IMG/VR virus record: IMGVR_UViG_3300037099_000186 | Location: 1 to 46,326 of that record | DNA length: 46,326 nt | Direction: 5' to 3' (one strand) | Origin: a virus | Shown here: piece by piece, positions 1 to 46,326 of the stretch | Position numbering within the stretch: position 1 is the stretch's first letter | Layout of the letters: each line of letters starts with the position of its first letter | Translations under genes and position numbers: made by a program | Notes under the pieces: model-generated | Database searches by the model: none | What the model was told of the DNA's origin: nothing | The model's input: only the letters and a program-made list of their open reading frames with translations

Positions 1-1905
1 ACCAAGGAATCTGCGAAAGGCGGCATTGTTTTCATACCAGCCGGCTACTATAAGCTTCTTTCAACGATCGATCTTGGCACGTGCGGAATCATACAAGGAG
101 TGTCTTGTACAACTGATCTTTCTAATTTTGGCGTAGCATCCGGTAAAACTGGTTCATGCCTTGCTTCGTACGTTACATCTGGTAATGCAATCACCATTGG
201 TCACATGGCAACGTTAATTTCTAACGTTATTGTCAAAGATTTCGGCATTTTCAATGCCAACCTTACTGATCCCAACGGGGGTGGATTGCCGCCGGACGCG
301 TCAAATTTAACTGGGTTTAATTTAACTGCTGCGCAAGCAGGTAATATATTAGTTGATAACGTTCATTGTTTCGGTTGGGGAACTGGCATCAATGTTGGCA
401 CTGGAGAAGAGTGTTGTTTCAGTAATAATCAATGCTTTATCAACGGTATAGGCATGCTTGTTCCAATTGGAATAACAAATACCAAGATTTTAAATCCTCA
501 TATTTCATACGCTTACGATGGAATGTTAGTCCAATCGTCTGATCAAGTTACGATTGATGGCGGTGCGATACAAGGTTGTATCAACAACGGTTTGCACATT
601 CAGCCTACGCCATCTGGTTACGGTGCGTCTGGAAGAATTGAAAAACTATCCGTAAAGAACATTTGGTTCGAGGCAAATAATAACTCGGGATCGACTACGG
701 CGGCAGACGTTTTATTTGATGCTAGCACTGAAACATCTGCATATTATCAATATTTTAGCAATGTATCGTTTGAGAATTGTCATGCTGGATCTCAATATTG
801 TCCAATGGTATTCATTAGAAATCCAATAATTGGACAGCAACACATCGCCACTGGCATTGATCTATTGTCTGTTATTGATTGCCAGTTTTTAAGCGGTGCT
901 ACAAACATCGTAGTACCAAGTTATTCAACTTATGCTTCGTTCATGGGAAGCAAGCATTGGGGTATAACTGATAATGGACTTCAAACGATAATTTTAAATT
1001 GTGAGCCCGCGGGCGGCGGACCCACGTTTCAAATACCTGCAATTTACCCTTGGCACACGTTGCTCGATATTGATTTCGTTGCACAAACGCCACAAACATT
1101 CAACGCACCTGGAAATTACACGTTTGGTGGTAAAACGTGGACGATGATCAACACGAACGTTCCTAGTTCTGGTCCATCGATTCAACTCACGTCGAACGGG
1201 TTGCAAATCTTCAGCAACAGCATTTCAGGAGTCGGCGCGCCATCGATGTACACCAATGGATCAGGTACGTGTCAAATGGTGAGGTTACCGCTCTCACAGT
1301 TGTTCGGATCAACTTCATACGATTACGACACGAAGTTGAGGATCTCTGTTTCATACAGCAGGGGCGATGCATTTACGTTGCCAACGATCGGTGCGTCGCC
1401 GGGTACGTGGGGAGATTCTGCGTTCTTTGGTATCGATGCTCAGAACGGCAATATTTTGTCAACGATAGCGCAGTACGGCAACAACATTTACGGCATCGGT
1501 GAAACGGGTTCGCAAACGTGGGGATTGCAGCTTGCTCAGTACGGTTACGTGATCGGCGGTGGAAACGCTGTTTTGTCTGATTCAATTCTATTGGATTTGA
1601 TTGTTGGTGGCGGTGGATCATATGCTGCTCAAACACAGTGCGTAACGTTCAATGGATTGGGACAAACACGCGATCTAGCTGCACGTATAGCCGGCTACCT
1701 TGACGTATCGGGTGGCGCTACACAGGATTTTCCTGCACAATCAGGTTACTACCCACTCGGTCACATGTCATGTAACGTTAGCAACGGTAACACCGGCGGT
1801 TCATTGCTGTCCAACCTAGGAATTGTCATGGGATTCCAATCGCCAAGTTCAGCGGTCGGGAGTTGGTGTCTTATTCAACGCTTGAAGGTTGAATACTCAT
1901 ATTGA
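1..1905 (+). CDS. Tailspike/tail fibre protein with pectate-lyase-like beta-helix, 5' truncated by window edge
   Basis: The frame is open from base 1, so the real start lies to the left and at least 634 residues are visible. The first residues (GGIVFIPAGYYKL) are the classic entry motif of the pectate lyase 3 / right-handed beta-helix fold of phage tailspikes. They are followed by a long stretch rich in Asn, Gly, Ser and Thr with short beta-strand-like repeats. The last 200 or so residues are Gly/Ser rich and look like a C-terminal head or receptor-binding domain. Such proteins bind and often depolymerise host surface polysaccharide. The 3' end overlaps the convergent Rnl1-like gene by 35 bp. 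No catalytic residues can be assigned by eye. Confidence 0.8.
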   Translation, partial: TKESAKGGIVFIPAGYYKLLSTIDLGTCGIIQGVSCTTDLSNFGVASGKTGSCLASYVTSGNAITIGHMATLISNVIVKDFGIFNANLTDPNGGGLPPDASNLTGFNLTAAQAGNILVDNVHCFGWGTGINVGTGEECCFSNNQCFINGIGMLVPIGITNTKILNPHISYAYDGMLVQSSDQVTIDGGAIQGCINNGLHIQPTPSGYGASGRIEKLSVKNIWFEANNNSGSTTAADVLFDASTETSAYYQYFSNVSFENCHAGSQYCPMVFIRNPIIGQQHIATGIDLLSVIDCQFLSGATNIVVPSYSTYASFMGSKHWGITDNGLQTIILNCEPAGGGPTFQIPAIYPWHTLLDIDFVAQTPQTFNAPGNYTFGGKTWTMINTNVPSSGPSIQLTSNGLQIFSNSISGVGAPSMYTNGSGTCQMVRLPLSQLFGSTSYDYDTKLRISVSYSRGDAFTLPTIGASPGTWGDSAFFGIDAQNGNILSTIAQYGNNIYGIGETGSQTWGLQLAQYGYVIGGGNAVLSDSILLDLIVGGGGSYAAQTQCVTFNGLGQTRDLAARIAGYLDVSGGATQDFPAQSGYYPLGHMSCNVSNGNTGGSLLSNLGIVMGFQSPSSAVGSWCLIQRLKVEYSY

Positions 1906-3121
1906 GGACATTGAGCAACTTGTCAAGCATCGACGGTGACAGCTTTCCATCAATGCTCAACGTTCTGATGTAATCATCGCACGATAGCGTGAACTTTCTT
2001 GATTTCATGACATCATCGTACAACGCGAACATCACGTATGTCAATGCATCTGATGCCTGCACCTGCAACGCGAATTCCTTTCTAGTCGTTGAATTCCTGA
2101 TGAATGATTCGAACAATTCGTCGTTGTGCTTGCAAAACGCTGCATACGCAGCTTGAAGCAGCACCAACTTGCTAGCTACGTCCTTCTCGATCAACGGCAG
2201 GACGTCATCGATCGATTGTTGTATGATTGCCTCAAGGCCCGATCTGGGCGATGTGGTGACCATCTCACGGGCCTTGGACGACAGAACCCACGACTTGTTC
2301 TTGACCTTTAAGCGGTTGAACGAAGAATCACAAACGACTGCACCCTCCAGTTTTCCTGGGTCTGCGTTGTCGACAAACGCTCTAAGGGCGACAACATCCT
2401 TGATGTTCCAAGTTTTCGGTCGAGGAATGTAACGCGGTATCGGCAATTCGTTGATGTTTAGTTCTTCTCCGGTCGTGATGTCGCGAGCGGCGATCAACGT
2501 CACTCGAGGTTCTTCGTACCTGACGACGACGCGGTTGTACGGACCGGTGAGTTCAAACACGTACGTAACGTTCGTATTGAGGTCTAACCCGTGCAAGAGG
2601 TAGTTACGCAATGCGTCCTCTCCTGCCGCAATCACTGTTTTGTGGAGAGCATCGTCAAACAAGACGGAGAACGTTTTTTCTCCGATGAGTATGTTCTGCG
2701 AGTTCACAGGTAGATCAGCGTCAGGCACCCCTCGCGTCGCCCTGCACCAACCGTTCAACTCGCCATCGTAGTACACGACGATCATCGTGCCGTCAAGCTT
2801 TTCTAGGACGTTCAACCAAGGATCAGACCAATCAACGTTTGCCCCTGCGGGATCGCCAGCGTTGTAGAACCTGTTCATCGGCCAGGCCAATAGTTCAACG
2901 TCGCCGACGATCGTGTCAACGTTGGTGCATTTCACGCGAGGTTTGATAACAATGCCACGACACTGTTCAGCGAGCAGATCACCGTTTTTAATTTCGACCT
3001 GGTTGTAGTTCAGGCTGTGCTTACGTGCATCGTTTGAAGGACGTGAATTGACGCCGTGTTCCTCTTTTAACTGAGCAAACGTATGAGTTTTCAGGTACTC
3101 GATGACAAACGGTTGAACCAT
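1871..3121 (-). CDS. rnlA: T4 Rnl1-like RNA ligase
   Basis: Joins RNA ends using ATP; phage members reseal tRNAs cut by host anticodon nucleases. The 416-residue protein carries the nucleotidyltransferase motifs in order: motif I EKLDGT with the likely AMP-accepting Lys108, a motif III/IIIa region FELTGPYNRV near 189-198, motif IV EGAVV at 259-263 and motif V KVKNK at 272-276. T4 Rnl1 has 374 residues, so the length is close. The start is ATG at 3121, placed 6 nt from a -10 element, which predicts a leaderless message. No polynucleotide kinase is visible nearby. Confidence 0.88.
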   Translation of the reverse strand: MVQPFVIEYLKTHTFAQLKEEHGVNSRPSNDARKHSLNYNQVEIKNGDLLAEQCRGIVIKPRVKCTNVDTIVGDVELLAWPMNRFYNAGDPAGANVDWSDPWLNVLEKLDGTMIVVYYDGELNGWCRATRGVPDADLPVNSQNILIGEKTFSVLFDDALHKTVIAAGEDALRNYLLHGLDLNTNVTYVFELTGPYNRVVVRYEEPRVTLIAARDITTGEELNINELPIPRYIPRPKTWNIKDVVALRAFVDNADPGKLEGAVVCDSSFNRLKVKNKSWVLSSKAREMVTTSPRSGLEAIIQQSIDDVLPLIEKDVASKLVLLQAAYAAFCKHNDELFESFIRNSTTRKEFALQVQASDALTYVMFALYDDVMKSRKFTLSCDDYIRTLSIDGKLSPSMLDKLLNVLNMSIQPSSVE

Positions 3122-3127
3122 GGTTGT

Positions 3128-3157
3128 AGTCTACACTTGTTCGTTGAATTCTTACAC
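3128..3157 (-). promoter_or_regulatory. Phage promoter (GTGTAA-18-TAGACT)
   Basis: Read on the minus strand: -35 GTGTAA, 18 bp, -10 TAGACT, then 6 nt to the ATG of the Rnl1-like gene. It matches the phage promoter pattern seen many times in this window. Confidence 0.55.
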
Positions 3158-3161
3158 TTCG

Positions 3162-3599
3162 TCACTTGTCAATGTCAGCGTCCGCATCGAACAACGAAGC
3201 GATGTCTATTCTATCGTCTCCAGGTTGCAACACGGTGACGTTGATGTGCGCATCGTTGTAAGCATTCAACGGAACCATCGAGCTCATCACCCAACCATCG
3301 TGTATGCTCACCTCAGTGCCAGCGGCGTTACGTGGTTTGCTTGATTTTCCAACCCTAACGTAGTTCAAACGTTTGTGATCAAGGTTGCTTTTACCGTTGT
3401 AAACGTATTCAAATGCATATAATTCAACTTCAATGAACGAATTTTGTTGCAACGTCACTTCGTCTATTCCATCGATCACGGGAGCTTTTTCACCCTTTTC
3501 AACGGTTTCACACCATACATACAACGCTTCTTGGCTTGGGAACAGGTAGAACTTGTGTTCGTTACAACCCTCGTTCAGAGCGATTCTTACCTTTTTCAT
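3162..3599 (-). CDS. Hypothetical protein
   Basis: 145 residues beginning MKKVRIALNEG. I chose the ATG at 3599 rather than an upstream TTG because a strong ribosome site (GGAGAGA) lies 2-5 nt before it. There is no recognised domain; the protein is mixed alpha/beta, slightly acidic, with a very acidic C-terminus (DADADIDK). It sits between the glycosyltransferase-like gene and the Rnl1-like gene on the same strand. No function is assigned. Confidence 0.6.
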   Translation of the reverse strand: MKKVRIALNEGCNEHKFYLFPSQEALYVWCETVEKGEKAPVIDGIDEVTLQQNSFIEVELYAFEYVYNGKSNLDHKRLNYVRVGKSSKPRNAAGTEVSIHDGWVMSSMVPLNAYNDAHINVTVLQPGDDRIDIASLFDADADIDK

Positions 3600-3647
3600 T
3601 TCTCTCCAATCGTACAAACAAACGTAGCGCTCATCACATATGTCATC

Positions 3648-4523
3648 CTATGATGCTGTGTCTCCGTTCAACATAATAGAAATATCGAGGTATGTTTTAA
3701 GGATGTTTGTTCGATCTTCGATGAACGCACGTTGATGTGAAAACGCTAGGTGACACACCAAAGCATCTCCCACGATCCACAGCGGTTTAAGCAGCTTCTC
3801 TGGTATACTAGTCGTTAGCTCAACTTCATCTCGTGGTCCAACTTGTCCATCGAATTGCTTGAAGCTTTGGCCAGTCCAACCCATCACGCCGATGCGCTGT
3901 CTGCCTTCTATCTGGTGAGGTTGAAAGTACAGAGCCTCTAAGTTACCGTTGCGAACGAACTGAATGAATTGCTCGTGCAGGTGACCGGCGAACTCACCGT
4001 TCGTGCAAGCAAACGGACACCGTGGATTTCCGGTCGAGTGTCCCAACGTATCATCGATCGTTCCTCTGTCCTGTAGTATTTTCGTTACGTGCGGTACGTT
4101 GTAGACGTTTGCCGTACAAGCGTAGTTTGTGCTCTCTCGAGTTAGAACTGCATTGCACATGTTCGTGAAGAATTGGTCGTGAATGAAACAAATATCATCA
4201 TCGATCTTGACGTAGATCGTTTGGTCAGCAACGCATCCACGATAGAACCGAAAGATGCCATCGCTGAACTGCCAGTGATCACGAGTCGCATCGTAGAGCG
4301 CTTTCACGAGTTCGCCTGAGCAATAGACCCTTTTGATCTTTAGATGCTCTCGTTCCATTCTAGCAAAATATTCAAGGTCTGACTTAGCGTCAGTGTTCAC
4401 CCACAGGTGAATTTCATCGACGATCGATGAATTGCGATCGGCGAGTAGGTATGGAAGTAACACGCGTAGGTAACGATAGCGACCCGCGGGAATACAAACG
4501 ATGACTCTGTTTCCGTTGAACAT
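3648..4523 (-). CDS. Glycosyltransferase-like protein (GT-A type)
   Basis: 291 residues. The N-terminus (VIVCIPAGRYRYLRVLLPYL) and the later YVKIDDDICFI segment, with an Asp-rich DDD metal/nucleotide-sugar motif, fit a GT-A fold transferase acting on host or virion glycans. The C-terminal half has conserved-looking Cys, His and Trp residues but no motif I can name. The ATG at 4523 has no good Shine-Dalgarno; a TACATT hexamer lies 6 nt upstream and could make it leaderless. The exact family is uncertain. Confidence 0.6.
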   Translation of the reverse strand: MFNGNRVIVCIPAGRYRYLRVLLPYLLADRNSSIVDEIHLWVNTDAKSDLEYFARMEREHLKIKRVYCSGELVKALYDATRDHWQFSDGIFRFYRGCVADQTIYVKIDDDICFIHDQFFTNMCNAVLTRESTNYACTANVYNVPHVTKILQDRGTIDDTLGHSTGNPRCPFACTNGEFAGHLHEQFIQFVRNGNLEALYFQPHQIEGRQRIGVMGWTGQSFKQFDGQVGPRDEVELTTSIPEKLLKPLWIVGDALVCHLAFSHQRAFIEDRTNILKTYLDISIMLNGDTAS

Positions 4524-4541
4524 GTTAATAATGTACCACGT

Positions 4542-4796
4542 TCAACGGCCATAAAAGAGTTCAAGTTGTTCAGACACGTCTGTTTTTATGCGCTCGTGTG
4601 GTGTGCACGTACGTGCCGTCGTCGACATATCATTTTCATTTGTCGCTGGTTTTTGTTGTTTCCGCTCATACAACCACGAGTGCTGAACATCGTTGTGTTT
4701 GATATAACACCACACGCACGCTTGCGTTCCACACGATGCACATGACCACGTTTCACTTTCATCAATGTGATTGTGACATCCTTGACATTCGATCAT
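4542..4796 (-). CDS. Small zinc-finger-like protein
   Basis: 84 residues, start ATG 4796, sharing ATGA with the stop of the peptidyl-tRNA hydrolase gene, so translation is probably coupled. Paired cysteines (ECQGCH, CASCG, CVWCY) with a following His suggest one or two zinc knuckles at residues 3-35, resembling a compact RING/B-box-like or rubredoxin-knuckle fold. The C-terminal half is polar. The function is unknown; zinc binding is inferred from the spacing of Cys and His. Confidence 0.6.
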   Translation of the reverse strand: MIECQGCHNHIDESETWSCASCGTQACVWCYIKHNDVQHSWLYERKQQKPATNENDMSTTARTCTPHERIKTDVSEQLELFYGR

Positions 4797-5182
4797 AGCA
4801 GTTTGAGGCTTCCTGTTATTTTGTCGATTTCTTCCGATTTGCACGGTCCAAACGCTGCACACGTCAACGTTGGTTCACCGTTGAACTCTGTCTTTCCTGA
4901 ATCTACGATCGAGTGAACCTCGATGTCAGCCAGGTTCGCCTGGAATATGAGATCGTGAAGTGCGTCCTCGCTGTCGCAGCCAACGACGATCTTCGTGAAC
5001 GATCCTGAGAATAACCATTCAGCTTCGTCAGTCGACAACACAACGGTCAATTCATCGTCCCTAGGTGATTCATCGTTGTCGACGATGAACTTCATCGCAG
5101 CGTGAGCCACTTGCGACGCCAGCTTTCCCTTTCTCATGTTCAAATCTGTTCTGCATACAATGACCATCTTGATGTCGCTCAT
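4793..5182 (-). CDS. pth2: Peptidyl-tRNA hydrolase, Pth2 family
   Basis: 129 residues matching the archaeal/eukaryotic-type Pth2 family, which releases peptides from peptidyl-tRNA and recycles stalled tRNA. The hallmark N-terminus is present: VIVCRTDLNMRKGKLASQVAH, whose central part (KGKLASQVAHAA) is the family signature. The C-terminal VDSGKTEF and AFGPCKSEEID segments are also typical. The ATG at 5182 follows AAAGG. It fits with the two RNA ligases and the tRNA genes as a tRNA-maintenance set. Confidence 0.88.
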   Translation of the reverse strand: MSDIKMVIVCRTDLNMRKGKLASQVAHAAMKFIVDNDESPRDDELTVVLSTDEAEWLFSGSFTKIVVGCDSEDALHDLIFQANLADIEVHSIVDSGKTEFNGEPTLTCAAFGPCKSEEIDKITGSLKLL

Positions 5183-5455
5183 TGCAGTGCCTTTGTTTCT
5201 AGGAATTCAATTGAACGCCTGTTCTATGTAGGTTGTGAGCCTCGTCGTAGGGATTCGAACGCTGCGTGAGAAACTAGGAATTTGTCATGTTTGATCTATA
5301 GCTTCGTTTTCACTTAGACTTACGGGACTATTCTAACCCGTACGTTATTTTACTTTTCACTTAGAATTGTAAAAAACGACACCTAATAAGGTGCTGCGTC
5401 TTCTTTCGCCAAAGTCATACGTTGTTACTCAGAAGCAAATTTATAGTACAATACG
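5183..5455. other. Intergenic region with a small hairpin and direct repeat
   Basis: 273 bp without a convincing gene. It contains a perfect 6-bp inverted repeat (TACGGG/CCCGTA, 5321-5342, 10-nt loop) and an 11-base direct repeat TTTCACTTAGA at about 5309 and 5355. A T-loop-like TTCGAATC near 5252 on the minus strand does not fold into a full tRNA. The hairpin lacks a T-run in either direction. Confidence 0.4.
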
Positions 5456-5962
5456 TTACGCTTGGTTTACACTTTCCTGTGCTCTGCACTCCTCACGCAC
5501 TTGCATCAGGATTTTACCAAGAACGTTCTGACCCTTTCCACGGCACACGCCGAAGTACGTATCGTTCCACGAGTTTCCTTCAATGAGCTCGACGTTTTCA
5601 GTAGCCAGCAACATCGCTCTCAGAAGAGGATTTTCGAACTTCTTTCTTATAAGGTCTAGCATGATGTTTTCGCGTCTTTCGTTCCAACCATCGATCAAGG
5701 GGTTTGCGTGACCGAGCTTCTTCGCCTGTGCAGGTGTCTTTGCTTCACGTATGATTCTCTTCACAACGGGATCATCTGACTTTGCGGCCTGGTAGGCATG
5801 CTCAACGCTGCGATACCTTTCGTTATCGATCCATATTGAAGATTCGAAGAAGTTGCTAAGGAATCCAAACTCACCACGAAAGCTGTCAATCACGTCCGGC
5901 GTCTGCACCGGCAGCGATGGCTGCTTCACGTCGTTCGTCGGCATCTCGTTGTTCCTTCTCAT
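5456..5962 (-). CDS. NADAR (YbiA-like) family protein
   Basis: 168 residues. The N-terminal DSFRGEFGFLSNFFES and the following YRSVEHAYQAAKS motif are diagnostic of the NADAR superfamily; the C-terminal NSWNDTYFGVCRGKGQNVLG block completes the domain. Some family members remove ADP-ribose from guanine in DNA or act in NAD/ADP-ribose metabolism, so in a phage it could counter ADP-ribosylation defences (inference). ATG 5962 is preferred because GAAGGAA sits 5 nt upstream; this makes a 77-nt overlap with the upstream lysin-like gene, an unusually long same-strand overlap. Confidence 0.87.
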   Translation of the reverse strand: MRRNNEMPTNDVKQPSLPVQTPDVIDSFRGEFGFLSNFFESSIWIDNERYRSVEHAYQAAKSDDPVVKRIIREAKTPAQAKKLGHANPLIDGWNERRENIMLDLIRKKFENPLLRAMLLATENVELIEGNSWNDTYFGVCRGKGQNVLGKILMQVREECRAQESVNQA

Positions 5963-6527
5963 GTCGTTCCTTCTCTTCGTCAGGTAGGACGTGTCTCTTT
6001 GCGGTGAAGAACAAGGATGATAGCATCACCGTGTACTTGTCTAGGTCGGCTTCAAAGTAACCACACCGCTGCAATTGCACGGCAGCGTCCGTTGGATTAC
6101 CCCAATCAAAACGAGCGATTCCTGCGGTACAACGCTTGATGACCTCCCAGTACGCAATTGCACCATCGATGAACGTTTCAAACGATCTGTACACGTGTTT
6201 GTCACTCGCGCTGTAGTACGTTGGTTGGTCTCGCGATGATGCGCTGACGTTGCCCATGTTATGGTTGAAGACGTGCTCACCGTGACCGTTCTCGAGCGCT
6301 ACCTGAGCCCATGCCATTGCCAACCTGTTCGTGCTTGGCGCCTCACCGAACACCCTCACGTGGGCATCGCGAAGGGTCGAGACGATTTCGGTACGTGACA
6401 TTGAAGTTCTCGTCATCGCTTGACGCAGTGGATTTGCATCATCTGCATACGATGATCCCACCACCATCGAAACGTTCACGATGAGCGCGAGGAGCAGAAT
6501 ACATAGCTTCTTTCTCGTTCGTGTCAT
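5886..6527 (-). CDS. Secreted glucosaminidase/lysozyme-like protein
   Basis: 213 residues from ATG 6527. A signal peptide is visible (KKLCILLLALIVNVSMVVG, then AYA-like SSYADD cleavage region). The domain at about residues 55-140 contains AWAQVALENGHGEHVFNHN-MGN and the SFETFIDGAIAYWEVI helix, resembling FlgJ/GH73 glucosaminidases and related phage lysins, with the Glu of ALENG as the likely acid. The C-terminus is a charged EEKERHEKEQ coiled region that is read through into the start of the NADAR gene. A GTG at 6578 would add 17 residues before the signal peptide. Confidence 0.7.
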   Translation of the reverse strand: MTRTRKKLCILLLALIVNVSMVVGSSYADDANPLRQAMTRTSMSRTEIVSTLRDAHVRVFGEAPSTNRLAMAWAQVALENGHGEHVFNHNMGNVSASSRDQPTYYSASDKHVYRSFETFIDGAIAYWEVIKRCTAGIARFDWGNPTDAAVQLQRCGYFEADLDKYTVMLSSLFFTAKRHVLPDEEKERHEKEQRDADERREAAIAAGADAGRD

Positions 6528-6596
6528 TAGAGGACCATTGTAACTATGGAATTGACGTTTGTTTTGTCCTAAGTTCACGTGATTCTCAATGAGTTT

Positions 6597-6875
6597 TTAT
6601 TTAATATCATTTTGATGATCACGTATTTCTTTGATCGTTTCTTCTAGGAAGATTGAACGACGCTTATAGTATATTAGCGCATAGCGAAGTTCGCGCGCTT
6701 CGCACCTGCAACCGCCGTTCGTTGCCTGGCCTTTCGGTCTTGCAACTATACATGAATTATCACCGCATCCAGTCACAGGTACGTCACCCGGATCGTTGCG
6801 CATGTTGTTGATCACGTTGCGTAGCAGAGACACTTCACGTTCTAGATCAACGATTCTGGGATTGTTCCTTGTCAT
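6597..6875 (-). CDS. Conserved phage-type hypothetical protein, coiled coil with Cys motif
   Basis: 92 residues. Residues 1-27 form a predicted coiled coil (IVDLEREVSLLRNVINNM), followed by a Cys-containing linker with RPKGQATNGGCRCEARELR, a pattern seen in many phage hypotheticals, then a second helix. The ATG shares ATGA with the stop of the phosphatase fragment upstream, so it is co-translated. The function is not known. Confidence 0.65.
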   Translation of the reverse strand: MTRNNPRIVDLEREVSLLRNVINNMRNDPGDVPVTGCGDNSCIVARPKGQATNGGCRCEARELRYALIYYKRRSIFLEETIKEIRDHQNDIK

Positions 6876-7367
6876 CGATTTCCTATCGTGATGAATGATG
6901 GATGAACTGAGTTTTCACGTTCAAAGTGCGCATTTAGTATCATCTTATAAACGCGTCTATTCAAACACGGATACGTTTTGAAGAATTGTGCATCGTTATC
7001 GCGGTGAATCAATGATAATGCAGCCGCAACTGCTGGAGACCTCGACAAACCTGCATCACAGTGAACGATCAATGTCGTGATGCTGTCAACGTACGCACTT
7101 ACAAACGCAAGTATCGCGCGCGCGCCTTGGTTCGAACGATTGGTTCTCCAACTTTATGATATTCGATGACTCATTGAGATCGTAAGGAATGTTTTCAATC
7201 CTATCGACGTCAAAGAACGTTAGCTGCAACACGCTCAACGTGTTATCATTCGTTGCCACGCGAGCAGGCGACGTGCCCGGCGTCGTTATCGAAATGATGG
7301 CGTGTGGATCAACTGGTGGAACACACGTTTCCGCCGTCAAACGGTTCATGACTGTGATGTTCAACAT
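6872..7367 (-). pseudogene. Dual-specificity protein phosphatase, frameshifted
   Basis: Two overlapping frames together encode one phage tyrosine/dual-specificity phosphatase of about 165 residues. The N-terminal part (7367 to about 7130) reads MLNITVMNRLTAET then the PHAIISITTPG strand typical of this family. The C-terminal part (about 7120 to 6872) has the CX5R catalytic loop HCDAGLSRS. The join falls in a (CG)n run at 7117-7128; adding one CG (or removing one base) gives a continuous RARAILAFVSAYVDS reading into the active site. Downstream translation could restart at TTG 7072. This may be slippage, a programmed shift or an assembly error. ATG 7367 is supported by a phage promoter 6 nt upstream. 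Confidence 0.7.
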
Positions 7368-7373
7368 CTGTTG

Positions 7374-7403
7374 ATTGTACAACCAATGAATGACTAGTTG
7401 CAC
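7374..7403 (-). promoter_or_regulatory. Phage promoter (GTGCAA-18-TACAAT)
   Basis: -10 TACAAT ends 6 nt before ATG 7367 of the phosphatase gene; -35 GTGCAA lies 18 bp away. It predicts a leaderless message and fixes the phosphatase start. Confidence 0.55.
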
Positions 7404-7480
7404 TACAAGTTTCGCGCCTGATCTGTTCACCTAATTCCGTACAATCAACGGAATTTTTCTGATGGTTACTGGATCAAGGG

Positions 7481-7567
7481 TGTTTCGGGAGGGACTTGAA
7501 CCCTCATACCCGTTTAGTGGGTCGCGGATTTTAAGTCCGCTGCGTATGCCAATTCCGCCACCGAAAC
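7481..7567 (-). tRNA. tRNA-Leu(TAA)
   Basis: An 87-nt type II tRNA on the minus strand. The acceptor stem is GTTTCGG/CCGAAAC (7561-7567 with 7482-7488), the T loop is TTCAAGT, there is a long variable arm built on ACCC/GGGT, and the anticodon loop CTTAAAA gives anticodon TAA. The discriminator is A and no CCA is encoded. It lies between the phosphatase and the nucleotidyltransferase gene. Confidence 0.93.
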
Positions 7568-7568
7568 G

Positions 7569-7922
7569 CTACAAATCAACGGCAATCTTGATCGATTTTC
7601 CTCTCTTGAGGACCATTTTATTCACGAAGACCAAGGTGTTCACAGTACCGATGTTGTCCATCGGATATCGAACCATTTCGTTCTGCAACTTCTCAGACAA
7701 GCTTTCGTTCATTCCTGTGTCTGCCACGGGACCATCAACGACAACTGCAACGTCGATGTCGGACGATTCGTTGAAGAGGTTCCTGTCGACGACGCTACCA
7801 ACGATGTACACTTCCCTACACGGTCTCATGAGCACGTCTCTAGCCGTGTCGCGTATGAATTGTGCATTCGTTTTTAACGTAGCTATTGCGGCCTTCCTGT
7901 ACGATTCAAGCTCCTCGTTCAT
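7569..7922 (-). CDS. Minimal nucleotidyltransferase (MNT/KNTase fold)
   Basis: 117 residues. The segment VYIVGSVVDRNLFNESSDID followed by VAVVV contains the G-S helix and the DxD metal site of the polymerase-beta-like nucleotidyltransferase fold. Single-domain members transfer nucleotides to proteins, RNA or small molecules and are often paired with HEPN toxins or antitoxins. Here the upstream partner is a 55-residue protein sharing ATGA, not an obvious HEPN domain. Its 3' end abuts tRNA-Leu (1 nt), so the two may be one transcript. Confidence 0.75.
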   Translation of the reverse strand: MNEELESYRKAAIATLKTNAQFIRDTARDVLMRPCREVYIVGSVVDRNLFNESSDIDVAVVVDGPVADTGMNESLSEKLQNEMVRYPMDNIGTVNTLVFVNKMVLKRGKSIKIAVDL

Positions 7923-8086
7923 TTGTACTCGAACTCGAGTTTGCAGAAGTCGATTCCACTGAACACGCTGTTTTCACGACGTAACTGTTCTCGTGTAACC
8001 TCGCCGGACGCTAGCCTACGAGCGTCATCGTCTCGAGATGCTTGCTTTTGCTCAGCACGCTTTTCAGGATCAAATTTTTCGTTCAT
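7919..8086 (-). CDS. Small charged hypothetical protein
   Basis: 55 residues starting MNEKFDPEKRAEQ, with a helical DDDARRLASGEVTREQLRRE segment like that of other phage small proteins, ending FEYK. It starts 3 nt after the stop of the ParB-like gene and its TGA overlaps the ATG of the nucleotidyltransferase (ATGA), so it is probably translated as part of that operon. It could be a partner of the nucleotidyltransferase. Confidence 0.6.
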   Translation of the reverse strand: MNEKFDPEKRAEQKQASRDDDARRLASGEVTREQLRRENSVFSGIDFCKLEFEYK

Positions 8087-8089
8087 TTG

Positions 8090-8596
8090 TCATTTCCTGT
8101 TCATCGATCCCACCCAAGCGTTGATCTTGACCTTATCCCACTCGGCAAAATCTGTCACTCGTCTACCGTTTTGTCCTAGCTTGAGAACGTTCATCGTCCT
8201 GTGCCAACCTTCCCACAGGTCGTAACCGTCGATGCGTTTGACAACGATTATCGGTTCATTGTGACCGTCTGCTGACGCACGTTTCTTCTGCACTTGCATG
8301 CGTTCTGCATCGTTGTAAACGCCGCTGGGATTTGCATCTCCGAATTCACGTTCCTCGAAATGTTTTAACGTGTTAAACGAAAAATCTGTTGGTCTGACGT
8401 TGATGACCTGTAGTTTCCAATCGAGCCTGTTGAGTTGCGTGAACAACTTGTCGTCTGATCCACGAAACAAGTCGTGCATAACGTATTCAGGAATGTTCGA
8501 GTACTTCTGGTGCAGTTGTCTGTAGAGACCCTTCATCCTCATTTCGTTCACGAGCTCGATGAATTCTCTCAATAGAACAACATCACCATCGATCAT
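8090..8596 (-). CDS. ParB/sulfiredoxin-like domain protein (putative)
   Basis: 168 residues. The C-terminal segment NEPIIVVKRIDGYDLWEGWH followed by RTMNVLKLG recalls the ParB/Srx-like fold (I-V-V-x-R-x-D-G-Y-x-L-x-E-G-x-H-R). The N-terminal half is helical (LLREFIELVNEMRM). ParB-like phage proteins can be nucleases or DNA-binding proteins. It leads a small operon with the 55-residue protein and the nucleotidyltransferase. The assignment rests on the motif only. Confidence 0.5.
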   Translation of the reverse strand: MIDGDVVLLREFIELVNEMRMKGLYRQLHQKYSNIPEYVMHDLFRGSDDKLFTQLNRLDWKLQVINVRPTDFSFNTLKHFEEREFGDANPSGVYNDAERMQVQKKRASADGHNEPIIVVKRIDGYDLWEGWHRTMNVLKLGQNGRRVTDFAEWDKVKINAWVGSMNRK

Positions 8597-8618
8597 TCAA
8601 GTAAATATTGATCATCGT

Positions 8619-8783
8619 TCAACGCCAGAGCTTCTGATCATTCAAGTAGCGCGCTCGCCGTCGTTTTTTCTTTTTGTCTTCCTCGCTTTCGTCGATTTCT
8701 TCGTTGTCGCGAAAGTTCTTGTATAAAACGATCATCGCGATGACGACGATAGCAATTCCAGTGAGCTTTATCCTGTTGTGCAT
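8619..8783 (-). CDS. Small single-pass membrane protein
   Basis: 54 residues from ATG 8783. One hydrophobic segment (LTGIAIVVIAMIVLY, residues 7-21) is followed by a highly charged tail with KKKKRRRAR. A Shine-Dalgarno-like AAGGATAG lies 6-7 nt upstream. It fills an otherwise empty 250-bp gap. The function is unknown. Confidence 0.55.
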   Translation of the reverse strand: MHNRIKLTGIAIVVIAMIVLYKNFRDNEEIDESEEDKKKKRRRARYLNDQKLWR

Positions 8784-8849
8784 TTCTAGCTATCCTTGTT
8801 ACGGTATACACCATGATTGTACGTTGTTTTTATTTACCGTGACAGTACG

Positions 8850-9152
8850 TTACCCTCCACCGCCTCCACCACGACCTGAGTCGTTGTTCGATTTGTTGTT
8901 CGTTGAAACACCTCTCATCTCACCGTAGCCTACGTTCTTGGGCCTCTCGTCATCATCAAGACCACGATCGCCAGCATCATTACGCGAATTCATGCCTTTT
9001 GGTAGGTCCAACGTTCCTAAATTGCGTGGTCTTGTGTCAGCCATTTTATCTGGTACGTTGTACACGTGTTCAACGTTATCGACTGGCCAACCGTAGACAG
9101 CCTTTGCAGCCTCCTTTATCAAATTTCGTAACGTTGATAATCTCATCCTCAT
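8850..9152 (-). CDS. Hypothetical protein with LRxxIxEA N-terminus and glycine tail
   Basis: 100 residues. The N-terminal helix MRMRLSTLRNLIKEAAK resembles the N-terminus of the 315-residue protein at 28.5-29.4 kb (KLGLLRSYINEAV). The rest is polar, Asn/Asp/Pro rich and probably disordered, ending in GRGGGGGG. The shared helix followed by disorder suggests a common targeting or assembly signal. It starts 4 nt after the nucleotidase stop. Confidence 0.6.
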   Translation of the reverse strand: MRMRLSTLRNLIKEAAKAVYGWPVDNVEHVYNVPDKMADTRPRNLGTLDLPKGMNSRNDAGDRGLDDDERPKNVGYGEMRGVSTNNKSNNDSGRGGGGGG

Positions 9153-9156
9153 TCAT

Positions 9157-9744
9157 CTAACTATCGTTGCGTTGCTTGATAGATTCAACGCATTCGATAG
9201 CGTGATCGTAATTGCGTGCCGTTAGTACGTTAACGTTATGTCGATAATTCCATGATCGACTAATCAACACGGCGTATTCTGGAAACGATGTGCAGTGTGC
9301 AATGTTATCATCGATCAACACGTTGCCCTTGATGATGTTCTTTTGCGAAGTGAAGATGATGTCACGTGCATTGAATCCGAAGTGCTTCTCCAGCCACTTT
9401 GTCCTATCATAACACCACGTACGTGATTGAACGTATTGAACGTAAGGTGCTGTCACAACTGTTATATCACCTAATGTTTGCAACCTTTCAACGAAAGACA
9501 ACGCTCCATCGTATGGTTTGATTGCATGAGCAAAACCAGCACATTCAGACGCATTGTGTATGATTTCAATGTCTTCGCCATTGAATGCTGGACAAGTTTC
9601 TAATGTGAATCCTTCTACGTCATATTCGGTAACGATTCCCAATTCTGTGACTACGCCACGAACGTCACGTGAATCATTGACGTATTCGAGAATAAGACCA
9701 ATATAATCGGCGATCACACCATCGCAATCGAGTAGAATCCTCAT
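9157..9744 (-). CDS. HAD-family 5'(3')-deoxyribonucleotidase-like phosphatase
   Basis: 195 residues. HAD motif I DCDGVIADY (residues 6-14), motif II TVVTAP, and a late KGNVLIDDN with the acidic motif IV match the NT5C/5' nucleotidase group. These enzymes dephosphorylate deoxynucleoside monophosphates and adjust nucleotide pools during phage replication. The ATG at 9744 is 6 nt from a -10 element, so the message may be leaderless. Confidence 0.82.
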   Translation of the reverse strand: MRILLDCDGVIADYIGLILEYVNDSRDVRGVVTELGIVTEYDVEGFTLETCPAFNGEDIEIIHNASECAGFAHAIKPYDGALSFVERLQTLGDITVVTAPYVQYVQSRTWCYDRTKWLEKHFGFNARDIIFTSQKNIIKGNVLIDDNIAHCTSFPEYAVLISRSWNYRHNVNVLTARNYDHAIECVESIKQRNDS

Positions 9745-9750
9745 GGAAGC

Positions 9751-9780
9751 ACCATACCAGTGTTTGTTGTTGCTTTACAC
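9751..9780 (-). promoter_or_regulatory. Phage promoter (GTGTAA-18-TATGGT)
   Basis: -35 GTGTAA, 18 bp, -10 TATGGT, then 6 nt to ATG 9744. The -35 overlaps the stop codon of the preceding gene. Confidence 0.5.
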
Positions 9781-10038
9781 ATCGCTGATCACGTTTAGCA
9801 TTGCAACGTTAGCCCACCCAGAACCGTGAGGTCCGACAATATACACACAGTTCGTGTGCCTTCCATCAATGCTGACAACGATTGCGCAGTCGTACTCTTC
9901 AAGGTAACCTGTTATGCGTTGATCACCGTTGTCTATCATCACCGTGTTATCATTGTACAAATACATTGGATAGACACCAAACTCAATATACGGCGAAACA
10001 AGATGACCAACTTTGAATGATTTATGCAATCGTTGCAC
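9775..10038 (-). CDS. Hypothetical protein
   Basis: 87 residues from GTG 10038, 7 nt after the preceding stop. It looks like a small beta-rich domain (VSPYIEFGVYPMYLY, CVYIVGPHGSGWANV), possibly SH3-like. I recognise no family. It is the last gene of the leftward operon that begins with the VWA gene. Confidence 0.55.
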   Translation of the reverse strand: MQRLHKSFKVGHLVSPYIEFGVYPMYLYNDNTVMIDNGDQRITGYLEEYDCAIVVSIDGRHTNCVYIVGPHGSGWANVAMLNVISDV

Positions 10039-10045
10039 GGAGAAG

Positions 10046-10306
10046 CTACTTCGTTTGCCATTGCGAGTCTGGAATGCATGATATTGCGATTGAGCTTGAT
10101 GAAGAGATGACCGACCAACACGTTACGTTCCTGAGCGAATCGTGCAAAACGTTGGTGTGCATGTATTCATGCTTGAAATCGTGTTCTATCACGTCGAAAT
10201 TTGGCACACGACCATCTGCATTTGCTCTGTTGTCATCATAGTTCATGAATGCAAGAGCCGCGAACGCGATGAAAGCAACGGCGGTAGCAATGAACGTGTA
10301 TTTCAT
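10046..10306 (-). CDS. Small secreted or membrane-anchored hypothetical protein
   Basis: 86 residues. The N-terminal hydrophobic stretch FIATAVAFIAFAALAFM after a basic start is a signal anchor or signal peptide; the remainder is polar with two cysteines. It shares ATGA with the stop of the upstream membrane protein. The function is unknown. Confidence 0.6.
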   Translation of the reverse strand: MKYTFIATAVAFIAFAALAFMNYDDNRANADGRVPNFDVIEHDFKHEYMHTNVLHDSLRNVTCWSVISSSSSIAISCIPDSQWQTK

Positions 10307-10551
10307 TTAACTTCCAACGCATCTTTAGGCGTCATGTCATCATCATCGTCATCATTGTGAAACAACGTTTTATATGCAACGATCATTTCATCGATGATCC
10401 TTAACACACACCACGATGAAACAACGTAGAATGCTCCATTCGTTGCTGATTCACGTTTCAGAATAATTCCAATTATAAAAAATATCATTGCGAGACCAAA
10501 CAACAACGCTTGAACGTTCCCGTGCGGCAAGCGTTTTACATTCTTTTTCAT
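10303..10551 (-). CDS. Small two-TM membrane protein
   Basis: 82 residues. ATG 10551 is chosen because it shares ATGA with the stop of the VWA gene; a GTG at 10557 is the alternative. There are two hydrophobic segments (ALLFGLAMIFFIIGIIL and the FYVVSSWCVL region), then an acidic DDDDDD run near the C-terminus. It is part of the operon headed by the VWA/metallopeptidase gene. Confidence 0.6.
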   Translation of the reverse strand: MKKNVKRLPHGNVQALLFGLAMIFFIIGIILKRESATNGAFYVVSSWCVLRIIDEMIVAYKTLFHNDDDDDDMTPKDALEVK

Positions 10552-11945
10552 CGCCACGCTCCCTTCAACGATCGTTCGTTCGTCATGTGGACCTGCGTTT
10601 CGTTCGTGTCAAACGCTAGCTTGCAATCCTTACCGAGAACCCACGCTCTCTTCACTCGTGATGATATGGGTTTGGGAGCTTGACCATCAGTGAGGATTAT
10701 GATGCCGTCCCACCTTCCTCGATTCTTTGGATCGTTCACAACCCTCGTGGGTGCGCTGAAATCCGTTCCACCACCACGAACCCGTTGTAGCTTCGGTCGC
10801 ATGCCCTTCTTCCATTCGTAGAGGTCCTTGGGACCCGTGTGACAGTCGAAGTGACACAACGTGATGCTCGTCTTTCGCGTCAACGTGTCCAATTCACCGA
10901 AGAACGTTTCGAGCATGCCATCATCGACTGATCCAGATTCATCAACGGCGACGAATATCTTTGCGATGTACCCTCGTTTTGTACCGGGATGAATGTACGG
11001 GTAGCGCCTATTGATTCGTTTGATCGATGACGTTCGCATGCCACGTAACGTTGAACCGACGAACTGCTTGAGCACCGACCGCCAGTCAACGATCCTGCTC
11101 ACGGAGCGTCGTATCTCTTGACGTAGTTCTGATGGTATGTCACCCCACGATGACGAGTCAGCGCGGTTCACAGCACCCTCAATGATTCCCTTGATCTTGC
11201 TTTCAACGTACTCTCGCATCTCGTCTGGAACATCATCCCAACCATCGTGGTCATCACCACCGATGATCACGTATTGTTTGCCATCTAGATGGTTTTCATG
11301 AGCAAATTCTCGTAGCTTCTTAAAGTACCACTCTGAACACTCCTCAGGCGGTAACTTTTCGATGAGGTCACATAACAACAACGTTGCTGCTTGCGATGCA
11401 GGATCGAGCTTTGCGAACCTGATCGGGTCGATATACGGTCGCTCGCCTGGAATCAGGCCTCCACTTGGTAGACACCGCCATTCTTGGCCGGGTTTTATGT
11501 TTTGAGGTTGCTTTGTGCGTTTCTTGATCAATGAATTGATTGCGAGATCTGTTCCTTTGTTCCAATCATCGTGTGGATTGCGACGACGAACGTTGAGATG
11601 ACCGTAGACGAGGTGATCGAACTCGTGCGTTAGCAGACCACGAATCTCAGACGCCGTCTTCGGTTCTTCAGTGATCTCGTCACCGTTTTTATCGGTGTAC
11701 GTTCCACCACCGAGGAACACCGGATTGAGGTACAGCACAACCTGATCTTCCTCAATGTCATACGTCACGCCCGCCGTTGGAAGGTCCAACGAGAACCTCT
11801 TCGCCACGTGGCGTGAGATTTCGCAGTAGAATGGCGAATCAGACAAGAACATCATGAGGTGCTTGTCGATATCATACGTTGGCTCACATGCAGTCCAACG
11901 CTTCGGTGCCTTCACGATTGTTGTCACAACCTTTTCATCAACCAT
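10548..11945 (-). CDS. VWA-domain protein with putative metallopeptidase domain (DUF2201-like)
   Basis: 465 residues. The N-terminal half carries a zinc HExxH motif (THEFDHLVYGH, residues 106-116), typical of the putative metallopeptidase of DUF2201. The C-terminal von Willebrand A-like domain begins with the MIDAS-type DESGS at 335-339 and includes GGGTDFSAP and LTDG. Such proteins work with MoxR AAA ATPases as chaperone-like remodelling pairs; a MoxR gene lies 8.5 kb upstream in the transcription sense. ATG 11945 lies 6 nt from a -10 element. Confidence 0.85.
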   Translation of the reverse strand: MVDEKVVTTIVKAPKRWTACEPTYDIDKHLMMFLSDSPFYCEISRHVAKRFSLDLPTAGVTYDIEEDQVVLYLNPVFLGGGTYTDKNGDEITEEPKTASEIRGLLTHEFDHLVYGHLNVRRRNPHDDWNKGTDLAINSLIKKRTKQPQNIKPGQEWRCLPSGGLIPGERPYIDPIRFAKLDPASQAATLLLCDLIEKLPPEECSEWYFKKLREFAHENHLDGKQYVIIGGDDHDGWDDVPDEMREYVESKIKGIIEGAVNRADSSSWGDIPSELRQEIRRSVSRIVDWRSVLKQFVGSTLRGMRTSSIKRINRRYPYIHPGTKRGYIAKIFVAVDESGSVDDGMLETFFGELDTLTRKTSITLCHFDCHTGPKDLYEWKKGMRPKLQRVRGGGTDFSAPTRVVNDPKNRGRWDGIIILTDGQAPKPISSRVKRAWVLGKDCKLAFDTNETQVHMTNERSLKGAWR

Positions 11946-11951
11946 GCTTAC

Positions 11952-11981
11952 ATCCTACCATCAGCTGTTGTTCGTTTGCAC
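11952..11981 (-). promoter_or_regulatory. Phage promoter (GTGCAA-18-TAGGAT)
   Basis: -35 GTGCAA, 18 bp, -10 TAGGAT, 6 nt to ATG 11945 of the VWA gene. A predicted leaderless start. Confidence 0.5.
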
Positions 11982-12087
11982 TTCGTCTACCGGCAACAAA
12001 CGTCGTTTGCGTTGAACAACAATTTAACAATTACGTGTTGATCAATGTGATTATCATGTGTGAAAACATGAAATAATACGTTCATTT

Positions 12088-12150
12088 CTAACAACATATA
12101 GAATTCTTTGGCGATTGATGCACCCATTCAATGATGTCACATTGTTTCAT
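12088..12150 (-). pseudogene. Decayed first residues of an array gene (cluster 1, last copy)
   Basis: A 20-codon remnant whose first 11 residues read MKQCDIIEWVH, clearly derived from the family start MKPGDLIEWVY, before it runs into unrelated sequence and a stop. Its ATG overlaps the stop of the intact copy upstream in the usual ATGA way, so the coupling signal has outlived the gene. Left of it, 11982-12087 holds nothing I recognise. Confidence 0.6.
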
Positions 12151-12479
12151 CGATGTTCTCCGACGATGCGTGGAACAACCACGATCGACGTCTTGTGCCA
12201 GGATGACGAGATCTGCGTTATCCTCACACGCGTGGAACAACCAACTCCCACTCCCACTCCGTTGTCTTCATAAAGGCAATGCGCGTCATCCACGAGCGCG
12301 TGGAACAACCCATTTGGGTTCAGCCACACGTAGAACTCGTCGGTGATCGAGATGAGGACTGCGGGATGAACGCCGATTGGAATCCAATTCTTCATCAACG
12401 TTGACCAGATTCGTTCACGTTCGGAAACGGGTTGAGAACCACGTTTGTACACCCATTCAATCAAATCACCTGGTTTCAT
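12147..12479 (-). CDS. Array-family small protein, cluster 1 copy A (two variable segments)
   Basis: 110 residues of the MKPGDLIEWVY family. Conserved core: residues 1-11, then a variable polar stretch, WST-M, WIPIGVHP, ISITDEFY, WLNPNGLFHA and VDD. After the core this copy has two variable segments instead of one, separated by an extra copy of the 13-bp repeat. The repeat GGTTGTTCCACGC is read as GLFHA, then CSTRV, then VVPR, i.e. in all three frames. The tail IVGEHR encodes GGAGAA, a ribosome site for the next copy. The family function is unknown; it may be an SH3-like beta barrel. Confidence 0.75.
   Translation of the reverse strand: MKPGDLIEWVYKRGSQPVSERERIWSTLMKNWIPIGVHPAVLISITDEFYVWLNPNGLFHALVDDAHCLYEDNGVGVGVGCSTRVRITQISSSWHKTSIVVVPRIVGEHR
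12168..12310 (-). repeat. Three 13-bp direct repeats flanking two variable segments
   Basis: GCGTGGAACAACC occurs exactly at 12168-12180, 12230-12242 and 12298-12310, separated by 49 and 55 bp of unrelated sequence. All three lie inside copy A of the array gene and are read in different frames. The second segment contains a short CCCACT microsatellite. Confidence 0.85.
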
Positions 12480-12750
12480 TGAAGCGCCTCATGACGCGTG
12501 GAACAACCGACGGTGGGGGCCATCGACGAGTGGACCTCGTCATGTCATCCACGCACGCATGGAACAACCCCTCCGGGGTCAACCAAGAGTAGAACTCGTC
12601 GGTGATCGAAATGAGCATTATGGGTTGAACGTCGATGGAAATCCAGCGATGCATTGGCGTCGACCAGAGTTTGGCATCTTTGTGAACGGGTTGAGAATTA
12701 TATTGATACACCCACTCAATGAGGTCACCGGGTTTCGGTTCTGTGTTCAC
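12466..12750 (-). CDS. Array-family small protein, cluster 1 copy B
   Basis: 94 residues from GTG 12750; the N-terminus is MNTEPKPGDLIEWVY. The core is as in the other copies (WSTPMHRW, ISITDEFYSWL, GLFHACVDD). The variable segment is MTRSTRRWPPPS, then VVPR. The tail (VMRRFNETR) differs from the usual VGEHR; it supplies a GAGGCG ribosome site and overlaps copy A by 14 bp. Repeats lie at 12496-12508 and 12557-12569. Confidence 0.72.
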   Translation of the reverse strand: MNTEPKPGDLIEWVYQYNSQPVHKDAKLWSTPMHRWISIDVQPIMLISITDEFYSWLTPEGLFHACVDDMTRSTRRWPPPSVVPRVMRRFNETR

Positions 12751-12754
12751 TCTA

Positions 12755-12955
12755 TCACCATTTTGCAGCCACGATCAATCCACCAATGATCCCAGCGATC
12801 AAGAACGCCACGAGATCGGTGTTGCACATTGCCGCCATAGACCATGCGAACCCGCCGGCAATGAAACCTATCCACGTACCGACCATGTATTTGAATCCCT
12901 TTGGAAACAGCATGAATAATCCTAAACACACCAATGCACACTCGATGATGCCCAT
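12755..12955 (-). CDS. Small membrane protein
   Basis: 66 residues from ATG 12955 (a TTG at 12997 would add 14). Three hydrophobic helices are visible (IIECALVCLGLFMLF, WIGFIAGGFAWSMAAM, LVAFLIAGIIGGLIVAA) with few charges. It is inserted between array copies B and C of cluster 1. The function is unknown; its size would allow a holin- or superinfection-exclusion-like role, but nothing specific supports this. Confidence 0.6.
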   Translation of the reverse strand: MGIIECALVCLGLFMLFPKGFKYMVGTWIGFIAGGFAWSMAAMCNTDLVAFLIAGIIGGLIVAAKW

Positions 12956-13114
12956 GGCAACAATCGTAACACGTATCAAGGCTACGTTGCACAGCAAATT
13001 TTACGTGGAACGATGTTTAAGAGAAGACGTTGTGGATACGTCAACGCTAGATGTCATCAACACGCGTTGAACAATCGTATTCGTGTCGCTAGGTTGCGGT
13101 CAACATACAATGCG

Positions 13115-13312
13115 TCATCCACGCGCATGGAATAAACCCTTCGGACTCAGCCATATATAGGACTCGTCAGTGATCGAGATGAGGACGGCGGGATGAACAC
13201 CGATGGGAATATAACGTTTCATCGGTGTTGACCAGAGTTCCTCATTTTCATCGACTGGTTGAGAATTACGTCCGTACACCTACTCGATGAGGTCACCTGG
13301 TTCGGGTTTCAT
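13115..13312 (-). pseudogene. Array-family copy C, inactivated
   Basis: Starts ATG 13312 (ATGA with the stop of copy D) and reads MKPEPGDLIE, then a TAG where all other copies have TGG for Trp. The remaining core is intact (WSTPMKRY, IPIGVHPAVLISITDE, GLFHAR) before a 2-bp loss in the VDD codons gives an early stop. Degenerate repeats remain at 13064-13076 and 13125-13137. From 12998 to 13060 nothing else is recognisable. Confidence 0.75.
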
Positions 13313-13587
13313 CGATGTTCTCCGACAACGCGCGGAACGACCCCAAACCGCCCCATCCCTAACATTCCTAACATTCCAACCGTTGTGTCATCCGCGCGCG
13401 CATGAAACAACCCATCTGAGGTCAGCCAAGAATAAAACTCGTCGGTGATCGAGACGAGAATCACGGGATGAACATCAATTGAAACATAGCAATTCATCGG
13501 CGTTGACCAAAGCTTCTCACCCTTATAAACGGGTCGAGAATCAGATTTGTACACCCACTCAATGAGGTCACCGGGTTCGGGTTTCAT
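13309..13587 (-). CDS. Array-family small protein, cluster 1 copy D
   Basis: 92 residues from ATG 13587, which overlaps the stop of the upstream gene (TGATG). The core is intact (KPEPGDLIEWVY, SRPVYKGEKLWS, ISITDEFYSWLTSDGLFHAR). The variable segment TTVGMLGMLGMGRFG contains a small internal repeat (a CATTCCTAA microsatellite on the plus strand). It ends VVPRVVGEHR; the tail DNA gives GGAGAA before the next ATG. Confidence 0.75.
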   Translation of the reverse strand: MKPEPGDLIEWVYKSDSRPVYKGEKLWSTPMNCYVSIDVHPVILVSITDEFYSWLTSDGLFHARADDTTVGMLGMLGMGRFGVVPRVVGEHR

Positions 13588-13892
13588 CAATCATTGAACA
13601 CCGTGATGATGATTGCACCTTCGCACGACTGGTACTTCCACCATACTAACTCGCCTGCTCGTCGTTTCTCATCTGTCATCACGAACAGTAATTCTTCGCC
13701 TGATTTGTGACTGATGATCGTAAAACCGACGTCATCGTTGTTCTCCCACAGCTTTTTGTGCACGTCACGTGACAGTCGTTGCGAACTGAGCGTGCTTATC
13801 TCAACGCATCCTTGACCATCAGGTTTCCAATAAAACAACGCACCTGCGTGACATGGTACGCTAAAATCAGGTTTCCTGTTAGGAATTTGCAT
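13587..13892 (-). CDS. Hypothetical protein
   Basis: 101 residues. Beta-rich with several Trp (YWKPDGQGC, WWKYQS) and a central KSGEELLFVM strand. It overlaps the RNA ligase gene upstream by 14 bp and array copy D downstream by one base. No family is recognised. Confidence 0.6.
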   Translation of the reverse strand: MQIPNRKPDFSVPCHAGALFYWKPDGQGCVEISTLSSQRLSRDVHKKLWENNDDVGFTIISHKSGEELLFVMTDEKRRAGELVWWKYQSCEGAIIITVFND

Positions 13893-14766
13893 TACCTGTG
13901 TTTTCTCCGTTCTTCAATGAGTTCACCAACCTGTTCTTGAACATCCTCGCCGTTGTGGCGCCTATCGCTTTTCGAGCGTCCTTGCTATCAATTATCTCGC
14001 CGTTTGCTTCACGAAGAACATCATCTAACATCTCTGCAATCACGATCTTCGTGTCCTCAAGGCGTGTTGCATTCAACTTCGAAAGCACGTGATCGAGCCG
14101 CGTTTCAGTCACCCATTCACCGGCAATTGCTTCAGCGGCTTCTAACACCGCAAGCTTCTGTGGATCATCAACGCCTCGCGGCGTCTTTGTCTCACGTTCC
14201 TCGTCGCGTTTGTGCTTCGAGATGACACGTTCATCGTTGTTACAACGTAGTTCATGCAACGGACGAATGACGATTCCTTCACGCGGTTGAATGCCATCAA
14301 TTCCATTTCGACGCGATTGAACGGACGGAGCGTCTCGTTGTTCATCGAACCAAGCGACAGTCGCTGGTCCCTTTTCGTACGGAACGAATTCGAGACCGAG
14401 GCTCTCAACGACCTGCTGCGCATTTGGAATGTTTAACCACGATTCATTGAACTTCACGTCAAATGCAGTGAATCGTAATTTCTTTCCATAACGGTTCGAA
14501 CGTGCTTGAATTGCACCGCCGTAACCTTCGCCAAATACTACGAGCTCGTGTTCACCGTACAGTTCTTTAAACTTATTCGTCAACGCTTCAACGTCAAACA
14601 ACGATGCGAATGTCGCAAGTTTGATGCATCCTGGAAAGAACGTGAGCCTTCCCTCCTTCCAGGAAACGTGGGTCGACGTACCGTCCAATTTCTCGAGTGC
14701 ATACGCTTCGCGAAATAAAAGGATCGTTTGTTCCTTGTACAGGTTCTGTATGTGTAGGTATCCCAC
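13879..14766 (-). CDS. rnlB: T4 Rnl2-like RNA ligase
   Basis: 295 residues. Rnl2-type motifs appear in order: IQNLYKEQT near the N-terminus, motif I EKLDGT with Lys26 as the likely nucleotidyl acceptor, motif III VFGEGYGG at 77-84, motif IIIa FTAFDV, motif IV REGIVIRP at 162-169 and motif V ISKHKRDE at 182-189. The C-terminal helical domain fits Rnl2 (334 residues in T4). Start GTG 14766 is supported by GAAAGGA upstream and by alignment of the N-terminus with the family. Rnl2 seals nicks in duplex RNA, complementary to the Rnl1-like ligase. Confidence 0.88.
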   Translation of the reverse strand: MGYLHIQNLYKEQTILLFREAYALEKLDGTSTHVSWKEGRLTFFPGCIKLATFASLFDVEALTNKFKELYGEHELVVFGEGYGGAIQARSNRYGKKLRFTAFDVKFNESWLNIPNAQQVVESLGLEFVPYEKGPATVAWFDEQRDAPSVQSRRNGIDGIQPREGIVIRPLHELRCNNDERVISKHKRDEERETKTPRGVDDPQKLAVLEAAEAIAGEWVTETRLDHVLSKLNATRLEDTKIVIAEMLDDVLREANGEIIDSKDARKAIGATTARMFKNRLVNSLKNGENTGNANS

Positions 14767-14864
14767 TGATCGATCCTTTCTACTAGTTCATGTCGATGTT
14801 TCTATCGCCACGTGCAATTTACAAATGATTGATGATAATCATGTCGCGACGATTTTTCATAAAC

Positions 14865-15053
14865 TTAGTACATTCCTCGATCGATGAATTTCTTTTTGAT
14901 GTCTTTACGAGTGATCGACCAGTATATAAGGTTCGCAAGTTGCCTGTGTGACATTGTTTCTATGTCACGTTTGAGGTTAATGAACCTCGCTAGGCGAATC
15001 AGGTTCTCGTGCTGTGATTTCTTCAATTGACCGCGAGAGATCATGTTCGCCAC
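14865..15053 (-). CDS. Small conserved phage-type helical protein
   Basis: 62 residues from GTG 15053, with AAGGTGG 7 nt upstream (ATG 15044 is possible). Helical and basic: QLKKSQHENLIRLARFI, then MSHRQLANLIYWSIT, a pattern found in other phage small proteins. It may bind nucleic acid; unproven. Confidence 0.6.
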   Translation of the reverse strand: MANMISRGQLKKSQHENLIRLARFINLKRDIETMSHRQLANLIYWSITRKDIKKKFIDRGMY

Positions 15054-15066
15054 GCGAGCGCCACCT

Positions 15067-15261
15067 TCACTTCTTCGTCACTGCGTCTATGAATGCTATC
15101 GCTGCATCACGTAACAGCATTGCGTCCTTAGGAGTCAACGTGTACTTCACCGTTCTCGTTGGATTGTACCTGGGTTGCATTTCGAACGTGAATTCACCGT
15201 TCGTTGCGACGATTCCTGGATCAACAATGGCCATCTGAATCGTCTTGGGATTGTCTGTCAT
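15067..15261 (-). CDS. Hypothetical protein
   Basis: 64 residues, beta strands (GEFTFEMQPRY, TVKYTLTP) followed by one helix (AMLLRDAAIAFIDAV). It has its own promoter just upstream with a leader of only about 4 nt. No family is recognised. Confidence 0.55.
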   Translation of the reverse strand: MTDNPKTIQMAIVDPGIVATNGEFTFEMQPRYNPTRTVKYTLTPKDAMLLRDAAIAFIDAVTKK

Positions 15262-15271
15262 GGTGATCGCT

Positions 15272-15300
15272 ACAGTAATCCATCGGTGATCGTGTTACAC
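15272..15300 (-). promoter_or_regulatory. Phage promoter (GTGTAA-17-TACTGT)
   Basis: -35 GTGTAA, 17 bp, -10 TACTGT; the ATG 15261 is 10 nt beyond the -10. Confidence 0.5.
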
Positions 15301-15313
15301 CATTCATGGAGCG

Positions 15314-15637
15314 TTATACGAACAGGTGCCATACGTACGCAGCGAGAAGGAGCGCTGGATACAAGGCGATCACATTTGTAACGTTCTTAACGCTTCCTTT
15401 TATCATTTTTTCATCAAATGAACTTGCTTCAGTTTTGTCATGACTTGCGTCCATTGTTACAACGTGAATGAAGTTAAGTACGATGAGTAGACCGATGGCA
15501 TTACTGAAGGTGATCACATGCGTCGTGAACCTGTTCAGAATGAACCACGACCATAACGTGGTGAGCACGTACGCAGCGACTAAGTACTGAACAACGCCAC
15601 TAGCGATGGCAATGAGAAACAACGCGATTTTTTTCAT
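15314..15637 (-). CDS. Multi-pass membrane protein
   Basis: 107 residues with three predicted membrane helices (ALFLIAIASGVVQYLVAA, NAIGLLIVLNFIHVV, NVIALYPALLLAAYVW). It shares ATGA with the stop of the SUMF1-like gene, so the two are co-translated. The function is unknown. Confidence 0.65.
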   Translation of the reverse strand: MKKIALFLIAIASGVVQYLVAAYVLTTLWSWFILNRFTTHVITFSNAIGLLIVLNFIHVVTMDASHDKTEASSFDEKMIKGSVKNVTNVIALYPALLLAAYVWHLFV

Positions 15638-16563
15638 TTTGTTTGTTCTTTTTCTTTGATGATGTCTTTACAACCACGCGTGCCCGTTTCGTACCATGAA
15701 AACAACGGCCCATGCGCAAGCGTTATCGACCTGCACCTGTTACGCACTCCCATAATGTGGCCACCCATCAGGCCTGATACGTACGGGTGACCGCTTTCGT
15801 TGACGACCCACTCGTCTATGTTCCCAGGCATGTCCTTAACACCGTATGGGCTCGTACACAACGGGTGCGTCATGGGTTCTGCGAGCATGTCGTCGAGTAA
15901 CCTTGCCTCCTTTGTTGAATGATTCGTTGCTTTGAACACGTCTAATCCACGTGGTAGTTGGTTGTCGGTGTTGCACGCCAAACTGTCACGGTGGTAACCG
16001 TCCTCGTACGGGTACGGTTGTATTTCAGGTCCTTCACACGCCATCGTCCATTCTGCCTGCGTACACAGTCGCTTTCCATCGCTCTCGAGCTCGTTCTTTG
16101 CATCGTACCACGTCATCCATGATCGTGGTTTGTCACCATCGCCGGTGTATTCATTGACGTCAATGCAGAAGCGCTTGTGAACGCGTTGCTGCGACAGGCA
16201 CCTCGTCGGTCTCTTGAACTCTCCGCACCTTCCCGTATCGTTGTCGTTGGGTTGATTGACGGTGTTTCCTCGTTGATCAACCCAACGCAAGCATATCTCC
16301 TCAACGATTGGGCACCAATCACCGTCGATTTCGACCATGCCAGTTGGACACGGGCCCTCCGGTGACACGCTATCAATGTGCGTGTTGAGGATTGGTGTTC
16401 CATCAATCGTGCATTCACGTTGCCTCTGCATCGCTCGAGAGGTGAAGCTCACCAATCCAGTGATCGCAATGGCAACCAATGGTATCGTTACAAACGTTCT
16501 GGCGCTCAAGTCATCACCGATCGTCTGATGAATCGACGTTTGCATCCGCGGCAACGTCTGCAT
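15634..16563 (-). CDS. Membrane-anchored SUMF1/FGE-like (C-type-lectin fold) protein
   Basis: 309 residues. A single membrane anchor (TFVTIPLVAIAITGLV) near residues 23-38 precedes an extracytoplasmic domain. CPTGMVEIDGDWC, FCIDVNEYTG, GKRLCTQAEW, MACEG, YPYEDG and DMPGNIDEWV are typical of the SUMF1/formylglycine-generating-enzyme-like domain, especially the cysteine-rich bacterial versions. The catalytic Cys pair of true FGE in the C-terminal loop is not seen, so a binding or structural role is more likely. Start may be ATG 16563 or 16545; both overlap the lipoprotein gene. Confidence 0.8.
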   Translation of the reverse strand: MQTLPRMQTSIHQTIGDDLSARTFVTIPLVAIAITGLVSFTSRAMQRQRECTIDGTPILNTHIDSVSPEGPCPTGMVEIDGDWCPIVEEICLRWVDQRGNTVNQPNDNDTGRCGEFKRPTRCLSQQRVHKRFCIDVNEYTGDGDKPRSWMTWYDAKNELESDGKRLCTQAEWTMACEGPEIQPYPYEDGYHRDSLACNTDNQLPRGLDVFKATNHSTKEARLLDDMLAEPMTHPLCTSPYGVKDMPGNIDEWVVNESGHPYVSGLMGGHIMGVRNRCRSITLAHGPLFSWYETGTRGCKDIIKEKEQTK

Positions 16564-16894
16564 CCTGCACGTCTTGCTCCGTAACTACATCAGACAGTAC
16601 GTCGTTGAACGTTCCTGAATCGACGACGTGAAAAACGATCGGCGTTGAAAGAACATGTTGAACTTCGACGCTAACGGGGACGTAATCATCGGGATCGGGT
16701 TCACCGTTGCACAACATTTCACCCGTGCATACCTGAACGAATGACGGCGAGTACTCACGTTCGATTGTCATAACCTCATCGTTATTGGTGACGATGACGT
16801 TTGTGCTGGCATCATCGAGAGGTTTGTGCGTTTCAGCGAACCCGCACGACGTTGCGATGAGAACGAACGTTGTGACAGCGATGTGTGTTTTCAT
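16514..16894 (-). CDS. Putative lipoprotein
   Basis: 126 residues from ATG 16894. The signal MKTHIAVTTFVLIATSCGF has a lipobox-like ATSC. The mature part is acidic and Val/Asp rich, ending DADVAADANVDSSDD, probably disordered. It is translated just before the SUMF1-like protein, so both may be exported to the envelope. ATG 16936 is an upstream alternative, less likely because the promoter lies between. Confidence 0.62.
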   Translation of the reverse strand: MKTHIAVTTFVLIATSCGFAETHKPLDDASTNVIVTNNDEVMTIEREYSPSFVQVCTGEMLCNGEPDPDDYVPVSVEVQHVLSTPIVFHVVDSGTFNDVLSDVVTEQDVQDADVAADANVDSSDDR

Positions 16895-16905
16895 TGTGAT
16901 TGAAC

Positions 16906-16934
16906 CTTGTACCATGTTAGAGCGTTGTTTACAC
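16906..16934 (-). promoter_or_regulatory. Phage promoter (GTGTAA-17-TACAAG)
   Basis: -35 GTGTAA (overlapping the DNA ligase stop), 17 bp, -10 TACAAG, 11 nt before ATG 16894. Confidence 0.4.
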
Positions 16935-18287
16935 AACTTCGTTTTGAAGTAACGCCGTCGCTGTTTCGATCAGTTTCTTATCAACATCGTTGATGGAACG
17001 AAACCTAACGAAGACGGGAAAACGTGCCTTTCCATCCTTCGAAAGTCCATCGGTTGTCAATGGATCGGGTTGCATCTCGATTTCAATCACTTTTCCAACG
17101 TACGATTCAGGACCATTGAGCTGCACTTCGGCCCTGAACGCATCGTTGAATCCACCACCAACGCGAGTGATTATTCCGTTCTGCGAAACGCAATCAAACC
17201 CACCGAACATTCCCTCGTTTTTTGTTCCAGTCCGTCCTTCGTATGTGCTGATGATTACCATTTCATGCGTCATAACGGGCTTCATCTTCATGAGCGCTCG
17301 TGAGCGCTTGAACACGTATGCCGCGTTGAGATCTTTGATCATGATCCCTTCGTGACCCTGTGACATCGATTCGGAGTAGAACGAAAGAAGCTCTTTTTCG
17401 TTCTCGACTGTCTTTCCTTCAACGGCAACGACGTTCTTTGAATTCACTGCGTCAACGATCAAACGAACGACATTTAGTCTTGCAACATACGTAGCGGTGC
17501 TGTTTTGTGCGATCCATTGTTCGAGCGCAACGGCATCGAAAACGTTGTACACCATGTGAGAATCGTCTTTCTTCTCCTTTCGCGACATGACGACAGACAC
17601 CGAAGTGTTCCAATCGTGAGTGTCAGCGAGAATCTCTCCATCGAGGACGACGTTGTCGTACGACGCCTCTTCGAGAGCTTTTGTCACCGTTGGCAGAGTA
17701 TCGAGAACGGTACCGTTCCTTGTGTATATTGTAACAACGCCTTCCTGCTTCACTGCGATGCATCGAAGACCGTCGAGCTTCGGATCAACGCGAACTGGAT
17801 ATGCGATCCTTTCGTTGATCTTGATGCCATTTTCTTTTGTACACGTCGTGCTCAACGTTTGAGCAAGTGCAACTTCGAAGCTTTTCAGAAGTCCTGGCCA
17901 CACCTTGTTGACGGTCGATTCCTGAACGCCAACACGGAGGTTCTTCAGGATGATTCGTTGACACCACTTTTGCTGGCGTTCATTCATCGTGGAGAACTTA
18001 GCAACAACCCATTCCTTCGCGGAGTTTCCTGTGATCATTCGTGTAGCGAGCATTGAATCTAATCCGGTGATGAATGCATCCACAATGCAATCATCTAAGT
18101 CATTCGATGCATTTTTTGCAGGTGGCACCTTAAATTTATTGACGTAATATACGGTGTACGGATCCTGCGATGCAACGAACACCCGTCGCAACAATTCGTT
18201 ACGTGAGTTATCCTCAAGAATTGAGCGCTTCGCTAACGAACCACCGGTTGATTCAAGCTCCTCAAGAACGTCGATTACCGTCTTCAT
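16929..18287 (-). CDS. ATP-dependent DNA ligase
   Basis: 452 residues from ATG 18287. Motif I is DPKLDGLR with the predicted adenylated Lys170; later blocks VLDGEIL, YNVFDAV, EGIMIKD and LMKMKP are ligase motifs III, IIIa, IV and V. An N-terminal helical DNA-binding domain (residues 1-150, with QKWCQRIILKNLRVG) and a C-terminal OB fold are as in T4 gp30 (487 residues). It seals nicks during phage replication and repair. The start is fixed by a promoter whose -10 is 7 nt upstream; a GTG at 18317 is the alternative. Confidence 0.9.
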   Translation of the reverse strand: MKTVIDVLEELESTGGSLAKRSILEDNSRNELLRRVFVASQDPYTVYYVNKFKVPPAKNASNDLDDCIVDAFITGLDSMLATRMITGNSAKEWVVAKFSTMNERQQKWCQRIILKNLRVGVQESTVNKVWPGLLKSFEVALAQTLSTTCTKENGIKINERIAYPVRVDPKLDGLRCIAVKQEGVVTIYTRNGTVLDTLPTVTKALEEASYDNVVLDGEILADTHDWNTSVSVVMSRKEKKDDSHMVYNVFDAVALEQWIAQNSTATYVARLNVVRLIVDAVNSKNVVAVEGKTVENEKELLSFYSESMSQGHEGIMIKDLNAAYVFKRSRALMKMKPVMTHEMVIISTYEGRTGTKNEGMFGGFDCVSQNGIITRVGGGFNDAFRAEVQLNGPESYVGKVIEIEMQPDPLTTDGLSKDGKARFPVFVRFRSINDVDKKLIETATALLQNEVV

Positions 18288-18477
18288 GTTGAACAGTGTA
18301 CCACATCGGCGCGCCACTTACACCATCAACTTCGTTCAATAGCTCGCGTTGCTCGTTTCTTGCACCACCACGTTCATCACGCTTATCGTGCATTGGTCCA
18401 CCCTTGCAATTCAACAGCATTTCAAGAACAATAATGCTGCGTGCCTTATTCAAGCGTCTTTTATTATGTTTTCGCAT
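18262..18477 (-). CDS. Small basic hypothetical protein
   Basis: 71 residues, beginning MRKHNKRRLNKARSIIVLEM and containing KGGPMHDKRDERGGARNEQR, an arrangement seen in some phage small proteins. It overlaps the DNA ligase start by 26 bp and contains the ligase promoter. No Shine-Dalgarno is visible. It may be real, but this call is weak. Confidence 0.4.
   Translation of the reverse strand: MRKHNKRRLNKARSIIVLEMLLNCKGGPMHDKRDERGGARNEQRELLNEVDGVSGAPMWYTVQHEDGNRRS
18295..18323 (-). promoter_or_regulatory. Phage promoter (GTGTAA-17-TACACT)
   Basis: -35 GTGTAA, 17 bp, -10 TACACT, then 7 nt to ATG 18287 of the DNA ligase. Confidence 0.55.
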
Positions 18478-18564
18478 GATAACACGACGCTTGTTAATTT
18501 AACGCTCTTTTTAGCTAATTACACCAATGATTACGTAACATCATTCATCATGAATGAGTTTAAA

Positions 18565-18837
18565 TCAGTAGATGCTAGACAATCTCGACGATCCGTGTTC
18601 TGGCATCTTGTTTTTAACCTTCCTAAATAACAATGTTTTCTTGAACCATTGACAGATGACAGGTAATTTGCTACCGATGTACTGCGCAGCATGCAGACCC
18701 GCATATGCAGCGACTGAACCTAAGAATCCATGTAGCAACGTCATTCCTAGACCTCCTGCGTTGCATCCTTCAAGTACGGAAAAAATCCCTGCGGTGCAAG
18801 CGAAAAGGCTATGCCTGTTTGATGACGACATGAACAT
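18565..18837 (-). CDS. Hypothetical membrane-associated protein
   Basis: 90 residues from ATG 18837 (or ATG 18831). A glycine-rich hydrophobic stretch (GGLGMTLLHGFLGSVAAYAG) is followed by an amphipathic, basic tail. No ribosome site is clear and no family is recognised, so confidence is modest. 18478-18564 is empty. Confidence 0.45.
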   Translation of the reverse strand: MFMSSSNRHSLFACTAGIFSVLEGCNAGGLGMTLLHGFLGSVAAYAGLHAAQYIGSKLPVICQWFKKTLLFRKVKNKMPEHGSSRLSSIY

Positions 18838-18880
18838 ACATATGTGTTCGATCACCAAGCCAGTGTGCTGGTCACACTTT

Positions 18881-19132
18881 TTACGTATGATTTTTAATAA
18901 AATTCGTTTGATTGTTAAGCGTTGAGCTTAGTGCATGGATGAGTTCTAATAAATCGTTTCGTGAAAACGTCGAGCGTATCGTGTTTCCATCGTGGTTCTG
19001 TTGCACGATTTCCAATTCACACGTTCGAACGTTGACGTATGCTTGCAACGTTGTTGATTCGTTGTCGAGAACGAATGTTTCCTTCCATGGGTTCCTGTAC
19101 GATTCAAGGCTGGTGACGTTTGATGTTTGCAT
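18881..19132 (-). CDS. Hypothetical protein
   Basis: 83 residues from ATG 19132 (GTG 19171 is possible). Beta-rich then helical; the C-terminal STFSRNDLLELIHALSST resembles the SAFVSLDDLELIVAAL end of the protein at 37099-37329, so the two may be distant relatives. The function is unknown. Confidence 0.55.
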   Translation of the reverse strand: MQTSNVTSLESYRNPWKETFVLDNESTTLQAYVNVRTCELEIVQQNHDGNTIRSTFSRNDLLELIHALSSTLNNQTNFIKNHT

Positions 19133-19178
19133 CGTTACACGATCGTAACACTGTGACAGTTCAACTTTCACAGTTGGA

Positions 19179-19448
19179 TCAAGGCAACTTCTTTAGGTAA
19201 CCATCGTCAACATCACCCCATGGAACATAGTCGTATAGACCACTTTGGGCATATAATATTAGATAACCATCGCTGTTTTCATCAATACGTGGATCATTGC
19301 CATAGTTCTTTATACGAGTGATGGTTAAATTTGGCATTCCTGTCGCCTTCGTGTACCTCCACGTACCGACAACGATACACGCTTGCATCTCAAACGATGT
19401 TTTAAACATGCACATCGATCCCAATTGCAACCTACGATCGTTTTTCAT
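19179..19448 (-). CDS. Hypothetical protein
   Basis: 89 residues, beta-rich (MCMFKTSFEMQACIVVGTW, DGYLILYAQSGLYDYV). It shares ATGA with the stop of the upstream 144-residue protein, indicating translational coupling. No family is recognised. Confidence 0.6.
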   Translation of the reverse strand: MKNDRRLQLGSMCMFKTSFEMQACIVVGTWRYTKATGMPNLTITRIKNYGNDPRIDENSDGYLILYAQSGLYDYVPWGDVDDGYLKKLP

Positions 19449-19879
19449 ACGATGTTGATTGCATCAAGAGAGTGAATGATCACCCTACCGACGTTAGGGA
19501 CGATGAATGTGTGCTTCATGACATCAACATCCTTTGTTTCTTTACCGATACGCACTCGTTCGATTGCAGGTACGTTGCCAGCATACATGATGATCGTTCC
19601 CGCTGGAACGCGTATTTGTTTGCCTTGTTTGCCTAAACCAGTGTCAAGAACGGGAAATTGGTATCCGTCTGGTATTAGATGCATATCGTAAATTGTGATG
19701 AACGGTGCAAACATCATGAGCTTTGCACGAACAGCGTCACTATGAGGCGTTTTGATTGGATCAATGTATCGTTCAGGAATTTTCTTCAATGCAACGTTTG
19801 TTGCGGCATTTGGCGTCACCCAAACGATATCATTTTTACGTGGACGTTTACGAAGCCTTTTGACGTTCGGTGTTGTCAT
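19445..19879 (-). CDS. Hypothetical protein
   Basis: 144 residues with a very basic N-terminus (KRLRKRPRKND) and a beta-rich body (GYQFPVLDTGLGKQGKQIR, VGRVIIHSL). It heads a two- or three-gene transcript with its own promoter, whose -10 is 6 nt before ATG 19879. It might bind nucleic acid through its N-terminus; this is a guess. Confidence 0.6.
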   Translation of the reverse strand: MTTPNVKRLRKRPRKNDIVWVTPNAATNVALKKIPERYIDPIKTPHSDAVRAKLMMFAPFITIYDMHLIPDGYQFPVLDTGLGKQGKQIRVPAGTIIMYAGNVPAIERVRIGKETKDVDVMKHTFIVPNVGRVIIHSLDAINIV

Positions 19880-19885
19880 GATCTA

Positions 19886-19914
19886 CTCATACCACAACCA
19901 CGTATGGTTTGCAC
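19886..19914 (-). promoter_or_regulatory. Phage promoter (GTGCAA-17-TATGAG)
   Basis: -35 GTGCAA, 17 bp, -10 TATGAG, then 6 nt to ATG 19879; predicted leaderless. Confidence 0.5.
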
Positions 19915-19935
19915 TTGAGTGTTACAGGGTTATAG

Positions 19936-19955
19936 GTGGGACGATAGAATCCCAC
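19936..19955 (-). terminator. Possible hairpin terminator
   Basis: Perfect 6-bp inverted repeat GTGGGA/TCCCAC with an 8-nt loop, about 95 nt past the end of the gene at 20048 and before the next promoter. There is no T-run, so intrinsic termination is uncertain. Confidence 0.3.
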
Positions 19956-20047
19956 GTTCACCTTATCATTACTTTAGTATTTCTTACCAATGCGTACAGC
20001 ATTGCTATCGAAGATATATTATCAACACCAACGGGTACTGTATACGA

Positions 20048-20401
20048 TCACTTATCCTTCTTGAAGTTTTTGATTGCAGGAACAACGACGGTTCTAAACA
20101 GATTCTGGAGCACGACTATCTTCCGCGCGCGAATTTGTGCTGTCGTTGGAACCTTGTTACCAACGCCGAGTTCGCTCTTCAATCTTTGATTGCTAAAGAA
20201 CGATTTAGCTTCCGATGTCATCGCCTTTCTCCAGAGCTTTCTGAACTTCCTCCGTGCTTTTCTTGCGTCTTCTTTTGAGAGCTGCGACAACAACGGTGAT
20301 ATGTTCGCGTTTGAATCCTCATATGGAACGATGCCATTATCTAGCATCGTTCCAAGGAGAAAGATACGTTCAATGTCCTGAATGTTTTGTACGATTTTCA
20401 T
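20048..20401 (-). CDS. Hypothetical basic helical protein coupled to MoxR
   Basis: 117 residues, helical and strongly basic (KEDARKARRKFRKLWRKAM; C-terminal IKNFKKDK). Its ATG shares ATGA with the MoxR stop, so it is made with the ATPase and may be its partner or adaptor. No domain is recognised. Confidence 0.65.
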   Translation of the reverse strand: MKIVQNIQDIERIFLLGTMLDNGIVPYEDSNANISPLLSQLSKEDARKARRKFRKLWRKAMTSEAKSFFSNQRLKSELGVGNKVPTTAQIRARKIVVLQNLFRTVVVPAIKNFKKDK

Positions 20402-21609
20402 TCAGCCGCGGCAGCTTTATCCTTCTGCTCGGCAAAGCTAGGAATGTTGGGAATCACACCGACGCCTGCTTGGCCAAGCGGAACACCGAAGCTTTCACAG
20501 ATGAGTTCCTTCGTGCAGTCGTGGATGTCCTTCGTGAGAGGCAGGTTCTTGATGCCGTTTTTCATCAACGCCGACCATAACACGATGCGGTGTTCCTTCG
20601 AAAGGAATTCCATGAAGTCATGGATGTTCTTTTTCTGTGCCTTGTTTAGCTTCTCGACGTTGGTGTTGACGTACTCGCCGACCTTCGCGATGACTCCGTT
20701 GAGACGATCGTGCGTTTGGCGATCAACCTTGATCTTCGTCGGCTTTTTGTGATACGAGTTCACCACTTCTTCACCGGTCACGTGTGCATCAACTAAAACG
20801 CAGTAATCGCGAAACGCAATCGCCACATCGTTGCCGACGAACCCTCGAGCGATCTGGTAGAACATATCGTCCGCCGGTGCATCCGCAACGCCGGCATGCA
20901 CCACTGATTCATTCAGCATGTCCCACGCTCGTGGTGTTGGCTCAACCGACGATGTATCGGCGTTCTTTGCCGGAGTGAGAAACCCATGGTTCGCCTCGAT
21001 GAAATCGGGGATGAGCGGAATGAGGTTTCCACCGTGGATGGGATCCGTGCTGCGGGCCCACTCGATCCATTCTTCAACCGTCGGCACGAGGTCGATGGTC
21101 CAGAACCTATCAAGCAACGCAGGATCGATCTCGTTGACAACGTAGTTCGAGTTCGAATTGATCGCGCTGATGATGCGTGTGAGAGGGTGCAGCTTGCGGC
21201 CATCAAGCTCACGGTCGAGGATGATTTGAAAGAACCCCTGCATGACCTCAGGCGTTCCACGGTTGATCTCATCGAGAAAAACCATGCATGGCTCGCAACA
21301 CGCCTGATCGTACCACCACGGAGGATTGAACCTCGTGATTCTGTTCGTCTTGTATTTGTTCATCTCATCGCGAGGTAGACCGACAGTGTCTCCTTCCGAC
21401 ATCGTTCCCGCTCGCTTATCGAGAACAGGAAATTCATACGATTCATTAGGATATATCAGCTTTATATCAACGCGGATGATCGATGAAACCTGCCTGACAA
21501 CGTTGCTCTTACCGAGACCATGATCGGCTCGCAAGAGTACTGCTCTGGTTGGGGGCAGCTTCGACGCAACCTTCTTAAAGGTTGTGATTGACATGTTTAC
21601 AGTTGACAT
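20398..21609 (-). CDS. MoxR-like AAA+ ATPase
   Basis: 403 residues. Walker A DHGLGKS (GLGKS at 31-35), Walker B MVFLDEIN at 109-116, sensor ISAINSNS and an arginine-finger-like LLDRF match MoxR/dynein-related AAA proteins. MoxR ATPases remodel partners that carry VWA domains; the VWA/metallopeptidase at 10.5-11.9 kb is the likely partner. ATG 21609 follows an unusually strong AAGGAGA 5 nt upstream, unlike the leaderless genes nearby. Confidence 0.87.
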   Translation of the reverse strand: MSTVNMSITTFKKVASKLPPTRAVLLRADHGLGKSNVVRQVSSIIRVDIKLIYPNESYEFPVLDKRAGTMSEGDTVGLPRDEMNKYKTNRITRFNPPWWYDQACCEPCMVFLDEINRGTPEVMQGFFQIILDRELDGRKLHPLTRIISAINSNSNYVVNEIDPALLDRFWTIDLVPTVEEWIEWARSTDPIHGGNLIPLIPDFIEANHGFLTPAKNADTSSVEPTPRAWDMLNESVVHAGVADAPADDMFYQIARGFVGNDVAIAFRDYCVLVDAHVTGEEVVNSYHKKPTKIKVDRQTHDRLNGVIAKVGEYVNTNVEKLNKAQKKNIHDFMEFLSKEHRIVLWSALMKNGIKNLPLTKDIHDCTKELICESFGVPLGQAGVGVIPNIPSFAEQKDKAAAAE

Positions 21610-21638
21610 AGGTTCTCCTTTGGCGACCTTATGAGACC

Positions 21639-21668
21639 ACTTTAAGCCAAACGTATGTAAGCTTACAC
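21639..21668 (-). promoter_or_regulatory. Possible phage promoter (GTGTAA-18-TAAAGT)
   Basis: -35 GTGTAA, 18 bp, -10 TAAAGT (4 of 6 matches to TATAAT). It would give a leader of about 23 nt with the strong ribosome site of the MoxR gene. Confidence 0.35.
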
Positions 21669-22076
21669 TGCTACGAGCTTCTGACGAACCTTCACCACTA
21701 GGACAGGTAGCTCGTCAGCGAGCTCCTCGTACACGTGCCATTTCCCTCGTAATATACGATTGCACGCACGATATGATAACCTACCAAACGTTTCAACAAC
21801 GCTCTTATCGTTGACAACGGCTTCTGGCATCACCACGTTGACCCACAGGACCCAATCACCGATTCGTTGGAATCCAATGAATTCACCCCTAGCGGATGCG
21901 TCTATGTACTCGAGGACGATCGAGCGTTTGCTTAGGTCATCACCATCGCATGGATGACCCAACGTTCTCAACACGCCTACAACGTAGGCCAGCGTCTCTT
22001 CGCTAAACCTCAACCCACGTAAACGCTCAGAAAACCATTCGTCGAGCCTGAGATGTACATCAACGATGTTTGACAT
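21663..22076 (-). CDS. Hypothetical protein
   Basis: 137 residues, mixed alpha/beta, N-terminus DVHLRLDEWFSERLRGL. It reads 3 nt after the stop of the preceding gene and probably belongs to the sigma-factor operon. No family is recognised. Confidence 0.6.
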   Translation of the reverse strand: MSNIVDVHLRLDEWFSERLRGLRFSEETLAYVVGVLRTLGHPCDGDDLSKRSIVLEYIDASARGEFIGFQRIGDWVLWVNVVMPEAVVNDKSVVETFGRLSYRACNRILRGKWHVYEELADELPVLVVKVRQKLVAV

Positions 22077-22079
22077 CGA

Positions 22080-22445
22080 CTATTCACTCTCAATGAGTGA
22101 TTCAACTACATCATCGTTTAAAGTTAATTTCTTTCGTTTGTGCTTCTTTGCTACGTCAACATCAACCTGATCGATGGGAATAGCATCTAAAACTATCAAC
22201 CCCTGCGTTGGGTTATTGACGTAGCTGCTCGGCGGCATCACCGTATCAAACTCGATCCTTTCAGGAACGACAACGCCCATGCGCTTGCAACGTTCTGACA
22301 GTTTCTCGTACGTCGAAATGCCGAATTCATCTAGCATCTGCTTCAACGTCATCTTTCGACGTCGAAGCAAATCATTGAGCTTGAGACGAGGCCTGTTCTT
22401 TAACACGATCCTTCCAGGATTTCCTCGACCATCTCTACCCACCAT
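22080..22445 (-). CDS. Conserved phage-type hypothetical, possible DNA-binding
   Basis: 121 residues. Basic N-terminus followed by KMTLKQMLDEFGISTYEKLS with ERCKRMGV, resembling an HTH in which a recognition helix follows GIS. ATG 22445 has AAGGTGA upstream. It is the fourth gene downstream of the sigma factor, so it may act in transcription. Confidence 0.6.
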   Translation of the reverse strand: MVGRDGRGNPGRIVLKNRPRLKLNDLLRRRKMTLKQMLDEFGISTYEKLSERCKRMGVVVPERIEFDTVMPPSSYVNNPTQGLIVLDAIPIDQVDVDVAKKHKRKKLTLNDDVVESLIESE

Positions 22446-22462
22446 CGTTCACCTTAAATTAA

Positions 22463-22759
22463 CTATACCTCACACGTACGACGTCGAGCCTCAATGATGT
22501 GTAGTAGGTCAGCTATTCCCATCTGGAACGTTGGACTTTTTGCGATCTCGTCGATCGTTGCATCGTCATCGTCGACGTTGAGATCACACGCTTCGATAAA
22601 ACGTCGAGCAAACTTTCTCATCACTCTAACAATGCAATTATGTGCCGATGAATGATTCATCTCAAAACCCAACTCTGTCATCGTTGATGCAATTTCACGA
22701 AAGTTCGTACCGTCATCATCAACGACGGTCGTGTGACCCCTACCTTTACCCGCTCTCAT
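22463..22759 (-). CDS. HTH protein resembling sigma region 4.2
   Basis: 98 residues. The segment NFREIASTMTELGFEMNHSS-(AHN)-CIVRVMRKFARR (residues 19-53) follows the pattern of sigma-70 region 4.2: TxxEIAxxLG, a turn, then a recognition helix ending in RxxxRKxR. It lies in the same operon as a sigma factor that lacks exactly this region. That suggests a split sigma, or a gp33-like co-activator. The acidic C-terminal half (DVDDDDATIDEIA) is of unknown role. The HTH call is by eye. Confidence 0.55.
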   Translation of the reverse strand: MRAGKGRGHTTVVDDDGTNFREIASTMTELGFEMNHSSAHNCIVRVMRKFARRFIEACDLNVDDDDATIDEIAKSPTFQMGIADLLHIIEARRRTCEV

Positions 22760-22762
22760 ACA

Positions 22763-23098
22763 TCACGCTTTCTTCGTCTGCTTGACGATTTTCAGTTGTC
22801 CTTGCGTTCGAGGTCTCAATAACCTCTCTGGTACGGTGAAGTTTCCCGTACCTTCAGTTCCCATTGGAGGTCGTCGCGGTACGGTTGCGTACCTAGACCC
22901 CTGAAACGATCGTAACCTTTCGTTCAATGCTTCGCTAGTATCAACGTGTCGTTGCGTTGTTGGTTGCTGTTCATGTTGCGGCAACACATTTATTTGACGC
23001 TGTTGCGGTCCAAAAACTAACCGCACTGCGCCGGCCGCTGAAATCAGCAACGTTCCAACGCCGGCGCAGTACATGACAAATTCACCTGCATTGACCAT
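22763..23098 (-). CDS. Membrane-anchored hypothetical protein
   Basis: 111 residues from ATG 23098, which overlaps the stop of the preceding small gene (TGATG). One hydrophobic segment (FVMYCAGVGTLLISAAGAV, residues 7-25) is followed by a long Gln/Arg/Pro-rich tail, probably in the cytoplasm. The function is unknown. Confidence 0.6.
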   Translation of the reverse strand: MVNAGEFVMYCAGVGTLLISAAGAVRLVFGPQQRQINVLPQHEQQPTTQRHVDTSEALNERLRSFQGSRYATVPRRPPMGTEGTGNFTVPERLLRPRTQGQLKIVKQTKKA

Positions 23099-23232
23099 CA
23101 CGAATTCTTCGAAAAACCGTTCGTGAAGTACCACACGACCAAAAACAACATCACTATGAAACACGTGATGATGGTAGGTCCTATCACGTCGTTATTCATC
23201 GCGTTGATGACTTCATTAACAACATTTATCAC
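23098..23232 (-). CDS. Very small membrane protein
   Basis: 44 residues from GTG 23232, which overlaps the sigma-factor stop as GTGA; its own TGA overlaps the next ATG. One membrane helix ([16 protein letters not shown]). The tight overlaps on both sides are good evidence that it is translated. Confidence 0.6.
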
Positions 23233-24026
23233 GTTAATCCATTTCCATTCATCACTTGTTGAATTTCAGATTCTGTGATCGGGTAATCAACGCTGTTCGT
23301 TGGATCCTCGACAAGACCAAATCGAAGACGTAATATTGCGGCTTCCTTCGCAGTCAATTCATTTAACACTCCGCGAGCAATTTCGAGCAATTGCTTTTGC
23401 GCAACGTTGTCAAATGGATCGCTTCCAGGACGATCATCCTCAATTCGATCCTCGATCGTGTTGCCTTCGCCTGGTCCTGACAACGGTTGTTGCAGAGAAA
23501 TTGCCTCTCTGCCTGAGTGTATTGTTGCCTTGACGACCGTTTCACTGGCACCGATTATTTCCGTTAGCTCTTCCGTCGTTGGTTCACAACCCATCAATTC
23601 GCGGTAGTCGTCGGCGGCTTGCAACATCTTACGTTGAACCGTCGCTGCGTGTGCAGGCAAGCGAATCGTCTTTTTATTCTTCAGGATGTGCTGACCAATC
23701 GCCTGCTTTATCCACCACGTAGCGTACGTTGAGAACCTGAATCCCTTATCCCACTTGAAGCGTTCAACGGCTTTCATCAGACCGATGTTGCCTTCTTGAA
23801 TGAGATCTTCAATCGGTAGATTGTATTTCTTGAATTTTTTAGCAATAGATACGACAAGCCTGAGGTTACACCTTAGAATCTTATCGCGAACCTTCGTTAC
23901 ATTGACGCCTGATTCATACGCCTGAAATAGTAATACTATTTCTGGATGTGATAGTTGCGGGTATGCGTGTAAGGAATCAAGGTACGAACTTACGATTCCC
24001 TGTTCCTCGCTTCGTTGCATACCCAT
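23229..24026 (-). CDS. Sigma-70 family factor lacking region 4.2
   Basis: 265 residues from ATG 24026 (TGATG overlap with the upstream stop). Region 1.2/2 is complete: [29 protein letters not shown] and [15 protein letters not shown]. Region 3 follows (RLPAHAA to TEELTEIIG). Region 4.1 is present as [15 protein letters not shown], but the protein ends about 25 residues later ([13 protein letters not shown]) without the 4.2 helix-turn-helix that reads the -35 box. T4 gp55 is a precedent for a phage sigma without region 4. A nearby HTH protein (22463-22759) could supply it. Confidence 0.88.
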
Positions 24027-24472
24027 CAACTCCACCTCGGAGGTTTGCCACCTGTGGCAGCATATACGTATGCGTAATTATCGAAGTCAACCTGTGGCAG
24101 ATCATAGTCGGATGCGTTGAATTCCTGTTGAACTTTTCTGTCATATGCAACGTGTCGCTCTCGTCGAACGAAACGTACCTGTTGTTCGCGGCGAGCGTAT
24201 GCAATCTCCTCTTCCCACGGTTTTGCATCATGGTGCGATTCCAACACGCGGTTGCGTTCATCTTCAAGCGTTCGTAAACGAACCACAAGATCATCATCGA
24301 GCATCACGTTAAGATCGTCAGAGGTGATGACATCGGGTGGTTGCACTGCGTAGGTATGTTGCTGCTTATGAAAGTTCGTTACGTTTACGTTTTCGACTTC
24401 GTTTCGCTTTCGAGGCTTCTGCACGGCGTTACCTGTTCTGTGATGCTCGTTGATCGAGCGTTGATCGTTCAA
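24026..24472 (-). CDS. Hypothetical protein, coiled-coil-like
   Basis: 148 residues from TTG 24472. The central part ([20 protein letters not shown] with [20 protein letters not shown]) is a charged coiled coil; the C-terminus is Tyr/Asp rich ([16 protein letters not shown]). It is translationally coupled to the sigma gene. No family is recognised. Confidence 0.6.
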
Positions 24473-24515
24473 AACGATGAAATTGCACTTTACTACACTG
24501 AACGTGTGGTGTTCA

Positions 24516-24860
24516 TCAAAACCCTATTCGTTTCAGCGCAGCATCGACATCCTTATCAAGGACAATTGGTTCAAAGCAAACGTACGTTCTATTGAATATA
24601 TCAAAGCAAACCCGAGGATTCTTGAACGCTTTGTTGGCCATGATTGCTTTGCTCAACCTATCAACGTAACATTGATTGACAACCCATCCATCAACCGACG
24701 GTCGTTTAACGTCAGCTGACCACACGGGTGCAACGTGCACCTCATTTGCGCTTGAATCAAACCAGGAGACGTTCACGTCAACAGGTATCATGCTCACATC
24801 ATAGTTATTGTGTTGCACTTTGATGAAAACTGTGGGATCGGACGGAGTTGCGCCAGTCAT
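24516..24860 (-). CDS. Hypothetical protein
   Basis: 114 residues, beta-rich N-terminal half (VFIKVQHNNYDVSMIPVDVN) and a helical C-terminus (LSKAIMANKAFKN, DKDVDAALKRIGF). It sits between tRNA-Lys and the sigma operon, and may be the first gene of that operon. No family is recognised. Confidence 0.6.
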   Translation of the reverse strand: MTGATPSDPTVFIKVQHNNYDVSMIPVDVNVSWFDSSANEVHVAPVWSADVKRPSVDGWVVNQCYVDRLSKAIMANKAFKNPRVCFDIFNRTYVCFEPIVLDKDVDAALKRIGF

Positions 24861-24910
24861 CTTCCATATACGAATCCGGATGGAGATTCTTCTCTTGAAC
24901 TACGATCCCA

Positions 24911-24986
24911 TGGAGAGGAAAGGTGGAGTTGAACCACCGACCCTACGCTTAAAATGCGTATGCTCTTCTTCCTGAGCTATTTCCTC
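24911..24986 (-). tRNA. tRNA-Lys(TTT)
   Basis: 76 nt including an encoded CCA. The acceptor is GAGGAAA/TTTCCTC, the D arm is built on AGCTC/GAGC, the anticodon stem-loop TACGC-ATTTTAA-GCGTA gives anticodon TTT, and the T arm is GGTGG-TTCAACT-CCACC. The discriminator is T, which is unusual. Confidence 0.92.
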
Positions 24987-24995
24987 GTGATTAGT

Positions 24996-25024
24996 ACAAT
25001 ATAACACTTTCATAGGTTGTACAC
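24996..25024 (-). promoter_or_regulatory. Phage promoter for tRNA-Lys (GTGTAC-17-TATTGT)
   Basis: -35 GTGTAC, 17 bp, -10 TATTGT, 9 nt before the first base of tRNA-Lys. It lies between the two tRNA genes. Confidence 0.5.
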
Positions 25025-25041
25025 TGGTTTTGTGAACTTTG

Positions 25042-25123
25042 TGGAACGTTCGTGAGTCGAACACGATTGGCTGAAAGCATGAGGGTTACAACCTCACCCA
25101 GAACCCTACTGGTCTAACGTTCC
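25042..25123 (-). tRNA. tRNA-Tyr(GTA)
   Basis: 82 nt. The acceptor is GGAACGT/ACGTTCC, the anticodon arm TGAGG-TTGTAAC-CCTCA gives anticodon GTA, the variable region of about 13 nt has a two-base stem (short type II), and the T arm is TCGTG-TTCGACT-CACGA. No CCA is encoded. The D arm (CCAG/CTGG) is slightly irregular. Confidence 0.85.
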
Positions 25124-25133
25124 ATTGAAGTAT

Positions 25134-25162
25134 AGTATACACCGACTCTCAAAATTGTACAC
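25134..25162 (-). promoter_or_regulatory. Phage promoter for tRNA-Tyr (GTGTAC-17-TATACT)
   Basis: -35 GTGTAC, 17 bp, near-consensus -10 TATACT, 10 nt before tRNA-Tyr. Confidence 0.6.
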
Positions 25163-25189
25163 TTTGTGTGTAGTTCAGGCGACACATGT

Positions 25190-25352
25190 CTTTGTGCTTT
25201 GCGTAGAGCAACCACTCCGGTGTCAATCAAGAATAAAGCTCATCGGTGATCGAGACGAGGATCACATGTTGAACATCGATTGGAATCCAACGATTCATCT
25301 GGGCCAAGCATAGTTTCTCATTTTCGAAAATGTGTTGAAAATATATACCCAT
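25190..25352 (-). pseudogene. Decayed array-family copy (cluster 2, last copy)
   Basis: Recognisable core fragments (MNRWIPIDVQ, ILVSITDELYS, LTPE) are present, but the start region is eroded (IKWVY without MKPGDL), the WST segment is shifted out of frame, and the Trp codon of SWLTPE is TGA. One degenerate 13-bp repeat (GCGTAGAGCAACC) remains at its left end. Confidence 0.7.
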
Positions 25353-25616
25353 TTAATCGAAACACTTCATAACGCGTGGAATAACCATGACACGAATGCT
25401 CGAATTTTGGACGTAGACCGTGTCATACACAAGCGCACGGAACAACCCATTTGGTGTCAACCAAGAATAGAACTCGTCGGTGATTGAGATGAGAACGGTG
25501 GGTTGAATGCCGATTGAAATCCAATAATTCATTAGTGATGAATAAAGTTCGGTATCTTCGAAAACAGGTTGAGAATCATATTCATACACCCACTCGATGA
25601 GGTCGCCAGGTTTCAT
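25353..25616 (-). CDS. Array-family small protein, cluster 2 copy A
   Basis: 87 residues. Core MKPGDLIEWVY, SQPVFEDTELYSS, WISIGIQP, ISITDEFYSWLTPNGLF. This copy diverges (YSSLM for WSTPM, FRALVYD for FHARVDD) and its tail VMKCFD no longer encodes the GGAGAA site, in keeping with the dead gene behind it. The variable segment is TVYVQNSSIRVM, then VIPR. Confidence 0.65.
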   Translation of the reverse strand: MKPGDLIEWVYEYDSQPVFEDTELYSSLMNYWISIGIQPTVLISITDEFYSWLTPNGLFRALVYDTVYVQNSSIRVMVIPRVMKCFD

Positions 25617-25876
25617 CGATGTTCTCCGACAATGCGCGGAACAACCACCTCGTGTTGCTCGTCGTCGGAGTAGCCAGTCGCATCATCTGCACGCGCGTGG
25701 AACAAACCATTCGGGTTCAGCCACACATAAAACTCGTCGGTGATCGAAATGAGGATCGTAGGATGAATGCCGACTGGAATCCAGCATTGCATCGGCGTTG
25801 ACCAATACACCTCATTTTCGAGAACGGGTTGAGAATTATATTGATACACCCATTCGATGAGATCGCCTGGTTTCAT
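25613..25876 (-). CDS. Array-family small protein, cluster 2 copy B
   Basis: 87 residues, a canonical copy: MKPGDLIEWVYQYNSQPV, WSTPMQCW, ISITDEFYVWLNPNGLFHA, variable segment ATGYSDDEQHEV, then VVPRIVGEHR. ATG 25876 and its stop both form ATGA overlaps with the neighbours. The DNA of the VGEHR tail provides GGAGAACATCG-ATG to copy A. Confidence 0.75.
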   Translation of the reverse strand: MKPGDLIEWVYQYNSQPVLENEVYWSTPMQCWIPVGIHPTILISITDEFYVWLNPNGLFHARADDATGYSDDEQHEVVVPRIVGEHR

Positions 25877-26136
25877 CGAGGTTCTCCGACAATGCGCGGA
25901 ACAACATGCATTGCGAACTTGCGCTTTGTTCCTAACGTCGCGTCATCCACACACACGCTGAACAACCCCTCGGGGGTCAACCAAGAATAGAACTCATCGG
26001 TTATCGAGACGAGCATCATTGGTTGAATATCGACAGGAATCCAACGTTGCATCGGCGTTGACCAGATTTCGATTTCTTCGCGAACGGGTCGAGAATTATA
26101 TTGATACACCCATTCAATCAAATCACCTGGTTTCAT
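25873..26136 (-). CDS. Array-family small protein, cluster 2 copy C
   Basis: 87 residues: MKPGDLIEWVYQYNSRPV, WSTPMQRW, VSITDEFYSWLTPEGLF, then SVCVDD where other copies have HARVDD, because the repeat here reads ACGCTGAACAACC. The variable segment is ATLGTKRKFAMH, followed by VVPRIVGEPR. ATGA overlap with copy B. Confidence 0.75.
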   Translation of the reverse strand: MKPGDLIEWVYQYNSRPVREEIEIWSTPMQRWIPVDIQPMMLVSITDEFYSWLTPEGLFSVCVDDATLGTKRKFAMHVVPRIVGEPR

Positions 26137-26157
26137 CTATGTTCTCCGACACTCATA

Positions 26158-26415
26158 TCATCCCTGCACGCGTGGAACAACCGGCCGCGTGGGCATGGAA
26201 CGGGTACCTGGACCGCACGTGTCATTCACGCGCACGCTGAACAACCCCTTCGGTGTCAGCCACGTGTAGAATTCGTCGGTGATTGAAATGAGCATCATGG
26301 GATGAACACCGATTGGAATCCAACGATTCATCGGTGTTGACCATATTTGTTCACTATTGTAAACAATGTGAGAATTATATTGATATACCCATTCAATCAA
26401 ATCACCTGGTTTCAT
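26158..26415 (-). CDS. Array-family small protein, cluster 2 copy D (first of array)
   Basis: 85 residues from ATG 26415 (TAATG overlap with the gene upstream). Core MKPGDLIEWVYQYNS, WSTPMNRWIPIGVHP, ISITDEFYTWLTPKGLF. The variable segment is TCGPGTRSMPTRP. It stops early after VVPRVQG; the 21 nt between its stop and the next ATG still contain GTCGGAGAACATAG, so the ribosome site is kept although it is no longer coding. Confidence 0.74.
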   Translation of the reverse strand: MKPGDLIEWVYQYNSHIVYNSEQIWSTPMNRWIPIGVHPMMLISITDEFYTWLTPKGLFSVRVNDTCGPGTRSMPTRPVVPRVQG

Positions 26416-26684
26416 TACCATAAATCCTCTGAGAACAGCATTTGTGCCCTTATGTTGTCAACGTTTTTGACCTGTCCACACGCAAGCGCAATGCTCAATG
26501 CATCTTTTCTTGACAAGAAATTTTCATTATCATCCAAGAATCCTTGTTCCTTGTCGCCATCCTCATCGATGTAACTGCATCCTGGGTTTTGTGATGCAAT
26601 CATCATCAGAACGTTGTGATGTCTGTTCGGTCTTGGGAGGCTATACGTCTTTCCTCGAAATCGAACTGCAACATGCGTTATCAT
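26415..26684 (-). CDS. Conserved phage-type hypothetical protein
   Basis: 89 residues from ATG 26684 (ATG 26726 would add 14). The pattern ITHVAVRFRGKTYSLPRPNR with HHNVLMMIA, then QGFLDDNENFLSRKDALSIA and a C-terminal LFSEDLW, is shared with many phage hypotheticals of unknown role. It heads the cluster 2 transcript. Confidence 0.7.
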   Translation of the reverse strand: MITHVAVRFRGKTYSLPRPNRHHNVLMMIASQNPGCSYIDEDGDKEQGFLDDNENFLSRKDALSIALACGQVKNVDNIRAQMLFSEDLW

Positions 26685-26768
26685 GCATTCATTGTAAGCC
26701 CGAAGAGAACAAACTTTCACAGCCATGAACAACGATGGTCAGCATATTGTACGATAAAAAACAAGAAA

Positions 26769-27701
26769 ATGAGCGTACCTACAATTCATATTCATTCGTG
26801 TAGCGATAAAAGAACGACAGAATACGTAAAATTCATGTGGTCTGTGATGAGGGAATTCGCAAATCACTCCGAAGCGCTAAAGTTGTCTGTACAATGCGAT
26901 TGTCACGCAACGGCCGAACGTTTATCAACGTTACCCAACGTTCGATCGTATTTTGGTCAGAGCGATGTTCTTGGAGGAGGTCGCAACGTTGGTGGATCAA
27001 TACAACACGGATTGCTTCTTGAACGTGCTCTAACGCTCGTCGATGATGGTGATATACACATCATCGCTGATTCTGATACGTCGATTCTGGCAAAGGGTTG
27101 GGATGATTACATTCGTTTGCAATTGTTAGACGTAGGTGTTGGTGTTGTTGGTCCAACTTTTGAAGAAATTGGTGGATTTAGCTCAGGTTACGATAAGGTG
27201 CAAATGTTCAAGAAGATTCCATACACGGCGTGGTTTGCAATGTCACCAATGCATAATTGGCACGATCTTAAGGTGATGTCAGATAAACAACGAACGATTC
27301 TCATTGAAAACGAAGACATGGCGAACGTTTATAACCTTCCCGTTGGTCATAGCTTGCTTCTTGACGTTGGATGGCAAATACCACAATATTTACACGATCA
27401 TAAAATAAGCTACGTTGGATGGCCTCAACTCAAGGGTAGCAAGACCGCTACGGTGATCAAGGGTCTCAACGATTATCACGAGGAGTACCACGTTGATAAC
27501 GACGTTCCGTTCCTCGTACACCAACGTGGGAGCAGGAACCATCCGTTCAGGTTGGCTGACTCAGCAATCTTCTATGAAGCTGTTGATAGGTGGCTCGAAC
27601 AGGAACGTAAACGTGATGCTCGCTGGACGTGGAAACCCAATGAATCAAATTCACATGTTCTACAACGAATGATTGAAATTTCTAATTCACACGTGAAGTA
27701 A
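26769..27701 (+). CDS. Glycosyltransferase-like protein with ADSDT motif
   Basis: 310 residues, the only clear plus-strand gene of the central region; start ATG 26769. It contains IHIIADSDTSIL (DxD-type motif, residues 97-108) followed by GWDD, and near the C-terminus VPFLVHQRGSRNHPFR with FYEAVDRWL. The same blocks occur in the gene at 31038-31802, so the two are paralogs of a GT-A-like sugar transferase. It overlaps the convergent DUF1003 gene by 20 bp. The substrate is unknown. Confidence 0.65.
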   Translation: MSVPTIHIHSCSDKRTTEYVKFMWSVMREFANHSEALKLSVQCDCHATAERLSTLPNVRSYFGQSDVLGGGRNVGGSIQHGLLLERALTLVDDGDIHIIADSDTSILAKGWDDYIRLQLLDVGVGVVGPTFEEIGGFSSGYDKVQMFKKIPYTAWFAMSPMHNWHDLKVMSDKQRTILIENEDMANVYNLPVGHSLLLDVGWQIPQYLHDHKISYVGWPQLKGSKTATVIKGLNDYHEEYHVDNDVPFLVHQRGSRNHPFRLADSAIFYEAVDRWLEQERKRDARWTWKPNESNSHVLQRMIEISNSHVK

Positions 27702-28077
27702 GATTTTCATTGAGGCGGGCAACCACTTCATCCAACCTGCGTTCAATTCGTTGCATTCTTTCGTTTGTATCGATGTCAAGAACGTGGTCGTGGTTCAACG
27801 TGCGACGATCACTTTCTCCCTGCCTTACCTGTGCCATCAATATCATCGGTGCCATGTACGCAGCCTGAAGCGACAACACCAGGTTCAATAAAATGAACGG
27901 ATATGGATCGAACTTTACGATATGAACGTAGTTCAAGCACACCCACAAACATATTCCAATCGTTTGGGCAATTATGAACCATAGGTTTCCAATGATGTTA
28001 ACAACGAATTCCGCTATTCGTTGCGTAAACGTTGGTTCAACTGCATCGTTGATCGATTGTTGCAACTGCACGGTCAT
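27682..28077 (-). CDS. DUF1003-like membrane protein
   Basis: 131 residues from ATG 28077. Two membrane helices, with the family-typical FDPYPFILLNLVLSLQAAYM followed by APMILMAQVRQ and a DR pair; the C-terminus is a coiled coil (ERMQRIERRLDEVVARLNE). DUF1003 proteins are of unknown function and sometimes occur in phages. It is convergent with the glycosyltransferase. Confidence 0.8.
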   Translation of the reverse strand: MTVQLQQSINDAVEPTFTQRIAEFVVNIIGNLWFIIAQTIGICLWVCLNYVHIVKFDPYPFILLNLVLSLQAAYMAPMILMAQVRQGESDRRTLNHDHVLDIDTNERMQRIERRLDEVVARLNENLTSRVN

Positions 28078-28089
28078 CAATCTCTCAAT

Positions 28090-28428
28090 TTATGATTGTA
28101 CGCTACACTTCACCCATGATAAAATGTCATGCATTAACGCATCGCATCGATCAATTGATGTTTGTCTATCATCACATGAAGGTTCAAAAACAAAGTAATC
28201 AAACGTTTCGTTACATTCTGATATTACGTGCTTATCAGCAATTTTACAGTGAAATTTCGTTTCATATGCATTGATTACCTCATCGATGCCATCGATTGGA
28301 TCGTGAACAACGTCATCGCTGTTCACCGGTAGCTCGAACGTGCAGTTTGCAATCGTTGGTAGACCATCAACGTCAATTGGATCACCGTAACACGCTCGAA
28401 CCCGCAGAACGAAGCTACCCTTTGTCAT
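28090..28428 (-). CDS. Hypothetical protein
   Basis: 112 residues with six Cys scattered through it, beta-rich at the N-terminus (SFVLRVRACYG) and ending in a helix (DALMHDILSWVKC). Its ATG is 6 nt from a -10 element. No family is recognised. Confidence 0.58.
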   Translation of the reverse strand: MTKGSFVLRVRACYGDPIDVDGLPTIANCTFELPVNSDDVVHDPIDGIDEVINAYETKFHCKIADKHVISECNETFDYFVFEPSCDDRQTSIDRCDALMHDILSWVKCSVQS

Positions 28429-28434
28429 GTTAAC

Positions 28435-28463
28435 ACAGTATCATTCGCTCGAACGGTATGCAC
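28435..28463 (-). promoter_or_regulatory. Phage promoter (GTGCAT-17-TACTGT)
   Basis: -35 GTGCAT, 17 bp, -10 TACTGT, then 6 nt to ATG 28428; predicted leaderless. Confidence 0.45.
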
Positions 28464-28473
28464 TGTAACGCCT

Positions 28474-29421
28474 CTATTCTTCGTTGTCCTTTGTTTCTTG
28501 TTCTGAGTTCTCGTCGTCAGAGGGTTCTTCTACAAACGATTCATCTTCATTATCACTTCCGCCATTCACATCTTCTGATCCCTCGGTACCCTTTGGTTTG
28601 TTGGCACCAAGAACTTCGCCAGTGTTGCTACCTGCATTAAGAGACCATATTTCAGGCGTTTTTCTCGCAGCAACTCCCTTCTCGCCGCTCGCCGCTGGTG
28701 GTGTTGTTCCGTCAGTGGGACCCTTCGGAGAATGAAAACCAAGTTGCTTGTATGGATCGTCTCCCCTGAATGGATCGCCATCTCCACCTGCAGGCCTACC
28801 AGGTGATCTGTACCACGTTCCTTGAATGTACGATCCATCACCGTGATCCTTCGCAGCATCAAAATCGCTGTAGAATCCATGCGGTGGTTTTAACGGATCA
28901 ACCATTCCTGCTCCGACAGGAGATTCTTGTATACGAAAACGTTTCTGCTTCATGAAACGTTGAATTTCTTTGCTCAACCAATCGCTTTCACGCTCTAAAC
29001 GTTCACCGTAAAATCCCGCCTTTGGCTTTTCCTCGGGAGGACTACCCAAACAAGTCACATCGTTGTTTCGTAGGTGCTGTGAAATCTCACCCTCTCCATC
29101 AGTGAATTCTGGGTCCTTTATTCCTGGACCCATTCCATCGCCGATCATTCTGTCGTCAGTTTCGTCCAGATCGGGTCCGTTATCACCCGTTGGATCACCA
29201 ATTCGATCAGCGTCGCGTGGATCAAGCGGTTCACCCTCAGTTGGATCCCAACGTCCAGGTACCCACGATTCCTCGTCCAACGAGGCGCTCTTCGGCAATT
29301 CGTTGGGTAGGTGACCTGGAACTGTTGCATCGTCATCCGTCGGTGCAGATGGTGATGTCGTCCGTGTCATCGACACGGCTTCATTGATGTACGATCGAAG
29401 CAAACCTAACTTTACTATCAC
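28474..29421 (-). CDS. Acidic disordered protein with LRxxIxEA N-terminus, putative virion protein
   Basis: 315 residues from GTG 29421. The first 16 residues (IVKLGLLRSYINEAV) resemble the start of the protein at 8850-9152; the rest is rich in Asp, Glu, Gly and Pro and almost surely disordered, with an acidic tail (DDENSEQETKDNEE). Proteins of this build in large phages are often virion or scaffold components, but nothing specific is recognised here. Confidence 0.6.
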   Translation of the reverse strand: MIVKLGLLRSYINEAVSMTRTTSPSAPTDDDATVPGHLPNELPKSASLDEESWVPGRWDPTEGEPLDPRDADRIGDPTGDNGPDLDETDDRMIGDGMGPGIKDPEFTDGEGEISQHLRNNDVTCLGSPPEEKPKAGFYGERLERESDWLSKEIQRFMKQKRFRIQESPVGAGMVDPLKPPHGFYSDFDAAKDHGDGSYIQGTWYRSPGRPAGGDGDPFRGDDPYKQLGFHSPKGPTDGTTPPAASGEKGVAARKTPEIWSLNAGSNTGEVLGANKPKGTEGSEDVNGGSDNEDESFVEEPSDDENSEQETKDNEE

Positions 29422-29429
29422 GCATATAA

Positions 29430-29714
29430 CTAGGTTCGTCTATTCGTCCACCAGGGTTCGGGTAACAACCGCTCGAACTCAAATGGCTTCTTGTTCTTCA
29501 CATTCACCATCACGTATCTACCAGCGATGCAATGAACTTTAGCCAGGTGTCGTTCTCTACACCCCCATCTCTTATATTTCACTTTAACCATCTTGAGTTC
29601 AAATAACTGCGAATGCATGAACTGTAAACTCGCCGAATGATAATCACCAAAATTCCTAAAATCTAGCGCGTGTTTACAAGCGATGTACGTTCCACGATCT
29701 ATTTTGTTTTTCAC
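29430..29714 (-). CDS. Hypothetical basic protein
   Basis: 94 residues from GTG 29714 with AAAGGAA upstream. Basic and beta-rich (MVKVKYKRWGCRERHLAKVH, GRYVMVNVKNKKPFEFE), possibly an SH3- or KOW-like fold. The AT-rich 29715-29785 upstream probably holds its promoter, but I see no phage-type -35. Confidence 0.5.
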   Translation of the reverse strand: MKNKIDRGTYIACKHALDFRNFGDYHSASLQFMHSQLFELKMVKVKYKRWGCRERHLAKVHCIAGRYVMVNVKNKKPFEFERLLPEPWWTNRRT

Positions 29715-29785
29715 CTAAATTTTCCTTTGTTGAATACAAAAACACAAAAATAATTCAATTGTTTTACTTTGTACGTTTTATATTG

Positions 29786-29986
29786 CTATTTACAGTGTTT
29801 ATTCCAAAGAACGTTGATGGTGTTGATACCATCATTTGACGTAACAATTCCCAATCCTGGATGCAATCCGAGATGATTTACTCCATCGCTATATAATAAC
29901 AACGTTCCTGGTGAATACGTCTTTATATCAGTGATGAGGCGTTCATGTTCCTCGCTAGCACGTGCTCTAACAATATCAAACGTCAA
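29786..29986 (-). CDS. Small hypothetical protein
   Basis: 66 residues from TTG 29986, preceded by GAGGG at a good distance. The body has a beta-hairpin look (GTLLLYSDGVNHLGLHPGLG, then GIVTSNDG). No family is recognised; it could be a small SH3-like domain. Confidence 0.45.
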   Translation of the reverse strand: MTFDIVRARASEEHERLITDIKTYSPGTLLLYSDGVNHLGLHPGLGIVTSNDGINTINVLWNKHCK

Positions 29987-30088
29987 TATACAGCCCTCAA
30001 ACCGCCCATAAAGCGTTCTTCACGATGTACGTATTGGAACCATTGAACACGTTGAAGTGATGTTTGTGAGAACATGGTGTGTTGACTG

Positions 30089-30343
30089 TCACCGATCCCA
30101 CTTAGGTGATGGTCGTGGCTGTTCGAACGTAACAACGATCGTTCTATCATCACCACGACATTCACGAAACCCTTCATCGGTCGTTATTTCAACGCTTAAG
30201 TCAAGCGTTGGTGACGTTCGCTGCACGTGTGTAACGCAGACTAGGTACGTCTGTTGCATCGAATGTTGTTGCACGGGCAACACGTTTTCTGAACAACTAA
30301 AAAGCGTGAATGCTACAGAAACGAAGCTCGTTAGATTTTTCAT
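30089..30343 (-). CDS. Putative lipoprotein
   Basis: 84 residues from ATG 30343 (ATG 30358 is possible). The signal MKNLTSFVSVAFTLFSC ends in a lipobox-like LFSC. The mature part is a small beta-rich domain with two further Cys. The function is unknown; it adds to the set of exported phage proteins in this window. Confidence 0.55.
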   Translation of the reverse strand: MKNLTSFVSVAFTLFSCSENVLPVQQHSMQQTYLVCVTHVQRTSPTLDLSVEITTDEGFRECRGDDRTIVVTFEQPRPSPKWDR

Positions 30344-30382
30344 CGTTTGTGTGACCATAACGTACCATGTTAGCGTGCTGTG

Positions 30383-31015
30383 TTACACTGCCTTTTTTGC
30401 CTTCGCGGCCGCGATCGCTCGAGCGATCGCATCAGAAGCGTTTGACGTTGCTCTTGAATCGGTTTCGGTGGGTGAAGATTGCTTCTTGTTTGCTTCGTTG
30501 TTTGATTCATCAACAAGCTCTTGTTGCTTTTTCTTTTCCGCTGCATACATTCGTATCTTGCTTGATGTTGCATCAATCCCTATCTTTTCAATGAGCTTCA
30601 TCACGTGTTTCGTAGCATCATCACAAGGTTTATTCATTGTTTTGACAATGATTGATATAAGTTCATCAATTTTTGTGTATGGTCCGTCGTCTGTCAACGG
30701 CGGAGGCAACATTTGCTCCTCAACGGGCGTGGACGAAACGCTATGAGACATCACACCTTCGTTTGACTCAGCCGGTGTTTCGTTGACTGTGCCAACCTGC
30801 GTTGCGTGTTGGTGAACCTTACCTGAAAACGAAAACTTTGATTCTAAATCAGCGCGTAACGAATTATATTCGTTATTTGTTGACATTACATCAGCATCAT
30901 ATTTGTTCGTTAGTTCAAGCAAACGATTGCTTTTAGCGTTTTCACACCTGCGAATTGCTTCGCTTCCGAGGTCAAACAACGCTTCATCTGCCCACTTCTT
31001 GATATCGTCTGTCAT
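30383..31015 (-). CDS. Hypothetical low-complexity protein
   Basis: 210 residues. A helical N-terminus (DIKKWADEALFDLGSEAIRR), a polar disordered middle, a second helical block (YTKIDELISIIVKTMN) and a basic Ala/Lys tail (IARAIAAAKAKKAV) that could bind nucleic acid. It has its own promoter 6 nt upstream. No family is recognised. Confidence 0.6.
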   Translation of the reverse strand: MTDDIKKWADEALFDLGSEAIRRCENAKSNRLLELTNKYDADVMSTNNEYNSLRADLESKFSFSGKVHQHATQVGTVNETPAESNEGVMSHSVSSTPVEEQMLPPPLTDDGPYTKIDELISIIVKTMNKPCDDATKHVMKLIEKIGIDATSSKIRMYAAEKKKQQELVDESNNEANKKQSSPTETDSRATSNASDAIARAIAAAKAKKAV

Positions 31016-31021
31016 ACCTTG

Positions 31022-31050
31022 ATACTAACATCGTTGGCTACGTCGTACAC
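31022..31050 (-). promoter_or_regulatory. Phage promoter (GTGTAC-17-TAGTAT)
   Basis: -35 GTGTAC, 17 bp, -10 TAGTAT, then 6 nt to ATG 31015; predicted leaderless. Confidence 0.55.
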
Positions 31051-31802
31051 TTCGCCAACCACGCGTCACACGCATCATAGAACGGCGCGCTGTGTGGTTG
31101 GCTCCTGAAAACGTACCGTGACCCGCGATTCTGGTGTGCTACGAACGGTTCACCGTTTAGGTGAAACTCATCGTGCCAGTCATCACACGAGCTCGTTAGA
31201 ACTATTCTTTTATCGTACACACGCTCAAGATTTATAAATTGTTTGTTTAGTGCATTGAGAAACTCTGGAAATTTGAACGCAGTATCCTGCAACCACACGT
31301 CGCCTATGTTCAACCCAGTCAAGTCAGCCATACCTTGCGTAGTGACGGGTATCATATCGTTGCGCGCTGGATCAAACGATTTCCAATCAATTCCAGCGGC
31401 CAACGCAATCCAGCAAAAGTTCGGATGGCTCACGTACGTTTTGATTTTTCCTTGTCTTGATCCCGGTTGATCGAACGGTACGTACGTTGTGCCAACGCAA
31501 CTGCACGTTTCACATATTCGTCTAACGTCATCATCCCAACCACGTTTCAGCATGATCGTATCAGAATCGGCGATGACGTTGATCGCATCAACAACGATGT
31601 TATCAAGCACGTGTCTCAATCCCAACATGTGTGCAACAGATAAGTTTCCATCCCCAGGCGGGTGACGCATGAACGTGAGCTTTTCTGGTGAATTCGCAAG
31701 CTTGTTTGCAACGTTTCGCATGTACGCTGCGTAGTTTTCAGTCGTACCGCAATAGCCTTGAGTGACGTTTTCATCGAAGACACAGTGAATAACGATGTTC
31801 AT
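31038..31802 (-). CDS. Glycosyltransferase-like protein with ADSDT motif (paralog)
   Basis: 254 residues from ATG 31802, which shares ATGA with the stop of the GT4 gene. NVIADSDTIMLKRGWDD (residues 75-91) and the C-terminal EFHLNGEPFVAHQNRGSRY match the plus-strand gene at 26.8-27.7 kb. This is a GT-A-like transferase by its DxD motif. It is the last gene of a three-gene glycan cassette, so it probably acts on the same polysaccharide. Confidence 0.68.
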   Translation of the reverse strand: MNIVIHCVFDENVTQGYCGTTENYAAYMRNVANKLANSPEKLTFMRHPPGDGNLSVAHMLGLRHVLDNIVVDAINVIADSDTIMLKRGWDDDVRRICETCSCVGTTYVPFDQPGSRQGKIKTYVSHPNFCWIALAAGIDWKSFDPARNDMIPVTTQGMADLTGLNIGDVWLQDTAFKFPEFLNALNKQFINLERVYDKRIVLTSSCDDWHDEFHLNGEPFVAHQNRGSRYVFRSQPHSAPFYDACDAWLAKCTT

Positions 31803-33091
31803 TTTGAGAACGCTTTGAGGTGTTGTAAAGCAACGTTTGACCAACTGTTTTCCTCAACGTACGTTGCCTGTCGTTCAACCTGTTGTTTGTACGCTAGCGG
31901 GTTAGACCACATTTTATCTATTTCGGATGCCAACTGTTCTGGCGTGTCACCCTTTAACGTTGGAAGGTCGCTGAAGTGATTTACGTTCGTTGTGACTATC
32001 GGAAGCATCTTTGTCATTGCTTCACGTGCAGCGCCGGATGCGCCGAATACCTCGTGTTCAATTGAACCAACGTACGGAAACAACGCAATCCTGTTCGTTC
32101 TTAGGTAGCAGTCGAGCGACGTGGGGCTCTGGTAACCCCTGATGATTGCAACGTTATCGTTCAGTTTGAGCCTGTTCGTTAGTTGAACCAATTCATCGTA
32201 GTACGTTTGGTGACCGATGGCATTGAACGGTGATTCGCTGAACAACGCCGTGAAAAACACGTCGCCGTACTTTGCCTTGAGGACGTTCGTTGTCTCAATT
32301 GCGTTTTCGAAGTTCTTGTACCTGAAACCAAATCCCCATTGAACCATCGTGTGTTCAGTGTGATAAAAATTCCACAATCGATCCTTATTTGTGATTAAAT
32401 TACAACCATGAGGAATGACGAAGACGTTGCCTGGCACGCCTTTTTCGTTCTTTAAAACGTTCTTTGCTCCTTCAAGGTGCACGATGATGTTTGGCATTGC
32501 CGCCTCAACGATCGTCTTATCACGGTGATGAAACACGGAGTGCATTGTAACGAACGTGTTGTAATCATTCAATTGACCCATCAATGACAACCAATGACCG
32601 GCGTGTGGCCAAATTCCAAACTCGTGTTGTATATGGACGATGTCAGGATCGTAGGCCTTGATGGCGGCGACGAGTTCGCTCAGGGGTTCACCGCGCTTCC
32701 AACACGGAAGAACCTTATCTGCTGGCACAGCAACGTCGCCTATGACATTTATGGGAGACGTAGGAGCATCATTGCGTTCTATGAACAGCTTGAAGTCGCC
32801 GACGTGCTTAGCAATCTCCGGCCAAAGGTTCTCGTTGTACGTTGCGATGCCACATCGCATCTTCCAGTTACCGACGAATGCAATCTTCATCGATGAAGGT
32901 TTTAGCAATCGTTTCTTTGCTCGAATTTCATTGCCGTGAACGCGAAAACCGGTGAATAACTCTGACGATGAAACATCATCGTGTTCATTTGGAACCTCGA
33001 CAATGCTGACGTTGGAATCATCTGTGATGATTGGTGAGGTGCTGACGATGCATATGCTACCGTGCTTAGCACCGACGTACCTGTTGACCAT
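31799..33091 (-). CDS. Glycosyltransferase family 4-like
   Basis: 430 residues. After a 67-residue N-terminal extension the GT-B core begins with MKIAFVGNWKMRCGIATYNE, followed by DPDIVHIQHEFGIWP, VIPHGCN, and the donor-site region (ALFPYVGSIEHEVFGASGAA, where the E-x7-E-like pattern is expected). GT4 enzymes move sugars from activated donors to glycans. The gene begins 1 nt after the pyruvyltransferase-like gene. The role is probably modification of host surface or phage glycan. Confidence 0.8.
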   Translation of the reverse strand: MVNRYVGAKHGSICIVSTSPIITDDSNVSIVEVPNEHDDVSSSELFTGFRVHGNEIRAKKRLLKPSSMKIAFVGNWKMRCGIATYNENLWPEIAKHVGDFKLFIERNDAPTSPINVIGDVAVPADKVLPCWKRGEPLSELVAAIKAYDPDIVHIQHEFGIWPHAGHWLSLMGQLNDYNTFVTMHSVFHHRDKTIVEAAMPNIIVHLEGAKNVLKNEKGVPGNVFVIPHGCNLITNKDRLWNFYHTEHTMVQWGFGFRYKNFENAIETTNVLKAKYGDVFFTALFSESPFNAIGHQTYYDELVQLTNRLKLNDNVAIIRGYQSPTSLDCYLRTNRIALFPYVGSIEHEVFGASGAAREAMTKMLPIVTTNVNHFSDLPTLKGDTPEQLASEIDKMWSNPLAYKQQVERQATYVEENSWSNVALQHLKAFSK

Positions 33092-33092
33092 T

Positions 33093-34073
33093 CTACACGT
33101 CCCTCTTTTTTACTATGAGCTCTTTGATCATTCTATCAACAATGTCATCGTACACCCTTCGTGCAACAACGTAAGGCTCTAACTTCGTGTTCAACGCAGT
33201 TTCTATCGCCGTTGACAACGAATCCTTTTGTAGTCCATGATATTGTACGCTTGGACACCTCTGCGGGTGAGCGAACTTGAGCTTATTGTGATGGTGAATG
33301 TTAACGTATGGTACACCGGAAAGTTCCGATAGAATGATACCGTGATAACGCTGCGTGACGATGATTCTGTGCTTCCTGAACAACTGCGTGATGTCAACGT
33401 TGGCCGTTTCAGGGTCACACAGAACGCTAGCGCTGTACATACGAACGTTCGTTGAACGGTTCTGCATTCGAGAAACGATCTCGTTCGCCGCCCAATGGTC
33501 TGACTTGCTTTCGTTGCAACACATCAACATGAACGATGGTTCGTGCCCACGTTCGATAAACCTATCTAGCGTTTGCGCGACCTCGTTCTTGAAGCACTCC
33601 CATGCCACGTGCATCCAGTGCGGCGACGCGTGCGTTGGAAGCAACTCCACGTTTGGTAAGAACAGAATGCCATTCTGTTCACTCGTGACTCGAGTTGAAT
33701 CTGCTTTCAACGAGTAGACAAGATCTGGCATGTCTAGTTCGCGAAACGCTACAACGGGAGAAACGTTGAACAATGCATCGTGATCCGCGTGAATGCTTGT
33801 CTCTCCACCAACGCCGAAGTAAAAAACTGGCACATCACGCCGCAAAAGCGATTGCATCGCTTCGTCAGAAACGTTTGGTTTATCGTATAGGATACTTCCT
33901 CCGCCGAACACGACTCCAGAAGCACCGTTCAACGTATCAACGTTGATTGAATCAACGAACTTCAATGAAACGCCACGTGGTTCAAACAACCTCGTGATGG
34001 CTAGCTTCATCAGTTCATCGCCGGCATTTTGCCTTCCGTACCATCCGTAGACAAGCAAATCCCCGGCGCACAT
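33093..34073 (-). CDS. Polysaccharide pyruvyl transferase-like (CsaB family)
   Basis: 326 residues from ATG 34073 (a GTG at 34118 gives 341). DLLVYGWYGRQNAGDELM near the N-terminus, GVVFGGGSILYD, VFYFGVGGE and the C-terminal IIVTQRYHGIILSELSGVPY are typical of the polysaccharide pyruvyl transferase family, which adds ketal pyruvate to surface sugars. With the GT4 and the GT-A-like genes it forms a glycan-modification operon. Confidence 0.83.
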   Translation of the reverse strand: MCAGDLLVYGWYGRQNAGDELMKLAITRLFEPRGVSLKFVDSINVDTLNGASGVVFGGGSILYDKPNVSDEAMQSLLRRDVPVFYFGVGGETSIHADHDALFNVSPVVAFRELDMPDLVYSLKADSTRVTSEQNGILFLPNVELLPTHASPHWMHVAWECFKNEVAQTLDRFIERGHEPSFMLMCCNESKSDHWAANEIVSRMQNRSTNVRMYSASVLCDPETANVDITQLFRKHRIIVTQRYHGIILSELSGVPYVNIHHHNKLKFAHPQRCPSVQYHGLQKDSLSTAIETALNTKLEPYVVARRVYDDIVDRMIKELIVKKRDV

Positions 34074-34077
34074 TCGA

Positions 34078-34428
34078 TCAATCCACTTCGAACACGCGCC
34101 AAAGAACGGTTCTAGCACATGAAACGTGCCACGAAATCTTCAGGTAGAATTCATGACCTTTTTTCTTCTCGATGACGTCCCACGACAACGTATCTGGCAC
34201 GTTGAGGTTGCACGGCGGACAGGGGTCATTTCCGACGAACACAACCTCAGCGGCTTCAGGACTTTTTATAAAAAGCGCGCGAGAACGTTTCAACGCACGT
34301 TCGATCGTGACCGTTCCATGACCCGTAACCGTCAGTTCACCGGATGCCAACGTTGCTTGAGGTCGTTCTTTATATTGACGACGAGCGTACAGCGAATCAT
34401 CCCTCACGACGGCACTCTCACCGACCAT
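34078..34428 (-). CDS. Hypothetical protein, paralog of upstream neighbour
   Basis: 116 residues from ATG 34428, chosen because GAGGACGG lies upstream. The body (LASGELTVTGHGTVTIERAL then SRALF, PCPPCN, WDVIEKKKGHEFYLKISWHV, RTVLWRVF) matches the 149-residue protein at 34404-34853 block by block, indicating a tandem duplication. It lacks the membrane anchor of its paralog. The function is unknown. Confidence 0.62.
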   Translation of the reverse strand: MVGESAVVRDDSLYARRQYKERPQATLASGELTVTGHGTVTIERALKRSRALFIKSPEAAEVVFVGNDPCPPCNLNVPDTLSWDVIEKKKGHEFYLKISWHVSCARTVLWRVFEVD

Positions 34429-34853
34429 ACAACCGTCCTCGACGTGGCCACGCGCCATTCAAGCTTGAGCTGAAGCACTTCCTTTTTTTCGTTCGGATTC
34501 AGGTGTGTATCGTGCACGTGCTTGAAGAACAGTTCCCAATCAACCTCGTCAGGAAGCGCACCGGTGCATGGAGGCGGCGCAGGTTCATTGTAATCGAACT
34601 CAACGTTGATGTATGAATCTGGGTTGTTTAACAATGACCTGCTTGCGGGAAGCGCTTCATCAATGACGACAGATCCATTGCCTGTCACCATCAACGATCC
34701 CGATGCGATCACTTTCGTTGTTGCCGTCGTTCCTTGTTTCACGTTATATCTCTTCCATGGAAAGACGTACGTTGTCCAAGCGAGCGAAACGCAAGTGATG
34801 AATATCGCCGCTGAAAAAAACATCACGACCTCGAACACGTACGTTTGAACCAT
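34404..34853 (-). CDS. Membrane-anchored hypothetical protein, paralog of downstream neighbour
   Basis: 149 residues. One membrane helix near the start (VVMFFSAAIFITCVSLAW), then the shared domain (IASGSLMVTGNGSVVIDEAL then SRSLL, PAPPPC, KLEWRVATSRTVVWSVRV). The domain contains paired Pro/Cys residues. It is a duplicated gene of unknown function sitting upstream of the glycan cassette. Confidence 0.64.
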   Translation of the reverse strand: MVQTYVFEVVMFFSAAIFITCVSLAWTTYVFPWKRYNVKQGTTATTKVIASGSLMVTGNGSVVIDEALPASRSLLNNPDSYINVEFDYNEPAPPPCTGALPDEVDWELFFKHVHDTHLNPNEKKEVLQLKLEWRVATSRTVVWSVRVPS

Positions 34854-34880
34854 GCTTGTAACTATCCCTTCATCTCCGTA

Positions 34881-35177
34881 TCAGTACGCAGGCGAGTTTC
34901 GTTTTTCGACAGGAAATCCATCGTACGTCTCAGGCACGGCAACTGATGGATCTGACACAAAAACAAGGATCGTATAACCCTTCTTTCCGAGCGAAAGACC
35001 AACGACGGGTGCAGGTGTCAGCTGCGCGAACTTTGCGCGTAGCGATTTCTGTGCAGCGAATGCGTTCTTTGCAAGCTCTGCGTCCTCGGGTGACTGAGCG
35101 ATCCTGATGTTTGATTCATGACCATCCTTCCAACCGCCACGTTTCTTTTTCTTCTGATCAGTCTTTTCCTTGCTCAC
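34881..35177 (-). CDS. Hypothetical protein
   Basis: 98 residues from GTG 35177, which overlaps the upstream stop as GTGA. A very basic start (KEKTDQKKKKRGGWKDG), a helix (AELAKNAFAAQKSLRAKFAQL), then a hydrophobic strand region (VVGLSLGKKGYTILVFVSD). No family is recognised. Confidence 0.6.
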   Translation of the reverse strand: MSKEKTDQKKKKRGGWKDGHESNIRIAQSPEDAELAKNAFAAQKSLRAKFAQLTPAPVVGLSLGKKGYTILVFVSDPSVAVPETYDGFPVEKRNSPAY

Positions 35178-35680
35178 GATGCCAACCAACCTTCCTTCGT
35201 TTGTCGAAGAAATTTATCAATCTCAATGACGATGTTTCGTGGATTGCCGTACTTGGCAATCTCGTCAAGCGCTTGATCGTCAACCTCGAATTCATCTCCA
35301 CGACACCACGTTTGAGCGATCACGTGTTCAAGCTGAGTGTTTCCGTACCGTGCAACGACGATTCGCGAGTTCTGAACGCCCGGATTGCTCTTGACTTCGT
35401 AGTTCCAACACTGAAGAGGCATCTCAACATTCTCCTGTGGTTCTTGTACACCATTCTCAGACATTTGTTCACAGCACCAACTCGAGTGCCTGCGTTCGAT
35501 CAGCGCTTGCATCGATGAATCGACGCCGGTGCCTGCATCGTTTCGAACGACTTCATACGTTGGATAGAGTCCAACGATGCGATCTCCAGGTCTCAGTTCG
35601 TCGTTGACGAACGACTTGATTCCATCGTCATCATACGTTGGAATCCTAACGAGGTCATAACGAACCTTGTCGTCTAACAC
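35174..35680 (-). CDS. Hypothetical protein
   Basis: 168 residues from GTG 35680. An N-terminal beta-rich part (DLVRIPTYDDDGI, GDRIVGLYPTYEVV), a Cys-containing middle (SWCCEQM) and an acidic helical end. It overlaps its upstream neighbour by a few bases. No family is recognised. Confidence 0.6.
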   Translation of the reverse strand: MLDDKVRYDLVRIPTYDDDGIKSFVNDELRPGDRIVGLYPTYEVVRNDAGTGVDSSMQALIERRHSSWCCEQMSENGVQEPQENVEMPLQCWNYEVKSNPGVQNSRIVVARYGNTQLEHVIAQTWCRGDEFEVDDQALDEIAKYGNPRNIVIEIDKFLRQTKEGWLAS

Positions 35681-35886
35681 TGTTTTATTTCCAATTTCGT
35701 TCGAATGTGATCACGTATCGCAACGTGCACGTTGTGCAATGAATCAAACATCGATGCCAACTCAGGATCGTGCTCGCGAAGTTCATCGTTAAAACGTTCG
35801 TTCACGAGAGCGGCAGGCGCCGCCGTTGCGTGCTCGAAACAATCAAGGTAGTTTCGAACTTGAACCGTGAATTGTTGCTTGTTCAT
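35674..35886 (-). CDS. Small hypothetical helical protein
   Basis: 70 residues, all-helical prediction (QQFTVQVRNYLDCFEHA; ELASMFDSLHNVHVAIRDHI). First gene of the 34.9-35.9 kb operon. The sequence upstream has GTGCAA 17 bp before a weak TAATCG, so a promoter is possible but not convincing. Confidence 0.55.
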   Translation of the reverse strand: MNKQQFTVQVRNYLDCFEHATAAPAALVNERFNDELREHDPELASMFDSLHNVHVAIRDHIRTKLEIKQC

Positions 35887-35918
35887 CGATTACACGACCT
35901 TTCAAGGGTTTGCACACG

Positions 35919-36011
35919 TCACAACGTTGTTTTTGCCACGAGCACCATCCAACGAGCGATGGCGATGGGAACGGAAATGATGCAGCACGCGAATCCGATC
36001 AGCAGGTTCAT
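35919..36011 (-). CDS. Possible 30-residue membrane peptide
   Basis: ATG 36011 opens a 30-residue frame that is nearly all hydrophobic (LLIGFACCIISVPIAIA). There is no Shine-Dalgarno and nothing to compare with, so this is tentative. Confidence 0.28.
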   Translation of the reverse strand: MNLLIGFACCIISVPIAIARWMVLVAKTTL

Positions 36012-36043
36012 TGTGGATCATTCTAACAAACGAATGGCATCGT

Positions 36044-36328
36044 TTACACCTTGCTTATTCCACTTACGTACCTTTCCCAAGGAAGCGGCGAAAGGAATCG
36101 TTCGACTTCGGCGTTCGCTTCATTCATGAACTGATCGCTGGTGACCTTTTCAGGATCAACCACTCTTACGTGTTGATCATCAACAACTCTGGTATGCTGA
36201 GGTTTCGGCAAGCCCCACGCTCGCCCGCGGCCCGGCGAAGAAACGATGTATAGCACGTATGCAATGCAAGAGCTACCGCCGACGCAGATCGCAACGAACG
36301 ACAACGTTATTATCAATCCAAGCATCAT
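36044..36328 (-). CDS. Single-pass membrane protein
   Basis: 94 residues from ATG 36328, with a textbook GGAGGAGGTAATC ribosome site, among the strongest in the window. A membrane helix with Gly/Ser (LIITLSFVAICVGGSSCIAYV) is followed by a polar tail with HVRVVDPEKVTSDQFMNEAN. The function is unknown. Confidence 0.62.
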   Translation of the reverse strand: MMLGLIITLSFVAICVGGSSCIAYVLYIVSSPGRGRAWGLPKPQHTRVVDDQHVRVVDPEKVTSDQFMNEANAEVERFLSPLPWERYVSGISKV

Positions 36329-36353
36329 GATTACCTCCTCCGTCGCGTTGATT

Positions 36354-36797
36354 TCAGTACGGGCAAGATAGACCAAGCTGTCTCGCCATAGACGCATAGC
36401 TTGCTGCACATGATGCCTCTCCACATGCATCGCATGCACATGCCGCTGCACAATAACACGCCGATTGAGCCGAATATGATGTCTCGCACTGATTGGTGAT
36501 ATCGTAGCATGTACCGCCAGGAGACGATGCGGAACTACATGAGTTGCTACCGCTAGTAGATGTCGTTGCAGTGGTTGTGTCGACAACGTTCCCATATCGA
36601 TCCCGACACACGCTACCAAAGCAACACGTGTTTTGTGGACCACATGTATTACCCTGTAGGCACCATGTGTCTGAATCAGGGTCGCAACACACGCCATTAA
36701 TATTGTCGGGCATTGAACCACACTGGGGCTGGCAGCTCAACATGGAGAATGACGTTGCTAGGATGATGGCGGTGGATGAGATGATTGAACGTATCAT
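36354..36797 (-). CDS. Cysteine-rich lipoprotein
   Basis: 147 residues. The signal IISSTAIILATSFSMLSC ends in a lipobox LSC. The mature protein has about 20 Cys, with CCDPDSDTWC, CGPQNTCCFGSVC and CYCAAACACDACGEASC, plus a Ser/Thr-rich linker (TTTATTSTSGSN). Such disulfide-rich knots suit an extracytoplasmic location. Codon use looks less tuned than in neighbours (more CAT, TGT and CCG), hinting at recent gain from a cellular source. The role is unknown. Confidence 0.68.
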   Translation of the reverse strand: MIRSIISSTAIILATSFSMLSCQPQCGSMPDNINGVCCDPDSDTWCLQGNTCGPQNTCCFGSVCRDRYGNVVDTTTATTSTSGSNSCSSASSPGGTCYDITNQCETSYSAQSACYCAAACACDACGEASCAASYASMARQLGLSCPY

Positions 36798-36831
36798 TGT
36801 CGTGTATTTCTTTGTTGGGGTTAAAAGACGG

Positions 36832-36904
36832 TACGCCAGGCTGGGCTTGAACCAGCGACCGCGGACTTATAAGGCCCGTGCTCTTACCTCTGAGCTACTG
36901 GCGT
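36832..36904 (-). tRNA. tRNA-Ile(TAT)
   Basis: 73 nt. The acceptor is ACGCCAG/CTGGCGT, the D arm uses GCTC/GAGC, the anticodon loop CTTATAA gives TAT (reads ATA), and the T arm is GCTGG-TTCAAGC-CCAGC. No CCA is encoded. TAT is the rarer Ile anticodon in bacteria, where ATA is usually read by modified CAT tRNA, so the phage brings its own decoder. Confidence 0.92.
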
Positions 36905-37098
36905 GTGTGAACGTGCGGTACACTGGATGGGTGCGGTGAAACGCTCAGAATGATTCTAGGCGTCCATGATGAACAGCTACTGATAGAGAGTTACTTTGTG
37001 CCCGATGTGAGCGTTGTTAGGTTTAGCGCGTTTACGTTATTGTAAGCAAGTCCGTTAGCACGGTCTATTGTCTGGATGTTCTAGTCGCTGAGACTGGT
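36905..37098. other. Intergenic region, nothing recognised
   Basis: 194 bp between tRNA-Ile and the next gene. A GTGTAC lies near 36918-36923 but no -10 follows at the right distance. No ORF, repeat or stable hairpin was found. Confidence 0.4.
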
Positions 37099-37329
37099 TC
37101 ATGTCCTCAAGGCCGCGACAATGAGTTCGAGGTCATCGAGCGAAACGAACGCGCTCAGCGACGAGTGATTTGATTGCTTAGTGCCATTCGACGTCAACGT
37201 CACGGCGATCTGAACTGGACCAACGTTCTCGTTTAAACATTGTTCGTACGTTCGTTCGAACGTTACCGTCACACTCGTTCCCATACCGTCCGTTGCAACG
37301 CCTTCAATGTTGCCAATGATCTTCATCAT
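37099..37329 (-). CDS. Hypothetical protein
   Basis: 76 residues from ATG 37329 (or 37326), preceded by GAGGA. The strand-rich body (GTSVTVTFERTYEQC, VQIAVTLTSNG) ends with SAFVSLDDLELIVAAL, like the end of the protein at 18881-19132. No family is recognised. Longer in-frame starts exist but lack a ribosome site. Confidence 0.58.
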   Translation of the reverse strand: MMKIIGNIEGVATDGMGTSVTVTFERTYEQCLNENVGPVQIAVTLTSNGTKQSNHSSLSAFVSLDDLELIVAALRT

Positions 37330-37503
37330 GTTGTGGTTCCTCGTTGGTTGTGTAGAACAGTCTACACCGTTTGTGACGCTGTTTGCACTTTCGTACATCG
37401 GTTGATTTTGGTATTCAAGGTGCCGAGCCATCGAAACCAATGCTTTTAACATTGTTCATCTCAAAGATCACTTTATTCAATTAAATTCCCGTTATCGGTG
37501 TTT

Positions 37504-37722
37504 TCACTCTGTGTCCAGTTCTTCCGACTTCACACGTGCAAACGAGGTCGACATCAAAGAGACTGGACGACTCGTACGCTCAAACTGACCTGAACGTGGA
37601 TCTGGCAGCGCGTTGGCCTCTCGAGCAATGCGAACCATGTCCTGAGCTTCCGTTGCCAACCGATGCTGCAAGCGACGTGCTCGTTCAGCTCTTGTTGCCA
37701 GCATCTTTTCCTTCGACGTCAT
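37504..37722 (-). CDS. Hypothetical basic helical protein
   Basis: 72 residues from ATG 37722, with a strong GGAGAA site 4 nt upstream. A basic helix (KEKMLATRAERARRLQHRLA), then RIAREANALPDPRSGQFERT. It is the last gene of the cluster 3 transcript and lies right behind the last array copy, so the family-type ribosome site also serves a non-family gene. Confidence 0.62.
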   Translation of the reverse strand: MTSKEKMLATRAERARRLQHRLATEAQDMVRIAREANALPDPRSGQFERTSRPVSLMSTSFARVKSEELDTE

Positions 37723-37774
37723 TTTCTTCTCCGTTCGTCCATTCGTTGTTATTTGCGCTCCGCTCCTTGCTGCG

Positions 37775-38029
37775 TTATCCTCGTGCACGTGGAACAACCG
37801 ACCCACTCCATCGCTGATCGGCGAAGGCAGGCGCATTATCCATTTGCGTGCTGAACAACCCATCGGGTGTCAGCCACGTGTAAAACTCGTCAGTGATTGA
37901 AATGAGCATCATGGGATGAACGCCGATGGGAATCCAGCGTTGCATCGGCGTTGACCAGAGTTCCTCATTTTCGAGAACGGGTTTAGAATCAAATTCATAC
38001 ATCCATTCAATGAGGTCACCTGGTTTCAT
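37775..38029 (-). CDS. Array-family small protein, cluster 3 copy A
   Basis: 84 residues: MKPGDLIEWMYEFDSKPV, WSTPMQRWIPIGVHP, ISITDEFYTWLTPDGLF, then STQMDN (repeat variant GTGCTGAACAACC). The variable segment is APAFADQRWSGS. It ends VVPRARG with no GGAGAA tail of its own. ATGA overlap with copy B. Confidence 0.73.
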   Translation of the reverse strand: MKPGDLIEWMYEFDSKPVLENEELWSTPMQRWIPIGVHPMMLISITDEFYTWLTPDGLFSTQMDNAPAFADQRWSGSVVPRARG

Positions 38030-38343
38030 CTAGGTTCTCCGACAACGCGTGGAACAACAGTCAGGCTACCGGTTATCGCTGTAGCCTTAAGCGTATCATC
38101 CACACGAGCGTTGTACATCCCCTCAAACGTCAGCCAAAAATAAAACTCGTCGGTGATTGAAATGAGAATGGCTGGTTGAACACCAATGGGAATCCAACGA
38201 TTCATCGGCGTTGACCAATGCATCTCATCTTCGAAAACCGGTTGATGAGAATCAGATTCATACACCCATTCAATCAAATCACCTGGTCGGATCGCGTGCC
38301 TCCAGATGACCTCAGCAATCGTCGTTTTCTCTGCGTCAATCAT
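38026..38343 (-). CDS. Array-family small protein, cluster 3 copy B (altered N-terminus)
   Basis: 105 residues from ATG 38343. The usual first codons MKPGD have become AIRPGD and the gene now begins 23 residues earlier (MIDAEKTTIAEVIWRHAI). The core is otherwise normal (WSTPMNRWIPIGVQP, ISITDEFYFWL), but GLFHA is changed to GMYNA. The variable segment is TLKATAITGSLT, then VVPRVVGEPR with the GGAGAA site. Confidence 0.68.
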   Translation of the reverse strand: MIDAEKTTIAEVIWRHAIRPGDLIEWVYESDSHQPVFEDEMHWSTPMNRWIPIGVQPAILISITDEFYFWLTFEGMYNARVDDTLKATAITGSLTVVPRVVGEPR

Positions 38344-38827
38344 CGCTGATGACAACCCTCATCTGGCAGTAACAAAATTTACCATTGACGTTAGATAGCA
38401 ACGAGTTCCAAGTCATCCTGTCGTCCACACACGCGTTGAATAACCCATCTGGCATCAACCAGGAATAGAACTCGTCTGTGATCGAGACGAGGACGGCGGG
38501 ATAAACATCGATTGCAATCCAACGATTCATTGGCCTTGACCAAAGACGCGTACCTTTATGAACGGGCTGAGAATCAGATTCATACATCCATTCAATCAAA
38601 TCACCTGGTTTCATCGAAGCACTCCGACACGTATCACCCACGCACGCGTGGAACAACCCATCCGGTGTCAGCCATATATAAAACTCATCTGTGATTGAAA
38701 TGAGAATGACGGGTTGAACACCAATAGGAACCCAACAATTCATCGGCGTTGACCATAGTTCGGCATCTTTACGAACTGGTCGAGAACCACGTTTATACAC
38801 CCATTTGATGAGGTCACCAGGTTTCAT
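38336..38827 (-). CDS. Array-family tandem fusion, cluster 3 copies C and D
   Basis: 163 residues containing two full cores in one frame. The first core (MKPGDLIKWVYKRGS to GLFHACVGD) runs through TCRSAS directly into the second (MKPGDLIEWMYESDS to GLFNACVDD). The first copy has lost its variable segment, the VVPR repeat and its stop. A ribosome site (CGGAGTGC) before the internal ATG at 38614 is kept, so the second half may also be made alone. The second copy ends in an unrelated tail (RMTWNSLLSNV to VVISDD). Confidence 0.72.
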   Translation of the reverse strand: MKPGDLIKWVYKRGSRPVRKDAELWSTPMNCWVPIGVQPVILISITDEFYIWLTPDGLFHACVGDTCRSASMKPGDLIEWMYESDSQPVHKGTRLWSRPMNRWIAIDVYPAVLVSITDEFYSWLMPDGLFNACVDDRMTWNSLLSNVNGKFCYCQMRVVISDD

Positions 38828-39090
38828 TGAAATTCCTCGATTGCACGTGGAACAACCATCAGGTCGCCTCGCGTGCCGCAAGCTCCAACGCCGTCATCCA
38901 CACTTGCATGGAACAATCCCTCGGGTGTCATCCACATATAGGACTCATTGGTAATAGAGACGAGGATGGCGGGATGAACACCGATTGGAATCCAACGATG
39001 CATCGGTGTCGACCATAGTTCGTCACCTTTGTTAGCGGGTTGATGAGAATCATATTTACATACCCATTCGATGAGGTCACTTGGCTTCAT
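38824..39090 (-). CDS. Array-family small protein, cluster 3 copy E (first of array)
   Basis: 88 residues from ATG 39090: MKPSDLIEWVCKYDS, WSTPMHRWIPIGVHP, VSITNESYMWMTPEGLFHA, SVDD. The variable segment is GVGACGTRGDLM, then VVPRAIEEFQ. Its tail encodes GAGGAA rather than GGAGAA before the next ATG. It is more diverged in the ITDEFY motif than other copies. Confidence 0.7.
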   Translation of the reverse strand: MKPSDLIEWVCKYDSHQPANKGDELWSTPMHRWIPIGVHPAILVSITNESYMWMTPEGLFHASVDDGVGACGTRGDLMVVPRAIEEFQ

Positions 39091-39104
39091 TGTTATTACC
39101 GGCA

Positions 39105-39395
39105 AAAAGGGTCACGAGATTCTCGTGTGACGTTGGAGATCGTGGAGGAATGACATGCATCGGAGGAAGTCCTGGATTTCACGTGACACCGGAGACGAGC
39201 GAATATGAGTCTGTTTGACTTCGAAAAGTTCTCGGGATTTTCGTGCGACGTTGGAGACGAATGAACGCGAGGCGGGTAAGTTTCTGGATTTCACGTGACA
39301 CTGGAGACGAATGAACAAGGGTCGGTTTGAATTCGAAAAGCTCCCGGGATTTTTATGCGACGGAACTAAGCGAACCACCTCGGGGTCCCTATACA
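39105..39395. repeat. Degenerate tandem repeats, about 50-60 bp units
   Basis: Five units alternate, each built on GGATTTCACGTGACACYGG followed by AGACGAATGAAC or close variants; clear copies of the ACGTGAC/TGCGAC box followed by GGAGA lie near 39125, 39180, 39230, 39296 and 39355. Longer similarity at about 115-bp spacing (39172 and 39287) shows a duplicated pair. No convincing gene covers the region. Confidence 0.65.
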
Positions 39396-39406
39396 AAGGT
39401 TGCCAT

Positions 39407-39511
39407 ACGGGCCACCCAGGCCCCCTGGCCCGTTAAGGCCCCTTTATAGGGCCCCGCCCCGTCCTTGCCGAGTGCCCCCTCAGCGCTCGGCCCGCTGATC
39501 TTATCAGATCA
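39407..39511 (-). terminator. Cluster of four GC-rich hairpins
   Basis: Inverted repeats: ACGGGCCA/TGGCCCGT (39407-39433), GGCCC/GGGCC (39437-39453), GCCGAGTG/CGCTCGGC (39467-39491, one G-T pair) and TGATCT/AGATCA (39496-39511). They follow the stop of the pentapeptide gene in its own reading direction, so a multi-hairpin terminator is likely. The block marks the border between the central operons and the right-hand region. Confidence 0.5.
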
Positions 39512-39521
39512 CTCAGTTCTT

Positions 39522-39869
39522 CTACATATCTTCTTCACCGCCAATCGGATCTACGTCGAGGAGCGCTCCTTCGAGGTTAATCTCTTCGAAGTTCGCTCCT
39601 CTGTAATCAGCTCCTCTGAGATCCGCATTTCTGAGGTTAGCCTTTCTGAGGTTCGCATTTATGAGGCTAGCATTTCTGAGATTGGCTCCTTCGAGGTTTT
39701 TCCCTTCGAAGTTTGCATAATCGAGGTCAGCACCTTCGAGGTTTTTCCCTCTGAGGTCAGCACCTTCGAGGTTAGCTAGTGCATTTGCCCTAAGGACGCC
39801 GTAGAATTCTTCACATGTGATGATTTGGTCAACGTTGTTATCAGTCGCTGTGGTGATTTGTGATTTCAT
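39522..39869 (-). CDS. Pentapeptide-repeat protein 1
   Basis: 115 residues from ATG 39869, chosen because the leader AAAAGGTTGAAACA matches leaders of neighbouring genes. About 14 A(D/N)LxX pentapeptides run from residue 34 to 100 (LANLEGADLRGKNLEGADL and on), predicting a right-handed quadrilateral beta-helix. Some such proteins mimic DNA and bind gyrase; others are structural. The N-terminal 30 residues are a polar cap. Confidence 0.85.
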   Translation of the reverse strand: MKSQITTATDNNVDQIITCEEFYGVLRANALANLEGADLRGKNLEGADLDYANFEGKNLEGANLRNASLINANLRKANLRNADLRGADYRGANFEEINLEGALLDVDPIGGEEDM

Positions 39870-39899
39870 TGTTTCAACCTTTTCCGACATTGTATGAAT

Positions 39900-39928
39900 A
39901 TCATACCACGTGGTTTCAGGGGTTACAC
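39900..39928 (-). promoter_or_regulatory. Phage promoter (GTGTAA-17-TATGAT)
   Basis: -35 GTGTAA, 17 bp, -10 TATGAT upstream of pentapeptide gene 1. Confidence 0.65.
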
Positions 39929-39978
39929 TGCGTTTACTCTTCGTTTACACCACGTAGGCTTCGCAGTGAGGCTGTTCC

Positions 39979-40200
39979 CTACTTCCACTCGCAGACCGTG
40001 ACGCTGCCGGTTCCCTGGTCCAGCTGCCTGCTGTAGCAACCGAAGGTGGTGACAGGAGACACGGGACGGAGCTGCTGCGCTTCGTGGGTGTTCCCCTTGA
40101 TCACGTCAATCGGCATCACCAGTTGGTTTCCGTGGGCTGAGGCCACCGTGGTTACAAACGCTGAGGTTGCAATGATCAGGCTGATGATAATGTTTTTCAT
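39979..40200 (-). CDS. Small secreted protein
   Basis: 73 residues. Signal peptide NIIISLIIATSAFVTTVASA, then HGNQ. The C-terminus (TTFGCYSRQLDQGTGSVTVC with EWK) has two Cys about 16 apart and resembles the end of the protein at 40612-40944. Probably a small disulfide-bonded periplasmic peptide. Leader AAAAAGGTTAAAACC before the ATG. Confidence 0.7.
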   Translation of the reverse strand: MKNIIISLIIATSAFVTTVASAHGNQLVMPIDVIKGNTHEAQQLRPVSPVTTFGCYSRQLDQGTGSVTVCEWK

Positions 40201-40232
40201 GGTTTTAACCTTTTTGGTTACCTTGTAAGAAT

Positions 40233-40261
40233 ATTATACAAGGTTGTTTAAGGCGTTACAC
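40233..40261 (-). promoter_or_regulatory. Phage promoter (GTGTAA-17-TATAAT)
   Basis: -35 GTGTAA, 17 bp, perfect -10 TATAAT, with the conserved TTCTTACAAGG just downstream. Drives the small secreted protein. Confidence 0.7.
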
Positions 40262-40281
40262 TGCGTTTACACCACGTTTGA

Positions 40282-40416
40282 TCAGTCAGACAGCTCTTGA
40301 ACGCTTCTGAACCATTCCTGAACGAGGCGGCGATCGATCGTCGATCCACTTGGGATCAGAAGCACGTTGTTCTCGAGGTCAGCGTTCTCGAGCAGCAACC
40401 TTCCTATTGGGCTCAT
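40282..40416 (-). CDS. Small hypothetical protein
   Basis: 44 residues (MSPIGRLLLENADLENN, then VLLIPSGSTIDRRLVQEWF). The ribosome site GGGAGAC lies 5 nt before ATG 40416, identical to that of the gene just upstream. It includes one pentapeptide-like ENADLEN. Probably the second gene of a two-gene transcript. Confidence 0.6.
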   Translation of the reverse strand: MSPIGRLLLENADLENNVLLIPSGSTIDRRLVQEWFRSVQELSD

Positions 40417-40436
40417 GTTTTGTCTCCCGGCGTTGG

Positions 40437-40538
40437 TCAACGACCGTTGAAGGATGCCACCATGAAGAACATGGGAAGGACAATGAGTGCGAAAGCGATC
40501 GCGGCGTTGGCGAAGTTCAGTGCGAATTTGGTTTTCAT
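40437..40538 (-). CDS. 33-residue membrane peptide
   Basis: MKTKFALNFANAAIAFALIV then LPMFFMVASFNGR: almost entirely one membrane helix. The GGGAGAC ribosome site and a strong promoter upstream support expression. The function is unknown. Confidence 0.55.
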   Translation of the reverse strand: MKTKFALNFANAAIAFALIVLPMFFMVASFNGR

Positions 40539-40572
40539 GTTGTCTCCCGGCGTTTTCCGACCTTGTAAGAAT

Positions 40573-40601
40573 ATCATAACAGGTTGATTTGTCAGATTCA
40601 C
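40573..40601 (-). promoter_or_regulatory. Phage promoter (GTGAAT-17-TATGAT)
   Basis: -35 GTGAAT, 17 bp, -10 TATGAT, conserved TTCTTACAAGG after it. Drives the 33- and 44-residue genes. Confidence 0.68.
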
Positions 40602-40611
40602 CGTGATGTTG

Positions 40612-40944
40612 TCAGCGAGCCTCGCAGCCGATGACGTGGGATCCGTAGGTGCCCATGTTCATCTCACGGGGTTCTGAACAGCTCCACACCTTTGCTGCCG
40701 GCGCCGCGGCGATCCGAACGACCGTGGGGGCAACCTTGGCCGTTGGTGTTGCCTTGGTGGAGGAGAGCGTGTTGATTGCATCGTCGCTGAATGATAGGAC
40801 CGAAGCGACCTGGACGGTGCGATCGATCTCTTGGAAGCGACGGTTGCTTGCAGACGCTGATCCGCGGGTTGAGAACTGTGAACCGGCAAGGATGCCGCAG
40901 ATTATCGTTAGTGCCGTTGTTACGACCACGATTTGCTTGATCAT
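40612..40944 (-). CDS. Secreted protein with C-terminal two-Cys motif
   Basis: 110 residues. A signal peptide (QIVVVTTALTIICGILAG), an Ala/Thr/Pro-rich middle (TPTAKVAPTVVRIAAAPAA) and a C-terminus KVWSCSEPREMNMGTYGSHV with IGCEAR that parallels the secreted protein at 39979-40200. ATG 40944 is 6 nt from the -10, so the message is predicted leaderless. Confidence 0.65.
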   Translation of the reverse strand: MIKQIVVVTTALTIICGILAGSQFSTRGSASASNRRFQEIDRTVQVASVLSFSDDAINTLSSTKATPTAKVAPTVVRIAAAPAAKVWSCSEPREMNMGTYGSHVIGCEAR

Positions 40945-40950
40945 GAGTAT

Positions 40951-40979
40951 ATAATATACCTTTGGAAAATTGGTTTCAC
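40951..40979 (-). promoter_or_regulatory. Phage promoter (GTGAAA-17-TATTAT)
   Basis: -35 GTGAAA, 17 bp, -10 TATTAT, 6 nt before ATG 40944. Confidence 0.6.
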
Positions 40980-40990
40980 CGCGTTGGCGT

Positions 40991-41021
40991 GAACCTGGCG
41001 GATGTGCAGTCCGCCAGGTTC
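40991..41021 (-). terminator. Perfect 12-bp hairpin
   Basis: GAACCTGGCGGA and TCCGCCAGGTTC flank a 7-nt loop, with no mismatch. It lies about 80 nt past the stop of pentapeptide gene 2 and just before the next promoter, the right place for a terminator, although no T-run follows. Confidence 0.55.
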
Positions 41022-41099
41022 AGGCAGAGAGAATTGCAGCGCTGGCCTGCTGATCTTAGGTTCTACTGATCTTTTTGCCGTTCAGTTGAGGTTTGCCGT

Positions 41100-41396
41100 C
41101 TACTCATAGAGGTCAGCATACCTGATGTCCTCCTCTTCGACGACCGCCTTTTCGAGGGCCCTTCCGAAGATGTGTGCCGATCTGAGATTCGATCCTCTAA
41201 AGTTTGTCCCTGTGAAGTCCGCCCCACTGAATTCAGCCGCTTCGAGGTATGCCTCTCTGAAGTCAGTCCCTTCGAGGTTTGTCCTAGCTAAGTTGGCACT
41301 ACCGAAGAGGGCCCCTCTGCAGTCCGCCCTTCTGAGGTCTGCACCTGGTTGAATGGGTGGATGCTTTGTCTGCAAAACTGTAACATAATCTGCCAT
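41100..41396 (-). CDS. Pentapeptide-repeat protein 2
   Basis: 98 residues from ATG 41396, with AAAAAGG upstream. Repeats from residue 20 (GADLRRADCRGALFGSANLA and on to SNLRSAHI) predict a short beta-helix. The acidic C-terminus EEEDIRYADLYE is not repetitive. It is less regular than the other pentapeptide proteins. Confidence 0.82.
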   Translation of the reverse strand: MADYVTVLQTKHPPIQPGADLRRADCRGALFGSANLARTNLEGTDFREAYLEAAEFSGADFTGTNFRGSNLRSAHIFGRALEKAVVEEEDIRYADLYE

Positions 41397-41451
41397 GGTT
41401 TTAACCTTTTTGGCTGTTTTTAAGTTAACCAATTGGTTAACTTGTAAGGCT

Positions 41452-41480
41452 ATACTAACAGGTTGTTTAATTGGTTACAC
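41452..41480 (-). promoter_or_regulatory. Phage promoter (GTGTAA-17-TAGTAT)
   Basis: -35 GTGTAA, 17 bp, -10 TAGTAT. The leader includes the palindrome GTTAACCAATTGGTTAAC. Confidence 0.65.
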
Positions 41481-41487
41481 AGCGTTG

Positions 41488-41661
41488 TTATCGGCTGCGT
41501 GAGACCATTCGTGGATCGATCACCGGTTGCCCGTTCGGAAGTAGGAACAGTATTGCCGTCGCTGCCTTCGTCTCCATCGTCCCAGTCGACCTGCCGTAGC
41601 CATTGCCGGGGAGGATAATCGGATGATTAATCTGCTTGGCGGTGGTAATTTGTGGTTTCAT
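41488..41661 (-). CDS. Small hypothetical protein
   Basis: 57 residues (MKPQITTAKQINHPIILPGN, then GYGRSTGTMETKAATAILFL). The N-terminus resembles that of pentapeptide gene 1 (MKSQITTA), so the leader and first codons may be a shared module. It follows AAAAAGG. No domain is recognised. Confidence 0.58.
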   Translation of the reverse strand: MKPQITTAKQINHPIILPGNGYGRSTGTMETKAATAILFLLPNGQPVIDPRMVSRSR

Positions 41662-41716
41662 AATATAACCTTTTTGGCTGTTTTTAAGTTAACCAATTTG
41701 GTTAACTTGTAAGGCT

Positions 41717-41745
41717 ATTATAACAGGTTGTTTTAAAGGTTAAAC
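41717..41745 (-). promoter_or_regulatory. Phage promoter (GTTTAA-17-TATAAT)
   Basis: -35 GTTTAA, 17 bp, perfect -10 TATAAT. The leader carries the near-palindrome AGTTAACCAAATTGGTTAAC, as in the promoter at 41452-41480. The remaining bases to 41839 hold nothing recognised. Confidence 0.62.
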
Positions 41746-41839
41746 CACGTTTAAGGTTTCGCCCTCAGATTCAATTATCATACATTACCAACCACGTCGC
41801 TCCACACGGTCGTAAGGAGGCCCGTTCCTGTAAACTACT

Positions 41840-42352
41840 TTACAGATCCGTGCTATGTTCAACGCGGGCGTGCTCTGGCGGGCACCCTAAAGAGAGCAGC
41901 AACCGGTGCACATAGTCTTCAGACCGGGTTTTGGTGACTTCGAAAGGTTCATGAGGCGATATTTGATGCACCTCAAAATCTAGAGCTGCTAGAGCTCTAG
42001 CACAAACTGTTACGCCAGTCCACACCGTGCATTCATCGTACTCATCATATTCCTTCCAGTACACTGCCTCCACGGCACGTAGTATTACAATACTGGCAAG
42101 GCGTTGGACTTTTGATCTGCCGATCGGACCAGGATCAGCCCTCGAGAACGAGCGTAGACGTGTGTCTAACACTGAAAGGTCGTCATCTTTATGATCGTTA
42201 CAACCCCAGAGACACAACTCTTTGAACGCTTGCAAGACTCCATCCACCTCCGGTTCTGCTGGTAGGTACAATGCAGCACGTGCCGCCAGGCCGTGCAAAA
42301 TATAAGGTACGTTTTTGCTGCGCATCTGGATGAGAGAGTCATATGAAGTCAT
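41840..42352 (-). CDS. Hypothetical protein
   Basis: 170 residues from ATG 42352. Mostly helical, with several Cys and acidic patches (DEYDECTVW, RSEDYVHRLLLSLGCPPEHA). No family is recognised. A GTG at 42370 is possible but lacks a ribosome site. Single gene behind its own promoter. Confidence 0.62.
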   Translation of the reverse strand: MTSYDSLIQMRSKNVPYILHGLAARAALYLPAEPEVDGVLQAFKELCLWGCNDHKDDDLSVLDTRLRSFSRADPGPIGRSKVQRLASIVILRAVEAVYWKEYDEYDECTVWTGVTVCARALAALDFEVHQISPHEPFEVTKTRSEDYVHRLLLSLGCPPEHARVEHSTDL

Positions 42353-42381
42353 GGTATGTGTTTTCCTCACTTTGTAAGAAT

Positions 42382-42410
42382 ATTATAACAGATTGTTTAA
42401 TTGGTTACAC
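42382..42410 (-). promoter_or_regulatory. Phage promoter (GTGTAA-17-TATAAT)
   Basis: -35 GTGTAA, 17 bp, perfect -10 TATAAT, then conserved ATTCTTACAA. Confidence 0.7.
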
Positions 42411-42424
42411 AGTGTTACACTGCG

Positions 42425-42598
42425 CTACGTGCGCGCACGCGCGCGCTCGATCACACCTTCTTCAAGGCGTTCCAAATACCATTTGTTGATGGCTTGACGA
42501 ACTTCCTGAACCATGTATTCATCAAACTTTTTGATGCGAAGCTCAACGACAGGTCTAAAGGTTAGAATCGGCGTTGGATAGATTGCGTCTTTGGCCAT
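42425..42598 (-). CDS. Small hypothetical protein
   Basis: 57 residues (MAKDAIYPTPILTFRPVVEL then RIKKFDEYMVQEVRQAINKW). The C-terminal half is helical and ends in an Arg/Ala run encoded by an alternating GC tract. It stands between two phage promoters, consistent with a single-gene transcript. Confidence 0.6.
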   Translation of the reverse strand: MAKDAIYPTPILTFRPVVELRIKKFDEYMVQEVRQAINKWYLERLEEGVIERARART

Positions 42599-42636
42599 GG
42601 ATTTGTACGTTTGGTGTTTTCCGACCTTGTAAGGTT

Positions 42637-42665
42637 ATCATATCATGTTGAATTGTCGGATTCAC
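42637..42665 (-). promoter_or_regulatory. Phage promoter (GTGAAT-17-TATGAT)
   Basis: -35 GTGAAT, 17 bp, -10 TATGAT, followed by TTACAAGG. Confidence 0.66.
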
Positions 42666-42914
42666 TCAATGACGTTCGCCTGAGGCATCAGTGTCCTCAA
42701 GGGGTCCCTTGACGCAGGTTATGCCTTCAACGCAATGCCTTGGCGTCTCAAAGGATGCAGTGTACGTGGGCCCGAGCGCGCGGATTCGATGCTGCGGGTT
42801 GTCAAAGCTGTCAAGGCTCTCGAGGTCAGCGTTCATGGACGTCGGTCGCCGAACGGCCGCGGCACAACCCGTGAGACAGACGAGAAACACAACCAATCTA
42901 TTGAGTGTCATCAT
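42666..42914 (-). CDS. Putative lipoprotein
   Basis: 82 residues. The signal TLNRLVVFLVCLTGC ends in a clear lipobox LTGC. The mature part is polar with two further Cys near the C-terminus (RHCVEGITCVKG). Two ATGs in a row at 42914 and 42911; the -10 element is only 6 nt away. Confidence 0.66.
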   Translation of the reverse strand: MMTLNRLVVFLVCLTGCAAAVRRPTSMNADLESLDSFDNPQHRIRALGPTYTASFETPRHCVEGITCVKGPLEDTDASGERH

Positions 42915-42920
42915 GAAGGT

Positions 42921-42949
42921 ATATTATCATGAAGACACGCTCGATTCAC
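42921..42949 (-). promoter_or_regulatory. Phage promoter (GTGAAT-17-TAATAT)
   Basis: -35 GTGAAT overlaps the stop of the next gene; 17 bp; -10 TAATAT; 6 nt to ATG 42914. Confidence 0.58.
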
Positions 42950-43446
42950 TTCGTAAGTGACAACCTGCACCCTGTCGCAATTCCGTTGATGACCACGAGG
43001 TATGCCAGCGCGATCGCTGCCAACCACGGAGTCTGGACGAGGACCATCGTTCCCTCGATCAGGGTCGTCCAACCCAGCGCCTTCCACTTGCTGTTGAACG
43101 CCTTGTCGCCCCAACCGAAGACGGTCAGCGCTGAGAACAGCATGCCTCCGAGTACGAGGTATGCTAGAGGCTGCAAGTACAGTTCCGTTGACGTGCTCAG
43201 TTCGTATCGAGCGACGGTGAACGTTGCGATCGGTGCGATGCTGCCGAGAAAGAACCCGAGGATCGTGGCCTTCCTTGCACTTGGCTTCATTGCCTCCCTG
43301 ACCTGCGAAACGATGCCGAGCTTCGATGGATCCTTCGACGTGCTCGCGCGCTCGCGTCGACGCTTATTCTTCGGTGCCGTCCAGAGCTCCGGCGTTGGAA
43401 CGACGAATGGGTTGTTTTGCAGAGCAACGTGTGATTTGCTGTTCAT
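42946..43446 (-). CDS. Multi-pass membrane protein
   Basis: 166 residues. A soluble basic N-terminus (APKNKRRRERAS), then about four membrane helices (ILGFFLGSIAPIATFTVA, LAYLVLGGMLFSALTVFGW, TLIEGTMVLVQTPW, LAAIALAYLVVING). No family is recognised; it may act at the host membrane. ATG 43446 is 6 nt from the -10, predicted leaderless. Confidence 0.66.
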   Translation of the reverse strand: MNSKSHVALQNNPFVVPTPELWTAPKNKRRRERASTSKDPSKLGIVSQVREAMKPSARKATILGFFLGSIAPIATFTVARYELSTSTELYLQPLAYLVLGGMLFSALTVFGWGDKAFNSKWKALGWTTLIEGTMVLVQTPWLAAIALAYLVVINGIATGCRLSLTK

Positions 43447-43452
43447 GGTGTT

Positions 43453-43481
43453 ATATTATCCCGTGGTCGTGATGGATTCAC
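43453..43481 (-). promoter_or_regulatory. Phage promoter (GTGAAT-17-TAATAT)
   Basis: -35 GTGAAT, 17 bp, -10 TAATAT, 6 nt to ATG 43446. Confidence 0.6.
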
Positions 43482-44294
43482 TTACGCTTTTATCAGCGTA
43501 TTGTTCTCCAACAACTTCCAACCTTTTGGCAAAAAGTTGTTTGAAACCAAGAAGCGTGCTCCGGTGAGGTCAGCACCTTCAAGGTACGCCTTTTCAAGGT
43601 TAGCCCATTCGAGGTTCGCCCATCTAAGGTTCGCCCTTTCGAGGTTCGCCCTTTCGAGGTTCGCCCTTCTGAGGTTCGCCCATCTGAGGTTCACGTCGGT
43701 GAGGTTCGCCCCTCTGAGGTTCGCCCCTCTGAGGTTCGCCCCTTCGAGGTTCGCCCCTTCGAGGTTCGCCTTTTCGAGGTTCGCCTTTTCGAGGTTCGCC
43801 CATCTAAGGTTCGCCCCTCTGAGGTTCGCCAATCTGAGGTTCACGTCGGTGAGGTTCGCCCCTCTGAGGTCAGCCTTTCTAAGGTCAGTCCCTACGAGGT
43901 TCGCATTTGGCAGAACGGCGATGATCCGGCCGACGACCTTGTCGATCTTTCCGCGGACGATGATGAACGGACCACCGACGAGGATCGGTTTGTCTTCGTT
44001 GACGATCATGCGCTGCACTCGTGCAGCGCACCTTTCCCTTATGACGTCTCGATCGACCCAGCAAGGCATCGTTTCTTCATCGATGTTGAGGTTCCACAAC
44101 GAGACATCTGCGATCTTCGATCCATCATCAGGCGGCGTGAACTCCACGCGGATCCAATCGCGGCCGCCTGCGCCCAAATGGCCTTCGTCCCGAAGGCCAT
44201 GAAGGGCGATGAGGTCCTCGTGGGAGTCGATTAGACTTGGATCGCAGAGAAGGTCGCCTTGCTTCGTCCAAATCGCTGACATGAATTCGCACAT
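43482..44294 (-). CDS. Pentapeptide-repeat protein 3
   Basis: 270 residues. An N-terminal domain of about 130 residues (including DWIRVEFTPPDDG and VDRDVIRERCAARVQRM) is followed by about 22 regular A-N-L-x-x/A-D-L-x-x pentapeptides (residues 130-245) and a short C-terminal cap ([11 protein letters not shown]). At DNA level the repeats are near-identical 15-mers (GAGGTTCGCCC...), partly arranged in longer blocks, so copy number can change easily. The last 95 bp are almost identical to the gene at the right edge. Confidence 0.87.
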   Translation of the reverse strand: MCEFMSAIWTKQGDLLCDPSLIDSHEDLIALHGLRDEGHLGAGGRDWIRVEFTPPDDGSKIADVSLWNLNIDEETMPCWVDRDVIRERCAARVQRMIVNEDKPILVGGPFIIVRGKIDKVVGRIIAVLPNANLVGTDLRKADLRGANLTDVNLRLANLRGANLRWANLEKANLEKANLEGANLEGANLRGANLRGANLTDVNLRWANLRRANLERANLERANLRWANLEWANLEKAYLEGADLTGARFLVSNNFLPKGWKLLENNTLIKA

Positions 44295-44321
44295 TTTGTG
44301 TTTTCCTCACCTTGTAAGAAT

Positions 44322-44350
44322 ATCATAACAGGTTGAATTGTCGGATTCAC
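44322..44350 (-). promoter_or_regulatory. Phage promoter (GTGAAT-17-TATGAT)
   Basis: -35 GTGAAT, 17 bp, -10 TATGAT, then TTCTTACAAGGTGAGG into pentapeptide gene 3. Confidence 0.68.
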
Positions 44351-44377
44351 CGGGATGTACTACTGTGCCGGTGGCGT

Positions 44378-44671
44378 TTACACTTCGCTTATACTACGTT
44401 CTGCCACCGAGGCTTCATCCGATTCAGGTTGAGTACCTGCGTTCTCGGCATCGCGCCGGGCCTTGAAGTTCGGCTTTGATGGATATTCGCCGTTCGCGTC
44501 GGGAAGTTGTATCTTCACGTAACCCGGTGCAGATCGCTTTCCCTCCTCAGGAATGTTCGCAATGCAGACGATCCGGATCGGTCCAAGGTTGAACGAGAAC
44601 GATATCGTCTCGGTTCCAACGCCGGTCTCGCGGACGTGACAAGTAACATTGATCTGCTTCTGGCTATTCAT
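44378..44671 (-). CDS. Hypothetical protein
   Basis: 97 residues: a beta-rich first half (INVTCHVRETGVG, ISFSFNLGPIRIVCIANIP) and a polar disordered second half. The 5' leader of about 60 nt is longer than usual here and holds a 5-bp hairpin (GACCC/GGGTC, 44698-44712) between promoter and start. No family is recognised. Confidence 0.6.
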   Translation of the reverse strand: MNSQKQINVTCHVRETGVGTETISFSFNLGPIRIVCIANIPEEGKRSAPGYVKIQLPDANGEYPSKPNFKARRDAENAGTQPESDEASVAERSISEV

Positions 44672-44739
44672 GATTGAACTCTCTTTCTTTGCGTAATGAC
44701 CCTAAGTGGGTCTCAATGATGTTTCCTGGTGACTTGATT

Positions 44740-44769
44740 AGTGTATCACGGTGTGATGCTGAGGTTCAC
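44740..44769 (-). promoter_or_regulatory. Phage promoter (GTGAAC-18-TACACT)
   Basis: -35 GTGAAC, 18 bp, -10 TACACT, overlapping the stop of the next gene. Drives the 97-residue gene through a longer leader. Confidence 0.5.
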
Positions 44770-45378
44770 TTCCGTTGTTGAAGGCGATTCACTTTTGTAT
44801 TGCTCGAATGTGATGATGTTACGCATTCCGTCTTGAATGCGTTGCAGGTCAGCCCTCAGATCGTTCTTGTCGTACGTGGTTGCGTAGTACTTTTCGATCA
44901 CATCGACGTTCGTCAGAAACGGAAGATGTCTTTTGGTGCAATCATACATGTTCAAGAACAATCCATCTTGAGCCTGTTGCAACGTTTCTGGCATGTGCCT
45001 GGATGCGTACGCTTCTTCGCTCTCGAGCACTCGCGCGAACGCCTTCGCCATTCGGGCCATCTTGATCATTCTTCCCCGTAGAATGTACGGATCGCTCGAG
45101 TTGACAAGATCATCACGTGTCCACTTGAGGTTCATGAGACCAACGATTCCATAGTTGTTTTTTACGGGCCCATGATTCCAATACGATCTGTTACGAACGA
45201 CGCAGTTTGTGGCGCCGAGCTCAACGTTGAGATGACACCAAAAGATATAATGGTTATGCGGTCTCGAGTTCTCCCATTTGCCATCGCCGATCTGTCCAGA
45301 TACTTCACCTGACCACAACTGGACGGCTGAGATCGTTGTTAGGATGAGCTTGTCTATTGCCTGTTCTTTGTTGATCAT
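44746..45378 (-). CDS. Conserved phage-type hypothetical protein
   Basis: 210 residues. The segment SGEVSGQIGDGKWENSRPHN followed by HYIFWCHLNV is a pattern found in other phage hypotheticals; the rest is helical (ILRGRMIKMARMAKAFARVL) with a KYYATTYDKNDLR block near the end. The function is unknown. ATG 45378 lies 6 nt from the -10; predicted leaderless. Confidence 0.68.
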   Translation of the reverse strand: MINKEQAIDKLILTTISAVQLWSGEVSGQIGDGKWENSRPHNHYIFWCHLNVELGATNCVVRNRSYWNHGPVKNNYGIVGLMNLKWTRDDLVNSSDPYILRGRMIKMARMAKAFARVLESEEAYASRHMPETLQQAQDGLFLNMYDCTKRHLPFLTNVDVIEKYYATTYDKNDLRADLQRIQDGMRNIITFEQYKSESPSTTEVNLSITP

Positions 45379-45384
45379 GTGTTT

Positions 45385-45413
45385 ATATTACCTCGTAGAT
45401 GAATTTGATTCAC
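45385..45413 (-). promoter_or_regulatory. Phage promoter (GTGAAT-17-TAATAT)
   Basis: -35 GTGAAT overlaps the stop of the next gene; 17 bp; -10 TAATAT; 6 nt to ATG 45378. Confidence 0.6.
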
Positions 45414-45616
45414 AGTTGATCAAGCATGTCAGCCAGCAGCTCTCGCCTGGCCTTACGCTTCCAACGCCGACGTGTTGTCTGCTTTGCTTTTGACCTGCAG
45501 TAGCCACGATATTCCCCCGACTTCGACTGAAACGTGCCGACGCTGCTCTTCGCACCTATCTCGTGGATGTCACCGACATCAGGAAATTCCTCAATGCGTA
45601 CGCCGTAGGGTTTCAT
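45410..45616 (-). CDS. Small basic hypothetical protein
   Basis: 68 residues. The C-terminal half is a strongly basic helix (KAKQTTRRRWKRKARRELLA), a feature of small phage proteins likely to bind nucleic acid. No family is recognised. Confidence 0.6.
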   Translation of the reverse strand: MKPYGVRIEEFPDVGDIHEIGAKSSVGTFQSKSGEYRGYCRSKAKQTTRRRWKRKARRELLADMLDQL

Positions 45617-45625
45617 TGTGTCTCG

Positions 45626-45655
45626 ATTCTATTACGTAGGTTGTCAATGATTCAC
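45626..45655 (-). promoter_or_regulatory. Phage promoter (GTGAAT-18-TAGAAT)
   Basis: -35 GTGAAT, 18 bp, -10 TAGAAT, 9 nt before ATG 45616. Confidence 0.5.
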
Positions 45656-45668
45656 TGAGTGAATATCT

Positions 45669-45989
45669 TCAGCAATCATCGTTGGCATTCACGTAGTCAT
45701 CGAACGACCCGCCTGGTGGAATTCCGATCGACGGTGCGCCGTGTTTGATGTGCCACGTCTGAGCTTCCTGTGGCTCGTACTCATGGTCGAACCCACAATC
45801 ACAGCATGCCTCATAATCTTCAGGAAGAGCCTTTCTGACGCCGCATGTTTCGCACGTTTCGTCGTAGGGCTCGCCGGTCGGAAGTTCAGCTGAAGCGTCC
45901 CACTTTGCAATCGCTTCTTCGCCTGAATCCGCTTCAATCTCAATGTCATAGTGTCTTGTCATTATGACCTTAACAATAAACTTGCACAT
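45669..45989 (-). CDS. Putative zinc-ribbon hypothetical protein
   Basis: 106 residues from ATG 45989, with GAGGAGAA upstream. A small strand-rich N-terminus (KFIVKVIMTRHYDIEIEADS) with EEAIAKW, then Cys pairs CETCG and CCDCG about 20 residues apart, a likely zinc site. Acidic overall. The function is unknown. Confidence 0.64.
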   Translation of the reverse strand: MCKFIVKVIMTRHYDIEIEADSGEEAIAKWDASAELPTGEPYDETCETCGVRKALPEDYEACCDCGFDHEYEPQEAQTWHIKHGAPSIGIPPGGSFDDYVNANDDC

Positions 45990-46015
45990 TGGTGTTCTCC
46001 TCACCTTGTAAGATA

Positions 46016-46044
46016 ATCATAACAGGTTGTTTAATTGGTTGCAC
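46016..46044 (-). promoter_or_regulatory. Phage promoter (GTGCAA-17-TATGAT)
   Basis: -35 GTGCAA, 17 bp, -10 TATGAT, upstream of the zinc-ribbon gene. Confidence 0.62.
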
Positions 46045-46054
46045 CACGTTTACG

Positions 46055-46326
46055 TTACGCTTTCGTCAGCGTATTGTTCTCCAACAACTTCCAACCTTTT
46101 GGCAAAAAGTTGTTTGAAACCAAGAAGCGTGCTCCGGTGAGGTCAGCACCTTCAAGGTCCGCCTTTTCAAGGTTAGCCCATTCGAGGTTCGCCCCTCTGA
46201 GGTTCGCCCATCTAAGGTTCGCCCCTCTGAGGTTCGCCAATCTGAGGTTCACGTCGGTGAGGTTCGCCCCTCTGAGGTTCGCCCCTCTGAGGTTCGCCCT
46301 TCTGAGGTTCGCCAATCTGAGGTTCG
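46055..46326 (-). CDS. Pentapeptide-repeat protein 4, 5' part beyond window
   Basis: The frame is open to the right edge, so the N-terminus is missing; 89 residues are visible. It consists of regular pentapeptides ([19 protein letters not shown] and on) ending in the same cap ([16 protein letters not shown]) as pentapeptide protein 3. The first 95 bp match that gene almost perfectly, with two or three changes near the stop, showing recent duplication or gene conversion. Confidence 0.83.

Follow-up and report, generated by a model that had tools for sequence, protein, structure and literature searches.

Genome context of the window

The stretch of DNA analysed here (the window) is the whole of IMG/VR record IMGVR_UViG_3300037099_000186 and is 46,326 bases long. 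It has a G+C content of ~48%, carries nearly all of its genes on the minus strand and contains four tRNA genes. A tRNA-Ile at 36830-36904 (-) has an unusual anticodon, TAT. Simple gene calling covers only 47% of the window. A DNA similarity search against 50,697 named phages gave no match. The encoded proteins are distantly T4-like, with members of phrog_562 (RNA ligase/tail fibre attachment), phrog_114 (DNA ligase) and phrog_548 (RNA ligase), and among the best hits of the DNA ligase in named phages identity does not exceed ~31%. The structural module is absent from this fragment; a T4-type portal protein is present in 8 of 11 relatives. For comparison, relatives were gathered by a glycosyltransferase search that yielded 22 records, related or partly related to the window.

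We looked for an actinobacterial signature of the WhiB type (Whib domain), WhiB being an Fe-S partner of sigma-A, as a clue to the host and found none. A search for PF00562 and for a multisubunit RNA polymerase beta subunit of phage type likewise found none, so the core RNA polymerase is most likely that of the host.

A GTG box and a -10 element at fixed distance from the start codon

The initial annotation had placed a -10 element exactly 6 nt before the ATG in eleven genes of the window, and 7 nt before it in the DNA ligase gene, and had read the first genes of operons as leaderless. A -10-like hexamer does precede all 12 of these minus-strand starts. TANNNT-N6-ATG is found at 3121, 7367, 9744, 11945, 28428, 31015, 40944, 42914, 43446 and 45378, and the distance is 7 nt at the ligase start (18287). 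At 19879 the 6-nt distance holds and the -10 itself is imperfect (TATGAG). All 12 starts also share a second box that had been missed, GTG(C/T/A)A(A/T/C), located 17 or 18 nt upstream of the -10. Two further starts of this class had been overlooked, at 26684 (6 nt) and 12955 (7 nt). We refer to these promoters as class 1.

Predicted class 1 leaderless promoters in the window
3122-3157 (-): gene 1871-3121 (phrog_562, RNA ligase/tail fibre attachment); GTGTAA-N18-TAGACT-N6-ATG; kept by orthologues in G023 and G020
7368-7403 (-): gene 7086-7367; GTGCAA-N18-TACAAT-N6-ATG
9745-9780 (-): gene 9157-9744 (NT5C-like nucleotidase); GTGTAA-N18-TATGGT-N6-ATG
11946-11981 (-): gene 10548-11945 (DUF2201 metallopeptidase/VWA-like); GTGCAA-N18-TAGGAT-N6-ATG; kept in G023 and G020
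12956-12992 (-): probable promoter, 66-aa ORF 12755-12955; GTGCAA-N18-TACGAT-N7-ATG
18288-18323 (-): DNA ligase gene 16929-18287; GTGTAA-N17-TACACT-N7-ATG; kept in G021 and G020
19880-19914 (-): gene 19445-19879, imperfect -10; GTGCAA-N17-TATGAG-N6-ATG; kept in G023 and G020
26685-26720 (-): heads a short-ORF array; GTGAAA-N18-TACAAT-N6-ATG
28429-28463 (-): gene 28090-28428; GTGCAT-N17-TACTGT-N6-ATG; kept in L005, L008 and G023
31016-31050 (-): gene 30383-31015; GTGTAC-N17-TAGTAT-N6-ATG
40945-40979 (-): gene 40612-40944; GTGAAA-N17-TATTAT-N6-ATG
42915-42949 (-): gene 42666-42914; GTGAAT-N17-TAATAT-N6-ATG
43447-43481 (-): gene 42946-43446; GTGAAT-N17-TAATAT-N6-ATG
45379-45413 (-): gene 44746-45378; GTGAAT-N17-TAATAT-N6-ATG

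Counted by the -10 criterion alone, TANNNT-N6-ATG occurs 29 times in the window, against a mean of 18.4 and a maximum of 28 in shuffled sequence. The full pattern GTGNAN-N17/18-TANNNT-N6-ATG occurs 11 times, always on the minus strand, where 0.22 are expected (at most 2 in 100 shuffles); these 11 include 26684 and leave out 18287 and 19879. The GTG box and the fixed spacing, rather than the -10 alone, are thus the decisive evidence for a leaderless design. The start at 26684 belongs to the first ORF of a tandem series (25353-26684, minus strand) whose members are of similar length (~87 aa).

Class 1 promoters in related phages

Some of the 22 relatives show strong enrichment of the class 1 pattern, and in the rest it is near zero. 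Set against a reversed control, the full pattern was counted 30/0 times in G001 (216 kb), 48/0 in G020, 41/0 in G007, 32/0 in G021 and 28/2 in G005, and in records added later 55/0 times in G023 and 29/1 in each of G044 and G047, a range of 28-55 per large record versus 0-2 in the control. The initial annotation had named the lack of a genome-wide peak at 6 nt as a refutation of its proposal; this peak is present in eight records. When the -10-to-ATG distances of seven large records and the window were pooled, 252 fell at 6 nt, 34 at 7 nt, 25 at 8 nt, 18 at 5 nt and ~7 at each other distance. The spacer between GTG box and -10 peaks at 18 nt. With the GTG box and the ATG as the only anchors, the intervening sequence again yields TANNNT, best conserved at T1, A2 and T6.

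The usual context of a transcription start is a pyrimidine preceding a +1 purine, and a C before the ATG is therefore expected where the A of the ATG is +1. The base at -1 of class 1 starts is C in 82-97% of cases, compared with 13-57% among all ATG genes. The promoter is also kept in 11 of 19 orthologue pairs of the leaderless genes of the window versus none of the 73 pairs from 15 control genes, counts in which not all pairs are independent because some records overlap. As a separate observation, many class 1 spacers of G044, G001 and G054 contain imperfect inverted repeats (e.g. GTTCAACTCCGAAC and AAAGTTCACCCTCGAAG), possibly an operator.

Class 1-form promoters before leaders and tRNA genes

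The same unit is also found in the window at sites that lack an ATG 6 nt further on.

Class 1-form promoters not placed on a start codon
46016-46044 (-): followed by a leader with SD-like AAGGTGAGG
44322-44350 (-): followed by a leader with SD-like AAGGTGAGG
42382-42410 (-): followed by leader ACAAAGTGAGGAAAAC
40573-40601 (-): followed by leader ACAAGGTCGGAAAAC
25134-25162 (-): upstream of tRNA-Tyr (mature 5′ end 25123)
24996-25024 (-): upstream of tRNA-Lys (mature 5′ end 24986)

Several of the promoters at 39.9-46.0 kb share a leader, ACAAGGTGAGGAAAAC or sequences close to it, in which the core is SD-like; these leaders also read as TATGATattcttACAAGGTGAGG and its variants, and a Shine-Dalgarno-like sequence is present in some. 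The division drawn in the initial annotation, with first genes leaderless and downstream genes led, thus stands as a tendency and not as a rule. The promoters of tRNA-Tyr and tRNA-Lys lie 9-10 nt from the tRNA, and in the relatives some class 1-form promoters precede leaders bearing AAGGAG. Since the GTG-N18-TANNNT unit is found before ATGs, leaders and tRNAs, it would act as a promoter compatible with two positions, on a start codon or ahead of a leader.

Shine-Dalgarno (SD) scoring was tried as a test of leaderlessness and dropped as non-discriminating. Scores of at least 5 were obtained for 0-32% of class 1 genes and 24-33% of the others, in a scanned stretch that overlaps the -10 region itself, and the scores of class 1 genes are not uniformly below those of other genes. 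The lack of an SD is no clean discriminator here because some -10 regions (GAGGTAGGAT) are SD-like in composition.

Transcription is predicted to start on the ATG

Taken at the level of sequence, the 6-nt peak, the C at -1, the conservation among orthologues and the placements before leaders and tRNAs support the leaderless reading of the initial annotation. We consider it likely that this large T4-like phage positions its promoters for initiation at the A of the ATG, which would yield leaderless mRNAs. RNA 5′ ends at the ATG are strongly predicted, and these messages would be translated without a leader. A class 1 promoter would consist of GTGNAN (-35), 17-18 nt, (TGN)TANNNT (-10), 6 nt and ATG, and would serve early/middle-type genes and short-ORF arrays.

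Three other readings of the hexamer were weighed against this one. TANNNT is common enough to land 6 nt before some ATGs by chance, and taken alone the -10 barely exceeds the shuffled sequence of the window; this explanation is refuted by the full-pattern counts, the conservation in relatives and the pooled distance peak, and we give it practically no weight. It is improbable, too, that the mRNAs are near-leaderless, with a start a few nucleotides upstream of the ATG that leaves 1-4 nt. Real promoters do vary their start by 1-2 nt, and the shoulders of the pooled profile at 5, 7 and 8 nt could be taken in this way, but these shoulders are dwarfed by the peak at 6 nt, and the C at -1 is a base of the type that normally precedes a +1 purine. 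The hexamer might instead be an SD sequence (AGGA) on a normal leader, with the GTG box as an upstream element. Weighing against the leaderless design in this respect, the commonest -10 hexamer, TAGGAT (56 of 205), contains AGGA, which lies 7 nt upstream of the ATG and could be a weak SD if transcription began upstream. However, the conserved positions are T1, A2 and T6, whereas the middle is variable (GAC, CAC, TAC, ATA); the commonest hexamer in G044 is TATACT; and the GTG-18-TANNNT unit also precedes separate, stronger SDs as well as tRNAs. We regard this reading as very improbable and retain initiation on the A of the ATG.

A second, late-type element

In the large relatives, an element ATA(C/G/T)TTA(C/T) is enriched in the half of the genome that holds the T4-type portal gene. 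This element (ATANTTAY, class 2) stands 5-6 nt upstream of called starts and forms a peak of its own there. Class 1 crowds into short-ORF arrays and the early/middle half, the temporal classes (early/middle and late) being assigned from gene position only. In the window, class 2 takes the form TA(C/G/T)TTA-N5-start and had been overlooked at four genes.

Late-type elements in the window
8602-8607 (-): TATTTA, 5 nt upstream of ATG 8596
9158-9163 (-): TAGTTA, 5 nt upstream of ATG 9152
29427-29432 (-): TAGTTA, 5 nt upstream of GTG 29421; similar TAGTTA in several relatives
34859-34864 (-): TAGTTA, 5 nt upstream of ATG 34853

TA(C/G/T)TTA was found upstream of genes in all split-sigma phages examined (see below), 18-52 times versus 0.2-9.5 expected, and in the fragment G020 8 times versus 0.4 expected. 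G009, a record with neither sigma part, shows no enrichment of the class 2 element; G049 does, but without the peak at 5-6 nt.

A truncated sigma factor and a separate region 4.2 protein

Two neighbouring genes of the window are relevant to transcription or may be so.

Sigma locus of the window
23229-24026 (-): phage sigma factor of the primary (RpoD/SigA) type; regions 2 and 3 complete; ends inside region 4, before the -35-reading helix
22463-22759 (-): conserved 98-aa protein just downstream of the sigma gene; NxREIAxxMTxxGFxMNHSSA; helix-turn-helix-like by eye

Against the Sigma70_r4 profile, the sigma factor of the window matches only positions 1-18 of 50. The protein stops at the same point, short of region 4.2, in 80 of 80 relatives read (loci L158-L237), and neither a region 4.2 nor a frameshift continuation was found directly past the sigma stop in the phages examined. 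The truncated sigma is weakly modelled in its C-terminal half. In G020, the record that also carries a truncated sigma, a second, different sigma-like protein of 230 aa with a degenerate region 4 is encoded at G020:133005-133586.

The rest of Sigma70_r4 is found in a separate small protein of ~80-95 residues, where it follows four conserved cysteines (e.g. L067:1231-1512, L068:1333-1608 and L069:1321-1599; further loci L078-L157). In IMG/VR 201 relatives of this protein were detected, on contigs of uncultured phages, and 80 fetched; among the 50,697 named phages it had no match. It was detected in only four bacterial MAG contigs, too few for any inference about the host. Its recognition helix is TRMRICQIE (TRMRICQIEK), compared with the usual TRERIRQIE, and does not vary among the aligned members. 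AlphaFold modelled the small protein with moderate confidence (pLDDT 71), and a Foldseek search with this model returned a list dominated by sigma region 4 in which no single hit was significant.

Truncated sigma and small protein occur together in 13 of 43 records scanned, and neither was found in G009 or G013. Records with only one part are mostly fragments. The small protein was found without a detected sigma in G029, G040 and G041 (162-236 kb), and the sigma without the small protein in G001 (216 kb); the small protein is also absent from the window. The two genes lie ~81-104 kb apart in the same arrangement in G005, G020 and G021, which G023 would fit if circular, and ~40-50 kb apart in G044 and G037. 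In the layout of G005, G020 and G021, the small-protein gene would fall beyond the contig ends of G001, G003, G007 and the window, which would account for its being missing there.

The 98-aa neighbour of the sigma gene was considered as a candidate for the missing region 4 but not adopted, as it has no profile similarity to the small protein and no family match; Pfam and PHROG gave no match and the PDB none that was convincing. Its relatives carry YREIAD..MNHSSARNYVLRVMRKF and are encoded near the sigma gene in 80 of 80 loci, and the protein may belong to the transcription machinery.

Which sigma factor reads which class

Our assignments of sigma factors to promoter classes are much less certain than the leaderless design, and the reverse assignment, or both, is also conceivable. 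Class 1 is probably read by the host sigma-A holoenzyme, because it must include the earliest genes, which need a sigma factor that is present at infection. Class 2, enriched in the structural-gene half with ATANTTAY 5-6 nt upstream of the start codon, would be read by a split sigma of the phage: the primary-type sigma that ends after region 4.1 together with the separate cysteine-bearing region 4.2 protein. The two parts presumably work together and would be the counterparts of T4 gp55 and gp33.

Our first idea had been that the split sigma reads class 1, with the small region 4.2 protein binding GTGNAN and the truncated sigma opening the -10; the promoters would still be leaderless. In favour of this, the GTG box is found together with the split sigma in most records, TTGAC(A/C/T) boxes are not enriched upstream of genes, and the recognition helix is invariant across the aligned small proteins. 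We downgraded the idea given G049 and the late class. G049 has both sigma parts but no GTG box, and no leaderless peak either, so the split sigma need not read the GTG box, and the presence of the split sigma is followed at least as closely by class 2 as by class 1. The likely immediate-early genes in class 1 would, in addition, require a sigma factor carried in the virion. We now think it unlikely, though well within consideration, that the split sigma serves class 1, and favour host sigma-A for this class.

Discussion

The -35 element of T4 early promoters is GTTTAC and the T4 late promoter sequence is TATAAATA; here, by contrast, the -35 is GTGNAN with the promoter on the start codon, and class 2 is ATANTTAY. 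Like class 1, T4 early promoters combine -35, TGN and -10 elements, are strong and serve the early genes of a T4-type phage (PMC2988021). The T4 late promoter is an 8-bp TATA box without a -35 element (PMC2988020), and class 2 is similarly AT-rich, lacks a -35 box and lies about one helical turn before the start. T4 gp55 and gp33 have been called a split sigma, and the question was raised why their coding sequences are always separate (PMC2988020). In the T4-like phages studied here the sigma functions would likewise be divided between two genes, which lie far apart. Unlike gp55, the larger protein is a sigma of the primary type that comprises regions 2, 3 and 4.1; and whereas gp33, which binds the beta flap, has no sigma sequence similarity and reads no DNA, the small protein has clear similarity to Sigma70_r4.

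Leaderless genes of Actinobacteria and Deinococcus-Thermus carry TANNNT ~12 bp before their start (Zheng et al, 2011, PMC3160421). They resemble class 1 in a -10 placed for transcription from the start codon and in the variable middle of TANNNT; they differ in that we describe phages, in which a strong, conserved GTGNAN box keeps a fixed spacing and a late-type class is present besides. SigO-RsoA of Bacillus is a two-subunit sigma (PMC8103513) that also has its sigma2 and sigma4 functions on separate proteins, but it is a hard-to-classify bacterial pair, whereas here the cut falls inside region 4 and the small part carries a cysteine motif. The late promoters of phiKZ, also a giant phage, have a TATG motif overlapping the start site (PMC4666361); phiKZ transcribes with a multisubunit RNA polymerase of its own and lacks a sigma-like -10, in contrast to the phages described here, with no RNA polymerase beta found. 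As far as the open-access literature shows, two promoter classes placed systematically on start codons in one phage lineage are new, as is a sigma factor that breaks off within region 4 while a cysteine-bearing region 4.2 stands alone as a separate protein.

Leaderless mRNAs in phages are usually seen as exceptions, and in these phages leaderless translation during infection could be tested in a natural setting. A split sigma with a recognisable region 4.2 would also make a tractable comparison. There remains some chance, on the low side in our estimate, that this phage lineage expresses many of its genes as leaderless mRNAs by means of a two-part sigma whose stand-alone region 4.2, with its changed helix, reads GTGNAN. 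If so, that two-part sigma would stand midway between an ordinary sigma factor and the gp55/gp33 pair of T4.
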